From Mucilaginibacter endophyticus (GTDB lineage: Bacteria > Bacteroidota > Bacteroidia > Sphingobacteriales > Sphingobacteriaceae): DNA of 64,000 nt. The position numbers and the translations under genes were made by a program. The stretch spans positions 813,949 through 877,948 of the forward strand of contig NZ_QPCG01000001.1 of assembly GCF_003351025.1 (NCBI RefSeq), written 5' to 3'. The notes beneath the pieces were generated by a model. It was not told where the DNA came from, made no database searches, and saw only the letters and a list, made by a program, of their open reading frames with translations. Below, piece by piece: positions 1 through 64,000 of this stretch (the stretch's first letter is position 1; each line of letters starts with the position of its first letter).

Positions 1-59
1 CTGGTCATGGCACGGCTGAGCCGTTCAGGCCATCTTTGTATCATTAAAAGATAACAATC

Positions 60-416
60 ATGGCAACTTTAAAAATAAATGCTCCTGAATGGACCGCTGC
101 AAATACCAATACCGCTAATATTAAAGCCAATAACAATATCTGGACTAAACTAATAGCCTTTGCCGATAGCCAGGCTCCTAATAAAACCATCTGGTTTATG
201 TTTTCTCTTGTTTCACAGGGTGTTCTTTTTCTGCCTATACCAGCTTTTCTGCTCTATTACTATAATGCTCCTATAGCTATACTGGCTGTTACACTTGTCC
301 TGTTCTTTGGTAACATTATAGCCGGCATGGGTGGTTTAGGCATCCGGAGCTTACTCGGTTTGTTTGCATTCAGCGTTTTGGTACATATTACCATGTTGCT
401 GGTATTCATGCTATAA
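60..416 (+). CDS. Small polytopic membrane protein of unknown function
   Basis: 118 residues. The first ~38 residues are polar and Asn/Thr-rich with no signal peptide. They are followed by hydrophobic stretches at about 43-65, 70-95 and 98-118, so this is probably a three-helix inner-membrane protein with a cytoplasmic N-terminus. I do not recognise a family. The ATG at 60 is the only plausible start. A strong intrinsic terminator follows at 454-488, so the gene ends its transcript. The upstream neighbour lies outside the window. The open frame with hydrophobic periodicity supports a real gene, but the function is unknown. Confidence 0.7.
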   Translation: MATLKINAPEWTAANTNTANIKANNNIWTKLIAFADSQAPNKTIWFMFSLVSQGVLFLPIPAFLLYYYNAPIAILAVTLVLFFGNIIAGMGGLGIRSLLGLFAFSVLVHITMLLVFML

Positions 417-453
417 ATATCGCTTATTTTACCCCTAATTAAATATTGTGCTG

Positions 454-488
454 AAAAGCCGCCGGGAGCGAAACCGGCGGCTTTATTA
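454..488 (+). terminator. Intrinsic terminator after the first gene
   Basis: Perfect 11-bp GC-rich stem (455-465 pairing with 474-484, core GCCGCCGG/CCGGCGGC) with an 8-nt loop, followed by a short T-rich stretch. It lies 38 bp downstream of the stop codon at 416. Confidence 0.85.
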
Positions 489-526
489 TGTTAAAAACTA
501 TAGTGCGTACGTGTTTTATGGTTTCA

Positions 527-684
527 AATTCCCCGTAGGGGATACCTGTTTGTAGCAAAAATCAAAGTAATAACCTTTTGCCTCGTAGGGGCTACCCTGG
601 CGAATATGGTGAATATTGGGTTGCACCTACGGCGCAAAATATTTTTCGAGCGGTGGTCTACAAACAGGTAGCGCCTAAGGGCGC
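527..684 (-). repeat. Dispersed ~160-bp intergenic repeat element (inverted copy)
   Basis: This copy, read on the minus strand, has the same order of short blocks as the two tandem copies at 12436-12809: a GGCGCTACCT..TTTGTAG block, a GCCGTAGGTGC block, a GGGTAGCCCCTACGAGGCAAAA block, and a final block. The final block (527-555) is a 29-nt exact inverted match to 12567-12595. Each block is itself a small palindrome, such as CCCCTACGGGG. No coding potential was seen. The element fills most of the 408-bp gap between 417 and 824. Confidence 0.8.
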
Positions 685-760
685 AAGCTGTTACTGTTTA
701 TATGTTATCTTTTTTATAGTTGGGAGGCGTTAAGGCAGGACAAATGCAAGATCTTGATGT

Positions 761-813
761 AGCAGTAATAAAAAGGGGGTTGTGCTGTGCACAATCCCCT
801 TTTTATTACTGCT
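761..813. terminator. Long bidirectional terminator hairpin
   Basis: 25-bp inverted repeat (761-785 with 789-813) with one G:T-type mismatch and a 3-nt loop. The arms carry AAAAAGGGG and CCCCTTTTT, so a T tract follows the stem on either strand. It lies 11 bp beyond the stop codon of the minus-strand OsmC gene and probably terminates it. Confidence 0.8.
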
Positions 814-824
814 ATTGAACGAAA

Positions 825-1244
825 TTAAGCGTAAGTAACTTCTAAACTAATTGGCACGCTCAATGCTTTTGAAATAATGCAATTAGCTTTGGCGCCTTCT
901 GCAATTGCTTTAAACTGTTCTTCAGACACGCCGTCAATTGCAGCTCCTTTTAATTGCAAAAGTATGCCGGTTACTTCTAAAGCCTGCATATCCAGATCAA
1001 GGATAGCATCAGTAGTTAAGTCGTTAGGTGTGAAGCCTGCCTGGGTTAAAGCAGCGCCAACAGCCATAGTGAAACAGCCTGCATGAGCAGCAGCCAATAA
1101 CTCTTCAGGGTTGGTGCCAATGCCATCGGCAAAGCGGGTTTTAAATGAATACTGGGTTTTGTTTAATACAGTACTTTGGGTAGTGATTTCTCCCTGACCT
1201 GCCTGTAATGTACCGTTCCAATGTGCGTTTGCTGTACGTTTCAT
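825..1244 (-). CDS. osmC: OsmC family peroxiredoxin
   Basis: 139 residues, the usual length of OsmC. This family reduces organic hydroperoxides in the cytoplasm with a thiol pair. The expected residues are visible: Arg37 in KTRF, Glu47/48, the peroxidatic Cys57 in AAHAGCF and the resolving Cys122 in KANCIIS. The start is the ATG at 1244. The gene stands alone: a long hairpin terminator lies just beyond its stop, and a 111-bp gap with heptameric repeats separates it from the upstream flavin oxidoreductase on the same strand. It could instead be an Ohr-type enzyme, but the [10 protein letters not shown] context fits OsmC better. Confidence 0.92.
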
Positions 1245-1266
1245 AGTGTGTTGTTTTATATTAGTT

Positions 1267-1345
1267 CATAGTTTATGGTTCATAGTTCATGGTTTGATTT
1301 TTAGGTAATAGTTTTAGGTTTTGCTATGAACCATGAACTATTAGC
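1267..1345. repeat. Heptameric repeat block, CATAGTT/CATGGTT family
   Basis: Four consecutive 7-nt units at 1267-1294 (CATAGTT, TATGGTT, CATAGTT, CATGGTT), followed by inverted units around 1325-1341 (ATGAACCATGAAC). The two sets can pair as an interrupted hairpin in the gap between the OsmC and OYE genes. Related units occur near 15391-15418, 15500, 32540-32660 and 63980. Confidence 0.8.
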
Positions 1346-1355
1346 CATTAACCAA

Positions 1356-2426
1356 TTAATGCCATTTGGCCCGTTCATATTGTACCGGCCATTTTATTTC
1401 TTCGCCAAGCTCGTGCGCCGCGCGTAGGGCAAAATGCGGATCACGGAGCATTTCCCTTGCAAAAAACACCAGATCGGCACGTTCATTTTTTATAATTTCA
1501 TTGGCCTGGTCAGATTTGGTGATCAAACCTACGGTACCTGTAAGTATACCGCTTTCTTTTTTAACTTTCTCAGCAAATTCAACTTGATAACCTGGTATTA
1601 ATGGAATTTTAACATTTGGTATGTTGCCGCCTGTTGAGCAGTCTACAAGGTCAACGCCTTTATCCTTTAAGATTTTGGCCAAAGTTACTGAATCATCGAC
1701 GCTCCAGCCACCGTCTACCCATTCGGTTGCCGAAATACGTACAAATAGCAGGTTTTCTTCGGGCCATACCTGCTTGATATCTTCGATGATCTCAAGCAAT
1801 AAGCGGATCCGGTTTTCAAAACTGCCGCCATATTCATCTGTACGATGATTGCTGAATGGCGAAAGGAACTGGTTGATGAGATAACCATGGGCTCCATGCA
1901 ATTCAATCGCCTGGAAACCGGCGGCTATTGCTCTTACAGCAGCGGCTTTAAAATCGGCTTTCACTTTTTCAATACCTGCCTTATCCAGTGCTATCGGAGC
2001 TTCTTCACTTTCAGTAAAAGAAAGGGCGCTTGCTGAAACACTTTGCCATCCGTTGGGCTGATCAGATGGAATCTGTTTGCCGCCATCCCAGGGCCTCTGG
2101 TGACTGGCCTTGCGACCGGCGTGAGCTAATTGCGTACCAGGAACAGCACCTTGAGCTTTTATAAAATCGGTGATCTGTTTTAATTTCTCAATATGTTCGT
2201 CTTTATATAAACCCAGGTCAGCATAAGTAATACGCCCTTCGGGCGATACAGCGATGGCTTCGGTGATGATCATTGCCGCACCGCCGGTTGCAAAACTGCC
2301 AAGATGTACCAGGTGCCAGTCGTTAGCAAAGCCGTCCTGGCTTGAATATTCGCACATAGGTGATACTACAACGCGGTTTTTAAGTTCGATGTTTTTTATT
2401 TTGAGGGGAGAAAAAAGTGTAGACAT
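1356..2426 (-). CDS. namA: Old yellow enzyme, YqjM/NamA-type NADPH dehydrogenase
   Basis: 356-residue FMN-dependent TIM-barrel oxidoreductase of the OYE family, thermophilic-like (YqjM) class. Such enzymes reduce activated C=C bonds of enones, often in detoxification. Visible marks are the N-terminal SPLKIKNIELKNRVVVSPMCEYS segment, whose Cys25 and Tyr27 match the YqjM active-site Cys and Tyr. Also present are the substrate-binding HGAHGYL motif and the following FLSPFSNHRTDEYGG signature, and the C-terminal GTVGLI phosphate-binding segment. The ATG at 2426 gives the standard N-terminus. It is transcribed away from the GNAT gene, so both promoters should lie in 2427-2638. The exact substrate cannot be read from sequence. 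Confidence 0.93.
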   Translation of the reverse strand: MSTLFSPLKIKNIELKNRVVVSPMCEYSSQDGFANDWHLVHLGSFATGGAAMIITEAIAVSPEGRITYADLGLYKDEHIEKLKQITDFIKAQGAVPGTQLAHAGRKASHQRPWDGGKQIPSDQPNGWQSVSASALSFTESEEAPIALDKAGIEKVKADFKAAAVRAIAAGFQAIELHGAHGYLINQFLSPFSNHRTDEYGGSFENRIRLLLEIIEDIKQVWPEENLLFVRISATEWVDGGWSVDDSVTLAKILKDKGVDLVDCSTGGNIPNVKIPLIPGYQVEFAEKVKKESGILTGTVGLITKSDQANEIIKNERADLVFFAREMLRDPHFALRAAHELGEEIKWPVQYERAKWH

Positions 2427-2638
2427 ACTTTTGTTTTTTTACAAATATGCTCACTAACAAGCAGTGTGCATGTACGGTTTTTGTAAAATATTTATAGCCC
2501 GGATAAAATGATTTTAAGGTGAGGTTTGAAAGGGAAATCTGTCCGAATCAAAGTTTTAAGGAGTGTTGAATTTTCAGAATCAGGTAATTATTTAATGTCA
2601 AATGTTGAACTGTTGGCCAAAGTATTACTTTTACCGGC

Positions 2639-3175
2639 ATGTCTGCAATTGCAACCCGTTTAGCAACCTTTAATGATATACCTGAACTACAGGAGCTGAT
2701 TGCCCTTTCTGTTCGTGGGTTAAGCGCTAATTACTATAACCAGCAGCAAATTGAAAGTGCTATTAAATACATTTTTGGAGTAGATACCCAGTTGGTTATT
2801 GATGGTACTTATTACGTTGCTGAAATAGATGGTATTACCGTTGGCTGCGGTGGCTGGAGCAAACGCAACACCCTGTATGGCGGCGATCAGCATAAGGAAA
2901 TTGAAGACCCACTGCTCGACCCCGAACATGACGCTGCAAGAATCAGGGCGTTTTTTGTTCATCCTGATTACGCCCGGAGGGGGATAGGGAGTTACATTAT
3001 GAAGGTTTGTGAAACAGCCGCCCAAAGCAATGGCTTTAAAAGCCTGCAATTGGGTGCTACATTGCCCGGTGTACCGCTTTATGAAGCCATGGGGTATAAA
3101 GCCATGGAAAATATTGATCAGCCCATGCCCGATGGCGTTATTTTACCTTTGGTTAAGATGTTCAAAGTTTTATAG
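2639..3175 (+). CDS. GNAT family N-acetyltransferase
   Basis: 178 residues with one GNAT fold. The acetyl-CoA pyrophosphate loop is clear as VHPDYARRGIGSYI (residues 108-120, R-x-x-G-x-G type), preceded by the strand AEIDGITVGCGGW. A C-terminal LGATLPGVPLYEAMGY segment is typical of the last strand and helix. The start is the ATG at 2639. The substrate (amino group of a small molecule or protein) is unknown. It appears monocistronic; the next gene begins 61 bp downstream on the same strand and may be cotranscribed. Confidence 0.9.
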   Translation: MSAIATRLATFNDIPELQELIALSVRGLSANYYNQQQIESAIKYIFGVDTQLVIDGTYYVAEIDGITVGCGGWSKRNTLYGGDQHKEIEDPLLDPEHDAARIRAFFVHPDYARRGIGSYIMKVCETAAQSNGFKSLQLGATLPGVPLYEAMGYKAMENIDQPMPDGVILPLVKMFKVL

Positions 3176-3236
3176 ACCAATGAATTCATATTAAACCACT
3201 TTTTTCGGCGTTATAGCTAAAACCAAGCCCGTAATC

Positions 3237-3806
3237 ATGTTCAGGAAAATAGTGGTAGCCATAATTTTATTAGTGAGCGTTACATCAGCATATGCTCAAA
3301 CTGCCGAAGATGCCTACAATAAGTATCTCGATTTTAACCTGGCGCGCCTGCAGGGCGAGCAGGATAAGGCGATGGACCTATCCCGGCAGATTATGCAGGA
3401 TACGGCTAAGCTATCAGCCAAAGTAAAAATCAATTTTTTCAACTCGCTGGCCAAGCTTTATGAAGATGATGACCAAAGTGTAAACGCCATACCTCTATAT
3501 GAGCGCGTTGTGGCTGCTGAGCCTGATTATTATGTGGCCCACCGTGCTTTAGGATACCTGTATCTTAAAAATTTCCCGGATGCGGATAAGCCGCTGAGTA
3601 CCCCATTTGCCGATGCAGAATATATTAAAGCCGCCAAGAAAGCACTTCCACAATTAGAAAAAGCCCAGGCTTGCGATGCAGATGATAACACGCTTACCCT
3701 TATCAAAACGCTTTACAAGAACATCGGAGATGACGCCGGGTTAAGCGGACTGGATAAGCGATTAAAAGCGCTGAAAGGGAAGTGTGAGGATATTTTGAGT
3801 GATTGA
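3237..3806 (+). CDS. Secreted TPR-like protein of unknown function
   Basis: 189 residues with a clear signal peptide (about 1-20, cleavage after AYA). The mature part is helical, with TPR-like pairs around residues 60-120 (NSLAKLYEDDDQSVNAIPLY and the following AEPDYYVAHRALGYLYL). It is probably periplasmic and may mediate a protein contact. It lies 61 bp after the GNAT gene. A large hairpin repeat (3835-3916) separates it from the convergent esterase gene. No catalytic motif is visible. Confidence 0.75.
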   Translation: MFRKIVVAIILLVSVTSAYAQTAEDAYNKYLDFNLARLQGEQDKAMDLSRQIMQDTAKLSAKVKINFFNSLAKLYEDDDQSVNAIPLYERVVAAEPDYYVAHRALGYLYLKNFPDADKPLSTPFADAEYIKAAKKALPQLEKAQACDADDNTLTLIKTLYKNIGDDAGLSGLDKRLKALKGKCEDILSD

Positions 3807-3834
3807 ATTTAAATTACGCGTCACATCTTCAACA

Positions 3835-3916
3835 CGTCATTGCGAGGTACGAAGCAATCGCGAACTTTACAGGTACGACCTGCTAATCGGGGATTGCTTC
3901 GTACCTCGCAATGACG
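3835..3916. repeat. Palindromic intergenic repeat (25-bp perfect arms)
   Basis: The arms at 3835-3859 and 3892-3916 are exact reverse complements; the outer end begins CGTCATTGCGAGG. The loop is 32 nt. It lies between convergent genes (plus-strand stop at 3806, minus-strand stop at 3943). It may act as a bidirectional terminator, but the long perfect arms without a T tract look more like a REP-type mobile palindrome. Confidence 0.85.
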
Positions 3917-3942
3917 ATTCTTTTTGATTTAACGTAAATCTC

Positions 3943-4830
3943 TTACTTCTGCCTGAAACTATCTCCAATAAATGCCAGCGCGTCGGTGATACCGGTGCGC
4001 CAGTAAGTCCAGTTGTGGGCGCCATCGCTGATGCGGAATTCATGAGGCACTTTCTTTTCTGTTAAGGCTATATGTACCAAACTATTTCCTTTGCTCAGGG
4101 CGTCATCATCACCGCAATCTATCCAGTACCTAACGCTTTTAAGCTCATCAGTTGTTTTGCTTTGCACCAAGCCTAATATAGAGTTAGCCTGCCAGGTTGC
4201 ATTAAGGCGTTCTTTCCCTTTAAGATCGGGGCCGAATACTTTACTGTAAGCTTCTTTCCAACGCTCGTCGGTTACTGCCATAAAATCTTCATCTGTACGT
4301 ACCGCCGCGCTTAAAGCGGCCGCGGCCGAGAACATCTCGGGGTGTTTTATGCTGTACTCTAAGGTGCCGAAACCGCCCATAGACAGACCGGCCACAGCAC
4401 GATATTGTTTGGTGTTTTTGATCCGGAACTCATTTTCGATGGCTGGTATAAACTCCTTAAAAAAGAAATCCTCGTAACTCTGTTTTCCGTTATAGGCATT
4501 GATGTACCAGCTTGTTCCTGCATCGGGCATAACAATGATCATAGGGGGGATGGTACCATCGGCAATGGCTTTATCTGCATAGCGGTTAACTTCGCCAAAC
4601 TGAAGCCAGCCGGTATGGTCATCTCCGTAGCCATGCAACAGGTATACCACCGGGTAGGTGCGGTTGGATGTTTCATAATCGGCAGGCAGGTAAACCGCGT
4701 ATTTTACGTTGTGATTTAAAATATCGCTTTTTACGTATTGCTCCTCAATCACTTTACCGGTAGTTTGCGCAAATACATTTACCGAAATAAACAGTAAGCA
4801 AAGCAGCAAAATCCTTTTTATAGTACTCAT
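3943..4830 (-). CDS. Secreted esterase, CE1/esterase D-like (copy 1)
   Basis: 295 residues with a signal peptide (about 1-21, ending VFA). It has an alpha/beta-hydrolase fold of the putative esterase family (esterase D, feruloyl and acetyl esterases). Visible marks are the oxyanion loop LLHGYGDDHTGW (65-75), the nucleophile elbow GLSMGG with Ser150, an acidic stretch DCGDDD near 238-243, and the catalytic His272 in DGAHNWTYW. It is strongly similar along its whole length to the next gene upstream (4898-5782), so the two are a tandem duplication. It is last in a minus-strand group led by the secreted phosphodiesterase. The natural ester substrate is unknown; acylated sugars or polysaccharides are typical for the family. 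Confidence 0.9.
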   Translation of the reverse strand: MSTIKRILLLCLLFISVNVFAQTTGKVIEEQYVKSDILNHNVKYAVYLPADYETSNRTYPVVYLLHGYGDDHTGWLQFGEVNRYADKAIADGTIPPMIIVMPDAGTSWYINAYNGKQSYEDFFFKEFIPAIENEFRIKNTKQYRAVAGLSMGGFGTLEYSIKHPEMFSAAAALSAAVRTDEDFMAVTDERWKEAYSKVFGPDLKGKERLNATWQANSILGLVQSKTTDELKSVRYWIDCGDDDALSKGNSLVHIALTEKKVPHEFRISDGAHNWTYWRTGITDALAFIGDSFRQK

Positions 4831-4897
4831 ATTATAATTTATTCAATCAAATTATCATTTGCATATCTGCACATCTGAAATTTGCACATCCACCTAA

Positions 4898-5782
4898 TTA
4901 TTTTTGTCTGAAGCTATCACCAATAAATGCCAGGGCGTTGATAATGCCTGTGCGCCAATAGGTCCAGGTGTGGTCTCCATCACGCACCCGGAATTCATGC
5001 GGTACATTTTTTTCAGTAAGGGCGATATGCAACAAACAATTGCCTTTGCTCAGGAAATCGTCGTCGCCGCAATCTATCCAGTACCTTACAGCTTTTAGTT
5101 CATCGGTAGTTTTGGTTTGTACCATATTTAAAACCGAATTGTTTAGCCAGGCATTATTAACCCTGTCTTTTCCTTTTAAGCCCCGGCCATAAAGCTGAGC
5201 GAATATTTTATTATAGGTATCGTCGGGAGTGTTGATCAGCTGATCGTCGGGGAATACGGCAGCGCTTAAAGCTGCGCCCGCGGCAAACAGGTCGGGGTGT
5301 TTAAGTGTGTAGATCAGTGTACCATAGCCACCCATAGATAAACCAGCTACGCCACGGTATTTTTTTTCGGCTTTAACACGATAGATCTTTTCGACATGGG
5401 GCATAAACTCCTTGATAAAAAAGTCCTCATATTTTTCCTTGCCATCGTACGAGTTGATGTACCAGCTCGAATCGGCATTAGGCATTACTATGATCATTGG
5501 CGGGATAGTGCCATCGGCAATGGCCTTATCCGCATAGCGGTTAACCTCGCCAAATTGTAGCCAGCCGGTATGGTCATCAGTGTAACCGTGCAACAGGTAA
5601 ACTATCGGGTAAGTGCGATTTGCCGATTCATAATCGGGTGGGAGGTATATCACGTAGTTTACGTTACGCTTTAAAATTTTGCTTTTAAAATTTTGCTCCT
5701 CAAGTACTTTGCCCTGCTGTGCAAACAAACTGAAGCTGCCTATCATCAGCAGACATAAAAAAACGGGTTTAAGTATTTTCAT
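4898..5782 (-). CDS. Secreted esterase, CE1/esterase D-like (copy 2)
   Basis: 294 residues with a signal peptide (about 1-21, ending LFA). It is a paralogue of the adjacent gene: blocks such as HTGWLQFGEVNRYADKAIAD and the C-terminal ALAFIGDSFRQK are identical in both. Catalytic residues are Ser149 in GLSMGG, His271 in DGDHTWTYW and an acid in the DCGDDDFLSKG region. It lies 18 bp after the phosphodiesterase gene and 67 bp before copy 1, so the three are probably one transcript. Differences cluster in the middle of the protein (175-205), which may change substrate preference. Confidence 0.9.
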   Translation of the reverse strand: MKILKPVFLCLLMIGSFSLFAQQGKVLEEQNFKSKILKRNVNYVIYLPPDYESANRTYPIVYLLHGYTDDHTGWLQFGEVNRYADKAIADGTIPPMIIVMPNADSSWYINSYDGKEKYEDFFIKEFMPHVEKIYRVKAEKKYRGVAGLSMGGYGTLIYTLKHPDLFAAGAALSAAVFPDDQLINTPDDTYNKIFAQLYGRGLKGKDRVNNAWLNNSVLNMVQTKTTDELKAVRYWIDCGDDDFLSKGNCLLHIALTEKNVPHEFRVRDGDHTWTYWRTGIINALAFIGDSFRQK

Positions 5783-5800
5783 AGTGCAGATATTTTAGGT

Positions 5801-6763
5801 TTAAAAATTGAGCGCTTTACCTTGTTGCGGATATATCAGGTTTAACTGTAATTTATTGGCTTCTTTTAGCTGAACTTTAATTTTACTGATGCTGGTAACT
5901 GGCGGCTTTAAATGCGTTACCACAATATTTAAACCTTTAAGAGCATCAGTACCAGTAAATGAGGCCAGTTTATTCATCTCGTCCATCAGCCATTTTGGGG
6001 TAAGGTGACCAAACAGGGTTTTATCCGGCTGCTCGTTAGGAAAAGATACCTCAATTAATATGGCTTTCAGTTTTTTGTTTTTTACCAATGGAGCTATGGC
6101 TTGCCACAGGTTTTGCATATTACTGCTTTTTTCTATTTCATCCGGACCCGTATCGCCAAGGTAAAGCAGGTAATTATCGTTACTATTTACTAAAAAGGCG
6201 GTACTTGTTAAATTGGAATGGCTAAGCGGGAATGCCTTTACCTTAAGTTCGGTATTTTCGATATCGGTTTCTGCGCCTGGTTCCAATACTTTATAGTGGT
6301 ATTTTTTAAGAGCGGGAGTTTCGCCCTGATCGGCAAAGTTGGCCCAGCTTTTCCAGGTAAAGTAGTGGGTTTTTATAGTCTCAATACAGTCGTTAAGCGC
6401 GTAGATATTTTTAGTACTATCCTCGGGAGAGTTGATGATAAGCCCGGCAATATGGTCAAGATGCGAATGGGAGATGAAATACCCTTTAATGTACTGCCTC
6501 ATTACAGTGCTTGCAGCTACATTAAAGCTTTTATTGGCTACTGCCTTTTCAATGCCGTAATGCAACGTACCGGCATCAAGACAGATATAACTATTGCTAC
6601 CTGCAGGTGCAAGCATATAGGCCGACAGGTTACTTTCATCGATGCCTCCCAATACACCTAAAGGTACAAGCTTAAAAGCCGTGCCTTTTGACGTTTGTGC
6701 TGATACAATTACAGGGAATAGTAAAATATATAAAAGCGGTAGTAATTTACGCTTGAAATTCAT
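5801..6763 (-). CDS. Secreted class II cyclic-nucleotide phosphodiesterase (metallo-beta-lactamase fold)
   Basis: 320 residues with a signal peptide (about 1-22, ending VSA). The zinc-binding motif HSHLDHIAGL (about residues 98-107) is of the class II PDE / metallo-beta-lactamase type. Further family marks are YLGDTGPDE, ILIEVSFPNEQPDKTLFGHL and VVTHLKPP. Class II enzymes hydrolyse 3',5'-cyclic nucleotides, and the signal peptide places this one in the periplasm or outside. It leads a probable operon with two secreted esterases 18 bp downstream. I call the family with confidence; the preference for cAMP over other cyclic nucleotides is inferred. The start is the ATG at 6763, which gives a normal signal peptide. 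Confidence 0.85.
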   Translation of the reverse strand: MNFKRKLLPLLYILLFPVIVSAQTSKGTAFKLVPLGVLGGIDESNLSAYMLAPAGSNSYICLDAGTLHYGIEKAVANKSFNVAASTVMRQYIKGYFISHSHLDHIAGLIINSPEDSTKNIYALNDCIETIKTHYFTWKSWANFADQGETPALKKYHYKVLEPGAETDIENTELKVKAFPLSHSNLTSTAFLVNSNDNYLLYLGDTGPDEIEKSSNMQNLWQAIAPLVKNKKLKAILIEVSFPNEQPDKTLFGHLTPKWLMDEMNKLASFTGTDALKGLNIVVTHLKPPVTSISKIKVQLKEANKLQLNLIYPQQGKALNF

Positions 6764-6867
6764 TTTTAGGTAGTTTAGCTTTAATATGCTACGCTACTAA
6801 ATTAAGGATATGCCTAAATAATCAAAGTAAAATGCTACTTGTTTTTATAAACAGTTATGGCGCAAGC

Positions 6868-7035
6868 CTACATAACGTATCGCGTTTTAAGACAGCGTTC
6901 ACAAAAAAACTTGCGAATAGGAAGCCAAAACAAAGTTGTTTTTAATAACAGGCCACGTTTCTGCCGGTTTTGTAAGGGTTCGTTACATTTTTTACACTTG
7001 TAAATAACCCGAGGGGTATCTCTTACAATTTCCAT
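6868..7035 (-). CDS. Small CxxC-x27-CxxC zinc-ribbon-like protein (copy A)
   Basis: 55 residues, ATG at 7035 to TAG at 6868. Two CxxC pairs (Cys14/17 and Cys45/48) are separated by exactly 27 residues. The segment between them reads KRGLLLKTTLFWLPIRKFF. Two other small genes in this window (27078-27281 and 27374-27559) share the same spacing and the pattern G/S-x-x-x-K-x-x-LF-x-x-P-x-R/K-R/K. Four cysteines in this layout suggest one structural zinc ion. There is no signal peptide, so it is cytoplasmic. It lies between the phosphodiesterase operon and the AI-2E permease gene, on the same strand as both. The function is unknown; short zinc ribbons often bind nucleic acid or protein partners, but nothing here proves that. 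Confidence 0.8.
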   Translation of the reverse strand: MEIVRDTPRVIYKCKKCNEPLQNRQKRGLLLKTTLFWLPIRKFFCERCLKTRYVM

Positions 7036-7125
7036 TATTAAAGGGGTATCAATAGTTTTACAAACTTAGAAGTTTAGTTTATTTAAACGAAAGTTTACAA
7101 TCCTTGGTTACTCCTTTTAGGAATT

Positions 7126-8220
7126 TTATTCTGTCTTCATAGCCTTTGCCGCCGATTTTTTGTACTCATAATCACCACCTAACAAATATCCCCACGGTTT
7201 AAGTGTTTCAATACGATCAAATATAATTTTGAATATGGCAATAACTGGGATAGATAGGAACATACCCGAAAGCCCCCAGATCATTTCGCCCAGAATGATA
7301 CCGATAAAAGAGATAAGCGCGTTGAGCCTTACTTTTGAACCTACAATGGTTGGCAGCAAAAAGTTAGCGTCTACCGCGTGAATGCCAATAACACTTACAG
7401 CAACTGTTATAGTATTGCTGAGACTGCCAGTAGCGAAAGTAATTACGGTACTTAGCAGCAGGGCCGTAAAGATGCCTATGTAAGGTATAATATTGAAAAG
7501 CCCTACAATGATGCCCAATAATGCCGCGTATTTTATACCTATCATCCAAAAAACAGTAATGGCCACACCTGCAACTATTACCATCTCCAATAACAGGCCT
7601 AAAATGTACTGTCTCAAAATACTTTGAATGTTTTCAACAATGTCCATTACCACGTGCTCGTTTTCATCCCTGAAAACCCATACTATAAACCGGATAAGCA
7701 AACGCCTGTACAGTAATATGAAAAAAGTGAAGATCAGGATGAACACGTAAAACAGCATCAGCGATGAAATTGCCCCGAAAGTTGTACCCAATACGTCGGT
7801 ACCCGATTCCATTAGTTTTTTAGCAGTGTCATCTACATAGGCCATTTGTTTGGCTGCATTAACGTGAAAAGCATGCTGGATCCATTCCTGGAGGTCCTGT
7901 ATGGATTGTTTTACCTGTTTTTGAAGCATTGGCCAGTCATTGGCCATATTGGAGATCTGTGAGCCAACAAGGTACAGGATGCCAGCAATTACGCCAACCA
8001 GCAGTAGTATTGAAACCAACGAGGCCATGCTGCGGGGAAGTCTTAATTTTTTTTCCAGAAACTCGCATACCGGCAATAGCAATATGGCGAATATGAAACC
8101 AAAGATCATAGGATCGAGTAGGTCCTTGCCCACAATAACCAGATAGCCCAGGGCAATGAAGCCGATAAGTACTAAAGCAAGACGTTCGTAAAATGGGGCT
8201 AAGAGTTTTTTTGTTGGCAT
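7126..8220 (-). CDS. AI-2E family (TqsA/PerM-like) membrane transporter
   Basis: 364 residues with about eight hydrophobic helices: an N-terminal set (14-95), a long amphipathic region (100-145) and a C-terminal set (150-340). The conserved family segment IIVGLFNIIPYIGIF is at about 237-251. The family exports or exchanges small solutes; only a few members act on the AI-2 signal, so the substrate is open. The start is the ATG at 8220. It seems to have its own transcript: a 91-bp gap separates it from the zinc-ribbon gene downstream, and the next gene upstream (8494) is divergent. Confidence 0.88.
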   Translation of the reverse strand: MPTKKLLAPFYERLALVLIGFIALGYLVIVGKDLLDPMIFGFIFAILLLPVCEFLEKKLRLPRSMASLVSILLLVGVIAGILYLVGSQISNMANDWPMLQKQVKQSIQDLQEWIQHAFHVNAAKQMAYVDDTAKKLMESGTDVLGTTFGAISSLMLFYVFILIFTFFILLYRRLLIRFIVWVFRDENEHVVMDIVENIQSILRQYILGLLLEMVIVAGVAITVFWMIGIKYAALLGIIVGLFNIIPYIGIFTALLLSTVITFATGSLSNTITVAVSVIGIHAVDANFLLPTIVGSKVRLNALISFIGIILGEMIWGLSGMFLSIPVIAIFKIIFDRIETLKPWGYLLGGDYEYKKSAAKAMKTE

Positions 8221-8344
8221 ATGGGCAAATGTTGGGGTATTTTATGATGGCTTAACACGCAATTATTTCAGATGTTTTGAAGATAATAAATAATTGGAAA
8301 CAGGGGAATGAAAAGGCATCAAACATTTAACTTATCGATACCGG

Positions 8345-8435
8345 CGGACTTAGTAGCAGTTGCAGTTTTAAGTAGCAGTTTTACAACTGTAACAGAACGA
8401 ACAAACTGTCACTAACACCTGCCACTGCTGCTAAT
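8345..8435. repeat. GCAGT-rich intergenic repeat block
   Basis: Imperfect repeats of AGTAGCAGTTGCAGTTTT, followed by inverted forms (ACTGCCACTGCTGCT-like: CTGCCACTGCTGCT at the right end). The same vocabulary fills the exbD-tonB gap at 16380-16600. It lies in the divergent gap between the AI-2E permease gene and the DUF6496-like gene. Confidence 0.6.
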
Positions 8436-8493
8436 TTAAATTTTGGCAATTATTTTGCATCGTGATAATATCATTTACTTAAAAATTAAGACT

Positions 8494-8670
8494 ATGGCAA
8501 AGTATTCAGAAAAAGCGGGGGAGAAGGTTGAGAAAACCATGCACGAAATGAAGGAAGGCAAGCTGAAAAGTGGCAGCGGTAAAAAAGTAACCAGCAAGAA
8601 ACAGGCTGTAGCAATAGGCCTTTCCGAGGCGAGGAAAGAGGGGGCCAGGGTGCCTAAAAAGAAAAGTTAA
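8494..8670 (+). CDS. Small lysine-rich DUF6496-like protein
   Basis: 58 residues starting at the ATG at 8494. An in-frame ATG 51 nt upstream would add a hydrophobic, unrelated-looking 17-residue extension, so I chose the inner start. The protein is very basic (KAGEKVEKTMHEMKEGKLKS followed by KKVTSKKQAVAIGLSEARKEG and a KKKS tail). Its layout matches small proteins annotated as DUF6496 in Bacteroidota. The QAVAIGLSEARK segment may form a short amphipathic helix. The strong positive charge makes nucleic-acid binding possible, but the function is unknown. An inverted repeat at 8681-8723 follows the stop. Confidence 0.75.
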   Translation: MAKYSEKAGEKVEKTMHEMKEGKLKSGSGKKVTSKKQAVAIGLSEARKEGARVPKKKS

Positions 8671-8680
8671 TAAGGGAGAA

Positions 8681-8723
8681 TCAGGCTCATTGAAAGTGGT
8701 TACAAGTTTTTCGATGAGCCTGA
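8681..8723. terminator. Bidirectional terminator between convergent genes
   Basis: Stem of about 15 bp (8681-8695 with 8709-8723; TCAGGCTCAT pairing with ATGAGCCTGA, one mismatch) and a 13-nt loop. It sits in the 59-bp gap between the stop at 8670 (plus) and the stop at 8730 (minus). No long T tract follows, so strength is uncertain. Confidence 0.65.
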
Positions 8724-8729
8724 ACTTTG

Positions 8730-9242
8730 CTACTTTGTTTTATTAAAATCAGAAGCTATCCAATCGGCCAGCTTACCTTCTTTGTCAATTTTGGTTAGTT
8801 TGTTAAGCAGGCTGTTGCTTTTATGATCTGTTTCAATAACATATTTATCAATAACTGATTTCACCGCTGCCAGATTTGCCTTATTTTTATCAAAGGCACT
8901 TTTGTTTTGAAGAGCGTATTTGGTATAGCCTCCCATAAAGGTCATTAGCAACTGCGGATTCTTTTCGGTCATTTTTGCTACGCTGTTATTAATTTCTATG
9001 CTTACCGACGGGCTTCCCTGTATCCATTTCATCAGAAAAGCGTTAGTTTCCATACGTTTTTGCTCTTCAAGCGCCCAGGGTGTATCCTGAAGCCAGTCAA
9101 TGCCTTTTATTACATCTTCTTCGTACTTAGTGTAGTCTGCTTTTTCTTTCAAAGTATAATTTTCAGGAACGTGGAAAGTTTGGGCTTTTGCCGCAAAGCC
9201 AAAGGCGGCTATTGCTACAAGCAGGATAATGATCTTTTTCAT
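8730..9242 (-). CDS. Secreted protein of unknown function
   Basis: 170 residues with a signal peptide (about 1-20, ending AKA). The mature part is mostly helical and charged, with no cysteines and no motif I recognise. It is the last gene of a minus-strand operon: 17 bp after the M48 peptidase gene, which itself abuts the Gfo/Idh gene. A periplasmic accessory to the peptidase is one possibility. A convergent terminator hairpin follows. Confidence 0.75.
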   Translation of the reverse strand: MKKIIILLVAIAAFGFAAKAQTFHVPENYTLKEKADYTKYEEDVIKGIDWLQDTPWALEEQKRMETNAFLMKWIQGSPSVSIEINNSVAKMTEKNPQLLMTFMGGYTKYALQNKSAFDKNKANLAAVKSVIDKYVIETDHKSNSLLNKLTKIDKEGKLADWIASDFNKTK

Positions 9243-9259
9243 TGTGATTTAGGGTAAGT

Positions 9260-11356
9260 TCAATTAATTAGCTCAAGCTGAAAATTAAGCAGGCTTTTCT
9301 TTATTTCAAAATTGCGTTTAGCAACGCCGGAAACGTAGACATCCATGGCCTCGTTAAAGTTTTGTAAAGCTTTGTTATCGTATCTCGGTTCAAGATAATA
9401 AGTATGTTTAGCCGCAAGATATCCCTCTAAAGTATTGATTTGCTCGTCGTTAAAGTATCCGCGGGTTGTTTCATCGGCAATGATCTCTTTTATACGGTTT
9501 TTAACATGCCGTTCCTGCTTGTAAACTTCTGCAATGGTATCATGAATTTGATCAACAGTCATTTTATTATAAACCGGAGCAAGGGCACGCATGATGTTAT
9601 TATACATATCATAATCGGTAACTGCTTCCTGCTGATATTTAAACAGACGGTTATATTGAACAACAAGCCTTTCACGATCGATGCCTGCCGAACGTGTATA
9701 GAAAAACAGGAAGAGTTGTTTGTCAAGCTCTTCTACACGTTTTTGTACGGCCTCATATTCCTCTTTAAGTGACTCTTGAAGATTATGAACATCATCTGGG
9801 TGGTATTTTGTACCGCGAAAATCAAAAGTTTTGATATGATCGGCAGTATTAAGCTGATCAAATATATCGATATCTCCCTGCATACGCCTTGCCCTTGACG
9901 GCAGGTTGCTGTTTTCAGCATTCAGCAATTCTTCAAAAGCAGTATGTTCCTGAATATGGCTATAGTTTGTTACCATTTCATCAATATTGAAAACCGTGAT
10001 GAGCCTGTCGTCAAAGTAGTTGTTGTACTTCGGGTCAAAAGAGTTTTCACTGATCTTACTATAAAAATCCTGTTTAAAAGCTTCCAGCGTTATTGTTTCG
10101 GCATTTTTATCTGTATTAACAATTTCATACAAGTGATTGGTAAGCTGCATTTGTACTTTCAACGGGTCTTCAAAAAGAGCCCAGGCTGATTCTGTTATAG
10201 GCTGGGTTATCAGGTTTATGCGATTAACATTCAATTCACGTTCTTCATTAGTGGGGTGTGAAGACCATTGATTTTTAATTACTATTTCGCTGCTTCCCGG
10301 AAAATTCCAGTCACTTGATATAATGGGTAGGGAAGTATCATCAATCATTATCTTATGATAGCCAGCAAAATGTTTGATCATTTCAAGGTGCTGAGGATAG
10401 AGATTATCCGCCCGTTTATTTTGCTTGATATTGGTGCGCGAGTAATTAATAAGGTTATCGTAACAAGCCTGTCCTATGTCGATACGTTTCAGAGAGCTAA
10501 CAATATGGTTTGATCCGCTTACATACGCGGCAACGGCATCGGCCTGAAACTCCATTTCTCGGGATAATGCAAGATGGGCTTTATTCACTACAATATATAC
10601 CTTACGGAGAACGTACTGCATGCCTTGTATAAGCTTGATATTCAGAGAGGCCGCCAGGCTAAATACACCGTGCACCCGTGCAAACCCACTAATAAGTTTA
10701 CTATAGTCATCGGTATCATATAGCATATCATAAATCACTTTATTGAAGTTGTACACATAACTGCCAACTTTCATGCTTCGCTGAGAAAAGTGGCCAAATT
10801 CATGCGCCATCACGGCTTTAAACTCCGAAAGGTTTATGGAATTTATCAGCCCCAAACCTATTTTTAGATTTTTTTTGACCGGCAGAAGCATACTCCAGAA
10901 ACTTGAACTATAAAATACACCGGCGTTTACATCTGCCGACAGGTAGATCCGTTTGGGTTTGGGAGCCTGAGCTTCGGCAGTGATTTTGGAGATAAAGTCA
11001 AACAATGCGGGGTGCTGATCGGCTGTTATTTCGATCATATCCGAATTATCGATACGTGTACGTTTAAAGATAAACTTGATCACAAAATAGACCAGCATAA
11101 GCCCCGATAATATCAGTGCGATACCCCCAGCCAGTGTTATAAACGCCGGATGAGCCATCATTATAGCTACACCTATATATCCGAATGCGATGGCTATTCC
11201 AAGCGAACCTAAAAATAGAAGCAGATAGCAAACTATAAATAATAGAATAGCGCCCACCGCAAGGTATACACGATTTTTAAAAGCCTTTGAAGGCTTAACT
11301 ACATTTTTATCAGCCCCTGCTGGCATGGGCGGATACGATAAGGTTAGGTTTTTCAT
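9260..11356 (-). CDS. M48 family membrane zinc metallopeptidase
   Basis: 698 residues. Two hydrophobic regions (about 29-62 and 66-98) form an N-terminal membrane anchor. The zinc site is HEFGH at 185-189, with a third ligand expected at Glu269 in SREMEFQADAVAAY, the standard M48 layout (E-x-x-x-D). The long C-terminal part (about 300-698) is charged and helical, with a coiled-coil-like stretch at 520-560, and is longer than in HtpX (about 290 residues). M48 proteins take part in membrane protein quality control. The ATG at 11356 directly abuts the stop of the upstream dehydrogenase gene, so translation is probably coupled. The substrate is unknown. Confidence 0.9.
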   Translation of the reverse strand: MKNLTLSYPPMPAGADKNVVKPSKAFKNRVYLAVGAILLFIVCYLLLFLGSLGIAIAFGYIGVAIMMAHPAFITLAGGIALILSGLMLVYFVIKFIFKRTRIDNSDMIEITADQHPALFDFISKITAEAQAPKPKRIYLSADVNAGVFYSSSFWSMLLPVKKNLKIGLGLINSINLSEFKAVMAHEFGHFSQRSMKVGSYVYNFNKVIYDMLYDTDDYSKLISGFARVHGVFSLAASLNIKLIQGMQYVLRKVYIVVNKAHLALSREMEFQADAVAAYVSGSNHIVSSLKRIDIGQACYDNLINYSRTNIKQNKRADNLYPQHLEMIKHFAGYHKIMIDDTSLPIISSDWNFPGSSEIVIKNQWSSHPTNEERELNVNRINLITQPITESAWALFEDPLKVQMQLTNHLYEIVNTDKNAETITLEAFKQDFYSKISENSFDPKYNNYFDDRLITVFNIDEMVTNYSHIQEHTAFEELLNAENSNLPSRARRMQGDIDIFDQLNTADHIKTFDFRGTKYHPDDVHNLQESLKEEYEAVQKRVEELDKQLFLFFYTRSAGIDRERLVVQYNRLFKYQQEAVTDYDMYNNIMRALAPVYNKMTVDQIHDTIAEVYKQERHVKNRIKEIIADETTRGYFNDEQINTLEGYLAAKHTYYLEPRYDNKALQNFNEAMDVYVSGVAKRNFEIKKSLLNFQLELIN

Positions 11357-12334
11357 TTATTTCTTTAAAGTGAACGCGTCGATGATATCCATCAGCGTTA
11401 CAGCTTCTTCAATGGGGCAGGGGTTAGGTCCTTCGCCTTTAAAGTAAGCTACTATTTTTGTGATAAACGGCTGTTGGATATGCTCCGGATGGGTAAAAGT
11501 TATAGTTTCTTCTTCAGTGTCGGTTTTCCAGCTGATGTAGTTGCCAAAAAACGGGAAGGTTATTTTTCCTTTGGTACCAACTATCTCGCAGGTATCTGTA
11601 GTTTCGCTTTCGGCTACATTAAAGCACCATGAACCATTAACCACCACTTTGTTTTTAAACAGGATTTGCCCGCATACATGATCGTCGGCAGGCGTTGAGT
11701 TGGATTGGTTAAGCGAAAAACCATGATATAGTTCAGGCTCTCCAAAAAAGTACAACATCAGATCGAGTTGATGAGGGGCAAGGTCATGAAAATAGCCACC
11801 ACCCGATAGTTCGGGCAGTACACGCCAGTTGGTTTCCACATCGGCAACAAGGCTGGGTTTGCGGCTTTGCCACATCCTGATCTGTACAGTACGGATATCA
11901 CCCACAAGTTGCGTATCTATCAGTTCCTTAACCTTTAAAAACATGGGCAATGCCCGACGATAGTGCGCGACAGTAAGTTTCGAGCTACTTTCACTCACAG
12001 CCGCCGCCATAGCCTTTGCCTCGGCCGAATTACGGGTTACCGGTTTCTCCACGTAAACATTAAAACCTTTTTTAAGCGCATCAATTGCATAGCCGAGGTG
12101 CGACGCAGGAGGAGTAGCGATATAGACGGCGTTCAGTTCCGGATCGTTTAGTAATTCGTTGGCATCGCTGTACCATTTGCCAACACCGTGGCGTGCGGCA
12201 TAATCCGCTGCTTTTTCGGCATCGCGCCGCATAACGGCCAGAAGGTTACTGCCTTCTACTTTTTTGAATGCCGGCCCACTTTTTTTTTCAGTTACATTGC
12301 CGCAGCCTATAATACCCCAGTTTATTGTACTCAT
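11357..12334 (-). CDS. Gfo/Idh/MocA family oxidoreductase
   Basis: 325 residues. It has an N-terminal Rossmann domain with the dinucleotide loop GIIGCGNVTEKKSGPAFKKV (6-25), then the family motif YVEKPVTRN with the key Lys of EKP, and a C-terminal alpha/beta substrate domain with GGYFHDLAPHQLDLM. Members oxidise or reduce sugars, cyclitols and related compounds with NAD(P). The start is the ATG at 12334. It heads the operon with the M48 peptidase and the secreted 170-residue protein, an odd partnership that gives no hint of substrate. The gap upstream is filled with repeats. Confidence 0.92.
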   Translation of the reverse strand: MSTINWGIIGCGNVTEKKSGPAFKKVEGSNLLAVMRRDAEKAADYAARHGVGKWYSDANELLNDPELNAVYIATPPASHLGYAIDALKKGFNVYVEKPVTRNSAEAKAMAAAVSESSSKLTVAHYRRALPMFLKVKELIDTQLVGDIRTVQIRMWQSRKPSLVADVETNWRVLPELSGGGYFHDLAPHQLDLMLYFFGEPELYHGFSLNQSNSTPADDHVCGQILFKNKVVVNGSWCFNVAESETTDTCEIVGTKGKITFPFFGNYISWKTDTEEETITFTHPEHIQQPFITKIVAYFKGEGPNPCPIEEAVTLMDIIDAFTLKK

Positions 12335-12435
12335 ATTAGCCTTTTAAATTGCCCCGTAAAGGGGACTTGAAAATAGGTATTTTTTATGATTTGAAATACC
12401 CGTAGGCTTCTATCTATATTATTTTTACCGATGTA

Positions 12436-12809
12436 CCGTAGACGCTACCTATTATAGAACCAGGTTAAAACAATTGAAATGTGCCATTAGGTGCCACCCG
12501 GTTGCTTATGTATATCAAACTGCGAAGGGTAGCCTCTACGAGGCAAAAAAATGTTTGCTTATTTTTCTACAAACAGGTATCCCCTACGGGGAATTGTGAT
12601 TGTAGAAGCAGACGGAAAAAGTTATTGATTTTTACTAATGCGCCGTAGGCGCTACCTATTTGTAGAATGAGGTTAAAATAATTGAAATGCATCGTTAGGT
12701 GCTACCCTGTAATACATATCAAACTGTGAAAGATAGCTTCTACGAGGCAAAAAAATTGTTCGCTTATTTTGCCACAAACGAGTTCCTCCAATGAGGAATT
12801 CCAATTGTA
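12436..12809 (+). repeat. Two tandem degenerate copies (~205-bp period) of the dispersed intergenic element
   Basis: Copy 1 runs from about 12436 and copy 2 from about 12643, offset by 204-207 nt. Shared blocks in order are CCGTAG-CGCTACCTATT, GGTTAAAA-AATTGAAATG, ATATCAAACTG-GAA, TAGC-TCTACGAGGCAAAAAAA, and GACGGAA at the end of each. Copy 1 has a 29-nt exact inverted match to 527-555. Copy 2 has diverged (GAGTTCCTCCAATGAGGAA replaces GGTATCCCCTACGGGG). The 582-bp gap at 12335-12916 contains this array and nothing else that I can identify as coding. Confidence 0.8.
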
Positions 12810-12916
12810 GAAACTGACGGAAGAGCTCCTCATCAGGGTACTTTGGGAGAGACCCTAATGAGAAGCTTTTCAAAAAAGCGGAAGCAGTCATCCGCAATTA
12901 TTTTCCCTTTAAGGGG

Positions 12917-13909
12917 TTAGGGGGCCAAAATTTCTTCTATCCTTGCCAATTCTTCGGCCGAAAACTGGATGTTATCCAGGGCTTTCAAAGAATCAGATAG
13001 TTGTTCTGGCCGGCTGGCGCCAATCAGTACCGATGTTACACGTTCGTCTTTCAGGATCCAGGCAAGCGCCATTTGGGCCAGTGATTGTCCGCGCTGCACT
13101 GCCAGAGTGTTCAAGTCCCGAATCTGGCTCAGGCGTTCGTCGGTGATGTGGCTTTTTTGAAGGAAGCCTGTTGGCCGTGCCGCTCTTGAATCTTCCGGGA
13201 TGCCGTGCAGGTATTTATCGGTTAACAATCCTTGTGCTAATGGCGAAAATGGGATACAGCCAACACCTTCGTTGCCTAAAACATTCAGCAAGCCGCCTTC
13301 AACCCAGCGCTCAAACATGGAATATTTGGGTTGATGAATAAGACATGGCGTGCCCAGTTCTTTAAGTATTTTAATAGCTTTAGAGGCCAGTTCGGCAGGG
13401 TAGTTGGAAATACCAACATATAAAGCTTTCCCCTGGCGAACGATCAGGCCCAACGCAGCCATGGTTTCTTCAAGCGGTGTGTTTGGATCGGGACGATGGT
13501 GATAAAAAATATCTACATAATCAAGCCCCATACGTTTAAGGCTTTGATCGAGACTGGCAACAAGATATTTTTTGGAGCCCCAGTCGCCATAAGGACCAGG
13601 CCACATGGTGTAACCCGCTTTGCTCGATATAATAAGTTCGTCGCGGTAATCACGGAAATCTTCTTTCAGGATCTTGCCAAAATTTTCTTCGGCCGAGCCC
13701 GGAGGAGGGCCGTAATTGTTGGCCAGATCAAAATGGGTGATGCCACTATCAAAAGCGAGGTGTAATATTTTGCGATAGTTGTCGGCAACATCAACGTGAC
13801 CGAAATTGTGCCAAAGGCCTAATGAAATAGCCGGAAGCTTGATGCCGCTGTTACCACAGCGACGGTATTGCATGGTTTGATACCTGTTGGCAGATGCGAT
13901 ATATGTCAT
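12917..13909 (-). CDS. Aldo/keto reductase, YghZ (L-glyceraldehyde 3-phosphate reductase)-like
   Basis: 330 residues. The N-terminus (MTYIASANRYQTMQYRRCG) and blocks such as AISLGLWHNFGHVDVADNYR and ITHFDLANNYGPPPGSAEEN match E. coli YghZ closely, which also fixes the ATG at 13909. The AKR tetrad is visible: Asp in FDLANNYG, Tyr of NNYG, Lys in SSKAGY and His in YHHR. NADPH contacts are in VLIGASRPEQL near the C-terminus. The family reduces aldehydes, including methylglyoxal and L-glyceraldehyde 3-phosphate. It stands alone, with repeats on both sides. Relative to E. coli YghZ the C-terminal tail is shorter by about 15 residues, just after the last helix. Confidence 0.92.
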   Translation of the reverse strand: MTYIASANRYQTMQYRRCGNSGIKLPAISLGLWHNFGHVDVADNYRKILHLAFDSGITHFDLANNYGPPPGSAEENFGKILKEDFRDYRDELIISSKAGYTMWPGPYGDWGSKKYLVASLDQSLKRMGLDYVDIFYHHRPDPNTPLEETMAALGLIVRQGKALYVGISNYPAELASKAIKILKELGTPCLIHQPKYSMFERWVEGGLLNVLGNEGVGCIPFSPLAQGLLTDKYLHGIPEDSRAARPTGFLQKSHITDERLSQIRDLNTLAVQRGQSLAQMALAWILKDERVTSVLIGASRPEQLSDSLKALDNIQFSAEELARIEEILAP

Positions 13910-13983
13910 ATTTTAAGGTAAGGATTGGAGAAGTAAAAATAGAACTTTAAGCAATTAATAAAGGTATTTTTGACAGTTTTTAT

Positions 13984-14082
13984 CTGAGCCGTAATTTTAA
14001 AGAATTTATTGAATAGACAGAATAATAATGTTTTCTATCAAAATTCAATAAATTCTTTAATTCGATGAATTCGAGTTCAGAC
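13984..14082. repeat. Palindromic repeat with GTCTGAACTCGAATT end (copy 1)
   Basis: 18-bp perfect arms at 13997-14014 and 14043-14060, with an outer end AATTCGAGTTCAGAC at 14068-14082. That 15-nt end is an exact reverse complement of 56424-56438, where a second element of the same architecture lies. The right end overlaps the folC stop codon (14082-14084). Confidence 0.8.
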
Positions 14083-15392
14083 TACACCACCTCCGCCACC
14101 ACAAAAGTGCTTCCCCCGATAAATACCAGATCATCACTACCGGCATTTTTTTGTGCTGATAGCAGTGCCTCTTTTACAGATGGGTAGGCTTCGCCGATTA
14201 AGCCATAATCCTGCGCTTGGGTTTTCATGGTTTCAGCATCCAGGCCGCGGGGGATGTCCGGTTTGCAGAAATAGTAGGTTGCATCTTTTGGAAACATCGG
14301 CAATACTTTCCCGATGTCTTTATCGTTCACCATCCCAATAACCATGTGCAGGTGGTTGTATTTAACAGATGCGATATTTTTCATGACTTCCTCAATACCG
14401 TCCGGGTTATGCCCGGTATCACAAATGGTAAGTGGGTTATGACTTAAGGTTTCCCAGCGGCCATGTAAGCCTGTAAGGGTTTTAACCTGTTTTAGTGCTG
14501 TTTGTATATCATCGTCGGCAATAGTGAAACCTTGCTCACGTAGCTCATCAATTGCAGATAAAACCGTTTTTATATTTTTAAGCTGATAAGTGCCGGGGAG
14601 GTCAAGTGCTAAGTCGTAAGTCTTGAGTTCGGAGTTTTTACTTTGGATGTGGAGCTCCAATAATTCGGCGTTATCTTTCGCCTTTTGCCTTTCACCTTTC
14701 ACTTTTTCTGTAATCCATTGTTCTGATGCAAATCGGATTTTGCTATTAGTTTCGCCCGCTTTATCAGTGAAAACCTTGGCTACTTCTTCTTGTTTCTCGC
14801 CTATAATAACAGGAATGCCCGGTTTAATTATGCCCGCTTTTTCGCCAGCTATCAGCGGGAGTGTATTACCCAGCATATTCATGTGGTCCCATCCGATATT
14901 GGTAATTACCGACAGGAGCGGGGTGATCACATTGGTTGAATCTAATCTGCCGCCTAAACCAACTTCAATGATGGCTATATCCACTTTTTCCTTTGCAAAC
15001 ACGTCAAAGGCAAGTGCTACGGTCATTTCAAAAAAGGAGGGGGCTATTTCTTCAAAATCGGTTTTATGATCCTCAACAAAGTCAATAACTGTTTGCTCGC
15101 TGATCATTTGACCGTTAACACGGATACGCTCACGAAAATCTTTAAGATGCGGAGAAGTATAAAGCCCGGTTTTATAGCCTGCGGTTTGCAAAATGGCAGC
15201 CAGCATATGTGATGTTGAACCTTTACCATTGGTGCCGCCTACATGTACGCTTTTAAATTTATGCTGAGGATTATCCAACCGCCTGCAAAGTTCAAGCGTA
15301 TTGGTAAGGTCTTTTTTAAATGCCGAAGCCCCATCACGTGTAAACATGGGGAGCTGGGTGTAGAGGTATTGGATGGTTTGTTCGTAGTTCAT
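14082..15392 (-). CDS. folC: Bifunctional folylpolyglutamate synthase / dihydrofolate synthase
   Basis: 436 residues from the ATG at 15392 (MNYEQTIQYLYTQLPMFTRDG). An upstream in-frame start at 15449 would add 19 residues encoded by heptameric repeat DNA, so I reject it. FolC adds L-glutamate to dihydropteroate and to reduced folates using ATP. Visible marks are the P-loop VGGTNGKGSTSHMLA, LYTSPHLKDFRERI, the IIEVGLGGRLDSTN motif, NIGWDHMNMLG and the C-terminal CDTGHNPDGI. The middle (about 205-235) has a short charged insertion, KVKGERQKAKDNAELLEL. It follows the tonB-like gene by 145 bp on the same strand. Confidence 0.95.
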   Translation of the reverse strand: MNYEQTIQYLYTQLPMFTRDGASAFKKDLTNTLELCRRLDNPQHKFKSVHVGGTNGKGSTSHMLAAILQTAGYKTGLYTSPHLKDFRERIRVNGQMISEQTVIDFVEDHKTDFEEIAPSFFEMTVALAFDVFAKEKVDIAIIEVGLGGRLDSTNVITPLLSVITNIGWDHMNMLGNTLPLIAGEKAGIIKPGIPVIIGEKQEEVAKVFTDKAGETNSKIRFASEQWITEKVKGERQKAKDNAELLELHIQSKNSELKTYDLALDLPGTYQLKNIKTVLSAIDELREQGFTIADDDIQTALKQVKTLTGLHGRWETLSHNPLTICDTGHNPDGIEEVMKNIASVKYNHLHMVIGMVNDKDIGKVLPMFPKDATYYFCKPDIPRGLDAETMKTQAQDYGLIGEAYPSVKEALLSAQKNAGSDDLVFIGGSTFVVAEVV

Positions 15393-15537
15393 GGGTGATG
15401 ATTCATGGTTCATGGTTTGAACCACTACTTGATCAGGCAAAAATAGCACTGAAGCTTAGTAAAAGACAACGGGTAATTGTAATATTATTTCGACGGTGCT
15501 ATAAACCATGAACTATGATCAATTTGCTAGTACCGAA

Positions 15538-16356
15538 TTAATTTACTTTGAACACAAAAACAACGCTACCCCTCTGTATATCTGGAGCGTTATCAAGCGG
15601 GTTGAGTTTAGAGTTACGTACTGCATCCTCACATTTTTTAAACAAGGCGTAATCAGATATAGTAGTGCCTTTACCTCCAGCAGTAGCTTTGGTTACATTG
15701 CCATCTTTATCAACTTCGATATCAACTACAATTTTACCACTTTGCCGGTTATCGTCACTTACAGAAGGGCGGCTTACGAAGTTACGTTGCGCCATGTTTA
15801 GGCTGCCACCATTGCCCGAGCCCGTACCATTATAGTTATTGGTGAGCGTAGTACCCGTGGTTTTACCCTGGTTACCCGGAGTTTTGCCAGTACCATCACC
15901 TTCGCCTGTACCGGTCGAGGCTTTGCCTTTGTACAGGGCGTTTTGGTTAACTGTAGGTTTGGCAGGCGGCGTTTTCACCGGAGGCGTAGGGGCTACGTTC
16001 TGGCTTGGTTTTTTTGTAGGTGCGGCTACTTCCGGCGCATCCTCATTATTTTGTGTAACTACTGTTTTTTCGCTGCTTTCGGGAGTAGGTTTTTCTTCGG
16101 TAGGTTTTGATTCGGTAACCTTATCTGGCTTGGTATGATTGGCTTTTTCGGCTACAGAAGGTTCTTCGGTGCTCATATAATCATCGCCCATACCTTCGTC
16201 AACCGTACCATAATTCACAAGGATACCGCCCGTACCATTTTCTTCAACCGGTGGATTTTTAAACACAATAAAATAACATGCCGCTATTAGCACAGCCATG
16301 ATAATGCCTGTTGCTATAAATGCTTTCGGATAGTTATTTTCTTCCCTGTACTCCAT
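15538..16356 (-). CDS. TonB-like energy transducer
   Basis: 272 residues. A single N-terminal membrane helix (about 12-32) is followed by a long periplasmic linker rich in Pro, Lys, Thr and Gly (45-185), including PTKKPSQNVAPTPPVKTPPA. A C-terminal TonB/TolA-like domain follows (about 190-272): RPSVSDDNRQSGKIVVDIEV, then DKDGNVTKATAGG, and a VFVFKVN end. Such proteins carry the proton-motive signal from ExbBD to outer-membrane partners. It lies downstream of exbD in the same cluster, but across a 242-bp repeat-rich gap. The C-terminal domain lacks an obvious TonB YP motif and is closer to the AgmX/TolA style, so TonB versus TolA role is open. Confidence 0.85.
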   Translation of the reverse strand: MEYREENNYPKAFIATGIIMAVLIAACYFIVFKNPPVEENGTGGILVNYGTVDEGMGDDYMSTEEPSVAEKANHTKPDKVTESKPTEEKPTPESSEKTVVTQNNEDAPEVAAPTKKPSQNVAPTPPVKTPPAKPTVNQNALYKGKASTGTGEGDGTGKTPGNQGKTTGTTLTNNYNGTGSGNGGSLNMAQRNFVSRPSVSDDNRQSGKIVVDIEVDKDGNVTKATAGGKGTTISDYALFKKCEDAVRNSKLNPLDNAPDIQRGSVVFVFKVN

Positions 16357-16379
16357 TTTTAAATTAGTGCAATTTTTAA

Positions 16380-16598
16380 TTAGCAGTTTTTTTTAGTAAC
16401 AGTGGCAGTTTATAGCGGCAGTTGGAAAGGTTATAAGACCACAAAGGAGGCTGCTACTTCAAACTGCAACTGCTGCTTACTACTGCAACTGCTACTACAT
16501 AACAGCTGCTACTTTTATAATAAGTGGCAGTTTGCTTAAACAATTACAGTAACTTACTGCAATAAGCTACTGCAAATCTTAAACCGAAACTGCCACTG
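16380..16598. repeat. GCAGT/ACTGC-rich repeat block inside the exbD-tonB gap
   Basis: Dense direct and inverted repeats around CTGCAACTGCTGCT and GTGGCAGTTT. Examples are ACTGCAACTGCTGCTTAC and the related ACTGCAACTGCTACTAC about 20 nt later, and AACTGCCACTGTTA at the right end facing TAACAGTGGCAGTTT at the left end. The outer pair (about 16396-16410 with 16586-16600) is an inverted repeat. The cluster is otherwise tightly packed, so this looks inserted. Confidence 0.65.
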
Positions 16599-17000
16599 TT
16601 ATCCCTTAGGCTCTGTTGCCAAAACCAGTTTAATATTCAATTTTTGTGCTACGTCCATTACCTGTACTACATCCTGTATGGCTACAGTTTTATCAACATA
16701 TAGAACGATAGTAAGTTCGGTAGCCAGGTTTTTATAGCCTGCCAGTGTAGTTTGCAGGGCATCTACCGGGATCTCTTTTTTATCTACGTAGTATTTCAGG
16801 TCCTTGGTTACCGATACCGTTATCGTTTTTTTAGATACTGATTGCCCGGTTGACGATTTAGGCAATACCAGCTTAATAACGTTAGGGTTGGTAACTGTTG
16901 ATGCTATGAGGAAAAACAGCAGCAGGAAGAACATAATATCGTTCATTGCCGATGTATGTACCTCTGCCGATGCGCCCCTGTGTCGTTTCCTTAAATTCAT
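16599..17000 (-). CDS. exbD: ExbD/TolR family proton-channel protein
   Basis: 133 residues. A short basic N-terminus (MNLRKRHRG) is followed by one membrane helix (about 19-40) that contains the expected Asp in SAMNDIMFFLLLFFLI, then a periplasmic domain with the YVDKTVAIQDVVQVMDVAQK segment. Together with ExbB it forms the proton channel that powers TonB or Tol proteins. Its ATG overlaps the exbB stop by 4 bp (16997-17000), so the two are translationally coupled. Only one ExbD is present here. Confidence 0.93.
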   Translation of the reverse strand: MNLRKRHRGASAEVHTSAMNDIMFFLLLFFLIASTVTNPNVIKLVLPKSSTGQSVSKKTITVSVTKDLKYYVDKKEIPVDALQTTLAGYKNLATELTIVLYVDKTVAIQDVVQVMDVAQKLNIKLVLATEPKG

Positions 17001-17710
17001 TTGCTCGGCTCCTCTAACAAGTCAATAAATTCAATGGCATCGGTTTCCAGTTTCAGGATCACTTTATCAACCATCATATTTAAAACGTGGTAGCAAACAT
17101 AAGCTACGATACCTACAAATAAACCGGCTGCAGATGTTACCATTTTTACATATAAACCGCCAGAAATTACACCCATACTGATGTTATCGGTTTTTGAGAT
17201 ATCATAAAAGATCTTGATTACACCGGCAATAGTACCCAGGAACCCGAACATCGGTGCGATACCGGCTACGATACCTAAAATACCAATGTTTTTTTCCAGC
17301 TTGGATACTTCCAGTTTACCAACGTTTTCGATAGCGCCTTCAATATCTTTTATTGGGCGACCGATACGCAATAACCCTTTTTGTAACATACGGCCAAGTG
17401 GGGTGTTGTTGTTACGGCAAATAGCAATTGCCGATTCAAGGTTGCCTGAATGGATACTTGAACGGACTTGTACCATCAGGTTTGATTCGTCGCGGGATGC
17501 CTTACGGATAGTAAAGTAACGCTCAAAAAATATTACCAGGCCCAATACAGCTAAAATACCTATCGGGATCATTACCCAACCGCCTTTGATCAGTAAGTCG
17601 CCAAAACGAAGTTCTTCGACAGGTGCTGCTGCAGTTGTTACGGCGTGATTTGCGGTGTCTGCCAGATGTTTGGCGGTATCTGTAAGTTGCTGTATTAATA
17701 ATAAAGTCAT
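16997..17710 (-). CDS. exbB: ExbB/TolQ/MotA family proton-channel protein
   Basis: 237 residues. An N-terminal region (1-35) is rich in Thr and Ala, and the first membrane helix is at about 38-62. A cytoplasmic segment follows. The conserved pair of helices is at about 135-165 and 178-210, with NIGILGIVAGIAPMFGFLGTIAGVI and YVKMVTSAAGLFVGIVAYVCYHVL. These match the MotA/TolQ/ExbB channel motif. It overlaps both neighbours by 4 bp, so the HU/SPOR, exbB and exbD genes form a coupled trio. Confidence 0.94.
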   Translation of the reverse strand: MTLLLIQQLTDTAKHLADTANHAVTTAAAPVEELRFGDLLIKGGWVMIPIGILAVLGLVIFFERYFTIRKASRDESNLMVQVRSSIHSGNLESAIAICRNNNTPLGRMLQKGLLRIGRPIKDIEGAIENVGKLEVSKLEKNIGILGIVAGIAPMFGFLGTIAGVIKIFYDISKTDNISMGVISGGLYVKMVTSAAGLFVGIVAYVCYHVLNMMVDKVILKLETDAIEFIDLLEEPSK

Positions 17711-18771
17711 TTCGTAGTGTCAGTAATTTGTTTTGAGTATGTGTCTTTAGTTATTTTTCCTTGTGATATGAGTTTTTTTCTCGCGGTTTCAGCTTCATCA
17801 GATGATGCAAATCCTCCGATGATTATTTTAATACGCGGACCGGTGCCTGGGCCTTTCAATATGCGGGCATCAATGCCTTTTCTTTTATAGTCTTTAACAG
17901 CCTCTTCGCTTTTAGTTTCCGTTTTAAATGATCCTAAAAAAATAGCGTATTCAGTTTTTGCAACAGTATCAGCATTGGCGGTTGGTTTATTTAACGCTTC
18001 AACAGGTTTGGAAATTGCCTTGGTCGTATCCGCGGTTGTAGGAGTTGAGTCCTTTTTTGTGCTGTCTTGTTTAACTACAGGAGCTGCTTTAGGCGTTTCA
18101 ACTTTTGGTTGTTCAGTTGTATCCCGATCATTAAGGTGTAATAATGCCGGGTTATATTTATAAACACCAAATACCGCAGCAGCAAGGGCAATTATTACCA
18201 AAGCAACAATAATCCAGATGTTTGAGCTGCGTTTAACTTCCGGTTCATCGGCAACATATTCCGCCTCATTAGCAAGCGAAATTGTGCTTACCGGCGGCGG
18301 TGTAAAAGTTTGCTGTAATGGTATTGCAGAAGGTAAAGGTGGCGGCGGTGGTGGTGGCGGTACATAGTTTACCTTGTTGATTTGAATTGCTGGTAAACCA
18401 AAAAATAAAGGATCGATACCCTGTTCCTGCGCCCTGAAGGCTATTTTGCCATCCTGTAAATAAAACCAACCCAGTTCGGCAAAAGGTACTTCGCGCAGGG
18501 CCAGTTCTTGCTTCAGGCTGTTAATATATTTTTCGGTGAAATATTTAGACGACGCAAGAGAGATCTTTTTCTTTTCGGCAATATATCGCGTCAGTATTTC
18601 ATCGTCTTTTTGCTGCTGATCAAAATGCAGTTTATGACCGGGAGGGTGCAATGTTGCCTGGGCATTATCATAGTAGCCATTTACACGGAGCCGCGAAAAG
18701 CAGCCCAGGCCGGGTACACTCACTTCAGTGTACCGGCCAAGTAGTTCGCTTAAATAATTGGCTATATCCAT
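17707..18771 (-). CDS. Membrane protein with N-terminal HU-like (CCDC81-type) domains and C-terminal SPOR domain
   Basis: 354 residues. Residues 1-130 resemble the two HU-CCDC81 domains found in Bacteroidota: YLSELLGRYTEVSVPGLGCF is the first, and LREVPFAELGWFYLQDGKI opens the second. Eight consecutive prolines (138-145) start a flexible linker. One membrane helix lies at about 185-203. A Lys/Pro/Thr-rich periplasmic linker leads to a SPOR domain (about 272-350; YAIFLGSFKTETKSEEAVKD and the repeat RIKIIIGGFASSDEAE). SPOR domains bind glycan strands lacking stem peptides, mostly at the division septum. The order predicts a cytoplasmic HU part and a periplasmic peptidoglycan-binding part. The stop overlaps the exbB start by 4 bp. 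Confidence 0.88.
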   Translation of the reverse strand: MDIANYLSELLGRYTEVSVPGLGCFSRLRVNGYYDNAQATLHPPGHKLHFDQQQKDDEILTRYIAEKKKISLASSKYFTEKYINSLKQELALREVPFAELGWFYLQDGKIAFRAQEQGIDPLFFGLPAIQINKVNYVPPPPPPPPLPSAIPLQQTFTPPPVSTISLANEAEYVADEPEVKRSSNIWIIVALVIIALAAAVFGVYKYNPALLHLNDRDTTEQPKVETPKAAPVVKQDSTKKDSTPTTADTTKAISKPVEALNKPTANADTVAKTEYAIFLGSFKTETKSEEAVKDYKRKGIDARILKGPGTGPRIKIIIGGFASSDEAETARKKLISQGKITKDTYSKQITDTTK

Positions 18772-18811
18772 CCGGTAAAAATACGCTAAATTTTAAAACA
18801 TCAAACAGGGC

Positions 18812-20686
18812 TTAAAACGCGTAGCCTACACCGCCAAATATATTAAATCCGTAGTTAGGGTAGTACAACCAATTTTGGTACGAACTGCTCAGGATATTAT
18901 TAGCCTGTGCAAATACCGAAAACCTGCTATTGATTCTGTATTCAACACTGCCGCTTAGGTCGCCAAAGCCCTTAATTGGTTGTTTAACCTGGCTGTAAGC
19001 CATAGGGGTACCCGGCGCAGTACCTGGTACTATTACCGATAACCTGTCGGTAGTTGAACCGCGGATAAGTAATGAACCGCTAACGGTCAGTTTGCTGTCG
19101 ATATGTATTGAAGTACCCGCGGTTAATAAAAATTTAGGCAGGTTCCATGGTTCGTTTTCTGATGCCAGTTGATAATCTTTTATTTCAACACGGCCGAAAA
19201 TATTAAAGTCGTCGGTTGCTTTAAAATCCAGTTCGCCGTTAAAGCCGTTTACACGGGCTTTTCCATCGTCATAAATAACCGTGAATTTGTTGCCTTCGGC
19301 TAAGAAATTACTCACCATTAAAGGCATGTTTTTAATGCTGTTGCGATAAACGGCAGCTTTAAAGCTTAAGCCCGGAGCAAGGGTGCCTTTTAAACCGGCG
19401 CTGATATCCAGCTGATCAACTGAGTTTTTGATGTTGATGTTTTGGCCAAGGAATGGGTTGATCATGGCAAAATCATGCAATGAAGAACGGTTTACATCGC
19501 CTTTGGCTTCAACAAACAGGCGTACATATTTAGGGATTACCTGTACTTCTAATTTAGCAGCGGGGAAAATGTAAAATTTACCAAAATCGCCAAATTCTTT
19601 AACAATGTTAACACCTGCATCTATCTTATAGTTATCGCCCTGGAATTTGATGTAAGGGTTAATCCTTGCTATATTGTTACCAAGGTTGTACAGGCTATCT
19701 TTCTGAGTGGCTAAATCTAATGATCCACTTAAGCCGGCGTAAAATTGTTTAACAGTTTGGTTCAGGAAGCCTGAGATCACGATATTGTTTTCACGTGCGT
19801 TGTAAGCATTGCTGAAAGCATAGCCTTTTAGTTTTACGGCATAGGTGAAATCATTTTCAACGTCTTTATAGTTTTTTGCCAGTTCAACCTCACCACTAAT
19901 GGTGTTGAAATGCTGTTTGGTTGGCACAAAATTATTGTCAGGAGCATCCTGGTTATAACCGTAAAAATAGGTGCCTAAACGGTTGTAGTTGATACGACCT
20001 GAAATGTTGTTATCGCCAATAATGCTTTTACCAAATACACCAATGTCATCGCGGCTCTGGGTTTGTTTTTGCAACGAACCTGACTGCGACAGGTGCTTGA
20101 TAAAACCGCCAAATTGTAAAGCCTCGTCACGACCGTTTGCAAAGTAACCTTCGCCATAAATGCTTTTCAGGTTTCCGAAACCAACTTTAGCATAGTTGTT
20201 GGTTAAGATCGAATCCTGCTCAGCCGGTCTTTTCATTGGATCCAACTGCCTGATTTCGGAATTTTGCTCCTGGCGTTTATCAAGCGGGGCATAGGTTAAT
20301 GGCGCTTTAAACGGCACTTTATCTTCCAGATCGGGATTACGACGGATTTTTACTGCATCGGCCAGTACCGGTTTATATGCTGTAGTTACTACAATCTCTT
20401 CTGATAAGCTACCACCATTGGCAGCGTTATTAGCGTTATTGCCACCACCTTTTTTGGTTGTATCTGCCGCGGCTTTTGCAGCAGCATCACCTAAGCCTTT
20501 GCTATCTGTAGCTTTTTTTGTTACCGGTTTGGGAGCGGCCTTTTTAGGCGCTGGTTTGGCAGCCGGTTTCTTAGTAGCGGTTTTTACAGTTGCTTTCTTC
20601 GCGGGTTTCTTTGTTTGTGCCTGAGCAGGAACAAAGTATAATGCTATTATTAAGGTAAGCAGCGTATATGTGTATCTTGAGTTCAT
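18812..20686 (-). CDS. Plug-less TonB-receptor-like outer-membrane beta-barrel
   Basis: 624 residues with a signal peptide (about 1-23, ending AQA). Residues 24-65 are a Lys/Ala/Pro-rich stretch. A TonB-box-like segment EEIVVTTAYKPVLADAV follows at about 95-110. From about 165 to the end there are alternating polar and hydrophobic strands of a beta-barrel, ending in GYAF with the C-terminal Phe typical of outer-membrane proteins. The space between the TonB-box-like segment and the first strands (about 55 residues) is too short for a normal plug domain of about 120 residues. It lies 28 bp after the TPR gene and 40 bp before the HU/SPOR gene. The basic stretch may cross or bind peptidoglycan. 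The cargo is unknown. Confidence 0.82.
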   Translation of the reverse strand: MNSRYTYTLLTLIIALYFVPAQAQTKKPAKKATVKTATKKPAAKPAPKKAAPKPVTKKATDSKGLGDAAAKAAADTTKKGGGNNANNAANGGSLSEEIVVTTAYKPVLADAVKIRRNPDLEDKVPFKAPLTYAPLDKRQEQNSEIRQLDPMKRPAEQDSILTNNYAKVGFGNLKSIYGEGYFANGRDEALQFGGFIKHLSQSGSLQKQTQSRDDIGVFGKSIIGDNNISGRINYNRLGTYFYGYNQDAPDNNFVPTKQHFNTISGEVELAKNYKDVENDFTYAVKLKGYAFSNAYNARENNIVISGFLNQTVKQFYAGLSGSLDLATQKDSLYNLGNNIARINPYIKFQGDNYKIDAGVNIVKEFGDFGKFYIFPAAKLEVQVIPKYVRLFVEAKGDVNRSSLHDFAMINPFLGQNINIKNSVDQLDISAGLKGTLAPGLSFKAAVYRNSIKNMPLMVSNFLAEGNKFTVIYDDGKARVNGFNGELDFKATDDFNIFGRVEIKDYQLASENEPWNLPKFLLTAGTSIHIDSKLTVSGSLLIRGSTTDRLSVIVPGTAPGTPMAYSQVKQPIKGFGDLSGSVEYRINSRFSVFAQANNILSSSYQNWLYYPNYGFNIFGGVGYAF

Positions 20687-20714
20687 TGCTTGTCTTTTTT
20701 TATATTACTCTTTG

Positions 20715-23700
20715 TTACTGTTTGTTAGTTGTATCTGGCTGGGTAGTTTCTTTTGTACTTGCAGCAGGTGCCTTGGTTTTGCGGCCACTCAGTTTATCCA
20801 GTTTTTCTTTAGCAGTAGGTAATATGTCGTCATCGGCTTTATAGTTATCAATGATACTTTGCAAGGTTGCTTTTGCCTGGAAGCTATCTTTTAAGCCCAC
20901 ATAGGTGTCTGATAACAAAATGTATGTTTTGGCAACCCAGTAATCATAGTTTGGCATTTCTTTAGCCAGGTCAAAACACATTTTTTGCGCTGTTTTGTAC
21001 CGGCCTTTTTCATATTCAATAAGGGCAAGGTTATAACGGGCTTCGGCAGCGGCAACAGTTTTAGTGTTTGTAGCGGTATAAGTAAATTGCTTAACAGCAA
21101 TGGCGGTATCGCCGGTTGCCAGGTAAGCTTTACCTTCATAAAGTCCGGTTTTAAATTTATCCTCCTGCGATGTTTTGTCGTTGGTTTTAACCAGTTCGGC
21201 ATATTTTATAGCATCGTCGGTCATCAACATTTCCGAGTAACAATACATCAGGTTGGTGATGGCGAAGGTGTAGTCGGCCTTGTATTCGGCATTGGTTTCC
21301 AAACGTTTCAGGAACACAACGGCTTCGTTATATTTCTTTTGCTGCATGTATAGTTTAGCCATGCTGATCAACGCTTTTTCACTGTAAGCGCTGGTCCAGT
21401 CGTTCAGGATCACGTTGTAATCAACAACAGCCTCGTCTGTGCGACCTAATGCGGCTAAACCTTGCGCACGGATAAAACGGGCTTGTTTTTCGTAGATCTG
21501 TTTGCCCGGGAATTTATCAAAGTAAGCATTAACGGCGCTTACAGTACCTTGCCAGTCGCCTTTAAGGTAAAGGTTATTGGCTGCAGTGATCATGATGCTT
21601 TCCTGATCAGATGTGGTATAGTTACCGATAGGAGTAGTGCCTGCATAGTTAATAAACGTTTGGGCATCGCCTTTATCGGTATAGATCTTTTCTATCTGTT
21701 TTAAAGATTGTTTTGCTTCATCGGTTGATGAATAATCCTGAACTACTTTTTTAAATGACTCAACAGCCAGATCATCATTGCCGGCGTTATAATCAATCAA
21801 ACCAATAGTAACCAATGCACGTGGCACATAGCTGCTGTTAGGGTATTTCTGGATCATGGCCTGCAGATCTGTCTTAGCTTTCTCTCCGTCAGTTTTCAGG
21901 AAGTAAGTGTAAGCAATCTCGAACGACGCGTCATCGGCATAATCAGAGTTAGGGAATTTGTTCAATACATCATTTAAAGTACTGATTTTGGTATCTAACG
22001 AGCCCTGTAAACCCTGGATCATACCACGCTGAAACAACGCGTAATCTTCGCCCTGGTTGTGCATGGCTATAATACGGTTGTAATAGGTCATGGCATTACC
22101 ATAGCTCTTCATTACAAAGTAGCTATCGGCCAGGCGGGTGATGGCGTCGTTTTGGGTGTTCGCGTCTTTTACATCACCCTGTAAAAACTTCTCAAAATAA
22201 GTAGCTGCTTTTTTATACTGTTCGTCGCCAAAGGCAGCGTAAGCTAATGCATAGTTTGCATAGTTAGATACATCTGTTTCTTTAGCTTCAGGCATGCTCA
22301 GGAACTTCTCAAAGGTTTCAACAGATTCCCCGTATTTACGAACTTCGAACATAGCCTCCGCCATCCAGTAATTAGTTAACGCTTCGGTTTTGCTATCAAC
22401 CGGATCTTTTAACGAACGCAGGAAAATACCTATCGCGTTTTCAAAAGCGCGCTCATTATAAAATTCCAGACCGCGGTAATAAGTAACTTTCTGATACGCT
22501 AAACGGGCGCTCTGGTTTTTGTTGGGGATAGGCTCCAGGATCTCCACCGCTTCTTTATAGCTGCGCGAGTTCAATAACTCTTCACCTAATAATACCTTAA
22601 CCTCGTCAATACGTTTTGAGCGCGGATAGGTAGCCAGGTATAACCTTGTAGCACCTAAGGCCTGCAGGTTAAAGTCAAGCTCGTATGATAATTTGGCGTA
22701 TTCATAAAGCGCATCTTCCTGTAATTGCTTGTCATAATCCAATTTTGATGCATTAAGGAAAGCGTTACGCGCACTTTGTTTATTGTTCATTTTCAGGAAC
22801 ACATCGCCCAATGTATAGTTACCGCTTTGGCTGTAAACGTCATGCTGCTCAACCAGTTTTTCCAGTTCGCTGGCTGCCTTGGCATAGTTACCTACTTTAA
22901 AATAGGTGTAACCCATCTGGTAGCTGTCCTGCGTGTTTTGGGTACGGCCCTGGTCGCGATCTTCAAAGCGGCCATAGTATTTAACCGCGTTATCATAATC
23001 GGCCTTGGCAAAGTATGATGCAGCTATGATGCGCAGCATTTCAGTTTCGTTTTGCTGATGTGTGCTGTTCACGATAGGCACCGCGTAGTTGATCACATCG
23101 TCATATCGTTTATCTAAAAAGTAAACGGCCGAAATATAATAAGGATAGCTGTTTTCGTATTTTTTAGAGTTTTTAAGCTTTTCAAAGTTTACCAGGGCAA
23201 GGTGGTAATCCTTATTCAGGTAAGCGATATAGGCAAAGTAGTAAGTAGCATCTTCGGTAAATTCGGTGCGCTTATTTTTAACTTCGCCAAAAAGTAGCTG
23301 GGCGTTTTTGTAGTCTTTTAACTCAAAGTAAGCGTAGCCTTTACGGAATTTATACTCGGTATTGTCATGTCCGTTAAGCTCACCTGCTTCAACCTTATTA
23401 AACCACCTGATAGCATCTTCATACTTACCTTGTTTAAAGTATGATTTACCTATCTGGAAAAAAGCCTGTTTAGTAAGCGGGTTTTCGGGATGTTCTTTTA
23501 TAAACCTCAGGAACATGCTTTCGGCATCATCATTACCCAGATTAAGGGCACAATAGGCTTCGTAATACTGGCAGTTTTCTTTGGTGAGTGATAGCTCGGT
23601 TTCAAACTGAGGTTGGGTACTTGTTTTAATTTTGTAAGCTTCAACCAGGCGGAATTGTTCGGCAGCCGAAGAAAATTTTCCTTTGTCCATCAGATCCAAA

Positions 23701-23807
23701 GCCGCATGATAAGTGCGGTAGATTTGAGTGGAAGGATTTTGCTGGGCTCGTGCTGTTGAAACTAAAAATACGGGAATGAGCAGGGTGATGTATCTTGTTT
23801 TGATCAT
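20715..23807 (-). CDS. Large secreted TPR-repeat protein
   Basis: 1030 residues with a signal peptide (about 1-21, ending ARA). Nearly the whole mature chain is made of TPR-like helical pairs, for example PLTKQAFFQIGKSYFKQGKY followed by EDAIRWFNKVEAGE, and TKTVAAAEARYNLALIEYEK. The C-terminal tail (about 1000-1030) is Lys/Thr-rich and disordered. It is probably a periplasmic scaffold. It is the first gene of the minus-strand cluster that continues with the barrel, HU/SPOR, exbB, exbD, tonB-like and folC genes; the promoter should lie in 23808-24078. In Tol-Pal operons a TPR protein (CpoB) plays a comparable part, but that is an analogy and not shown by sequence. Confidence 0.88.
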   Translation of the reverse strand: MIKTRYITLLIPVFLVSTARAQQNPSTQIYRTYHAALDLMDKGKFSSAAEQFRLVEAYKIKTSTQPQFETELSLTKENCQYYEAYCALNLGNDDAESMFLRFIKEHPENPLTKQAFFQIGKSYFKQGKYEDAIRWFNKVEAGELNGHDNTEYKFRKGYAYFELKDYKNAQLLFGEVKNKRTEFTEDATYYFAYIAYLNKDYHLALVNFEKLKNSKKYENSYPYYISAVYFLDKRYDDVINYAVPIVNSTHQQNETEMLRIIAASYFAKADYDNAVKYYGRFEDRDQGRTQNTQDSYQMGYTYFKVGNYAKAASELEKLVEQHDVYSQSGNYTLGDVFLKMNNKQSARNAFLNASKLDYDKQLQEDALYEYAKLSYELDFNLQALGATRLYLATYPRSKRIDEVKVLLGEELLNSRSYKEAVEILEPIPNKNQSARLAYQKVTYYRGLEFYNERAFENAIGIFLRSLKDPVDSKTEALTNYWMAEAMFEVRKYGESVETFEKFLSMPEAKETDVSNYANYALAYAAFGDEQYKKAATYFEKFLQGDVKDANTQNDAITRLADSYFVMKSYGNAMTYYNRIIAMHNQGEDYALFQRGMIQGLQGSLDTKISTLNDVLNKFPNSDYADDASFEIAYTYFLKTDGEKAKTDLQAMIQKYPNSSYVPRALVTIGLIDYNAGNDDLAVESFKKVVQDYSSTDEAKQSLKQIEKIYTDKGDAQTFINYAGTTPIGNYTTSDQESIMITAANNLYLKGDWQGTVSAVNAYFDKFPGKQIYEKQARFIRAQGLAALGRTDEAVVDYNVILNDWTSAYSEKALISMAKLYMQQKKYNEAVVFLKRLETNAEYKADYTFAITNLMYCYSEMLMTDDAIKYAELVKTNDKTSQEDKFKTGLYEGKAYLATGDTAIAVKQFTYTATNTKTVAAAEARYNLALIEYEKGRYKTAQKMCFDLAKEMPNYDYWVAKTYILLSDTYVGLKDSFQAKATLQSIIDNYKADDDILPTAKEKLDKLSGRKTKAPAASTKETTQPDTTNKQ

Positions 23808-24078
23808 AAAGCGCGTACTAACGATAGTGCGAAAATAGCTAAAGCAAAAAGAGGCTTTTCACATTAGAAATTAACAATTGTGGATAACACTTCTTTTAAC
23901 GAAGGTAATACTAAAGATAATATCCGTGTGGAAAACTTTAAAATTGTTGAGTATTGCCGTGGCACCGGCAGCGGATAATCAAAGGTAATGATTAAGCGTT
24001 AAACGGTGCAATTTATTTGTGTTTTGAGCATTATAGTACCTTAGGGGTAAGGTTCCCCATCTTTTGTTTTTATTAATT

Positions 24079-25176
24079 ATGAATAGCGTTTTTAACAGGG
24101 CGGGACTGTGGTTGCCGGTGATTTTATACATGCTTGTGTTTTGTCCGTTAAATTCAAATGCACAAAAAATAAACGCCGAAATTGTTTTAACAAACAGGGC
24201 TTTAAATGAAAAAGTAACGGAGTTTTATGTAGCTAATGTTATTGATGACAGGCCCGACCGAAATACTGTTGCCTGGCTATTGCCCACTACTGGCAATTCA
24301 TCGACTCAAAAATATAAGGTTGATTTTCGGGATGGGGCCGCTGCTGCTATTAAGCAATTTACTGATTATGCCATTCCCGCTAATAAAACTTTGCGCCCGG
24401 TTGTTATCCGCGTTAAAAAATTGAGGCTTAACGAAACTGTTATGGCAGATGGCCGTGTAGAAGGGCGGCTGGAAATACAGTTATGGTTTGAATTGAAAAA
24501 GGATGAGGGAAATGTGCATTTGATTGATTATCCCGCCGCCACAACCTATTATCGTAATGCAGCGCAGCAGTACGATACCGGTCAACTGATAAGCCGCTCG
24601 CTGGAAGCCGGTCTTGAGTTTTTTAATAAATGGATGAATCGTGAAGCCGATACTAATATTAAACTTGCTAAAGCAGTAAGACTAATCTTCAGTGACTATT
24701 CGGAACGGCCGGAAGGTGATACTATTTATTATTCAGCAAACCGGCCGCTGACCTGGGATGACTTTAAGGACAAACCGCGAAGTGAAAAGTATATTGCTGA
24801 GGTTCTGCCCAGTTTTGGTTACACCGAGCAAGTAGAGGTAGTAAAATCTGTGGTTGTTGTGCGGATAAGTATGCGTGTATTTTTACCTAAAAGTGCCGCC
24901 TGGGTGAAGCCGGAAGGCCGAACCAGTTACGCGCTGAATCACGAGCAGCGACATTTTGATATTGTAAAGGTGGTTGCACAGCATTTTAAACAGGCACTTA
25001 TGGATATGAAACTCCCGGTTGGTAATTATGATGGTTATATTAATGTACAATACCTCGACTCGTACCGGGAGATGAACCAATTGCAGGATCAATATGACGC
25101 AGAAACCACCCATGGCACAAACCAATATTATCAACAGGAGTGGAACAGGAAGATAGATGGATGGTTGAGGAATTAG
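24079..25176 (+). CDS. Secreted DUF922-type putative zinc protease
   Basis: 365 residues from the ATG at 24079; a TTG 15 nt upstream gives no better signal peptide. The signal peptide covers about 1-28 (ending SNA). The C-terminal half carries the DUF922 marks: LTWDDFKDKP, the likely zinc motif LNHEQRHFDIVKVVA (H-E-x-x-H) and DAETTHGTNQYYQQEWNRKI at the end. The N-terminal half (30-200) is a separate beta-rich region without a recognised family. The family is predicted to be a metallopeptidase of the envelope; activity is not proven. It is divergent from the TPR operon. Confidence 0.85.
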   Translation: MNSVFNRAGLWLPVILYMLVFCPLNSNAQKINAEIVLTNRALNEKVTEFYVANVIDDRPDRNTVAWLLPTTGNSSTQKYKVDFRDGAAAAIKQFTDYAIPANKTLRPVVIRVKKLRLNETVMADGRVEGRLEIQLWFELKKDEGNVHLIDYPAATTYYRNAAQQYDTGQLISRSLEAGLEFFNKWMNREADTNIKLAKAVRLIFSDYSERPEGDTIYYSANRPLTWDDFKDKPRSEKYIAEVLPSFGYTEQVEVVKSVVVVRISMRVFLPKSAAWVKPEGRTSYALNHEQRHFDIVKVVAQHFKQALMDMKLPVGNYDGYINVQYLDSYREMNQLQDQYDAETTHGTNQYYQQEWNRKIDGWLRN

Positions 25177-25332
25177 ATTTTAGATGTGAGATTAGAGATA
25201 TGAGACGAAAGAGTAGATCGTTGTTGATAATGTTCTGAAACCTGAATTGTATTAGTTCGTTCAACTTTAGCCTTTAGCCTTTAGCCTTTAGCCTTTAGCC
25301 TTTAGCCTTTAGCCTTTAGCCTTTAGCCTTTA
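25174..25332 (+). repeat. Two heptameric repeat arrays (TAGATNT-like and CTTTAGC x9.7)
   Basis: At 25174-25208 five 7-nt units follow in strict phase (TAGATTT, TAGATGT, GAGATTA, GAGATAT, GAGACGA). At 25265-25332 there are nine perfect CTTTAGC units plus CTTTA (68 nt). The second array ends 13 nt before the -33 element of the next gene's predicted promoter. Perfect copies suggest recent expansion and probable copy-number variation. Confidence 0.95.
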
Positions 25333-25344
25333 TTTTCATTTTTT

Positions 25345-25374
25345 TTTGAAAGTTTAAAAACTTATCTATATTTG
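25345..25374 (+). promoter_or_regulatory. Bacteroidota-type promoter (TTTG / TAnnTTTG)
   Basis: TTTG at 25345-25348 and TATATTTG at 25367-25374, separated by 18 nt. Both match the known Bacteroidota housekeeping sigma consensus (TTTG, about 19 nt, TAnnTTTG). The -7 box ends 3 nt before the ATG at 25378, so transcription would start at or next to the start codon and give a leaderless mRNA. Confidence 0.6.
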
Positions 25375-25377
25375 TGA

Positions 25378-25884
25378 ATGGAATTGGCAGAGGCAAAGCT
25401 GAAGTTTATTGAAGCCTGGGGTAAGCTGGGATCAGAGTGGGGGATAAACCGCACGATGGCCCAGGTGCACGCCTTGCTGATGATTTCGCCGGAAGCTTTG
25501 ACTACGGAAGAGGTAATGGCTGAGCTAAGTATTTCACGCGGAAATGCCAATATGACCCTGCGTGATTTGATTGACTGGGGACTGGTTGAAAAGCAACACA
25601 AAACAGGTGAGCGTAAAGAGTTTTTTTATGCCGAGAAAGATGTGTGGACTATTGCCCGCCGTGTAGCAGAAGAGCGTAAAAAACGTGAGCTTACACCTAT
25701 TATTAAAATACTTGATCAGTTAGGAGCAGTTGAAGGTGATGCAAAAGATCCGGCTTATAAAACCTTTAAAACAACGGTTACTGATATCAACAAGCTGGCA
25801 AACAACGTGAACAAAACATTAGATACTATGCTGAAAGCTGAAGAGAACTGGTTTTTTGGTTCGATACTGAAAGTGTTTAAATAA
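25378..25884 (+). CDS. GbsR/MarR family transcriptional regulator
   Basis: 168 residues. It has a winged helix-turn-helix of the GbsR-like MarR type: WGINRTMAQVHALLMISPEA (residues 21-40), the recognition part LSISRGNANMTLRDLIDWGL, and the wing GERKEFFYAEKDVW. A C-terminal helical region (100-168) serves dimerisation or ligand binding. GbsR in Bacillus senses choline; related proteins sense other ligands. The start is the ATG at 25378, since the conserved ELAEAKLKFIEAWGKLG begins right after it. It lies behind a heptamer array and a promoter that overlaps the start region. The next gene, a small membrane protein 74 bp downstream, is a candidate target. Confidence 0.92.
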   Translation: MELAEAKLKFIEAWGKLGSEWGINRTMAQVHALLMISPEALTTEEVMAELSISRGNANMTLRDLIDWGLVEKQHKTGERKEFFYAEKDVWTIARRVAEERKKRELTPIIKILDQLGAVEGDAKDPAYKTFKTTVTDINKLANNVNKTLDTMLKAEENWFFGSILKVFK

Positions 25885-25958
25885 ATTTTTTTTCAGTAAT
25901 AATTTCAATTTTTACTGAAAATTCTAAATTTTTAATAATAAATAAATCTTAAAATGTC

Positions 25959-26330
25959 ATGAACTACTTTATTTTAACTTATGTGATTTACCTGTTGGTA
26001 AGCATTGCATTAACAGTATGGGTTGCCCGGGTGCTGTTTAAAAATGGCCGGATATTTTTGGTGGATATTTTTCACGGCAACAACGAATTGGCCGATTCTG
26101 TCAATAAGCTGCTGGTAGTTGGCTTTTATCTGATAAACATAGGCTACATGAGCCTGGCGCTTAAAGAATATAGCGCTATAGGCAGTATGCAGGTTGTAGT
26201 TGAGGTACTAAGCTATAAAGTGGGGTGGATAATTTTAATATTGGGTGGTATGCATTTCCTAAACCTTGTCATTTTCTTTAAGCTGCGTAATCGCGCTAAA
26301 CGGGAAACGGCATTTAATATAAATGTGTAG
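25959..26330 (+). CDS. Small membrane protein of unknown function
   Basis: 123 residues with hydrophobic stretches at about 4-26, 47-68, 76-92 and 84-108, giving three or four helices, and a basic C-terminal tail (KLRNRAKRETAFNINV). It lies 74 bp after the GbsR-like regulator on the same strand and shares its terminator at 26354-26390, so the two are probably one unit. No family is recognised. Confidence 0.75.
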   Translation: MNYFILTYVIYLLVSIALTVWVARVLFKNGRIFLVDIFHGNNELADSVNKLLVVGFYLINIGYMSLALKEYSAIGSMQVVVEVLSYKVGWIILILGGMHFLNLVIFFKLRNRAKRETAFNINV

Positions 26331-26353
26331 TTTTTAGTTTTTGTTTTGATTTG

Positions 26354-26390
26354 ACGGGGTGGGCGAGTATTTGCCTGCCCCGTTTTTTTA
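26354..26390. terminator. Intrinsic terminator between convergent genes
   Basis: 11-bp stem (26354-26364 ACGGGGTGGGC with 26373-26383 GCCTGCCCCGT, two weak pairs), an 8-nt loop and a run of T after the stem on the plus strand. It serves the small membrane protein gene ending at 26330. Confidence 0.8.
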
Positions 26391-26400
26391 TAATAATATA

Positions 26401-26766
26401 TCAGGCGGCGCTTTTTAATTGTCGGCTTACTGCGCTTAGCAACACGTCAATATCAAAGGGCTTGGCTATAAAGTCATCAGGTGATCCGGCTTGGGTAAGT
26501 ATGCCCGGGTTATGGCTGGCCGAGATTAATATAACGGGTATATTTTTAGTTTCCTGCTGGTTTTTAAGGGTTTTGCAAAGTTCGCGCCCATCTAAATTGC
26601 CAAGCATAATATCAAGCAAAATTAAATCGGGTTCGTGCTGTTTTATACGGTCAAACAAGCTTTTACCTTCAGTCAAGGTCTCAACCTCGTAACCTGAATC
26701 TTCCAGTATATATTTTATTATCTCTAAAATATCTTTATCGTCGTCCACCGCTAATATCCGTCGCAT
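26401..26766 (-). CDS. Single-domain response regulator (orphan receiver)
   Basis: 121 residues from the ATG at 26766 (MRRILAVDDDKDILE). A longer frame exists but its extension is not receiver-like. Receiver marks are the acidic pocket VDDD, the phosphorylation site in DLILLDIMLGN, ISAS with the conserved Ser, and the AKPF Lys. There is no output domain, so it must act by protein contact (CheY/Spo0F style) or feed a phosphorelay. No histidine kinase is adjacent. A second orphan receiver lies at 27855-28211, and two small zinc-ribbon genes lie between them. Confidence 0.9.
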   Translation of the reverse strand: MRRILAVDDDKDILEIIKYILEDSGYEVETLTEGKSLFDRIKQHEPDLILLDIMLGNLDGRELCKTLKNQQETKNIPVILISASHNPGILTQAGSPDDFIAKPFDIDVLLSAVSRQLKSAA

Positions 26767-27077
26767 AAGTAAAAATAAAAAATGGTTCAGCAAAAAAGTT
26801 TGATCTTCAGTAAGATATTGCGTCTTTTCAATAACTAACAATTATTTGTAAGCAAATTTTATACCAAGCGTTATTTATTAATAGCTTGAAATTTTATTAC
26901 GGATATTTTACGCACTTTATAAGTATAGCATCCTCCCAGGAGTAAAAGCGACTATACAGTTTATTGTACACAAATAAGGTCGGTGTCAAAAAAAACAGAA
27001 TAATTGGTCATGCGCAGGCAAACGCCTTTTTCTTTTGAAAAGACGAGCCCGAAGAGGCGTGAAGGGGAATTTATAGA
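26767..27077. other. Intergenic region, no gene seen
   Basis: 311 bp, AT-rich, upstream of the receiver gene and downstream of zinc-ribbon copy B, both on the minus strand. It should hold the receiver promoter. I see no RNA gene, clear hairpin or repeat. Confidence 0.5.
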
Positions 27078-27281
27078 TTAGCTTTTGTTTATGAAAATGT
27101 GTGCTGACTTTTTGCATTTGGCACAAAAATATTTCCTGACTGGTATAAAAAATAACACATTTTTCAAAAACCAACTCCTTTTCATCTGGAAATGATAAGG
27201 TTGTCCGCACTTTGAACAGTAGTATCTTTTTCTCGAGGTAACTTCGCTTTCTTCCACAAACTTTAAATAAGACGGATGCAA
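27078..27281 (-). CDS. Small CxxC-x27-CxxC zinc-ribbon-like protein (copy B)
   Basis: About 67 residues if translation starts at the TTG at 27281; a GTG at 27257 would give 59. No in-frame ATG exists upstream of the conserved part, so the start is uncertain. The core reads YYCSKCG, 27 residues, then CAKC, with the shared KRSWFLKNVLFFIPVRKYF segment between. It is paralogous to the genes at 6868-7035 and 27374-27559. Conservation of four cysteines and spacing supports a real zinc-binding protein in spite of the weak start. It is cytoplasmic; the function is unknown. An overlapping frame of about 100 residues in the same region is not supported by homology. Confidence 0.7.
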   Translation of the reverse strand: MHPSYLKFVEESEVTSRKRYYCSKCGQPYHFQMKRSWFLKNVLFFIPVRKYFCAKCKKSAHIFINKS

Positions 27282-27373
27282 AATACAATATCCGTATTAT
27301 TAGAGTGTAGGAAAATATAGAAAAATACTTTTAAGTAGGTAAAAGTTTCTTTTTTTGAAATTTATTAAACTAA

Positions 27374-27559
27374 CTATCTCAATACATACCGTTTGCGCTG
27401 ACATCTGTAGCACATATATCTTTTTAAAGGAAGGAAAAACAGCAGATTTTTAACAAGAAATCCTCTCGGAACCCGGTTGTCGAGTTCTGACTTACATCTT
27501 GGGCATACCGGAGCCTTTTTTAGTTCCGTTTTTTCTTGTTCATTTATCGATAGTACCAT
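27374..27559 (-). CDS. Small CxxC-x27-CxxC zinc-ribbon-like protein (copy C)
   Basis: 61 residues, ATG at 27559. Cysteines form PVCPRCK and YMCYRCQ, separated by exactly 27 residues, with PRGFLVKNLLFFLPLKRYM between. It is 92 bp upstream of copy B on the same strand, so B and C are probably cotranscribed. The N-terminal 18 residues are charged (NEQEKTELKKAP) and differ from the other copies, which may reflect partner specificity. The function is unknown. Confidence 0.8.
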   Translation of the reverse strand: MVLSINEQEKTELKKAPVCPRCKSELDNRVPRGFLVKNLLFFLPLKRYMCYRCQRKRYVLR

Positions 27560-27854
27560 AATACAATCAGGGGTTATTGTATTTAACTAATTGTTTAATA
27601 TTAACTTATATATCAAAGTTAAGATAATTGTCAATATTTTAATCGGCTTGGTGAAATATTGATAAAAGCTTAAATAATAGTCGGAAATAGAGTCTTATTT
27701 ACAACCGTAGGTTCTTTTTTCTCTTTTTTTTAATTTTTTTATAATTACACCTGAGAAACAGGTTGAGAAGGCAGATAATAAAAGTTAAAAATTATTAACG
27801 CAAAGAAGAGAATAAATCGATCTGATGCCTAAAATTGAGAAATTGCCCCTGGCA

Positions 27855-28211
27855 TTAAAGCAGGTTATTAACTTTCTCGACAAGTTCGGCCAGGTCAAAA
27901 GGTTTATTGATTATGGCGTCACAACCATAGCTAATTAACTCGCTATCGTTACTAACATAAGCCGAAAAGATAATTACCGGAGTATTGCCAAACCGGGGAT
28001 GAACTTTAATGTTACGGCAAATTTCGCCGCCGTTTGTGCCGGCGACCCGATAGTCCAGAATAACCAAATCAGGCTCAAAACTTTCAAGCAAGGGAAGTAC
28101 ATCGGTACTTATAGATGTACTTTTAACTTCAAACTGCTCGTAAGTAAGGGTTTCATGAACAATATCAAGGATGTCCTGATTATCATCCAATACTAAAATA
28201 CGCTTTACCAT
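27855..28211 (-). CDS. Single-domain response regulator (orphan receiver)
   Basis: 118 residues, one receiver domain: acidic pair LDDNQD, phosphorylation site DLVILDYRVAG, FSAY with the conserved Ser, and INKPFD with the conserved Lys. There is no output domain. It is related to, but clearly different from, the receiver at 26401-26766. It is the most upstream gene of the minus-strand set receiver - zinc ribbon C - zinc ribbon B - receiver. A 295-bp gap follows it, so cotranscription is not certain. Confidence 0.9.
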   Translation of the reverse strand: MVKRILVLDDNQDILDIVHETLTYEQFEVKSTSISTDVLPLLESFEPDLVILDYRVAGTNGGEICRNIKVHPRFGNTPVIIFSAYVSNDSELISYGCDAIINKPFDLAELVEKVNNLL

Positions 28212-28561
28212 AATAAAAATTAAAGAAATGAATGCCGAAAAGGTATTAAAGTATGCTCGTTAAAAATACAGAATTCTGTAAATAGTGGTTTGGGCTTAAA
28301 TCTTAATCGGATAAAACTTTAATGCAAAATTAAAACTATTTTTTATATAATTATATGAAGCCAATAAAAACATGTTGTGGTTCTTATCCTATTGTTTGAT
28401 TTTTAGGTGAATAATGACTAAAAAGTACCAGTATTACAGCTAATATCGCTATAGTTAAAAGCATTTACCATTTAAAATCTTAAACCCAAATTTTGTTATT
28501 ACTTTAGTTGGCACCAGAACAGCATGTTGTGGTGTAAAGCCCTAACCTAATATATAACTTA
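28212..28561. other. Divergent intergenic region, no gene seen
   Basis: 350 bp, AT-rich, between the receiver gene (minus) and the GntP gene (plus). It must carry promoters for both. I see no conserved RNA structure or strong repeat. Confidence 0.5.
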
Positions 28562-29878
28562 ATGGTATTGTTAACTATCCTTTTTTGTATCATCCTATTG
28601 GTTTTGCTGGTGAGCCTTATTAAGGTAAACCCCTTTATCGCGTTCCTGATTGTATCAATAATTGCAGGTTTATTGCTGGGTATCCCTATTAATAAAGTAA
28701 CCGCATCTGTACAGAAAGGCATGGGCGATATTATGGGGCAATTGCTTATCATTATTTGCCTGGGCGCCATGCTTGGGAAACTTGTTGCAGTAAGCGGGGC
28801 TGCGCAAAAAATAGCCGGGGTGCTTGTTCATGCCGTAGGCGAAAAATATATTCAATGGGCGCTGGTAGTTGCCGGGTTTATTATAGGTATCCCGCTATTT
28901 TACGGCATTGGCTTTGTGCTTATGGTCCCGCTCATATTTTCGGTAGTTTACAAATACAAATTGCCCGCAGTATATATCGGCTTACCCATGCTGGCCTCAT
29001 TATCCGTAACTCATGGTTTTTTGCCCCCGCACCCTTCGCCATCGGCGTTAGTGGCGTTGTTCCATGCTAATATGGCAACTACCTTTATTTACGGCCTAGC
29101 GATTGCAATTCCGGCCATTTTATTGGCTGGTCCGGTGTTTGCCCAGTTTCTTAAAAAAATTCCGTCAGAGCCGCTGGCCACCTTCAGGGCCGAGGAATTA
29201 CCTGCCGAAAAGCTTCCCGGGGCGTTTAACAGTTTTTTTACCGCTCTGCTACCGGTTTTACTTCTGATGCTTACGGCATTCTTCCCATACCTCAACATTA
29301 AAGACCCGGATATATCAAAAGTCGTTACTTTCCTCGGCGATCCTTCAATTGTTATGCTTATAGCCCTTTTGGTAGCTACTTATACCTTAGGTGTAAAACA
29401 GGGCAAAAGCATGGGGCAGCTTGCAGGCAGCTTTACCGACGCTGTAAAAGATGTGGCGCTGATATTATTGATCATAGCCGGCTCGGGCGCGTTTAAAGAA
29501 GTTTTAACTGCCAGTGGCGTAAGCAGCCAGATAGCATCGCAATTGGAAGCGCTCAATTTACCTCCCTTGCTGCTTGGCTGGGTAATAGCTGCAATTATCC
29601 GTATTAGCCTGGGTTCGGCTACAGTGGCCGGCTTAACGGCTGCCGGTATTGTAGCGCCGTTGGTTTTACAAAACCATGTTAATCCTAATTTAATGGTGTT
29701 ATCTATTGGCGCAGGTAGCCTGGCATTCTCGCACGTAAATGATTCTGGGTTTTGGTTATTTAAAGAGTATTTTAATTTGAGTATTAAAGATACTATCAAA
29801 TCCTGGTCGGTAATGGAATCACTTGTTTCTGTTATTGGGCTTGCAGGCGTCATGATCATTAATCTGTTTGTTAAATAA
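28562..29878 (+). CDS. GntP family gluconate:H+ symporter
   Basis: 438 residues, about 12 membrane helices across the whole length. Family marks include the N-terminal AFLIVSIIAGLLLGIPINK, the GFLPPHPSP motif near 160 and IISG/AGSLAFSHVNDSGFW near 385-400, all typical of GntP/GntT. These carriers take up gluconate or related sugar acids with protons. The start is the ATG at 28562. A secreted alpha/beta hydrolase gene begins 14 bp after the stop, so they are an operon. No gluconate kinase is nearby, so another sugar acid or hydroxy acid is possible. Confidence 0.93.
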   Translation: MVLLTILFCIILLVLLVSLIKVNPFIAFLIVSIIAGLLLGIPINKVTASVQKGMGDIMGQLLIIICLGAMLGKLVAVSGAAQKIAGVLVHAVGEKYIQWALVVAGFIIGIPLFYGIGFVLMVPLIFSVVYKYKLPAVYIGLPMLASLSVTHGFLPPHPSPSALVALFHANMATTFIYGLAIAIPAILLAGPVFAQFLKKIPSEPLATFRAEELPAEKLPGAFNSFFTALLPVLLLMLTAFFPYLNIKDPDISKVVTFLGDPSIVMLIALLVATYTLGVKQGKSMGQLAGSFTDAVKDVALILLIIAGSGAFKEVLTASGVSSQIASQLEALNLPPLLLGWVIAAIIRISLGSATVAGLTAAGIVAPLVLQNHVNPNLMVLSIGAGSLAFSHVNDSGFWLFKEYFNLSIKDTIKSWSVMESLVSVIGLAGVMIINLFVK

Positions 29879-29892
29879 AAACTGTACTTGTT

Positions 29893-30705
29893 ATGAAAAA
29901 GTCATCGGCAGGTTTATACCTCTTTATTTTGATGCTGATCATGGGCAACTTTGTTAGGGCACAGCAGGTTGCTGCATCCGGCAGCTACTATAACTCGTTT
30001 GATGGCGTTAAGATCTATTACGAGGTAAAGGGCGATGGTTTCCCGGTAATATTGGTACATGGCTTTTCGGGGACAGGTGAAGGCTGGAAAAAAGGACAGC
30101 TATACAATGATCTGTTGACAGCAGGCTACAAAGTGATTATATTGGATCAACGTGGTAATGGGCACTCAGATAAACCGCACACCGATGCCGGTTATGCCAA
30201 TGATGCCGAAGCTAAAGACATTATGGGCCTGGCCACCAGTCTGGGTTTGAAGCAATATGATATAGTTGGATACTCACGTGGGTCTATCATTACTTCGCGG
30301 GTATTTGTACTGGATAGGCGCGTAAAAAAGGCCGTAATGGGTGGCATGGGCGATGCCTATACTAATCCCGAATGGCCGCGAAGGATTCATGCCTATAAGG
30401 CGTTAATGGGAGATACCAGCTTTCATGATGTTGATGGGATGATCAAATACATCCGCAGTAATCCTTTCGATGAACTCGCTTTGGCCTATCAACAAAAATG
30501 GCAACCATCTACCAGTAAACAGGAATTGGCTAAAGTTAAAATTCCGGTGCTGCTGATTGACGGAACCGAAGATCATGATAATGGCGACGAGGTTGCCCTT
30601 AATAAGCTCATCCCAGGCTCAAAACTGGTCCACGTTCCCGGGGATCATAACAGCGCCAGTCGTACTGCGGATTTTTCAAAAGCGGTGGTGGATTTTCTGA
30701 AATAA
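29893..30705 (+). CDS. Secreted alpha/beta hydrolase
   Basis: 270 residues with a signal peptide (about 1-24, ending VRA). Alpha/beta-hydrolase marks are VILVHGFSGTGEGW (oxyanion loop), VIILDQRGNGHSDKP, the nucleophile elbow VGYSRGS with the catalytic Ser, the acid in LLIDGTEDHDNGDE and the His in VPGDHNSASR. It lies 14 bp after the GntP gene. A periplasmic esterase or lactonase that frees the acid carried by GntP would make sense, but this is inferred only from position. Confidence 0.88.
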   Translation: MKKSSAGLYLFILMLIMGNFVRAQQVAASGSYYNSFDGVKIYYEVKGDGFPVILVHGFSGTGEGWKKGQLYNDLLTAGYKVIILDQRGNGHSDKPHTDAGYANDAEAKDIMGLATSLGLKQYDIVGYSRGSIITSRVFVLDRRVKKAVMGGMGDAYTNPEWPRRIHAYKALMGDTSFHDVDGMIKYIRSNPFDELALAYQQKWQPSTSKQELAKVKIPVLLIDGTEDHDNGDEVALNKLIPGSKLVHVPGDHNSASRTADFSKAVVDFLK

Positions 30706-30813
30706 TCTTTGTCAGCTAACCATCAGTTTGTTGGATTTTTAAACAGCTATTTTCAATAACGGCCTGCTATTTGCATAAGTGTATTTGTTAACGCTTATTA
30801 AATACATACCACA

Positions 30814-31164
30814 ATGAAAAAGTTAATGATATATATGTGCTTTTTAATTGGCCTGATGCTAACTATCAGTATTAATGCCGGTGCACAAACAACTCAAAAA
30901 AAAGGGATCAGCAAACAAGGTAAGGGTGCTATTATTGGCGGTGCCGGCGGTGCCATTGCAGGTGGACTAATTACACATAGTGCCGGTGGCGCTTTGGTTG
31001 GTGGCGCGCTTGGTGCCGGTGGCGGTTACATTATTGGTAATGAAGCCCGCAGGCGCGAGGAAAAAAGGCAACGTGCCGCCCGCATTGCGTGGCGCAGGGC
31101 ACATCCTCACCACCATTATACCACAACCAAAACAACGGTAACTAAAACTACAACTTACCATTAA
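30814..31164 (+). CDS. Secreted glycine-zipper protein (YMGG-like)
   Basis: 116 residues with a signal peptide (about 1-24, ending AGA). A glycine-zipper region at about 40-76 (GAIIGGAGGAIAGGLITHSA then GGALVGGALGAGGGYIIG) is of the type seen in YMGG and outer-membrane 17-kDa antigen-like proteins. It is followed by a basic RRREEKRQRAARIAWRRAHP part and a tail of His and Thr/Lys repeats (TTTKTTVTKTTTYH). It is probably associated with the envelope membrane. A strong terminator follows. Confidence 0.85.
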   Translation: MKKLMIYMCFLIGLMLTISINAGAQTTQKKGISKQGKGAIIGGAGGAIAGGLITHSAGGALVGGALGAGGGYIIGNEARRREEKRQRAARIAWRRAHPHHHYTTTKTTVTKTTTYH

Positions 31165-31180
31165 TTTAACTGCTTGTAAA

Positions 31181-31218
31181 AAAGGCCTGTAATTTTTAAT
31201 AGTTACAGGCCTTTTTAT
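31181..31218 (+). terminator. Intrinsic terminator
   Basis: 12-bp stem (31181-31192 AAAGGCCTGTAA with 31203-31214 TTACAGGCCTTT), a 10-nt loop and a T run after the stem. It is 16 bp downstream of the glycine-zipper gene. Confidence 0.9.
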
Positions 31219-31308
31219 TTAAATTAAAATTTAGCTAAATTGAAGCGATTGGGATGTTTTATCCGTTATTAACATTATTAACGATCAAACAGCAGGTTTA
31301 GTAATACG

Positions 31309-32526
31309 ATGGGGAAAGGATTATTTGTAATTGTTTTATGCTTAATTCCGGCTATGTTGCTGGCGCAGGAGACGGTTACAGATACCGTTATTAGTACTAA
31401 AAAAGATACAGTACCGCAGCGGGATGTAATTGATATTGTGCGCTCGCTTTTTAAAATTAAGCCCCGGCAGCAAACCACCGAAAGAAAAAAGATCTACTTT
31501 TCTGTTTTCCCTACCTCAACAACAGATGGACGCAGCGGTGGCAAGGCGCTGTTTACCTCAACAACGGCAGGTTTTTACCTTGGCGATGCTGCTACTACCA
31601 ATTTATCAAGTTTTACTTTCACCCCTTATTTTAATTTAAAAGGCCGATATGGCTTACCTATCCGCTCAAATATCTGGCTCAATAATAATGAGTGGAATAT
31701 TCAGGGTGATACGCGGCTGATGGTTTACCCGCAATATACCTGGGGCTTGGGCGGTAAGCAGGGAGTGGAAGATAAATTTTTAGTGAACTATAATTATTTC
31801 CGCTTTTATCAAAGTGTTTTGAAACAGATCAAGCCTTATTTCTATGCTGGTTTAGGCTATAATCTTGACTATTATATAGATATTGAAAGTAACGGCGATC
31901 AGAATTTGCGAAAGTTTACCGGCTATAAATATGGCACAGCTGCTGATCAGGATGCTTTTTCGTCGGGCATTACACTCAATTTGCTATATGATTCGCGCAG
32001 AAACTCTATCAATCCATTACCGGGGGCTTATGCCAATGTAGTTTACCGTGTTAACGCCAAAGCTTTTGGTAGCCATACCGACTGGAGATCGTTATACGTT
32101 GATATGCGCAAGTACCTGCAGTTAACCAACTCCGGCCCCAAAAATGTACTGGCTTTCTGGGCTTTTTTCTGGACAACCCTTACGCCCCGCACGCCATATC
32201 TGAACCTGCCCAGTCTTGGATGGGAGCCTTATCAGCGGTCGGGCAGGGGATTCCCGCAAAGCCGTTACCGGGGCGACAGGCTTGTTTATTTTGAAACGGA
32301 GTACAGGCGGGATATTACCCGTAACGGCTTGCTTGGGTTTGTTGTATTTGCAAATGTAAACTCGGTTACTGAGCCTGAAAACCATGCATTTGTATATTGG
32401 CACCCTGCCGGTGGTACAGGCTTGCGTTTTAAGTTTAATAAAAAAGCAGGTACCAATATTAGCCTTGATTACGGAGTAAGTAAAAACTTCTCGTCAATAA
32501 GTCTTAATTTAGGCGAGGCATTTTAG
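31309..32526 (+). CDS. Outer-membrane beta-barrel, Omp85/BamA-like surface antigen domain without POTRA
   Basis: 405 residues with a signal peptide (about 1-20, ending LLA). A short linker leads directly to a barrel. The segment GRGFPQSRYRGDRLVYFETEYR near 305-326 resembles the conserved VRG(F/Y)xxxxYRG region of the BamA/TamA surface-antigen family, and the chain ends in a Phe. POTRA domains are absent, so it is not a full BamA. Such stand-alone barrels may act in surface display, lipid handling or phospholipase-like roles. It appears monocistronic. Confidence 0.8.
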   Translation: MGKGLFVIVLCLIPAMLLAQETVTDTVISTKKDTVPQRDVIDIVRSLFKIKPRQQTTERKKIYFSVFPTSTTDGRSGGKALFTSTTAGFYLGDAATTNLSSFTFTPYFNLKGRYGLPIRSNIWLNNNEWNIQGDTRLMVYPQYTWGLGGKQGVEDKFLVNYNYFRFYQSVLKQIKPYFYAGLGYNLDYYIDIESNGDQNLRKFTGYKYGTAADQDAFSSGITLNLLYDSRRNSINPLPGAYANVVYRVNAKAFGSHTDWRSLYVDMRKYLQLTNSGPKNVLAFWAFFWTTLTPRTPYLNLPSLGWEPYQRSGRGFPQSRYRGDRLVYFETEYRRDITRNGLLGFVVFANVNSVTEPENHAFVYWHPAGGTGLRFKFNKKAGTNISLDYGVSKNFSSISLNLGEAF

Positions 32527-32539
32527 CGGCTTTAGTTCG

Positions 32540-32665
32540 TGGATCATAGTTCATAGAGAGAAACCTATGAACGACTGCCTGAACGTTAAAAATCACTACA
32601 AACTATAATCTAATATTGCGATGATTCATGGACTATGATCTATGAACCATCAACCATGAACCAAA
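32540..32665. repeat. Heptameric ATGAACC-family repeat block before the Bcr/CflA gene
   Basis: Units related to CATAGTT/ATGAACC appear at 32544-32560 and, inverted, at 32620-32662, where ATGAACC, ATCAACC and ATGAACC follow in strict 7-nt phase. Several ATGs in this array lie upstream of the downstream gene and complicate its start assignment. Confidence 0.75.
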
Positions 32666-32670
32666 CACGC

Positions 32671-33894
32671 ATGACCAAACAAAAATATACTGTGCTGATC
32701 CTGATATTAGGGTCGCTCACAGCCCTTGGGCCTTTTTCTATCGATATGTACCTGCCGGGTTTCAAAGCCATTGCCAAATACCTGCATACAACTACCGACG
32801 AAGTAGCATTGTCATTATCGAGCTATTTCATTGGCATTGCAGTAGGGCAGCTGCTTTACGGCCCCCTGCTTGACAGGTTTGGCCGCAAAAATCCCCTGTA
32901 TTGGGGGCTTGGGCTTTATATTGTATCGTCGATGGGGTGTTTCTTTTCTACATCGCTGGAGATGCTTATCGTGCTGCGTTTTTTCCAGGCGATAGGCAGT
33001 TGCGCGGCAACGGTAGCGGCCATGGCTATGGTACGCGATCTGTTCCCGGTTGAAGACAATGCCAAGGTATTTTCATTGCTGATACTGGTGCTTGGTGCAT
33101 CGCCAATGCTTGCGCCTACTGTGGGTAGTTATATTACCGCGGCGTTTGAATGGCAGATCATCTTCCTGGTGTTAACCATTATAGCGGTACTGATACTGCT
33201 GGCCGTGATATTCTGGCTGCCTGAAAGCTACCAGCCCGATCCGTCGTATTCTTTAAAACCGGGACCTATAATTGGTCACTTTATAACAGTTTTAAAAGAT
33301 GCGCAGTTTGTAACGTATGCCATAGGCGGCGCGTTCGCATTTGCGGGGCTATTTGCCTACGTCTCGGCATCGCCAATTGTATTTATTGAAGGTTTTAAAG
33401 TAAGTGAAACCCAGTTCGGGTGGATCTTTGCCGGGCTTTCGGTTGGTTTTATCGGCTCAAGCCAGTTAAACAGCGTGTTAATCAAGAAATACAAAAGCGA
33501 ACAAATGATCGGCGCAGCTTTGATTTTTATGGTAATAATTTCAGCCGTGTTTTTTATAGGCTCATTAAATCACTGGTTTGGAATAGCTGGCACTATCGCT
33601 ATGATATTCGGCGTATTATGCTGTATAGGCATCGCTGCGCCAAATACTTCCGCATTATCCCTCGCTCCGTTTACAAAAAATGCAGGTTCGGCTTCCGCGA
33701 TATTAGGCGCATCGCAGATGGCCGTGGGAGCGCTGTCATCTATTGGTATCTCGGTGATAAAACAACATAGCTCGCTGCCAATGGCGGCTGTTATGGTTAG
33801 CTCATCAATATTGGCGCTTTTAATTGTGTTTATAGGCAAACGGTTCATCAAACACAAGGTTGAAGCCAGCAGCGATGTTATGGTGGCGCATTAA
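32671..33894 (+). CDS. Bcr/CflA family multidrug efflux MFS transporter
   Basis: 407 residues from the ATG at 32671 (MTKQKYTVLILILGSLTALG). ATGs at 32635 and 32656 lie in heptamer-repeat DNA, so I chose the inner one; 32656 remains possible. It has 12 membrane helices. Subfamily marks are GPFSIDMYLPGF in helix 1, LSSYFIGIAVGQLLYGPLLDRFGRK in helix 2 to loop 2-3 (MFS motif A) and FFQAIGSCAATVAAMAMVRD. The Bcr/CflA group exports drugs such as bicyclomycin and sulfonamides, and some amino acids; the physiological substrate is unknown. It lies alone after the Omp85-like gene. Confidence 0.92.
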   Translation: MTKQKYTVLILILGSLTALGPFSIDMYLPGFKAIAKYLHTTTDEVALSLSSYFIGIAVGQLLYGPLLDRFGRKNPLYWGLGLYIVSSMGCFFSTSLEMLIVLRFFQAIGSCAATVAAMAMVRDLFPVEDNAKVFSLLILVLGASPMLAPTVGSYITAAFEWQIIFLVLTIIAVLILLAVIFWLPESYQPDPSYSLKPGPIIGHFITVLKDAQFVTYAIGGAFAFAGLFAYVSASPIVFIEGFKVSETQFGWIFAGLSVGFIGSSQLNSVLIKKYKSEQMIGAALIFMVIISAVFFIGSLNHWFGIAGTIAMIFGVLCCIGIAAPNTSALSLAPFTKNAGSASAILGASQMAVGALSSIGISVIKQHSSLPMAAVMVSSSILALLIVFIGKRFIKHKVEASSDVMVAH

Positions 33895-34026
33895 GAATAA
33901 GAACCTTGATTTTCCTGATTACAGGATACACATGAATTAAAAATTACTTGCAAACGCTGCCGCAAGGCTGTGCCTTGTGGCCTGCATGCAGAATTTACGC
34001 CATGTATGTTGATTTCCTGATTTCGC

Positions 34027-34434
34027 TTAAAACTTGCTTGCTCTTAACGCTGTAACTTTTGATCCTTCGGGGCCGGTGCTTTCAAATATTATTTTGTTTT
34101 CGGTTAACTCAGATATGGTAAAAACAAAGTTGCGGGTTTTTCCATCGGGCAGTTTCTCGGTTACGTTCATGTTACTGCCATCAAGGGTAAACGTTCCGTG
34201 CGAGAGAAATTTGCCACCCCAAACTATCAGGAACTTCATCTCGGGGGTGAACTGAATATAAGGCACAGCTTCATCTAACTCGGCTTTTTTCACAGTATCC
34301 GGCGGACTGGCATTTGGATGTTCAATTTTTACATACTTCCATTTGCCGGTAAGCGTAGTAACTGAAACTGTTGGTTTGCATGATGTCAGAAACAGCATCA
34401 CGGCTGCAAACAATAAAAAGCCTTGTTTTATCAT
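34027..34434 (-). CDS. Lipoprotein with lipocalin-like domain
   Basis: 135 residues from the ATG at 34434. A lipoprotein signal peptide ends in LFLTSCKP with the lipid-carrying Cys19. The mature part begins LTGKWKYVKIEHP and continues as short beta strands, as in the lipocalin-like small proteins common in Bacteroidota. No ligand or enzyme role is visible. It appears monocistronic, convergent with the Bcr/CflA gene. Confidence 0.78.
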   Translation of the reverse strand: MIKQGFLLFAAVMLFLTSCKPTVSVTTLTGKWKYVKIEHPNASPPDTVKKAELDEAVPYIQFTPEMKFLIVWGGKFLSHGTFTLDGSNMNVTEKLPDGKTRNFVFTISELTENKIIFESTGPEGSKVTALRASKF

Positions 34435-34596
34435 AACATAAAATGTTTGGATAAAACTATACAATTGCTTTTAAAATTGGAAGCATAAACCAAGAGAGTG
34501 AGATTGAAATTTACTATTTCAAAAGCCACATGGTTCCTATATCAGGAAGTGAAAAACCGCACTTGTGACTCCTGACTCAGAACTATCAACTTTATA

Positions 34597-34758
34597 CTAT
34601 TTATTCTTAACTCTTTTTCTTGCGCGTTCTTCGGCTTGTTTCACTTCATCTTTTTCACTTAATGGGCCTTCGGTTTTAAGCTCTTTTGATTTTTGTGCCC
34701 CGGTTTTAGTAGTACCTGCCTTGCTACCTTCTTTTTTGATGTCATCAGCGGTGTTCAT
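34597..34758 (-). CDS. Small charged protein of unknown function
   Basis: 53 residues, ATG at 34758 to TAG at 34597. It is almost entirely Lys, Glu, Thr, Gly and Ala (DIKKEGSKAGTTKTGAQKSK and SEKDEVKQAEERARKRVKNK) with no hydrophobic core, so it is probably disordered. The clean start, the codon pattern and the basic C-terminus support a real gene, similar in style to the DUF6496-like protein at 8494-8670. No family was recognised. It lies divergently from the flotillin-like gene. Confidence 0.65.
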   Translation of the reverse strand: MNTADDIKKEGSKAGTTKTGAQKSKELKTEGPLSEKDEVKQAEERARKRVKNK

Positions 34759-35044
34759 GGCTTTATAGTTAAGTTTATATTAAACAATCTGTATTGGTTT
34801 AACTACGCCTGTTGTTAAATGTTTTTATAAAAATTGATCTAAAATTTACTTTCTGTGTATCAATTAATTACATGGATTTGACGTGCCACGTAAAATATTT
34901 TTAATTTTTTTCGTAACAAAGCATAATTGCAACTGTCTTAATGACACTATATAGCCAAGGTACTCTTCCAGGTAAGCTATAAGTATTGTGAGGGCCCGCA
35001 CCTTAAGGGTTCCGTTAAAAAAATCAAAAACAATCTTTAAAAAA

Positions 35045-36934
35045 ATGGACAATCTAATTGTTAGTCTGTGGTGGGTTATACCTGTCATAGTGTTATTGCT
35101 GATGTACAAATTTGTTTTGCGCGTATTTTGCGGCATGGTCATCGTTCCTGATGACCGTATTGGCCTGGTGATCAAAAAGTTTGCCTTAACAGGTAACAGC
35201 CGATTGCCAGATGGCCGTATCATTGCTACACAAGGGGAAGCCGGTATGCAGGCCAAAGCGCTTGCTCCGGGCCTTTACTGGAAGATGTGGCCATGGCAGT
35301 ATACCATAGTAATGCAACCTTTTACCATCATTGAGCAAGGCAAACTGGGCCTGGTAAAAGCTAAGGACGGTGCGTCATTTGATACCGGCCGTGTATTGGG
35401 CAAACCGGTTGAATGCGATAAGTTTCAGGATGCCATTGCCTTTTTGGATAATAAAGGTCAGAAAGGTCCGCAGGCAGCTTTTCTTACCCCGGGTAGCTAT
35501 CGTATCAATGCCTTTTTATTTGAAATCGAGATGGTGCCTATTACCCAGATCCATGAAAACAAAGTGGGTATTATTACTACCCTCGACGGTGAGCCGCTGA
35601 ATAAAGGTGAAATAGCCGGCGAATCGGTACATGGGCATAAAAACTACCAGGATCCTATAGCTTTCATTAATGCCGGTGGCCGTAAAGGTTTGCAGGAGGA
35701 TGTGATACTGGCCGGTACCTATTACCTTAACCCTTGGTTTGTGAGTGTTGAGCAGGTAGATATGATCTATATACCTATCGGTTATGTGGGCGTCGTGAAC
35801 TCGTTCGTAGGGCCGGAAGGCAAGGATACCAGTGGTGATAACTTTAAGCACGGTAATATTGTTAAACGCAACGAAAAAGGTGTTTGGGATGAGCCGCTCG
35901 ACCCTGGTAAGCACCCGGTCAACATTTATACCCATGCTGTTGAGATTGTGCCAACAACCAATATCGTATTGAACTGGGCCGATAGCCGTACCGAATCGCA
36001 CGAGTTAGATAAAAACCTGTGTACTATTACAGTAAGGTCAAGTGATGGTTTTACCTTCAACCTTGATGTGTCACAAATTATTCACGTGCCACGTAACGAA
36101 GCACCAAAAGTGATTGCAAGGTTTGGTAAAATGAAAAACCTGGTATCGCAGGTATTGGAACCAACTATTGCCAACTACTTCCGTAACTCGGCCCAAAAAA
36201 GTGATGTGATCGGCTTCCTGGCCAATCGTATCCAAAGGCAAACAGATGCCCGCGAACACATTGGCCGCGTGTTGGAAACCTATAATGTAATTGGCGTAGA
36301 TACCCTGATAGGTGATATTGTACCTCCGGCAGCGCTGATGAAAACCCTTACCGACCGTAAGTTGGCCGAAGAGGAAAAGGTTACTTACGAGATACAGCGC
36401 CATGCGCAAATTGAACGTAAGGAATTTGAAAGTGCCCGTGCCGGTGCCGATATGCAGCCCGAGGTAGTAAAATCAACCCGCCAGGTTGAGATCAATACCC
36501 AGATGGCCGCTTCAAGGGTTGCCGCCTCGAAAGGTGAGGCCGAAGCTAAAACCATCAACGCTAAAGCCGATGCCGAAGTAAGGATCACCATAGCCAAGGC
36601 TGATGCCGAAGCTAAAACTGTGAACGCCAAGGCTGATGCTAACGCTACAGAGGTTAACGGTTTGGCCGAGGGCGCTAAGATCAAAGCCATAGGTTTATCC
36701 GAAGCAGAGGTTACTAAACAAAAAACCGAAGCCATGGGTACCGAACAATATGCTATAGTGCGTGTGGCCGAAGCTTTGGCCGCTGCGGGCATCAGGTTGG
36801 TACCTGAAATATTGGTAAGTGGTAAAGACGGCGGTAGTGGCGGTATGATTGATGCCCTTATAGGCACCGAAATGCTAAAAAAACTGCAGATCGAAAACCA
36901 GGGCAAAGGCGACGCCAACGCTAAAGGCGAATAA
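35045..36934 (+). CDS. Flotillin-like SPFH-domain membrane protein
   Basis: 629 residues from the ATG at 35045; an upstream ATG at 34988 adds a basic 19-residue stretch and would weaken the N-terminal membrane helix. The helix is at about 6-28. Residues 36-310 contain tandem beta-rich repeats: 100-169 and 172-243 share K-x-G-(L/I)-(V/I)-x-x-x-DG, QD-x-IAF, G(Q/R)KG-x-Q and PG/AG-x-Y-x-(I/L)N. An SPFH/band 7 domain follows (about 300-450), then a long Ala/Glu/Lys coiled coil with AEAKTINAKADAEVRITIAK. SPFH proteins form membrane-bound cages or scaffolds. No NfeD partner is adjacent. Confidence 0.88.
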   Translation: MDNLIVSLWWVIPVIVLLLMYKFVLRVFCGMVIVPDDRIGLVIKKFALTGNSRLPDGRIIATQGEAGMQAKALAPGLYWKMWPWQYTIVMQPFTIIEQGKLGLVKAKDGASFDTGRVLGKPVECDKFQDAIAFLDNKGQKGPQAAFLTPGSYRINAFLFEIEMVPITQIHENKVGIITTLDGEPLNKGEIAGESVHGHKNYQDPIAFINAGGRKGLQEDVILAGTYYLNPWFVSVEQVDMIYIPIGYVGVVNSFVGPEGKDTSGDNFKHGNIVKRNEKGVWDEPLDPGKHPVNIYTHAVEIVPTTNIVLNWADSRTESHELDKNLCTITVRSSDGFTFNLDVSQIIHVPRNEAPKVIARFGKMKNLVSQVLEPTIANYFRNSAQKSDVIGFLANRIQRQTDAREHIGRVLETYNVIGVDTLIGDIVPPAALMKTLTDRKLAEEEKVTYEIQRHAQIERKEFESARAGADMQPEVVKSTRQVEINTQMAASRVAASKGEAEAKTINAKADAEVRITIAKADAEAKTVNAKADANATEVNGLAEGAKIKAIGLSEAEVTKQKTEAMGTEQYAIVRVAEALAAAGIRLVPEILVSGKDGGSGGMIDALIGTEMLKKLQIENQGKGDANAKGE

Positions 36935-37267
36935 TTGAAATATCCGTCTGCATAAAAATTGTAACTGGGTTATGTAATCCTTACAAATTATGCATCATGG
37001 CGAAGGTTTGTGATTAGAGATTTTTGAGGGAGAGTACATATAATTTCAAATCCTAAACCTTTTGTTGAAGAGAAATCAGAAGTTGGAGATTGGCGCTTAG
37101 TAGCCATCTTCAAATCAAGATAAAGCGTTCTTTATACCTAAACCTTATTTAAAGACATCAGAGGTTGGAGGTTCGGGGATTAGCGGCTGCGATAGCATCT
37201 GGTTTCACGAGCTAACCGTACTGATGATAAATTGACGAGGCTTTTAACCTAAACCGATCAATTGAGC

Positions 37268-37297
37268 AAAGGTATTCCGCGAGGGAATGCCTTTTGT
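37268..37297 (+). terminator. Intrinsic terminator-like hairpin
   Basis: Stem AAAGGTATTCC (37268-37278) with GGAATGCCTTT (37284-37294), one G:T-type pair, a 5-nt loop and T residues after. It is about 330 bp after the flotillin-like gene and is the first good terminator on that strand. Confidence 0.7.
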
Positions 37298-37324
37298 GTT
37301 TTATGGTAATTATTTTTTAAGCCC

Positions 37325-37455
37325 TGTCATTTCGACGAACCGTGTAGGGAAGTTGGGAGGGGGGAGGAGAAATCTTATACGCTATGTTTAAAGTTTGCAT
37401 GGTGGATTTGCAAGGCGTATAAGATTTCTCACTCGTTCCTCGTTTCGAAATGACA
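37325..37455. repeat. Palindromic intergenic repeat (TGTCATTTCGA type)
   Basis: Outer arms TGTCATTTCGA (37325-37335) and its exact complement at 37445-37455; inner arms GAGAAATCTTATACGC (37367-37382) and its exact complement at 37415-37430. It lies just before the stop of the DinB-like gene. The nested arms are typical of REP-like elements in Bacteroidota genomes. Confidence 0.85.
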
Positions 37456-37466
37456 ATTTTTAGCTG

Positions 37467-38021
37467 TTACTTTTCATCCGTAAAATGCACTTTCCGTTTT
37501 TCCTGGGCAAATTTATCGGCATTATAATTTTCAGATTGGCCCCTGGGTATTGATAACGAGCGCCAGTTTTCATTGCAGAGCATCTTCCCTAAAAAAACGA
37601 TCTGACCAACGTGGTAGGGGTAGTGCGCCAATTGGCGGTTAATGGCTTCTATAACGGTATGCCCCTGGTTACGGATATAGATGATCCTGTCAAGATCATT
37701 AACAGTTAGCGCGTCGAGTGTATCAAAAAGGCATTTCCAGCCCCGGTTCCATGTATCTAAAATAACGCCACGGGTAGGTGTACCGGTGGCAAATTCGGCC
37801 TCGCGGTTACGGGTTGGTTTTTCTCCGTCGGTGGTGAAAATATCCGTCCAACGGGAAACCATGTTGCCCGACAGGTGGTTCACGATCATGGCAATACTGT
37901 TCGATTCAGGGTTGTACTGCCAACTCAATTGCTCGTCGGTAAGTTGTTCAAACGTTTTTTCGCCCAGTGATTTGTAATAGGCGAACTGCTTTTTTACGCT
38001 GGTTATATAATCGTTTTCCAT
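37467..38021 (-). CDS. DinB superfamily protein (DUF1572-like)
   Basis: 184 residues, mainly helical. Marks of the DUF1572/DinB four-helix bundle are IAMIVNHLSGNMVSRWTDIF, the middle RGVILDTWNRGWKCLF and the C-terminal RQLAHYPYHVGQIVFLGKML. The likely metal ligands are His48 (in NHLSG) and two His in HYPYHVGQ. Members use thiols or act in stress and detoxification, but most are uncharacterised. The start is the ATG at 38021. A terminator for the upstream sigma/anti-sigma operon lies between. Confidence 0.85.
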   Translation of the reverse strand: MENDYITSVKKQFAYYKSLGEKTFEQLTDEQLSWQYNPESNSIAMIVNHLSGNMVSRWTDIFTTDGEKPTRNREAEFATGTPTRGVILDTWNRGWKCLFDTLDALTVNDLDRIIYIRNQGHTVIEAINRQLAHYPYHVGQIVFLGKMLCNENWRSLSIPRGQSENYNADKFAQEKRKVHFTDEK

Positions 38022-38047
38022 AAGTTAAAGTTAGCGTTAATAGGTAA

Positions 38048-38077
38048 TAAAAAAGGCACCCTTATGGATGCCTTCAA
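38048..38077 (-). terminator. Intrinsic terminator of the sigma/anti-sigma operon
   Basis: Read on the minus strand: AAGGCATCC, a 4-nt loop, GGGTGCCTT and then a T run. It is 40-60 bp downstream of the anti-sigma stop at 38115 and upstream of the DinB-like gene. Confidence 0.88.
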
Positions 38078-38114
38078 TATTTAAACAAAGGGACGGAATT
38101 CTAATCTCTGGTCT

Positions 38115-38612
38115 CTATTTCTTTTTCAACTCCCTGATCTCGGTTTTTAATTCCTGCAATTGTTGTTGAGTTTGACGGTTTTCGAGGTAAAAATATATCG
38201 CGAAACCTAAGAAAATCTTTCCTAATACAAACACAGCGGCAAATACCCAGCGCCATGATTTATGCAGGCGCATGTGGTTTGATTCAGATTCAATGGAGAT
38301 GAACTGATCTGGCTGAACTGTTCTTTCATAGCCATTATGTCCATGATCTGTCCGGAATTTTACAGGCTGCGCTGTGTAGGTGTCCCGGCGAATGAGGTCA
38401 TCAATTTCATTGTCAATCTTATCCCAAATTCCCGGAGGAGGAGCAATGGCCATATTGCCGGCAATTCTCTCCATATCTATTTCCAATTGTTTAAGAGCTT
38501 CATCTACTTCAGGGTATTTCGTCTTCATGTACATCAGCTCTCTCACTTCCTCGTCGGTAGCCGCGCCCATTACAAAAACTTCAAGTATGCCACTATCAAT
38601 GTACTCTTTCAT
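38115..38612 (-). CDS. Short membrane anti-sigma factor (RskA-like N-terminus)
   Basis: 165 residues. The N-terminus (MKEYIDSGILEVFVMGAATD and EEVRELMYMKTKYPEVDEAL, then APPPGIWDKI near 60) matches the cytoplasmic anti-sigma part of RskA-like proteins of Bacteroidota. One membrane helix lies at about 119-140, followed by a coiled-coil heptad tail (QTQQQLQELKTEIRELKKK) instead of the usual periplasmic RskA domain. So the sensor part is missing or replaced by a dimerisation helix. The start overlaps the sigma-like gene by 17 bp, which supports a coupled pair. Confidence 0.8.
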   Translation of the reverse strand: MKEYIDSGILEVFVMGAATDEEVRELMYMKTKYPEVDEALKQLEIDMERIAGNMAIAPPPGIWDKIDNEIDDLIRRDTYTAQPVKFRTDHGHNGYERTVQPDQFISIESESNHMRLHKSWRWVFAAVFVLGKIFLGFAIYFYLENRQTQQQLQELKTEIRELKKK

Positions 38613-39060
38613 TGTTTCCCCTGGTTCTGATAATGATAAAACACTCTTTTAACGTTTTTCTTATTTGCTCTTCCGAATTATTGAGCTCTTTGGCAATATT
38701 TGATGTTGTTTTACATTGATAATAAACACCAAGAAAAACCTGCTGTTGCAGTGATGTCATCAATGCTATATGTTTGTTGTTAATCCTTGACATATTTTGC
38801 CAGGCCTGCCGGTCTGTTTCATTATCAAAGGTTTTAAAAAAAACAACCAGCTTTTGTCGTGCCATGATCTGCAGGCGACAAAGTGCATTTACGCCGGTTT
38901 TTGAAAGTTCCTCAATCTCGTTTGGAACATCATTAAAAACAGCTTGCAGGTATTGTTCTGCTACCTGTTTATCTTGTACCACCTCATGAATATACCCCAA
39001 AAGCTTTGCCGCGTAACTGTTATATAAGTTTCGGACGGCCGCCAACTTGCTCTGGGCCAT
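38596..39060 (-). CDS. Divergent ECF-type sigma-70 family factor
   Basis: 154 residues from the ATG at 39060; a TTG 42 nt upstream is less likely. Region 2 is recognisable in RNLYNSYAAKLLGYIHEVVQ and QVAEQYLQAVFNDV, and region 4 in LMTSLQQQVFLGVYYQCKTT with SNIAKELNNSEEQIRKTLKE. Core positions are less conserved than in ordinary ECF factors, so promoter recognition may be altered. It overlaps the anti-sigma gene, and both should be controlled by the sigma factor itself if the usual autoregulation holds; I could not confirm a target promoter. Confidence 0.75.
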   Translation of the reverse strand: MAQSKLAAVRNLYNSYAAKLLGYIHEVVQDKQVAEQYLQAVFNDVPNEIEELSKTGVNALCRLQIMARQKLVVFFKTFDNETDRQAWQNMSRINNKHIALMTSLQQQVFLGVYYQCKTTSNIAKELNNSEEQIRKTLKECFIIIRTRGNNERVH

Positions 39061-39318
39061 GGATGCAGATATTGGTAACTGCGAGTTCAAATCAGGGGTC
39101 AATTAAAGTGGTATATTTTTAGTATTCAACGAAATATATAAAAATTATGTTACAAATTAAAGTAAAATTGTGCAAAATGTGTGAAGCTGGCGAGGGTATT
39201 TCACATTCCTGTGTGTTGTATGTGATTGTATAGTAGTTTACTAGGACGTTGTTCGGGAGTGTAACATGTAGAAATCTTTGCTGTCTTATAAATCGAAAGA
39301 TACACAGCAAATTAATCT

Positions 39319-40485
39319 ATGCAGTTAAGTGATACCCCATCCGCTGAAAATAACGTCAAATATTCGGCAACCTCGAAGTTGCTTTACATAGATAATTTAA
39401 AAATCGCACTAACTATCCTGGTGGTATTGCATCATGCTTTTATCACTTATGGCGCCCCCGGAGGCTGGTACTTTGCCGATAAAACCACGCATACAGCGGC
39501 ACTTATTCCCATGACGCTGTTTGTTGCCGTTAATCAGTCGTTTTTTATGGGATTTTTCTTTTTTATTTCGGCCTATTTTACAGCGTCGTCATTACAAAAG
39601 AAAGGTGCTACGCGTTTTACTGCCGATAGGTTAAAACGTTTAGGAATTCCGCTGTTATTTTATTCGTTTATCCTGTCGCCGGTGTTGAGCTATATTGTTT
39701 ATCGCTTTGCAGACGGTCATCAAATTAGCTATCTCCAATACCTGAGTGGTTTTGATGGTTGGATAGATTTTGGAGTGCTTTGGTTTGTGGCTGCATTACT
39801 GTTATTCAGTTTGGTTTTTGTACTGATGGATTCAATTACAAAAACACAAAGGCAACAGTCCCAAAAAGCGCCATCCGCTTTTGCTATTATCTTATTTGCC
39901 GGTGGATTAGGGGTAGCCTCCTATATTGTACGCATAGTTTTCCCGGTAGGGTGGGTGCTCAAGCCTGTCGGCTTCCAGTTAGGGCATTTTCCGCAATACA
40001 TGGCCATGTTTTGTATGGGGATAATGGCGTCACGAAGCAACTGGCTCAGCAGTTTTAATCTAAAAACAGGCCGGGTATTTGCCTGGCTGGCAGCTTTTAT
40101 GATTTTAATCATGTTTCCTGCGCTTTATTTTGTGAAGGAAATTACCCACAGTTCCATCGCTACCTTGAGCGGAGAAGGGCACTGGCAGTCGTTAATGTAT
40201 GCCTGTTGGGAACAGTTTACAGGTGTGTTTATTATGGCTGCATTATTGATTATTGCAAAGCACAGGTGGACAAGGCAATCAGTAACGGGTAAAAGCATGT
40301 CACGGGCTGCATTTGGAGTATATATTTTTCACCCGTTAGTGCTGATCTCTTTATCAGTTATTGCTATAGGCTGGCCAATAGATCCGGGCTATAAATTGTT
40401 GATTGTTGGTCCGCTGGCAGTTGCCGGTAGTTTTCTGTTATCGGCGATGCTGGTGAGGATACCCGGCGTAAATAGGGTTATATGA
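39319..40485 (+). CDS. Acyltransferase family 3 membrane protein
   Basis: 388 residues with about ten membrane helices. The Acyl_transf_3 signature starts at residue 20 with LLYIDNLKIALTILVVLHHAF, followed by FFMGFFFFISAYFTASSL with the basic loop RLKRLGIPLLFYS, and near the C-terminus AAFGVYIFHPLVLIS. The family moves acyl groups (acetyl, succinyl) across or at the membrane onto sugars or other acceptors. The acceptor is unknown and no glycan gene is adjacent. The start is the ATG at 39319. Confidence 0.9.
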   Translation: MQLSDTPSAENNVKYSATSKLLYIDNLKIALTILVVLHHAFITYGAPGGWYFADKTTHTAALIPMTLFVAVNQSFFMGFFFFISAYFTASSLQKKGATRFTADRLKRLGIPLLFYSFILSPVLSYIVYRFADGHQISYLQYLSGFDGWIDFGVLWFVAALLLFSLVFVLMDSITKTQRQQSQKAPSAFAIILFAGGLGVASYIVRIVFPVGWVLKPVGFQLGHFPQYMAMFCMGIMASRSNWLSSFNLKTGRVFAWLAAFMILIMFPALYFVKEITHSSIATLSGEGHWQSLMYACWEQFTGVFIMAALLIIAKHRWTRQSVTGKSMSRAAFGVYIFHPLVLISLSVIAIGWPIDPGYKLLIVGPLAVAGSFLLSAMLVRIPGVNRVI

Positions 40486-40656
40486 TCCGATATTGGACAA
40501 TGTATGTGCGTAATCGGACATTTTAAGAACTTGTATTTTATTTAAAGTTCTGATTTTTAATTATTTAAAACAATGGCACGATATGCGTGTATAGTAAGAT
40601 ACAGGGTGAGATTTACCTGATTTAGTTGATCGATATCAGTGAGATGTTGTCGAGAC

Positions 40657-40705
40657 TGCGTTCCGGGGTGAGATACGGAACGCATTTTGTTTTTGTATCT
40701 CACCC
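40657..40705 (+). terminator. Terminator with overlapping alternative hairpins
   Basis: Hairpin 1: TGCGTTCCG (40657-40665) with CGGAACGCA (40676-40684), 10-nt loop, then TTTTGTTTTTG. Hairpin 2: GGGTGAGATAC (40666-40676) with GTATCTCACCC (40695-40705). The two share sequence and cannot form together. They lie between the acyltransferase stop and the convergent mlaD stop. Confidence 0.6.
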
Positions 40706-40739
40706 TAAAGAGTGAATTTAAAAGATTTTAAATTTAGAA

Positions 40740-40763
40740 GTCTCCCCTTCCGGGGGAGATTTA
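40740..40763. terminator. GC-rich hairpin beyond mlaD
   Basis: CTCCCC-TTCC-GGGGGAG hairpin just beyond the mlaD stop, on the minus strand followed by an A/T-rich stretch. It is probably a terminator of the mla operon; the same core is widespread as an intergenic repeat in related genomes (from memory, not checked). Confidence 0.5.
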
Positions 40764-40770
40764 GAGGGGG

Positions 40771-41760
40771 TTATTGCTTACCTTTTAAACTATCAGCTTT
40801 TGCTTTATCACGTTTTTTGAAAAAGCCGCGTAACAGAAAGTTATGCTGAGCTGCCTCAAGATCATCGTTTAATTTGATAGATGCCGCCTGCAGGTTGTTA
40901 ATGGCTGATTGTGTTTGTACTGCCGCTTTCGGATCGTTTAGCAATACGCCAAGGGCATTATCAGTGCTGTTAAGCTTGTTGCTTGCCTTGGTAAGGTTAT
41001 TGGTAAGCGTTGATGCATTTGCCGCAGTTTGCTGTAGCTGTGTTACCGCTTGTTTGATCTGGCCGAAAGTAGCCGTGTCTGTTAGCATTTTATCGGCAAG
41101 GCCACCTTTGGTATTCATTTTACGGCTAAACTGATCAAGTTGTACCGCCATTAAAGCAGCGCTTTGGGTAGTGGCCTGCAGGTTGCGCATAGCGCCACGT
41201 AGCTGTATAGCCATAGTACTGTCGGCCAATAAAGCACCTACGGTACCTTTGCCTTGCAGTATGTTGTGGCTTAATGATTTAAAATCATTGGTGATGGCTA
41301 AAAGGTTTTGGTTGTTATCCTGCAGGGTTTTAAGCATATCATCGGTCGAGAGCATTTTTTCAGATTGCAGTACATCGCCATCTTCAATTACCGGGGCTTG
41401 TGCAGTGCCGCCTTCTATTACGATGAGTTTATTACCTATTAAACCATCTGAACCAATTTTGGCCATCGCATTTCGGCGGATGTATTGTTGGGTTGCCTCG
41501 TCAACATTCATATTAACCTCAACCTTTGATGGGCCAATGAATTTGATAGCGCTGATGGTGCCCACCTTAACGCCCGAAAACCAGATGGCGTTACCTTTTT
41601 TTAAACCGGCAACATCGGTAAATATGGCGCTTAACTTTATATTTTTAACAAAGGCCTTTTGCTGACCACCCAGGGTAAATACGCCCAATATGAACAATAT
41701 AAGGCCGAGTGCCAGGAATATGCCTACTATAATTGATTTTCTGTTTTCTGCTGGATCCAT
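40771..41760 (-). CDS. mlaD: MlaD-like MCE-domain protein of a lipid ABC transporter
   Basis: 329 residues. One N-terminal membrane helix (about 10-30), an MCE domain (about 36-117: LSAIFTDVAGLKKGNAIWFS and VKVGTISAIKFIGPSKVEVN), then a long helical region with Asn/Thr/Gln-rich repeats (150-300) that probably forms a periplasmic tunnel or needle. MlaD hexamers bind phospholipid in the periplasm for transport between the two membranes. It is third in the order mlaE-mlaF-mlaD with gaps of 11 and 30 bp. No mlaA, mlaB or mlaC gene is next to it, as is common outside Proteobacteria. Confidence 0.9.
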   Translation of the reverse strand: MDPAENRKSIIVGIFLALGLILFILGVFTLGGQQKAFVKNIKLSAIFTDVAGLKKGNAIWFSGVKVGTISAIKFIGPSKVEVNMNVDEATQQYIRRNAMAKIGSDGLIGNKLIVIEGGTAQAPVIEDGDVLQSEKMLSTDDMLKTLQDNNQNLLAITNDFKSLSHNILQGKGTVGALLADSTMAIQLRGAMRNLQATTQSAALMAVQLDQFSRKMNTKGGLADKMLTDTATFGQIKQAVTQLQQTAANASTLTNNLTKASNKLNSTDNALGVLLNDPKAAVQTQSAINNLQAASIKLNDDLEAAQHNFLLRGFFKKRDKAKADSLKGKQ

Positions 41761-41790
41761 ATTAATGGTATATATCTTATCTAAATGTTG

Positions 41791-42564
41791 TTATTCAATA
41801 AAGTTGTAGTCGTAAAAAGGTTTCACCCGGCTATCGGAGGTATTAAATACCTCTTCAAAAGTGCCGGTACGCTGAAACTGTCCGTCTAAAAGCATAGCAA
41901 TCCTGTCGCCGGTTTGTTTGGCGCAGGTAAGGTCATGTGTTATGATAATGGACGATGTATTATAACGCTGTTGTACCTCGTTGATGAGGTCATTAATTTC
42001 GATACAGGTAATAGGATCAAGGCCGGCAGTCGGTTCATCATACAGCATGATCTCGGGATTCAATATCAGTGTACGGGCAATACCAATACGTTTACGCTGA
42101 CCACCGGATAGCTCAGACGGCATCTGGTTAATAGTTTGCGAAAGCCCTACAGCGTCAAGTACAGTTTCAACCGAAGTGTTAATCTCTCCGCGGGTAAGGT
42201 TACGTTTGTTACGTACCAGCGGAAACTCCAGGTTTTTACGTACGGTCATACTATCGTATAAGGCACTGTTTTGGAATGAAAAGCCTATCCTGATGCGGAG
42301 TTTCTGTAGATCATCCTCGGTAACGTGGGCGATATCCTGTCCAAACACCTTTACCATACCTTCGTCGGGCTTAAGCAGACCTGATATGATCTTGATCAAC
42401 ACCGATTTTCCGGTACCCGAACGACCAAGCACAACCAGGTTCTCGCCCTGGTAAAGGTCAAGATCGATACCGCGAAGTACGGCATAATCCTGGAACGCTT
42501 TTTTTAAGCCCCTGATGCTGATAACCGGGTTGTTATGATCTGCCTGTACTGCTGCTTTCTTCAT
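41791..42564 (-). CDS. mlaF: MlaF-like ABC transporter ATP-binding protein
   Basis: 257 residues. Walker A is VLGRSGTGKSVLIKI (about 52-66), the Q-loop region FSFQNSALYDSMTVRKN, the signature LSGGQRKRIGIARTL, Walker B IMLYDEPTAGLDP and the switch His in IIITHD. This fits MlaF, which energises lipid transport with the MlaE permease. It is 11 bp after mlaE. The C-terminal end (DYNFIE) is short. Confidence 0.94.
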   Translation of the reverse strand: MKKAAVQADHNNPVISIRGLKKAFQDYAVLRGIDLDLYQGENLVVLGRSGTGKSVLIKIISGLLKPDEGMVKVFGQDIAHVTEDDLQKLRIRIGFSFQNSALYDSMTVRKNLEFPLVRNKRNLTRGEINTSVETVLDAVGLSQTINQMPSELSGGQRKRIGIARTLILNPEIMLYDEPTAGLDPITCIEINDLINEVQQRYNTSSIIITHDLTCAKQTGDRIAMLLDGQFQRTGTFEEVFNTSDSRVKPFYDYNFIE

Positions 42565-42575
42565 ATCTCAGTTAA

Positions 42576-43385
42576 TTAGCGGAACCAGCCGGTTATCTGT
42601 ACAATAATAACTTCTTCAATAAATACCAGGAACATAGCGGTAATTACCGCGCCATTTGCCGCTTTGCCCACACCCTCGGTGCCCTTGTTTGAGTTATAGC
42701 CCTGGTAGCATCCAACAATACCAATGGTAAAACCAAATACAATTGATTTGATTAGCGATGCCACAAAATCGGTAAAAGTGAGTGGTTCAAAAACTTCCTG
42801 GATAAAAGTTGTCCAGGTGGTACCCTCGTTTTGGGTAACGTTTAAATAACCGCCAAACAAGGCCACAAAGCCGGTATATGTTGATAAAATAGGAATGGTA
42901 AGCGTGGTAGCTAAAACGCGGGTACATACCAGGTATTTAAATGGTTTTGTACCCGATACCTCCATGGCGTCTATCTGCTCGGTTACCCGCATAGAACCCA
43001 GTTCGGCGCCAATGCTCGAACCTACTTTTCCTGAAGCAATAAGCGCTGTAACCAATGGCGCAAGCGCACGCATAATGGCAATAGATACCAGCGAAGGTAG
43101 CCATGACTCGGCACCAAATTGCGATAATGACGGTCTTGATTGCTTGGTAAATATCACACCAACAATAAAGCCTGTAACGGATATCAGTGTAAATGAACGT
43201 ACACCAACCTCGTAACACTGGCGTACAACTTCTTTAAGTTCAAAGGGTGGTACAAAGGCCTCTCTAAAAAAGCGAAGAATAAATTTGTTAATATTATAAA
43301 GCGTCAAAAAAAAGTCGCTCAGGCTTTGTTTAAGCTTCGCTAATCTTTTGTTTGTGTGCTTTGGTATGCTTTGCGTATTGTCCAT
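42576..43385 (-). CDS. mlaE: MlaE-like ABC transporter permease
   Basis: 269 residues, about five membrane helices. The family segment IMRALAPLVTALIASGKVGSSIGAELGSMRVTEQIDAMEVSGT is complete (about 110-152). MlaE permeases carry phospholipids between the inner membrane and MlaD. It is first in the minus-strand operon. The promoter lies in 43386-43857, shared divergently with the PUL regulator. Confidence 0.94.
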   Translation of the reverse strand: MDNTQSIPKHTNKRLAKLKQSLSDFFLTLYNINKFILRFFREAFVPPFELKEVVRQCYEVGVRSFTLISVTGFIVGVIFTKQSRPSLSQFGAESWLPSLVSIAIMRALAPLVTALIASGKVGSSIGAELGSMRVTEQIDAMEVSGTKPFKYLVCTRVLATTLTIPILSTYTGFVALFGGYLNVTQNEGTTWTTFIQEVFEPLTFTDFVASLIKSIVFGFTIGIVGCYQGYNSNKGTEGVGKAANGAVITAMFLVFIEEVIIVQITGWFR

Positions 43386-43857
43386 TCAATAGGTACTTGT
43401 ATTAATATACGGTTACTTCTACAAAACCCGGCCTGAGTTTGTTTGCCGTAATCGTTTTATTTGATTGAAATACTTTTTAAATCGTTTTAAAAACTTCTGC
43501 TTAATAAGTAAAATGAAATAAAAGTATTATAAATCAATGCTTTATTTTGATGTTATTAACAGTAATTTTAGACGTTTTTGTTAATTTAAAACTAAATATT
43601 GTAAAAAAAGTATTATATCTTACCTCTGTATAAAAAGTAAATTTGATAATAAACCAATTATAAATGCTGTAGCAAAACCCCGGCCAAAAAACGCACCGGT
43701 TTTAAGCGGGCAAATTATCAAATACAGTGTTAATGGCAGATTAAATTACAGCTAATTAAATCCTTTTGACCATTTGGGTTAAAAGTTTAAATTTATTTGT
43801 CTGCAAACCTAAAGGTTAAAATTTATATAGCGCAGTATAGCTCCTGAAATATCGTTA
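43386..43857. other. Divergent intergenic region between the mla operon and PUL regulator
   Basis: 472 bp, strongly AT-rich, no coding frame. It must carry the mlaE promoter (minus) and the hybrid sensor promoter (plus). I see no clear TAnnTTTG box or hairpin that I would call. Confidence 0.5.
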
Positions 43858-46800
43858 ATGAAGTGTAAAATTTTGATATGTTGCCTTTTTATGCTGTGTT
43901 TATCAGCATCATTGAGCGCGCAGTCAAATTCATTTCAGTTTTCAAGGCTTGATATTAACAGCGGATTATCGCATAACCAGGTTAACTGTGTTTACAAGGA
44001 TGATAAGGGCTTTATGTGGTTTGGCAACTTATCCGGGCTTAATAAGTACGATGGTTACAAGATCAAAACTTTTAAGCATGCCAGCAATGATACCACCACT
44101 TTAGACGACGATTACATTGTTAGTATAAATCCCGGTCCCGAAAATAAATTATGGATCGAAACCCGGACGGGCTTCAATATCTATGATCCTGCTACCGAAA
44201 AATTTACCCGTAACTATAAAGATTTCCTTTACAAAATAAAGCTGTATGACCCCTATATCGCAGCTATTAAGAATGACAGGTTTGGGAACTTCTGGTTTTT
44301 GCACCGCAACAAAAATCAGGGGGTGTACAAGTATGATCCTAAAACAAAACTGCTTACCAATTTGGTGCATAAGGATAATGATGACAAATCCATTTTCACC
44401 AACATGGTCACTGATCTTTCAGTCGATTCGAAAAAAGGTATCTGGCTGGTATCCAACACCGGTGTTTTGGAAAGGCTTGATCCGGTTACTTATAAGGTTA
44501 ATTATCGTAAAGCGCTGGGCGAGCTGCCGCCTGGCTTGAGCTCATCATACAAAATATATATCGACAGGCAGGATGATATCTGGGTGTTTGTGCCGAGCTA
44601 CTCATCAGGGGTGTTTTACCTCAATATGCAAAAAGGCGTATTTAAACATATTGGCAAAGGCCCGGCAGGTACCGGCTTAAATACTGATGTGGTATCTGAT
44701 CTGGCAGAAGATGATCAAAACAGGATGTGGATAGCCACAGACCACGGCGGTATCAACCTGCTTGATAAGCAAAATTTCAAATTAAGCTACCTGCTTAATC
44801 GTGAGGATGATAATAAAACTGTTGGGCAAAACAGCGTTACTTGTGTTTACCGCGATTATTCGGGTATTATGTGGTGCGGTACCTACAAAAGGGGGCTCAG
44901 CTATTATCATCCCAGTATTATCAAATTCGCGGGGTATACCCATCACCTGAGCGATCCAAACAGCCTGCCTTTTAGCGATGTAAATAACTTTGCCGAGGAT
45001 AAGCTGGGCAATATTTGGATAGGTACCAACGGCGGCGGACTTATTTATTGGGACCGTAAAGTAGGCAGCTTTAAACAATATCTGCATAATGCCGGCGATA
45101 ATAATAGTCTCACTAATAATGTGATAGTTTGCCTGTTCATTGATCATGAGCAAAAACTATGGATTGGCACCTATTACGGCGGGCTTGATTGCTACGATGG
45201 CAAAACGTTTAAACACTATAAGCACATCGACGGCGCTACAAACAGCATTTCTGAAAACCGGATCTGCTCCATTATGGAAGATAGCGGCCAAAACCTCTGG
45301 GTAGGTACTCTGTCTGCCGGTTTAAATAAGCTTGACCGGAACCGGCGGGTGGCAGCCAGCTATAAATTTGATGGCGATATCACCAAAAATACCATTCATT
45401 CAAACTATGTAAGTGCCCTACTTGAGGACAGGCGAAAAAATATATGGGTGGTAACGGCCTATGGTGTAGATATGCTAAATCAAAAAACGAATAGGTTTAC
45501 CCATTACCTGCATGATGATAAAGATCCCAATAGCCTCGTAAATAATAATACCAATAATATTTTAGAGGATAGCCGGGGGCTGATATGGATCAGTACCCGT
45601 GAGGGGCTCAATATTTTTGATCCAGGCTCCAAAAAGTTTACGGCGCTTACCAAACAGGACGGCCTGCCTGATAATACTACGATAGATATCAGGGAGGATG
45701 AAAGTCATAATATCTGGGTTAGTACGCCTAATGGATTGTCAAATATTGTGGTTGACAGGAGTAAACCTCAACTGCTATTCCATTTTATAAACTATAACGA
45801 AGCCGACGGGCTACAGGGGCGCGAGTTTGCCGAAAATTCATCGGTGAAAACCCGCGAAGGGGAGCTGATTTTTGGAGGTGGTAACGGCTTTAATATTTTT
45901 AAACCTTCGGCCCTGCATTTTAATAAAAGTAGTTCGGCGTTGTTGTTTACCGATTTTCAACTGTTTGATAAAAGCCTGTCGGTAGGCGAAAAGGTGAACG
46001 GACGGGTAATATTACCCGAATCTATTTCCCAGCTTAAGGAAATAGTGCTTAATTATGATCAGAATGTGTTTTCGATTGAGTTTGCGGCGCTTACGTTCTT
46101 CAATCCTGATAAGGTAAAGCTACAATATGCTATGGAGGGTTTCTATGATGGCTGGATCTCGGTTGATAATAAACTACGTAAGGCTACCTATAACCTTGAG
46201 CCAGGCGATTATACCTTTAAAGTACGGGCAACTAACAATGAGTTCTGGAACGGGAAGGAAATAGCATTGCATATCAGGATCCTGCCGCCGTTCTGGAAAA
46301 CTACCTGGGCTTATGTGCTTTATGCTCTGATTGGTATTGGCGCGTTATTTTATTTCAGACAAAGGGGCATTAAAAAGCTACGGGTGCAGTTTTCTATCGA
46401 AAAGGAACGTGAAGAGGCCCAGCGTATGCATGAGCTCGACCTGATGAAGATCAAATTTTTTACCAATGTAAGCCATGAATTCCGGACTCCACTATCGCTG
46501 ATCATGGCCCCGGTTGATAAGATCCTGAAACAGGTTAGCGATCCTGAAACCCGCAGGCAGCTTACTATGATCACCCGGAATGCCAAACGTTTGTTGAATT
46601 TGGTTAATCAACTGATGGATTTCAGGAAAATGGAATATCAGGAACTCAAACTCTATAAACGGTCAGGAAATATCATCAGCTTTATTAAGGAACTGTCATG
46701 GTCGTTTACCGATATTGCCGATCAAAAGCATATCAGGTTTGTTTTTGATACCGATATTGATGAATTTGTTACCAGTTTTGATCATGATAAAATTGAGCGG

Positions 46801-48009
46801 ATCCTGTTCAATCTGCTTTCAAACGCTTACAAGTTTACGCATGAGGGCGGACAAGTAAGTGTGCTGCTTAGTCTGAAGCAGGGCGATGAAGAGGATGGAT
46901 ATCTGCTGGAGATCAGGGTGGTAGATACAGGTATAGGGATCCCGGCGGCAAAGCGAGAGCGAATCTTTGATCCCTTCTTTCAGCATGATATCCCGGGTTC
47001 TATGTTAAACCAGGGCAGCGGGATAGGGCTTGCCATTACAAAGGAGTTTGTAAAACTACACCAGGGAGAAATTTTTGTAGAGAGTGAGCATAACCAGGGG
47101 AGTTGCTTTACGGTGATACTGCCATTGCAAAAGCTTGATGAAGCATTGTTTACCGATACAGAACATCACCTGCAGCATGACACGGAGTTTATAGTGGATA
47201 GTGATTTGACAAAGCCTGCTCAGCCCAAAGAAACCCGTGATATCAAGAAGCCGACAGTACTGTTGGTAGAGGATAATGAGGACTTCAGGTTTTATATCAA
47301 GGATAACCTGAAAGATGCCTTTAATATTATCGAGGCCGAAAATGGCAAAAAAGGCTGGCAAAAGGCATTGGCCCAGCATCCTAACCTGGTAGTAAGCGAT
47401 ATCAGCATGCCCGAGATGAATGGCATCGACCTATGCCGTAAAATTAAGGGTGATTCGCGTACGTCACATATACCGGTGATATTACTTACCGCCCAAACAG
47501 GAGAAGAACAACAGATTAAAGGACTGGAAACCGGTGCTACCGATTACATGACTAAGCCTTTCAACTTCGAAATCCTTCACTCTAAAATCAAAAATATCCT
47601 CAGTCAGCAGGAAAAAATGCGTAAAACCTATCAAAAACAGGTTGACGTTACGCCAACAGAACTCCAGGTTGATTCGCCGGAGGAGCTGTTTATTAAAAAA
47701 GTGTTGATGTTGATAGATGCCAATATCTCTAACCCTAATTTCTCGGTAGAGGAGTTGAGCAGCGAGATGTTTGTAAGCCGGTATACCCTGTATAAAAAAA
47801 TCCTTCAAATGACCGGTAAAACACCAAATGAACTTGTGCGGTCTATGCGTCTTAAACGTGCTGCGCAGCTGCTTGAAACCGGTCACCTTACCATATCTCA
47901 AATCTGTCATAAAGTAGGCTTTAAAAGCCAGAAATATTTTGTGCGCACCTTTAAAGCTGAGTTTAACAGCATCCCCTCAAAGTATCTGGAGGCCATGAAC
48001 CAGGAGTGA
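43858..48009 (+). CDS. Hybrid two-component system regulator (propeller sensor, kinase, receiver, AraC output)
   Basis: 1383 residues. Signal peptide (about 1-21), two seven-bladed Reg_prop propellers (about 25-700; repeats like NIWIGTNGGGLIYWD, KLWIGTYYGGLDCYDG), a Y_Y_Y domain (about 731-794) and one membrane helix (about 816-834). The cytoplasmic part has a histidine kinase with His873 in NVSHEFRTPLSL, ATPase motifs NLLSNAYKF, DTGIGIP and GSGIGLAI, a receiver with Asp1181 in VVSDISMPEMNG, and an AraC-type DNA-binding domain (about 1278-1378). All parts look intact. Such regulators bind an oligosaccharide in the periplasm and activate adjacent susCD genes. It is followed on the same strand, after 704 bp, by susC. 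Confidence 0.96.
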   Translation: MKCKILICCLFMLCLSASLSAQSNSFQFSRLDINSGLSHNQVNCVYKDDKGFMWFGNLSGLNKYDGYKIKTFKHASNDTTTLDDDYIVSINPGPENKLWIETRTGFNIYDPATEKFTRNYKDFLYKIKLYDPYIAAIKNDRFGNFWFLHRNKNQGVYKYDPKTKLLTNLVHKDNDDKSIFTNMVTDLSVDSKKGIWLVSNTGVLERLDPVTYKVNYRKALGELPPGLSSSYKIYIDRQDDIWVFVPSYSSGVFYLNMQKGVFKHIGKGPAGTGLNTDVVSDLAEDDQNRMWIATDHGGINLLDKQNFKLSYLLNREDDNKTVGQNSVTCVYRDYSGIMWCGTYKRGLSYYHPSIIKFAGYTHHLSDPNSLPFSDVNNFAEDKLGNIWIGTNGGGLIYWDRKVGSFKQYLHNAGDNNSLTNNVIVCLFIDHEQKLWIGTYYGGLDCYDGKTFKHYKHIDGATNSISENRICSIMEDSGQNLWVGTLSAGLNKLDRNRRVAASYKFDGDITKNTIHSNYVSALLEDRRKNIWVVTAYGVDMLNQKTNRFTHYLHDDKDPNSLVNNNTNNILEDSRGLIWISTREGLNIFDPGSKKFTALTKQDGLPDNTTIDIREDESHNIWVSTPNGLSNIVVDRSKPQLLFHFINYNEADGLQGREFAENSSVKTREGELIFGGGNGFNIFKPSALHFNKSSSALLFTDFQLFDKSLSVGEKVNGRVILPESISQLKEIVLNYDQNVFSIEFAALTFFNPDKVKLQYAMEGFYDGWISVDNKLRKATYNLEPGDYTFKVRATNNEFWNGKEIALHIRILPPFWKTTWAYVLYALIGIGALFYFRQRGIKKLRVQFSIEKEREEAQRMHELDLMKIKFFTNVSHEFRTPLSLIMAPVDKILKQVSDPETRRQLTMITRNAKRLLNLVNQLMDFRKMEYQELKLYKRSGNIISFIKELSWSFTDIADQKHIRFVFDTDIDEFVTSFDHDKIERILFNLLSNAYKFTHEGGQVSVLLSLKQGDEEDGYLLEIRVVDTGIGIPAAKRERIFDPFFQHDIPGSMLNQGSGIGLAITKEFVKLHQGEIFVESEHNQGSCFTVILPLQKLDEALFTDTEHHLQHDTEFIVDSDLTKPAQPKETRDIKKPTVLLVEDNEDFRFYIKDNLKDAFNIIEAENGKKGWQKALAQHPNLVVSDISMPEMNGIDLCRKIKGDSRTSHIPVILLTAQTGEEQQIKGLETGATDYMTKPFNFEILHSKIKNILSQQEKMRKTYQKQVDVTPTELQVDSPEELFIKKVLMLIDANISNPNFSVEELSSEMFVSRYTLYKKILQMTGKTPNELVRSMRLKRAAQLLETGHLTISQICHKVGFKSQKYFVRTFKAEFNSIPSKYLEAMNQE

Positions 48010-48713
48010 CCGTTGATTTTTCTGATTACGTTCATTACGCTGATTTTTTCACTGCCGTGGGTTTAAATACTGCCGCGGGTTTAGCGAAAGCGTAACCCGT
48101 GGTGTTGCATGACTAAAGCTTTCAGCTTTAGTATTTATTTTATAGCAAGTAAAGCCAGTACTGTTATGGCTACCGCAAGCGTCCTCGCTTGTGGTAGGTG
48201 TTTGCAATCCGCATACTTGTGATCTTTACTTTTTTCATTTTCAAAATCACCTCCTTTTATCGACGGATAAATCGCCCTTGGTGATACTATTATCGCATCA
48301 AAATGTCTTTATAGGTAATGCAAATGGGTACACATTTGTAACTATTAGCACCTTTTTATATCAATATTTTACATTAAGTAATTGATGATGAGATTTTTAA
48401 TATAAGTTGACATTTGTGCCCCCATTTATCCACAACCGGGCTGTTGGTTGCGTATAATTTTACCATCGTTATGATAAATATTAACCATAAACATTTGCTG
48501 AGGCAAGGGTTGATATAAACCTAAAAGATAACAAACCAATTTACAGGACAGGATAAACCCTCGGGGGGTGATTGATGGAACAGATGCTTTCAGAGGCGCA
48601 GATGAATTATTTTCTGTGCGCGGGGCATCGGCAAGGAGATAAGCGGTATTTCCAGTCTGTATATATAAACGCTGAAAATCTAAATAAAATCAAATACTAA
48701 CTAACAATCAATT
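48010..48713. other. 704-bp leader region of the susC operon
   Basis: The first 200 bp contain a terminator-like hairpin (48112-48132, ACTAAAGC/GCTTTAGT) and a palindrome (48171-48194, ACCGCAAGCG/CGCTTGTGGT). The remaining ~500 bp, up to the susC ATG at 48714, hold no credible gene and probably carry the promoter and the binding site for the hybrid regulator. Confidence 0.6.
48112..48140 (+). terminator. Intrinsic terminator after the hybrid regulator
   Basis: Stem ACTAAAGC (48112-48119) with GCTTTAGT (48125-48132), 5-nt loop, followed by ATTTATTTT. It is about 100 bp after the regulator's stop codon. Confidence 0.7.
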
Positions 48714-51700
48714 ATGGGAAAAATTCTACGAATAGCCTTGCTGTTCTCCTTTATGTTTGTGTGCATCCGGGGGATGGCACAAAACCAGGGAACGGTGGTG
48801 CAGGGAACGGTTTCAGACGAAAAGGGCGTTACCCTGCCAGGCGTTACAGTTGCTGTTAAAGATAGTAAGACAACTGTTATTACCGATGTTGACGGTAAAT
48901 TTCGCCTAACCTTACCGGCCAATGCCAAAATGCTTGTTTTTACCTTCATTGGTGCCGAAAAGCAGGAAGTGGTCATAGGCAGTAAAACAATATTTACTAT
49001 CACCCTTAAATCAACCACTACAGCGCTTACTGATGTTAACGTAGTAGCCATTGGTTACGGCTCGCAAAGGCGGCAGGACGTTAATGGTGCCATATCATCA
49101 GTAAAAGCTGCAGATATTGCCAATATTCCGCAGCCGAGTATTGATCAGTTATTGCAAGGTAAAGCCGCGGGTTTAACCATTACCCAAAACTCGGGTGCTC
49201 CGGGTAGTTCAACCTCGGTTAGGGTGCGCGGCGTAACGTCTTTAAGTTTATCAAACGAGCCGCTTTATGTAATTGATGGTGTGCCAATTTCGGGCGATGC
49301 TACTAATAAATCAACCAGCGGCCGTTCGCCTCAGTTAACTACCAATAATGATGGGAATGCGGTAAGTCCGCTTGCGCTCATCAATCCAAGCGATATCGAA
49401 TCTATCGATGTGTTGAAAGATGCATCGGCGACAGCGATTTACGGTAGCCGGGCATCCAACGGTGTAATCATCATTACTACCAAACGCGGTAAAAATGGTA
49501 GCGCCCGTGTTAATTACGATGGTTATGTAGGTTACCAGGAGCAGGGCAAATTTTTAAAAATGATGAACCTGCAGCAGTACGCAACGCTGCAAAACGCCAT
49601 GGCCGATGTAATTGGTACGCAAAAACGTGGTGAATTTGCCGATCCGAGTTTGCTGGGTAACGGTACCAATTGGCAGCACGAAATTTTCAGGAACGCGCCT
49701 ATGCAAAGCCACCAGGTTTCTATTTCAGGTGGTAAAGAAGGTACAGATTATTACATCTCGGGTGGTTATTTGAGGCAATTGGGTACCATTTTGGGTAACG
49801 ACTTTACGCGTTACACTATCCGCACCAACATTAACTCGCAGGTAAAGGACTGGCTGAAGGTTGGTACAACTATTTCTGGCAGCCGCACCAATCAAAATGT
49901 TTCAATCGGCGATAACAATGGGGTTATCTATGGGGCTTTGTTAAGCGCCCCGGATCAGTCCGTACGTAACGCTGACGGATCTTTTTCTGGTCCTCTGCCA
50001 CAGGCTAATCAACAAGGCGGACAAATCAATCCCGTAGCCCAGGCCTTGGATATTTACAATAACCTGGTACGCAGTAATTTTAATGGCGGTGTTTATGCCG
50101 AAATGAAATTTACCCGCGACCTGTCATTAAGAAGCCAGGTAAACGGCGATTTCAACTGGTCAAACGCCAAGATCTTCCAGCCATCGTATACCTACGGGCC
50201 GCTGTTTGTTAACCCAACCGCAAAACTTAACGAGTATATTGCCAATACCGTTTACTGGGGTTGGCAGGAGTATTTAAACTACAACCACACTTTTGGTAAA
50301 AAGCATAATGTTGTTGGCTTACTGGGTTATGAGGTTAATGAATCAACCTGGGGCGGTGTTGATGCCGGTGTTCAGAACTTTTTAGGCAACGATCTTAAAA
50401 CGCTGAACCTTGGTGATGCCAAAACCGCTACTAACGGCGAATATAAAGATGGTCAGGCACTCGAATCGCAGTTTGCGCGGGCTATTTATACATACAATAA
50501 CAGGTATAGTATTACTGCTACCATCCGTCGTGATAAATCATCTAAGTTTGCCGAGGGACACCAGGTGGGTTATTTCCCGTCGTTCGCGGTATCATGGCGA
50601 TTGTCTGAAGAGCCTTTCTTTTCGGGGATAAAAACTTTTGCCGATAACGTGAAGCTAAGGGTAGGCTATGGTCAGGTTGGTAACCAGGCGGTGCCAAATT
50701 ACCTGTATGGTTCGGCCTTAAACTCGTTAACTACCGGTTTAGGTACAGGTTTTACTATTGATAAGGTTGCAAATCCCAACCTAACCTGGGAAACCGCAAT
50801 TCAAACCGATATTGGTATCGATTTCTCTCTATTCGGCAGGATTGATGCCAGCGTTGATTACTTCGACAAAACATCAAAAAACTTCCTGTTCCAGGCTTCG
50901 CTACCGGCGTTTTTGTTGGGCCAGAGTGCCGAATACTCAGGCACAGGCGTAATTGCGCCGCCGTATGTTAATGGCGGTAAACTGTATAACCGCGGTGTTG
51001 AATTCACCATCAATTCAAGGAATATCGCTACAACCAATTTCAGGTGGAACACAACGCTGATCTTCTCGAAATATAAAAACAAGGTGGTGTCGCTTGCTAA
51101 TAGCGTGCCGTTCATTAACAGGAGTGTTGGTGTAAGCTTCCTTTCATTGCCGGTTACCCGTACAGTAGCAGGCGGTCCGGTGGGCGAGTTTTATGGTTAT
51201 GAAGTTCAGGGCATTTTCAAAACAGCCGATCAGTTACGTAACGCGCCAATTCAGTTTGGTCGCCCGGTGGCTAATAATTCGGCAGGTACCTGGCTTGGAG
51301 ATGTTCAATATAAAGACCTGAACCACGATGGTAAAATTGACGAGGCCGATCAAACCAGTTTAGGCAGCGGTAACCCTAAGTTTACTTATGGTATCACCAA
51401 CTCGTTCAGTTATAAATCGTTCGATTTGTCTTTCTTCCTTAACGGATCATACGGTGCTAAGATCTTTAATGTGCTTAACTACTCTATCAGCGGGTTATCA
51501 GGCTTGTACCAAAATCAACTGGCTTCAGTAGCTAATTTCTGGACACCTCAAAACGCTAACTCAAATATCCCGGCACCACGCGGTGGTGATAATCCTAACC
51601 TGAAAAATTCTGATAGGTTTATCGAAAGCGGATCATTCCTGCGGGTGCAGAATGTAAGTCTTGGCTATAATCTGCCACTATCATGGATCAGGCATATCAA

Positions 51701-51875
51701 GCTTAACCGTCTTAAAGTTTATGTGAGTGGTCAAAACCTGTATGTGTTTACCCCATACAAAGGCCTCGACCCGGAAATTGGATCAATAAACCAGGACGCG
51801 TTTTTGAATGGTGTTGATATCGGCAGGTATCCTTCGCCACGTACCATCACATTTGGACTTAACGCTGAATTTTAA
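48714..51875 (+). CDS. susC: SusC/RagA family TonB-linked outer-membrane transporter
   Basis: 1053 residues with a signal peptide (about 1-22). A carboxypeptidase-regulatory-like beta-sandwich follows (about 27-110: GTVSDEKGVTLPGVTVAVKD), then a TonB-box-like VNVVAIGYGSQ, the plug (about 120-225) with the family signature VRVRGVTSLSLSNEPLYVID, and a 22-strand barrel ending in NAEF. SusC-type proteins import oligosaccharides across the outer membrane together with SusD. There is no extra N-terminal STN domain. The gene starts the structural part of the locus and is followed 18 bp later by susD. In context the cargo should be beta-mannan oligosaccharides. Confidence 0.96.
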   Translation: MGKILRIALLFSFMFVCIRGMAQNQGTVVQGTVSDEKGVTLPGVTVAVKDSKTTVITDVDGKFRLTLPANAKMLVFTFIGAEKQEVVIGSKTIFTITLKSTTTALTDVNVVAIGYGSQRRQDVNGAISSVKAADIANIPQPSIDQLLQGKAAGLTITQNSGAPGSSTSVRVRGVTSLSLSNEPLYVIDGVPISGDATNKSTSGRSPQLTTNNDGNAVSPLALINPSDIESIDVLKDASATAIYGSRASNGVIIITTKRGKNGSARVNYDGYVGYQEQGKFLKMMNLQQYATLQNAMADVIGTQKRGEFADPSLLGNGTNWQHEIFRNAPMQSHQVSISGGKEGTDYYISGGYLRQLGTILGNDFTRYTIRTNINSQVKDWLKVGTTISGSRTNQNVSIGDNNGVIYGALLSAPDQSVRNADGSFSGPLPQANQQGGQINPVAQALDIYNNLVRSNFNGGVYAEMKFTRDLSLRSQVNGDFNWSNAKIFQPSYTYGPLFVNPTAKLNEYIANTVYWGWQEYLNYNHTFGKKHNVVGLLGYEVNESTWGGVDAGVQNFLGNDLKTLNLGDAKTATNGEYKDGQALESQFARAIYTYNNRYSITATIRRDKSSKFAEGHQVGYFPSFAVSWRLSEEPFFSGIKTFADNVKLRVGYGQVGNQAVPNYLYGSALNSLTTGLGTGFTIDKVANPNLTWETAIQTDIGIDFSLFGRIDASVDYFDKTSKNFLFQASLPAFLLGQSAEYSGTGVIAPPYVNGGKLYNRGVEFTINSRNIATTNFRWNTTLIFSKYKNKVVSLANSVPFINRSVGVSFLSLPVTRTVAGGPVGEFYGYEVQGIFKTADQLRNAPIQFGRPVANNSAGTWLGDVQYKDLNHDGKIDEADQTSLGSGNPKFTYGITNSFSYKSFDLSFFLNGSYGAKIFNVLNYSISGLSGLYQNQLASVANFWTPQNANSNIPAPRGGDNPNLKNSDRFIESGSFLRVQNVSLGYNLPLSWIRHIKLNRLKVYVSGQNLYVFTPYKGLDPEIGSINQDAFLNGVDIGRYPSPRTITFGLNAEF

Positions 51876-51893
51876 TTTTTGGATGAACCTGAT

Positions 51894-53558
51894 ATGAAAA
51901 GATATATAAAATATTTATTAGGGCTAACGGTTGTAACAGGCGTTACTACAAGTAGCTGTAAAAAGGACTTCTTTAATCGTCCGCCGCAAAGTGCCATTAC
52001 ACTGGATAACTACTATAAAACCAATGACCAGGTGGTTGCCAGCACTAATGACCTGTATAGCGCGGTTTGGTTTGGCTGGTGCGGTAAAGCGGGCTGGTCA
52101 ATAACCGAGCTGATGGGCGGCAATGGCCGTACCTACTCGTCGGACATTGTGAATTTTGAAAATTTCTCGGTTACCGATGCCAACTTTGAGTTGGGTGGCG
52201 CGTGGAACTCGTTGTACATTGTAGTAGCCCAGGCCAATGCATTGATCAATAACCTGCCCGTAAAAGTAGGTGCAGGCGTTGATAAGGCAGTGATAAATAA
52301 TGCCCTCGGTGAAGCGCATTTGTTCCGTGCCCTGGCTTACTTCCATCTGGTACGTACCTGGGGGCCGGTACCTATCATCGAAAACAGTTTGGATTATGTA
52401 TCAAACTACCAGATCAATACCAACCCAATCCCCGATGTGTATAAGTTTATTGTAAACGATTTGAAGTTTGCTGAGGATAACCTGACCAAGATGGGGCCGC
52501 GCAGTGGTAAGTCATCGGGTCGTGTTTCAAGCGGGTCTGCATCGGCATTGCTTGCCAAAGTTTACCTGTATATGCAGGATTATCAAAATTCGCTTGCCGA
52601 AGCCAATAAAGTGATCAGCAGCGGCGAGTTTAAGCTATACGGTGTTGATGTAGCCGGTAAAACATTTGCCGATTTGTACTTAACCGCGAATAACAATAAT
52701 GAAGAGTCAATTATTCAGCTGCAATGGTCGGCAACCGGTGGGTATGGAAAGGGTAATCCGCAACAGGCCTCATTCGCGTACAATTCAATCATAACCGGTA
52801 CAGGCGATGGTTACGGCGTATTGGCGCCAACTTTCGATCTGCAGGATATGTATGAATCAGGCGATTTGCGCAGAAAAGCTACCATTATGCTCCCTGGCGA
52901 TCATTATCCCGAAATAAACCAGGCTGCGGGAGGTTACACCTTGCCCGATAACGCGAACTCGCAAGGAACGCATGCCCAGGTTAAAAAATATGTAGTTGGT
53001 ACCCCTGCAGATAACGGAGGTTTGGGCGCGGCGCAATCTGCCGCGAACAATACCTACATGATGCGTTACGCCGAAGTTTTCCTGATCAAGGCCGAAGCCA
53101 TTATGGCCGGTGCTAAAACCAGCAGTGATCCGGAAGCTTTGGCTGCCATCAACAAAATCAGGAACCGGGCTGGTTTAGGCAATCTTACTACTATTAAACG
53201 CGGGTATTATTTGCCAAACCCGGCTCTTAAATTGGCTGGTGCCCCGGCTAATACGCCAAAAGAGCTTTATCGTGATGATATCCTGGACGAAAGAAGGCGT
53301 GAGTTTGCTTTTGAAAATGATTTTTGGTTTGATCTGGGTCGACTGGATGGGTATAACGTAACCTCGCACCCGATAGCTATCAGCATAATCAAAAATCAGG
53401 ATAGGGGGACCTCTGATAACAGCACACCACCGCAGCGTTATGGCAACGAATATAATTCGACTGTTACGGATGCTAATTTCCGGTTGGCATACCCGGCTAC
53501 CGAAGTAGCATCAAACCCTAAGTTAAAAGACGCACCGGTACCTTATGTATTTAAATAA
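51894..53558 (+). CDS. susD: SusD/RagB family surface lipoprotein
   Basis: 554 residues from the ATG at 51894; a TTG 15 nt upstream is unlikely. The lipoprotein signal ends TSSCKKDFF, and the charged residues after the Cys fit surface export in Bacteroidota. The N-terminal TPR-like part includes LFRALAYFHLVRTWGPVPII, and the C-terminal part includes IRNRAGLGNL and DDILDERRREFAFENDFWFD, all SusD hallmarks. It forms the lid of the SusC transporter and binds glycan. Its gene is 18 bp after susC and 7 bp before the next lipoprotein gene. Confidence 0.95.
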   Translation: MKRYIKYLLGLTVVTGVTTSSCKKDFFNRPPQSAITLDNYYKTNDQVVASTNDLYSAVWFGWCGKAGWSITELMGGNGRTYSSDIVNFENFSVTDANFELGGAWNSLYIVVAQANALINNLPVKVGAGVDKAVINNALGEAHLFRALAYFHLVRTWGPVPIIENSLDYVSNYQINTNPIPDVYKFIVNDLKFAEDNLTKMGPRSGKSSGRVSSGSASALLAKVYLYMQDYQNSLAEANKVISSGEFKLYGVDVAGKTFADLYLTANNNNEESIIQLQWSATGGYGKGNPQQASFAYNSIITGTGDGYGVLAPTFDLQDMYESGDLRRKATIMLPGDHYPEINQAAGGYTLPDNANSQGTHAQVKKYVVGTPADNGGLGAAQSAANNTYMMRYAEVFLIKAEAIMAGAKTSSDPEALAAINKIRNRAGLGNLTTIKRGYYLPNPALKLAGAPANTPKELYRDDILDERRREFAFENDFWFDLGRLDGYNVTSHPIAISIIKNQDRGTSDNSTPPQRYGNEYNSTVTDANFRLAYPATEVASNPKLKDAPVPYVFK

Positions 53559-53565
53559 TCAAACC

Positions 53566-54726
53566 ATGAAAAAGATATTTCAACAATCCAAAACATATTA
53601 CTGGATGCTGTCGGTTTTGATGGTATTTGGTATGGCCTCGTGCCGTAAATATAACGATAGGGGTACCGGTGGCACCGGCGCACCTAAAATTACCAGGGTA
53701 AGGTATATCAGCAAAACAGATACCATTAAAAATGTGTCACACCCGGTAAACCTTGATTCGGCCAATGTTTATGATGATATCAAACTGGTTAAGTTTGATT
53801 CGACGGTAACGCAGGGGCGTTTAAATACCCAATATGCCATTATTGGCGAAAACCTGTTGAACACCACGCATGTATACTTTAACGGCACCGAGGTTTATTT
53901 TAACCCTGCCCTGGTAAGCGATAAAACCATTATTGTTACCATAGGCTCAAATGTGCCATTCGGGCCAAGCCAGTCAAACAAGCTTACAGTTGTAACCACG
54001 CAAGGTAAGGTTGATTATGATTTTAGCATAGCGCAGCCACCTCCGGTAATTACCACATTTGCGCCACTTGCAGCCGGCGCGGGCGATATTGTGACTATAA
54101 CCGGCAGCGTATTTAATGATGTTATCAGCGTTAAGTTTGATGATACCCCGGCCGAAATTGTAGGCACACCAACAGCTACCGAAATAAAGGTTAAGGTGCC
54201 TGCCGGTATTGTACAGGCTTATGTATATGTAACAACAGCGGGTGGTACAACCAAGTCTGCGGCTTCATTCGGCTTTAAGTATTTGATTTATGGCGATGAC
54301 CTTACGCTGTACTGGGGTGGTAATGGCGGCGGTTATGACGGATACGGCAGTACCCGCGACTATGCCAGCACAGCCCATGTAAAACGCGGTACACATGCTA
54401 TTGCAGTTAATGTTGATAACGGTTATGGTGCATTGCAGTTAGGTTACGGCGGTGCTACTTTAAACGTTGCGGCATCGGGCTTAACCTCAATAAAAGTATC
54501 AATTTATGGTGGCGCCAACTTCAAAACCGGCGATAGGGTGCAGTTGGTAGTAAATGGTGGTTATGATAAGGCGGTGCCGCTTACTATTGTACCGGGCGCT
54601 TACACGGATTTTACCATCCCGTTAAGCAGTTTGGGCAACCCTGCAACCATATCCGAAATTACTTTCCAAACATTAGGCGTTGCGGCACCAGCAACCTTCT
54701 ATGTTGATGATCTTGGGTTTATTTAA
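53566..54726 (+). CDS. Surface glycan-binding lipoprotein with IPT/TIG domains (SusE-position)
   Basis: 386 residues from the ATG at 53566. The lipoprotein signal ends GMASCRKYND. Two IPT/TIG-like immunoglobulin domains follow: about 85-165 (YAIIGENLLNTTHVYFNGTE) and 166-245 (PPVITTFAPLAAGAGDIVTI then ITGSVFNDVISVKFDD). The C-terminal part (about 255-386) is a separate Gly/Tyr-rich beta domain, probably a carbohydrate-binding module (YWGGNGGGYDGYGSTRDYAS). Its position right after susD matches surface glycan-binding proteins of other loci. Confidence 0.88.
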   Translation: MKKIFQQSKTYYWMLSVLMVFGMASCRKYNDRGTGGTGAPKITRVRYISKTDTIKNVSHPVNLDSANVYDDIKLVKFDSTVTQGRLNTQYAIIGENLLNTTHVYFNGTEVYFNPALVSDKTIIVTIGSNVPFGPSQSNKLTVVTTQGKVDYDFSIAQPPPVITTFAPLAAGAGDIVTITGSVFNDVISVKFDDTPAEIVGTPTATEIKVKVPAGIVQAYVYVTTAGGTTKSAASFGFKYLIYGDDLTLYWGGNGGGYDGYGSTRDYASTAHVKRGTHAIAVNVDNGYGALQLGYGGATLNVAASGLTSIKVSIYGGANFKTGDRVQLVVNGGYDKAVPLTIVPGAYTDFTIPLSSLGNPATISEITFQTLGVAAPATFYVDDLGFI

Positions 54727-54785
54727 ATTCTATAGGGTCGCCGGCGTGCAAGCGACGGCGACCCTTACTTTCAAAATTTAACAGT

Positions 54786-55331
54786 ATGAAAGTTTATAGT
54801 TCAATAGTCTGTATGTTACTACTGCTGCTGGCGGCAGGCAAAGTGCATGCTCAAAAGAACCTGATTACCAACGGTGGTTTTGAAGAGGAAATGTATGGTT
54901 GGAATGATGGCGGTGTTAAACTTACTCCCTGGGATGCGAAAACAGGTAAAAACAGTTGTGCTATCATCGCTACAAATGCTGCAAACTGGTTGGGGGTTGA
55001 TCAGCAGGTAGTTATTCCTAAAAAGGCCGGTAAGCTGGAAGTAAGCGCATGGCTTAAAACCATCAATGTAATGAAAGGCAAAGATGATTGGAACGGGGCG
55101 GTTTTTAGTGTCGAGTTTTTGGATAAGGCAGATAAAAAGGTTGGCGAGGGTATAAATATAGTTACACTAACCGGCGACCATGCCTGGGAGCTGGCTTCGA
55201 AAGAGGTTTTAATCCCTGCCGGAGCTGTTCGGTTTAAATTGCTTTTGGTGATGGGGTATGCTACGGGTACATTTTTGATTGATGATGTTGCCGTGAAGGC
55301 GATAATGAGCGATCCGGTAACAAAAAATTAA
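54786..55331 (+). CDS. Small secreted CBM-like protein
   Basis: 181 residues with a signal peptide (about 1-22, ending VHA). The mature part is one beta-sandwich of the CBM4/9/22-like type: NLITNGGFEEEMYGWN at its start and GTFLIDDVAVKAI at its end are typical of the family. No catalytic domain is attached. It lies 59 bp after the TIG lipoprotein. It lacks a lipobox, so it is probably periplasmic or secreted. It may hand glycan to the transporter or enzymes. The calcium site and sugar-binding face cannot be judged from sequence alone. Confidence 0.78.
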   Translation: MKVYSSIVCMLLLLLAAGKVHAQKNLITNGGFEEEMYGWNDGGVKLTPWDAKTGKNSCAIIATNAANWLGVDQQVVIPKKAGKLEVSAWLKTINVMKGKDDWNGAVFSVEFLDKADKKVGEGINIVTLTGDHAWELASKEVLIPAGAVRFKLLLVMGYATGTFLIDDVAVKAIMSDPVTKN

Positions 55332-55416
55332 TATTTAATTGTGCGATTGATATTTTGTAAGTATAAAAGTGTTAAATTAGTATCATCAATTAGCAAACTT
55401 ATTTTAGTGGGATTTT

Positions 55417-56295
55417 ATGATGACAAGTAATGTAATGCGAGAGATAACTCCGCTAACTCCAAGTGATTGTTTTACTATTTTTTCGAGGGTAAAAAAGAAA
55501 TTCGACTTTCCGCTTCATTATCATGACGAGTATGAGCTTAACCTAATTATCAATGCCAAGGGCGCCAAAAGGGTAGTGGGTGGTCATATTGAGGTGATTG
55601 AAGAGGTGGAGCTGGCGCTGATTGGTCCTAATTTATATCATGCCTGGTTTACGCACCAATGCCAGAGCGAGGATATAACTGAGGTTACCATTCAGTTTCA
55701 TAAAGATCTGTTTGATGAAAAATTTCTGAAACGCAATCAGTTGAGCTTTGTTAAAAGCATGCTGGAGCGCTCACAGCGGGGGATTTCTTTTTCGGCGGAG
55801 ACTATCTACGCGCTTAAGGACAGGATAACACAGTTGGATAAAAAAACAGGGTTCGACTCAGTGTTGGAGCTATTGTCTATCCTGCATGATCTGTCTATCT
55901 CTCGTAACATGAAAATGCTGTCGGATCCAAGCTTTACCAATGAAAAGTTTTATTACAATAGTCGTCGTATCGAGAAGGTATTTGAGCATATGAACCTCAA
56001 CTACAATAAGCAAATAACACTTGCTGAGGTAGCTAAAATTGCGAATATGCCCGAAGCTTCATTTAGCAGGTTTATAAAAAAACGCACCGGTAAAACCTTT
56101 ATTGATAGTTTAAACGAGATTAGGCTTGGTCACGCCTCCAGGATGCTTATTGATTCAACTACTACTGTGGCCGAAATAGCTTACAAATGTGGTTTTAATA
56201 ATATCTCAAATTTCAACAGGATCTTTAAGCGCAAAAAGATGTGTATTCCCAAGGAGTTCAGGGAAACCTATACCGGAAACCGCGTATTTATTTAA
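55417..56295 (+). CDS. AraC family transcriptional regulator
   Basis: 292 residues. An N-terminal cupin-like sensing domain (about 25-110, with HYHDEYELNLIINAKG) and a C-terminal double helix-turn-helix (about 190-288: ITLAEVAKIANMPEASFSRF and TTVAEIAYKCGFNNISNFNR). The start is the ATG at 55417 or the one at 55420, since both precede the same domain. It sits between the surface-binding genes and the symporter-phosphorylase-epimerase group, so it may control the latter. An intracellular sugar such as mannobiose or mannosyl-glucose is a plausible ligand, as inference. Confidence 0.92.
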   Translation: MMTSNVMREITPLTPSDCFTIFSRVKKKFDFPLHYHDEYELNLIINAKGAKRVVGGHIEVIEEVELALIGPNLYHAWFTHQCQSEDITEVTIQFHKDLFDEKFLKRNQLSFVKSMLERSQRGISFSAETIYALKDRITQLDKKTGFDSVLELLSILHDLSISRNMKMLSDPSFTNEKFYYNSRRIEKVFEHMNLNYNKQITLAEVAKIANMPEASFSRFIKKRTGKTFIDSLNEIRLGHASRMLIDSTTTVAEIAYKCGFNNISNFNRIFKRKKMCIPKEFRETYTGNRVFI

Positions 56296-56423
56296 CTGGT
56301 ATTTATTTGACCGGGTAGTTAGTTAAAAATATATCATCCGGTCGATAAAGTTAAATATAAGGTTAAAAAAGTATTATAAAATTGCTGATAATAAATTCAT
56401 TTTTGGGTAAGGCCAATTAAGGT

Positions 56424-56547
56424 GTCTGAACTCGAATTTTTGGAATTTATGAATTCGTCGAATTTATTGTATTTGACCATTTTAAACCAGGATTAATATT
56501 CTGACAATTATTTAATTCAAAAAATTCCGGTTCAGACAAATTCAGAC
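56424..56547. repeat. Palindromic GTCTGAACTCGAATT element (copy 2) in the symporter leader
   Basis: Arms at 56424-56443 and 56518-56537 are complementary at 17 of 20 positions. A second TTCAGAC at 56541-56547 ends 3 nt before the symporter ATG at 56551. The left 15 nt are an exact inverted match to 14068-14082. In the mRNA the two arms could pair and bury the region before the start codon. Confidence 0.8.
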
Positions 56548-56550
56548 AAG

Positions 56551-58383
56551 ATGAAGTTACACCTGCTTGATGTTGCCATTATAGTTTTATACCTGCTCAG
56601 CACCATTTTTATTGGTTTATGGTACCGTAAAAAAGCCCGAGAAAACAAGGAAAGCTATATGCTTGGCGGCAAATCTTTACCCTGGTATAAGTTGGGTTTA
56701 AGTGATGCCTCCGATATGTTCGACATCAGCGGCACCATGTGGATGGTGAGCCTGTGCTTTGTTTACGGCATGAAAAGCATTTGGATCCCCTGGCTTTGGC
56801 CGGTATTTAACCAGGTGTTTTTAATGATGTACCTGTCGCGCTGGCTTCGCCGGTCAAACGCGGCTACCGGTGCCGAATGGCTTGCAACGCGCTTTGGCAA
56901 AACAGGGCCGGGCGTAACAGGGTCAAATGTGGTGGTTATTGCGTTCGCGCTGTTAAGCTGTTTTGGTTTTTTAGCTTACGGATTTATAGGTTTGGGCAAG
57001 TTTATAGAAATATTTATTCCCTGGGATTTGATTAAAGCTTACGTGCCTTTCAGCGTTGCGCCTCAGTATGTGCCGCATGTGTACGGCATCATATTTACAC
57101 TGTTCGCCATGTTTTACTCTATCATAGGCGGCATGCACAGTATTGTGCTTGGCGATATGATCAAATACGGCATCATGACGGTGGCCTGCGTGTGGATTGG
57201 TTTTATAGCTGCCGGTAAACTTAACGGGAGCCACCTCAATGTGCCTGATGGCTGGTATAGCCCCTTCTTTGGTAAAAACCTCGGCTTGAGCTGGACAGGG
57301 ATTATCGACGAAGTAAATAATAAGATCAAAGCAGATGGTTACTCACTGTTCGGTTTGTTTTTCATGATGATGACCTTTAAAGGCTTCTTCGCGGCAGTGG
57401 CCGGGCCGGCACCCAATTATGATATGCAAAAGATCCTCTCTACACGTTCGCCTGAAGAGGCCAGCAAAATGAGCGGCTTTGTAAATATCATATTGTTGCC
57501 TATCCGCTATTCGCTTATTGTGAGCTTGACCATACTGGGGCTGCTGTTTTATCACCAAATGGATTTGAAAGATGCCCATGGTGCTATCGATTTTGAACGC
57601 ATTCTGCCGGCCGTGATCAATAACTTTTTACCTGTTGGTTTAGTCGGCCTGTTATTGGCAGGTTTATTAGGCGCTTTCATGAGCACTTTCAGCGGCACCA
57701 TGAACGCGGCACAGGCTTATATCGTGAACGATATCTACCTTAAATACATTAATCCTAAGGCCTCTACAAAAAAAATCATTACAGCCAATTACCTTGTAGG
57801 TGTTTTTGTGGTAGCGGTAGGGGTGATCCTCGGCTTTTTTGTAAAGGATGTGAACAGTGTATTGCAATGGATAGTGTCGGCTCTTTATGGCGGTTATATA
57901 GCGAGTAATGTGCTTAAATGGCATTGGTGGCGCTTTAATGCCAACGGGTTCTTTTATGGGATGCTTTCGGGGATCTTATCGGCTATGATCTTCTCGCTCA
58001 TTATCCCGTCTGTTGAGCTGTTGTACTGGTTCCCGGTGCTGTTTGCTATTTCGCTGGCGGGTTCAATTATCGGCTCTTATGCCACAGCACCAACAGATGT
58101 GGCCGTGCTGCGGTCGTTTTATACAACGGTGAGGCCATGGGGCTTCTGGGGGCCTGTAAAGGCTATGGTGCTGGAAAGTGATCCATCCTTTGCGCCTAAT
58201 AAAAACTTTAAGCTGAATATGTTCAACATGGTTATCGGTACCATAACACAATGCTGCCTTACCATATTGCCCATGTACCTGATACTGGCACAAAAAACAT
58301 CCCTCATAGTTACCGTAGCCATACTGGTGGTTACCATAACCATACTGAAAAAAACATGGTGGGATAAATTAAAAGACTATTGA
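56551..58383 (+). CDS. Sodium:solute symporter (SSS family), probable mannobiose carrier
   Basis: 610 residues, about 13-14 membrane helices. N-terminal [20 protein letters not shown] and the [20 protein letters not shown] segment are SSS marks. The Bacteroides fragilis mannan operon is known to have a sugar/Na+ symporter directly next to a mannosylglucose phosphorylase gene and a cellobiose 2-epimerase gene. The same order here (symporter, GH130, epimerase) suggests uptake of beta-1,4-mannobiose across the inner membrane. Its stop is 11 bp before the phosphorylase start. Confidence 0.9.
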
Positions 58384-58394
58384 TAAAAAATTAT

Positions 58395-59591
58395 ATGACG
58401 CAGGAATTTAACCAAAGACTAAGCCAATTACAAGCCGAACAAGAGCAATTAATTAACCGGAAAAATCAGGTTGAGGAAACTGGCAACGGTATTTTCAGCC
58501 GGTTTAAATATCCTGTGCTTACAGCCGCCCATACCCCGCTGGAGTGGCGGTATGATCTTGACGCCAAAACCAATCCGCATTTAATGGAACGCTTTGGTAT
58601 TAACGCCGTTTTTAATGCGGGTGCTATAAAGTTCAACGGCAAATACCTTATGGTAGCCCGCGTTGAAGGGGTCGATCGTAAATCATTTTTTGCCGTAGCC
58701 GAAAGTGAAGATGGTGTCAATGGTTTTAAATTCTGGGATTATCCTATTGAGTTGCCTCAAACTGAAGATCCGGATACTAACGTATACGATATGCGTCTTA
58801 CCCTGCATGAGGATGGCTGGATCTACGGGCTTTTTTGTACCGAGCGTCGTGACCCTGAAGCGCCGTCACATGATCAGTCGATGGCGGTTGCAGCCTGTGG
58901 TATTGCGCGCACAAAAGACCTGGTAAAATGGGAGCGCCTGCCCGATCTGAAAACCAATTCGCCCCAGCAGCGTAATGTGGTTTTACACCCTGAATTTGTC
59001 GACGGTAAATATGCTTTGTATACGCGTCCGCAGGATGGTTTTATAAGCGCCGGTACCGGCGGTGGCATAGGTTTTGGCTTGTGCGATACTATGGAGAACG
59101 CAGTAGTTGATACAGAAACCATCATTCATAACAAAAGTTATCATACAGTTTACGAAGCCAAGAACGGGCAGGGGCCGGCACCTATTAAAACAGAAAAAGG
59201 CTGGCTGCACCTTGCGCATGGTGTACGTAATACGGCCGCGGGTTTACGCTATGTACTATATCTGTTTATGACCGATCTGCACGACCTCACTCAAGTAATT
59301 TACCAGCCTGCGGGATACTTTCTGGCCCCGGTTGGAGATGAGCGTGTAGGTGATGTATCTAATGTGGTGTTCTGCAATGGTTGGATATCCGATGAGGACG
59401 GAACGGTATATGTTTATTATGCGTCATCAGATACCCGCATGCATGTTGCTACCACTACAGTTGATAAGTTGATTGATTATGCGATGAATACACCTGCGGA
59501 TGCCTTGCGTTCGGCCTCGTCAGTACAGGCGGTATATAACATCATTGATAAAAACAAAGGCTTGGGTCAGTTACAGGAAGCCAGCGCCTGA
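58395..59591 (+). CDS. GH130 4-O-beta-D-mannosyl-D-glucose phosphorylase
   Basis: 398 residues from the ATG at 58395; a TTG 15 nt upstream overlaps the symporter stop. The N-terminal block ([20 protein letters not shown] followed by [11 protein letters not shown]) is characteristic of GH130 subfamily 1. The catalytic acid should be Asp132 in [13 protein letters not shown], matching Asp131 of the B. fragilis enzyme. It has no signal peptide, so it acts in the cytoplasm. The reaction is mannosyl-glucose plus phosphate to mannose 1-phosphate and glucose. It uses the product of the epimerase encoded next. Confidence 0.94.
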
Positions 59592-59799
59592 ACTCTTAGC
59601 CTCTGATTATATGTTCTTCGTCTTTTAAGCAGGGGTGGTGCGATTCCCCTCTTGAGAGAGTGTAGGGGTGTGTTCTTTGTTTAAGGAATACATCCTTACA
59701 AACACCTAACTAATTACTAAACATCTAAAACCATACACCATTCAACGCGTGTTAAATGCTGTTATGGGAGGCGTATGCCTGTAAACTACGATAAATAAT
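59592..59799. other. Intergenic gap between phosphorylase and epimerase genes
   Basis: 208 bp with a hairpin-forming GATTCCCCTCTTGAGAGAG-type repeat (about 59650-59675) and no gene. The other catabolic genes are packed more tightly, so a second promoter or an inserted repeat is possible. Confidence 0.5.
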
Positions 59800-61023
59800 A
59801 TGGCTCAATCATTAAACATCATTTCAGAAGATCAGCTTCATGCCTTTAGCATCGAGCTAACAGATGAATTAAAAAACATCCTTAGCTATTGGCTCAGCTA
59901 TACAGTTGATGAAGTGAATGGTGGTTTTTGGGGCAAGATTGATAATGATAATCAGGTTACAGCATACGCGGCCAAGGGGTCGGTGCTAAACGCGCGGATC
60001 CTGTGGAGTTTTTCGGCTGCTTATAATCAAAACCCTGATGAGGCTTACCTGCGGGCGGCCAGTCGGGCTTATGATTATATTAAAACGTGCTTTGTTGATA
60101 ACGACTTTGGTGGTGTTTACTGGTCAGTTGATTATAAGGGCAGTAGGCTTGACACCAAGAAACAGGTATATGCCAATGCCTTTGTTATTTATGCCCTAAG
60201 TGAATACTATATCGCCTCAAAGCTTGAAACGGTAAGGGAAGAGGCCATTAGCCTGTATCGGCTTTTGGTAGCCAAAAGCTATGATCAGGATAAAACCGGG
60301 TACTTCGAAGCCTTCACGTGCGATTGGCAACCGCTTGGTGATCTGAGGTTAAGCGCCAAGGATGCCAACGAAAAAAAGACCATGAACACCCACCTGCACG
60401 TACTTGAAGCTTATACCAACCTGTACCGCATCTGGCCTGATGATGGACTTAAACAACAGATTGAAACCCTGATCAATAACTTCTTTGATCATTTTATTGA
60501 TGCTGTAACGGGGCACCTTGTGCTGTTTTTTGATGAGAACTGGAACCGCCGTTCGGACACCGTATCGTATGGACACGATATTGAAGCTACCTGGCTTTTG
60601 CTGGAGGCTGCCGAAGTTATCGGTAACAATGAAATGATAGCAAAGATCAATAACGTTTGCATCGCGATAGCAGAAGCAACTATACAAGGTTTGGATGCAG
60701 ATGGCGGTTTATGGTATGAATATGAGCCGGTAGAAGGTCATCTCATTAAAGAAAAACACTGGTGGGTACAGGCCGAAGCCATAGTTGGTTTTTACAATGC
60801 ATGGCAGGTGAGCGGTAATGAAAAATACCTTCAGCTTGCCCTCAATAACTGGGCTTTTGTAAAAGATAAAATATTAGATAAACAAAACGGCGAATGGTTT
60901 TGGGGCATTAAAGCCGATGGCAGTATTATGCCGGGCGAAGATAAGGCCGGCCTCTGGAAATGCCCGTATCATAACAGCCGGGCGTGTATAGAAATTATTA
61001 AACGAATAAAAACATTGAAATGA
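59800..61023 (+). CDS. Cellobiose 2-epimerase (AGE superfamily)
   Basis: 407 residues, the family length. It has an (alpha/alpha)6 barrel with the expected catalytic residues: Arg66 (SVLNARILWS), His200 (MNTHLHVLEAY), His259 (SYGHDIEATW) and His391 (CPYHNSRACIE). Ruminococcus albus epimerase has His at equivalent positions. It epimerises the reducing sugar of beta-1,4-disaccharides, here mannobiose to mannosyl-glucose. It is cytoplasmic. Its stop overlaps the start of the next gene by 4 bp (61020-61023), so the two are coupled even though the next product is exported. Confidence 0.95.
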   Translation: MAQSLNIISEDQLHAFSIELTDELKNILSYWLSYTVDEVNGGFWGKIDNDNQVTAYAAKGSVLNARILWSFSAAYNQNPDEAYLRAASRAYDYIKTCFVDNDFGGVYWSVDYKGSRLDTKKQVYANAFVIYALSEYYIASKLETVREEAISLYRLLVAKSYDQDKTGYFEAFTCDWQPLGDLRLSAKDANEKKTMNTHLHVLEAYTNLYRIWPDDGLKQQIETLINNFFDHFIDAVTGHLVLFFDENWNRRSDTVSYGHDIEATWLLLEAAEVIGNNEMIAKINNVCIAIAEATIQGLDADGGLWYEYEPVEGHLIKEKHWWVQAEAIVGFYNAWQVSGNEKYLQLALNNWAFVKDKILDKQNGEWFWGIKADGSIMPGEDKAGLWKCPYHNSRACIEIIKRIKTLK

Positions 61024-62780
61024 AATTAATAAAAGTGTTCATAGCGGTTTTGCCTTTTGCCATCTTGATTATGGTGGCATGCAAAAAAGGCAGCAAGCCT
61101 GCGCCCGATCCAGCTCCGGTTGTTGTTGATCAGGGTAATGGCGGGGCGACTGGCCCTATCACAGCGCCAACCGATCCTTCGGTATCGGCAACACAAGGTT
61201 TTTTCCTTGATGATTGGCAGGGTAAAACCTTCACTAAACCGGCTACTGTTGATGCCGCAAAGCCAACAATCAGTACCTCAATAACTGTTACTGCCGATTT
61301 TAGCCAGGTGGTTTCAAAAGTGTCTAAATACCTGTTCGGCAATAATATCAACCCTTTTACGGGGCAGTATACCGATGCCAGCACGGTAACCAATATCACC
61401 AACCTTTCGCCAAATATTATCCGCGCACCGGGAGGAAGTATCTCAGATATCTATTTCTGGGATTTACCTGCTTCCGCTAAACCTGCCGATGTGCCAGATC
61501 ATCCTTTGAAAGCGGATGGTTCGGTTGATAGCGGAACAGGTTATTGGAGTGGTAATGTGAATGATGGCTGGTCGTTGAGTTTAAGCAATTATTACAATCT
61601 GCTTCAAAAAACAAATACTACCGGTATTATCACGGTAAATTATGCCTATGCAAGGTATGGTACCAGCGATGATCCTGTTGCTACCGCGGCGCATCTTGCC
61701 GCGCAGTGGGTGCGTTATGATAAGGGTAAAACAAAATATTGGGAGGTTGGCAATGAGTGTTATGGCAATTGGGAAGCCTGTTACCGCATTGATGTAAGCA
61801 AAAACAAGGATGGGCAACCGGCGATTATTACCGGCGATTTGTACGGGAAACATTTTAAAGTTTTTGCCGACTCGATGCGTAAAGCTGCCGCTGATATTGG
61901 TACAGCCATAAAAATTGGCGCTGTGCTGCATGAAAGTGCCGATAATTCAAATCACACCATTGTAGCTAACTGGAACCCCGGTGTGTTGGGGCAGATAGGA
62001 GACAAGGCCGACTTTTTTATAGTGCATAACTATTACACCAACTATAATGAAAACTCAAACGCCTTAACTATACTTAACACCGCGCCGGCATCATCAAAAA
62101 CAATGATGGATTATGTTAAGGGAGCGATACAAACCGCTGGGATACCACAGAAACCTATCTCACTTACCGAATGGAATATATTTTCGTCGGGTTCAAAGCA
62201 GCAGATTTCCAACATTGCAGGTGTACATGCTGTAATGGTTTTAGGCGAAATTATTAAAGACCAGTACGGGCAGGCCAGCAGATGGGACTTGGCAAACGGT
62301 TGGAGCACCACGCCTGCTGGTGACGATCATGGTCTGTTTAGCTATGGGCAGCCCGATGCGCCGGATTTTACGCCACGCCCTGCGTTTTATTATATGTACT
62401 ATTTCCAGAAGTTCTTCGGTGATAGAATGATCAGTTCGTCGGTAAGCGGAAGCTCGGATATTGTGAGCTATGCCTCATCATTTAATTCGGGCGAAGCGGG
62501 TGTGGTGTTGGTTAATAAAAGCACAACCGATCAGGTGGTGAATATCAGCTTTAACAACTATTATACAGGCAGTAATTACTATTACTACACCCTAAAAGGA
62601 GGTACAGATAACGGCGAGTTTTCGACTAAGGTATTGGTGAATGATAATGGCCCAGCCATTGCGTATGGAGGCCCTTCAAATTATAAAACCATCGCCGCAA
62701 GCTCAACTGCTACCAGTGGTGGTATCAAAGTAAATGTGCCGGCAAGGGGAGTGGTGTTCTTGGTAGCCGATAAGAAATAA
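61020..62780 (+). CDS. Lipoprotein glycoside hydrolase, clan GH-A, GH51-like
   Basis: 586 residues. The lipoprotein signal ends IMVACKKG with Cys21. A disordered Pro/Thr linker (22-60) leads to a TIM-barrel-type domain (about 95-440). Key motifs are RAPGGSISDIYFWD (135-148), WEVGNECYG with the probable acid/base Glu246 and ISLTEWNIF with the probable nucleophile Glu384. These are close to GH51 alpha-L-arabinofuranosidase motifs. A beta-sandwich (about 450-586) closes the chain. In the locus it may remove side groups or cut the backbone. Exact activity is not readable. Confidence 0.78.
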   Translation: MKLIKVFIAVLPFAILIMVACKKGSKPAPDPAPVVVDQGNGGATGPITAPTDPSVSATQGFFLDDWQGKTFTKPATVDAAKPTISTSITVTADFSQVVSKVSKYLFGNNINPFTGQYTDASTVTNITNLSPNIIRAPGGSISDIYFWDLPASAKPADVPDHPLKADGSVDSGTGYWSGNVNDGWSLSLSNYYNLLQKTNTTGIITVNYAYARYGTSDDPVATAAHLAAQWVRYDKGKTKYWEVGNECYGNWEACYRIDVSKNKDGQPAIITGDLYGKHFKVFADSMRKAAADIGTAIKIGAVLHESADNSNHTIVANWNPGVLGQIGDKADFFIVHNYYTNYNENSNALTILNTAPASSKTMMDYVKGAIQTAGIPQKPISLTEWNIFSSGSKQQISNIAGVHAVMVLGEIIKDQYGQASRWDLANGWSTTPAGDDHGLFSYGQPDAPDFTPRPAFYYMYYFQKFFGDRMISSSVSGSSDIVSYASSFNSGEAGVVLVNKSTTDQVVNISFNNYYTGSNYYYYTLKGGTDNGEFSTKVLVNDNGPAIAYGGPSNYKTIAASSTATSGGIKVNVPARGVVFLVADKK

Positions 62781-62849
62781 TGCGGGCAGAAGTTTAGCCG
62801 GAAAGCTTTAATTTCAAATGCTGAATCATAAGCATCAATAAGAAGATAA

Positions 62850-63980
62850 GTGCCAAAGAATAGTTTTTTTAAAGGAATAATTATTTTATGCATGTTGGTT
62901 AGTAGTTCAACTGTCAATGCGCAACTATTTGAACCTGCTGATAAAAAAGCTACTGCCGAAACCCGGCAGCTTTTCTATAGTATGCAGCGTTTGCTGAATG
63001 TTGGTATAATATTTGGACATCACGATGATTTAGCTTATGGGGTTGGCTGGCGCGATGAGCCTGGACGCTCAGATGTGAAAAGCGTTACCGGGGCATACCC
63101 GGCCATGTATGGCTGGGACCTGGCCCGGATTGAGCATGATAGTATTCATGATATCAACGGTATTGCTTTTAAACAACAAAAACAGTTTGTAAAAGATGTT
63201 TACACGCGCGGAGGGATCAATACTTTTTGTTGGCACATGGATAACCCTGCCAATGGTAAAACGGCCTGGGATACAACGCAGCATACGGTTAAAGATTTGA
63301 TTCCGGGTGGTACCTTTAATAGTGCTTACGTTGCCTATCTGGATCGGGCTGCAAATTATTTAGCAGATATGAAAGGGGCGGAAGGCGAAGCAATCCCTAT
63401 ATTGTTCCGCCCTTTTCATGAGCTTACAGGCAATTGGTTTTGGTGGTGTAAAAACACCAGTACGCCCGAGGAGTTTAAAACGCTGTGGCGCTTTACTATC
63501 GATTATTTGCGGGATAAAAAGAAACTGCATAACCTGCTCATTGTATATTCGGCGGCCGATTTTGAATCGGAAGATGAATTTCTGGAACGCTACCCGGGCG
63601 ATGCATATGCCGATTTTATAGGATTCGATAATTATTGTACGCAAAGCGTTGAAGGTTATCAAGCTAAATTGGATAAACGCCTGGGTATTGTTGATGCCAT
63701 CGCCGCGAAGCACCGTAAAATATCATGCCTGCCAGAAACCGGCTATGAAGGTATACCCATTGCTAACTGGTGGACAGATGTGTTACTGAAAACCCTTGCT
63801 AAACATAAAGTTTCATATGTAATGGCCTGGCGCAACGGAAATGATCATCATTACTATGTGCCCTATCCCGGTCAAACCAGTGCCGATGATTTTATAAAGT
63901 TTTATAAAAGTACGCAAACCATTTTTCAAAACAGGATAACGCCGCTAAGTATTTATGGTAAACCTAACTGGAAACAGTAG
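62850..63980 (+). CDS. GH26 endo-beta-1,4-mannanase
   Basis: 376 residues if translation starts at the GTG at 62850; no in-frame ATG gives a full signal peptide. The signal peptide covers about 1-24 (ending VNA). GH26 marks are GIIFGHHDDLAYG, the acid/base Glu191 in FRPFHELTGNWFWW and the nucleophile Glu296 in CLPETGYEG. There is no lipobox, so it is periplasmic or released. It produces mannobiose or short mannan oligosaccharides, matching the uptake and phosphorolysis genes upstream. The gene starts 69 bp after the GH51-like gene. The locus may continue beyond the window. Confidence 0.94.
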   Translation: MPKNSFFKGIIILCMLVSSSTVNAQLFEPADKKATAETRQLFYSMQRLLNVGIIFGHHDDLAYGVGWRDEPGRSDVKSVTGAYPAMYGWDLARIEHDSIHDINGIAFKQQKQFVKDVYTRGGINTFCWHMDNPANGKTAWDTTQHTVKDLIPGGTFNSAYVAYLDRAANYLADMKGAEGEAIPILFRPFHELTGNWFWWCKNTSTPEEFKTLWRFTIDYLRDKKKLHNLLIVYSAADFESEDEFLERYPGDAYADFIGFDNYCTQSVEGYQAKLDKRLGIVDAIAAKHRKISCLPETGYEGIPIANWWTDVLLKTLAKHKVSYVMAWRNGNDHHYYVPYPGQTSADDFIKFYKSTQTIFQNRITPLSIYGKPNWKQ

Positions 63981-63998
63981 TTCATAGTTCATGGATGA
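63978..63998. repeat. Heptameric TTCATAGTTCATGG repeat at the right edge
   Basis: GTTCATAGTTCATGGATGAT, the same CATAGTT/CATGGTT vocabulary as at 1267-1345 and 32540-32660, directly after the mannanase stop codon. The block is cut by the window end. Confidence 0.6.
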
Positions 63999-64000
63999 TA

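Follow-up and report, generated by a model that had tools for sequence, protein, structure and literature searches.

Do three very small, cysteine-rich reading frames in one stretch of Mucilaginibacter endophyticus DNA represent genuine genes of a single family, and if so, what might their products do? By "the window" we mean the whole stretch analyzed, which is 64,000 nucleotides long. As the first-pass annotation had reported, it contains three open reading frames with the arrangement CxxC-x27-CxxC. All are on the minus strand, and they consist of 55, 59, and 61 codons. Alignment confirmed that exactly 27 residues separate the CxxC pairs in copies A, B, and C (the invariant cysteines being C14, C17, C45, and C48), and the pattern R-(G/S)-x3-K-x2-LF-x2-P-x-(R/K)2-(F/Y) described earlier is found in all three. 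When the window was simulated as a first-order Markov sequence, 0.03 such reading frames were expected per 64 kb, as opposed to the three observed. The coordinates previously assigned to C and A stand, but the start of B had been placed wrongly at 27281 instead of at a GTG at 27257.

6868 to 7035, minus strand: copy C, a putative 55-residue zinc-ribbon microprotein (open reading frame; orthologues with the same two neighbors in ten loci; dN/dS 0.01 to 0.39)
27374 to 27559, minus strand: copy A, a putative 61-residue zinc-ribbon microprotein (open reading frame; conserved cassette position; dN/dS 0.06 against genome G017)
27078 to 27257, minus strand: copy B, a putative 59-residue zinc-ribbon microprotein with a GTG start (upstream stop in G013 and G017; dN/dS 0.03 against G017)

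In the sister genomes G013 and G017, an in-frame stop codon occurs just upstream of a conserved GTG that matches window position 27257. Thus, the B gene spans 27078-27257 and encodes 59 amino acids. No in-frame ATG precedes the first cysteine in 21 of 27 B-type members. Across the genus, the usual start of B-type genes was GTG or TTG.

Unsaturated pairwise comparisons within the three orthologous sets yielded dN/dS values mostly between 0.01 and 0.27, with one pair at 0.39; a close pair for C (the window versus G013) gave 0.01. The pooled pN/pS was 0.24 to 0.28, with saturated pairs making up most of that comparison. The low dN/dS argues that the three frames are protein coding and constrained; judged from their sequences, A, B, and C are real genes under purifying selection.

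Copy C was found between the same two genes in ten loci.

7126 to 8220, minus strand: AI-2E family (perM-like) transporter, the conserved upstream neighbor of C (PF01594)
5801 to 6763, minus strand: metallo-beta-lactamase protein resembling class-II cAMP phosphodiesterases, the conserved downstream neighbor of C (PF02112)

Farther downstream of C, positions 3943-5782 hold two similar esterase-like paralogues in tandem.

We evaluated how common such genes are by a profile search, from which all genome copy counts were taken. The suggestion that three paralogues in the window pointed to a larger family in the genome proved correct, as the 7.5-Mb genome, which is close to M. kameinonensis, contains eight copies. 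Sixty of 61 Mucilaginibacter genomes carried at least one copy, with a maximum of 16 in G025, so that an uncatalogued single family has multiplied to this extent within one bacterial genus. In a sample of the taxonomic family, copies were present in 84 of 201 genomes, representing 11 of 25 genera, and occurrence was sparse at the class and phylum levels; the hits outside Mucilaginibacter include Parapedobacter, Pararcticibacter, Sphingobacterium, Taibaiella, and Pedobacter. Homologues with the same spacing do exist in Bacteroidota genomes: among the 104 members read, the CxxC pairs were 27 residues apart in 90, 26 in 7, and 28 in 7. The spacing is therefore near-fixed, and the paralogous family is real, larger than the window's three copies, and easily missed, as had been remarked of the first copy; most copies are shorter than the genes that are readily called. 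A search of the Mucilaginibacter literature produced no lead on the family, which others could annotate with a profile built from these sequences. Unannotated copies are also carried by Spirosoma plasmids, for which the gene table is incomplete. Two of these are L257 (Spirosoma linguale pSLIN05, 560-706) and L258 (4001-4120), and one of their plasmids is small (8.7 kb) and mobilizable.

The position profile approximates C-P-K-C-x6-R-x2-R-G-x2-V-K-x2-L-F-W-L-P-x-K-R-Y-x-C-x2-C-x4-Y. All four cysteines were invariant in 95 of 95 aligned members, the core had a mean net charge of +9.5 (minimum, +5), and the chain ended a median of about 9 residues past the fourth cysteine. Distant Bacteroidota relatives (L163, L164, L167-L175, and L184) have an N-terminal membrane helix followed by a similar ribbon.

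Known families did not account for these proteins. No Pfam or NCBIfam model reached its cut-off for A, B, or C, and a search of PHROGs gave only weak matches. The TIGR04104 model scored 15.5 bits against B, its curated cut-off being 45 bits, and did not match A or C. TIGR04104 (CxxC-x20-CxxC putative zinc fingers) and the FmdB-type CxxC_CxxC_SSSS family likewise comprise small proteins with two CxxC pairs, but their models gave weak matches, and these in only a minority of the ribbon family. The zinc ribbon model of IS1595 transposases matched 25 of 95 members (best E value, 1e-4); for the window protein it was below cut-off, and we therefore do not derive the family from a transposase. A mobile or viral origin was also rejected: no phage matched, no relative turned up on a viral contig, and the plasmid records were limited to three from Spirosoma. 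Searching solved structures by sequence returned partial hits only, to C2H2 fingers and IleRS.

Small zinc-finger proteins are reportedly less common in bacteria than in archaea (PMC2253796). The archaeal CPxCG proteins, such as Brz and HVO_0758, are the closest precedent of this type; they resemble the window proteins in size, in having two cysteine pairs 7 to 40 residues apart, and in being present in many, often unannotated, copies per genome. They are defined as having fewer than 100 amino acids and two Cys/His patterns 7 to 40 residues apart, at least one of them CPxCG, CPxCx, or CxxCG (PMC2253796). At 55, 59, and 61 amino acids and with 27 residues between the pairs, all three window copies agree in size and distance. 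A (CPRCK) and B (CSKCG) also contain a qualifying pattern, C (CKKCN and CERCL) does not, and across the family 71 of 104 members do and 33 do not. Thus, the family is a variant of that kind rather than part of it. In contrast to the archaeal set, its members are all homologous, keep a nearly constant spacing of 27 residues, and share a conserved R-x2-R..K..LFWLP-x-KRY core. Brz controls neighboring transcription and depends on the Cys/His residues of its zinc finger (PMC2253796), deletion of HVO_0758 changes swarming and biofilm formation, and many small archaeal C(P)XCG proteins bind zinc, whereas several do not (PMC11241148).

AlphaFold2, run with the family alignment, predicted a strand-helix-strand-strand arrangement for A (mean pLDDT, 73.8) and C (77.6), consistent at moderate confidence with a small zinc-ribbon-like beta fold. 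The best structural neighbors were the zinc ribbons of Rpb9, NrdR, and HVO_0758, with Z-scores of 2.7 to 3.5, values low enough to indicate only a common ribbon-like arrangement. The HVO_0758 ribbon could be aligned at 2.4 Å over 40 residues (Z, 3.0). The NrdR and Rpb9 ribbons share the predicted beta-ribbon geometry (Z, about 3.0 to 3.5) but no demonstrated sequence relationship, and the window proteins have no ATP-cone or second domain; the cone that follows the ribbon in NrdR has no room here, since the chains end soon past the fourth cysteine. The four invariant cysteines and the predicted fold make a zinc-binding ribbon likely.

Copies A and B belong to a co-directional cassette with the order REC1-A-B-REC2, which is kept in most of the genus genomes compared while its flanks are rearranged.

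27855 to 28211, minus strand: REC1, a single-domain response-regulator receiver, the conserved upstream neighbor of A (PF00072, E value 7e-20)
26401 to 26766, minus strand: REC2, a single-domain receiver, the conserved downstream neighbor of B (PF00072, E value 3e-25)

Partial forms of the cassette (A only, B only, or REC2 only) exist as well. A and B occur without a receiver in G015 (L080), G011 keeps both receivers at the site with no family member detected, and in G031 and G052, REC2 or REC1 plus REC2 is kept without ribbons alongside. The receivers are thus independent of the ribbons, and the genomes that keep receivers without ribbons weaken the idea of an obligatory partnership between A/B and REC1/REC2. 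At other ribbon loci, the adjoining gene encodes a hybrid kinase of about 950 residues (L094, L110, L114, L125, L133, and L138), a 121-residue receiver (L124, L145, and L147), a 334-residue REC protein (L112), or a 713-residue kinase (L153). Receiver or hybrid-kinase neighbors occur in about 5 of 29 locus types compared with about 1% expected by our estimate (135 REC domains in 7.5 Mb); about 24 of 29 have no adjoining receiver.

In seven Mucilaginibacter genomes (L321-L327), an RRM RNA-binding gene takes the place of the ribbons in the REC1/REC2 slot, upstream of REC2 in G031, G045, and G034, with the same orthologue downstream of REC1 in G052, G037, G019, and G040. These orthologues are 60 to 100% identical to the G031 query. 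The stretches examined around them, which for five of the seven genomes reached only some 1.5 kb to either side, held no ribbon genes; conversely, no ribbon-bearing slot locus held an RRM gene, and the other RRM paralogues examined sit away from the REC1/REC2 site. Three of the RRM-slot genomes form one clade by REC2 grouping and the rest fall in no resolved group, so the exchanges may number no more than one or two. The slot proteins are bacterial glycine-rich RRM (RRM_1) proteins, whose fold is unrelated to the ribbons and which are possible functional counterparts only.

The leaders of the ribbon genes contain several recurrent elements.

27614 to 27621, minus strand: TAACTTTG, a Bacteroidota -7 promoter-like box (TAnnTTTG) of A, conserved in most A orthologues
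27561 to 27582, minus strand: palindrome ATACAATAACCCCTGATTGTAT, separated by one base from the start codon of A and also present ahead of paralogues
7061 to 7068, minus strand: TAAGTTTG, the promoter-like box of C, from leader comparison
7043 to 7046, minus strand: CCCC leader tract of C, from leader comparison

The box of A lies 55 to 62 nt before the ATG and follows TAnnTTTG, which we take to be the Bacteroidota -7 promoter consensus. ATACAA/TTGTAT palindromes with the same arms precede the nonorthologous copies F, L087, L117, and L122, with TACA and TGTA 10 to 14 nt apart. The whole genome contains nine palindrome sites, two of them before family genes; a genome-wide role was rejected, as most of the nine are not before a start codon. 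CCCC within 30 nt of the start was found in 35% of members versus 5% of other genes, with orthologues counted singly and thus not independent; the tracts concentrate at -17 to -3 and occur in about 6 of 29 locus types, including C and D, which have no palindrome. The slot RRM genes have no CCCC leader element, which ties the element to the ribbons and not to the site. A stable RNA hairpin was rejected because single-strand folding energies of the leaders were no better than those of shuffles. Identical ATACCCCTATTAAAATA repeats are scattered in G000 at C1:754260, C2:20520, C2:61737, C3:104702, C10:5353, and C28:384711.

What, then, might these proteins do? Our tentative preference, held at a little short of an even chance, is for lineage-expanded C4 zinc-ribbon microproteins whose ligand is nucleic acid, most likely RNA, and which act as small local regulators with their own promoters. 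Each would be a stand-alone ribbon of about 55 to 75 residues, folded around a single zinc, with a strongly basic surface that contacts the nucleic acid. RNA contact is possible given the mean charge of +9.5 and the RRM gene in the same slot, and the exchange with the RRM gene, together with where the leader element lies, somewhat favors RNA among nucleic acids. Every copy, made from its own promoter, would act as a local regulator; the element that several leaders share near the start codon may serve autoregulation or common control; and A and B, which lie between the output-less REC1 and REC2, may serve that signaling pathway without being obligatory to it. The invariant cysteines, predicted fold, ribbon-like nearest structures, basic core, and purifying selection are consistent with this proposal, as are the genus-wide cassette, the RRM swap in seven genomes, the CCCC enrichment, and Brz as an archaeal analogue that regulates transcription (PMC2253796). 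Against it stand the weak structural Z-scores, an RRM swap possibly confined to one or two lineages, leader folding no better than shuffles, the roughly 24 of 29 locus types with no adjoining receiver, the persistence of both receivers in G011 with no detected family member, and the several archaeal C(P)XCG proteins that do not bind zinc (PMC11241148).

The cassette could instead mean that A and B are adaptors, phosphorylated REC1 or REC2 binding the basic ribbon and so reaching a target, the ribbon being a detached output domain. The conserved co-directional order and the excess of receivers and kinases at other locus types suit this idea, to which we give a modest chance in view of G011, G015, and the majority of locus types, which have no receiver. 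DNA-binding regulators of themselves and adjacent genes, with the palindrome as operator, are unlikely: Brz is a precedent, the ribbon geometry is NrdR-like, and the palindrome is near the start in the A, F, L117, L122, and L087 types, but the variable TACA-TGTA distance is unusual for DNA operators, the element is downstream of the promoter-like box, and C and D have CCCC alone. Quite unlikely, in our estimate, is that the ribbon pair is an RNA-binding effector module of the two-receiver signaling cassette, having exchanged places with the RRM protein, and that the family then spread with leader-based autoregulation. If so, two unrelated RNA-binding folds would serve the same signal pathway; the receiver cassette and RRM exchange offer a direct, testable link to signaling and RNA control. 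The membrane contact proposed in the first-pass annotation is not supported for these copies, as the hydrophobic LFWLP lies on and beside a predicted short helix and strand, and membrane helices occur in some distant relatives only. That these are membrane-associated proteins whose LFWLP stretch touches the bilayer or a membrane partner is accordingly very improbable, even with the helix ahead of a similar ribbon in those relatives and the transporter gene adjoining C: the window copies have no membrane helix, and their short hydrophobic stretch has conserved K/R to its sides and maps to the core of the predicted fold. The segment is more simply read as the predicted core of the ribbon.

Elsewhere in the window, a hybrid sensor kinase gene (43858-48009) lies upstream of SusC/SusD-like and glycosidase-like genes, and the region at 48714-63980 looks, from its reading frames, like a polysaccharide (perhaps mannan) utilization locus.
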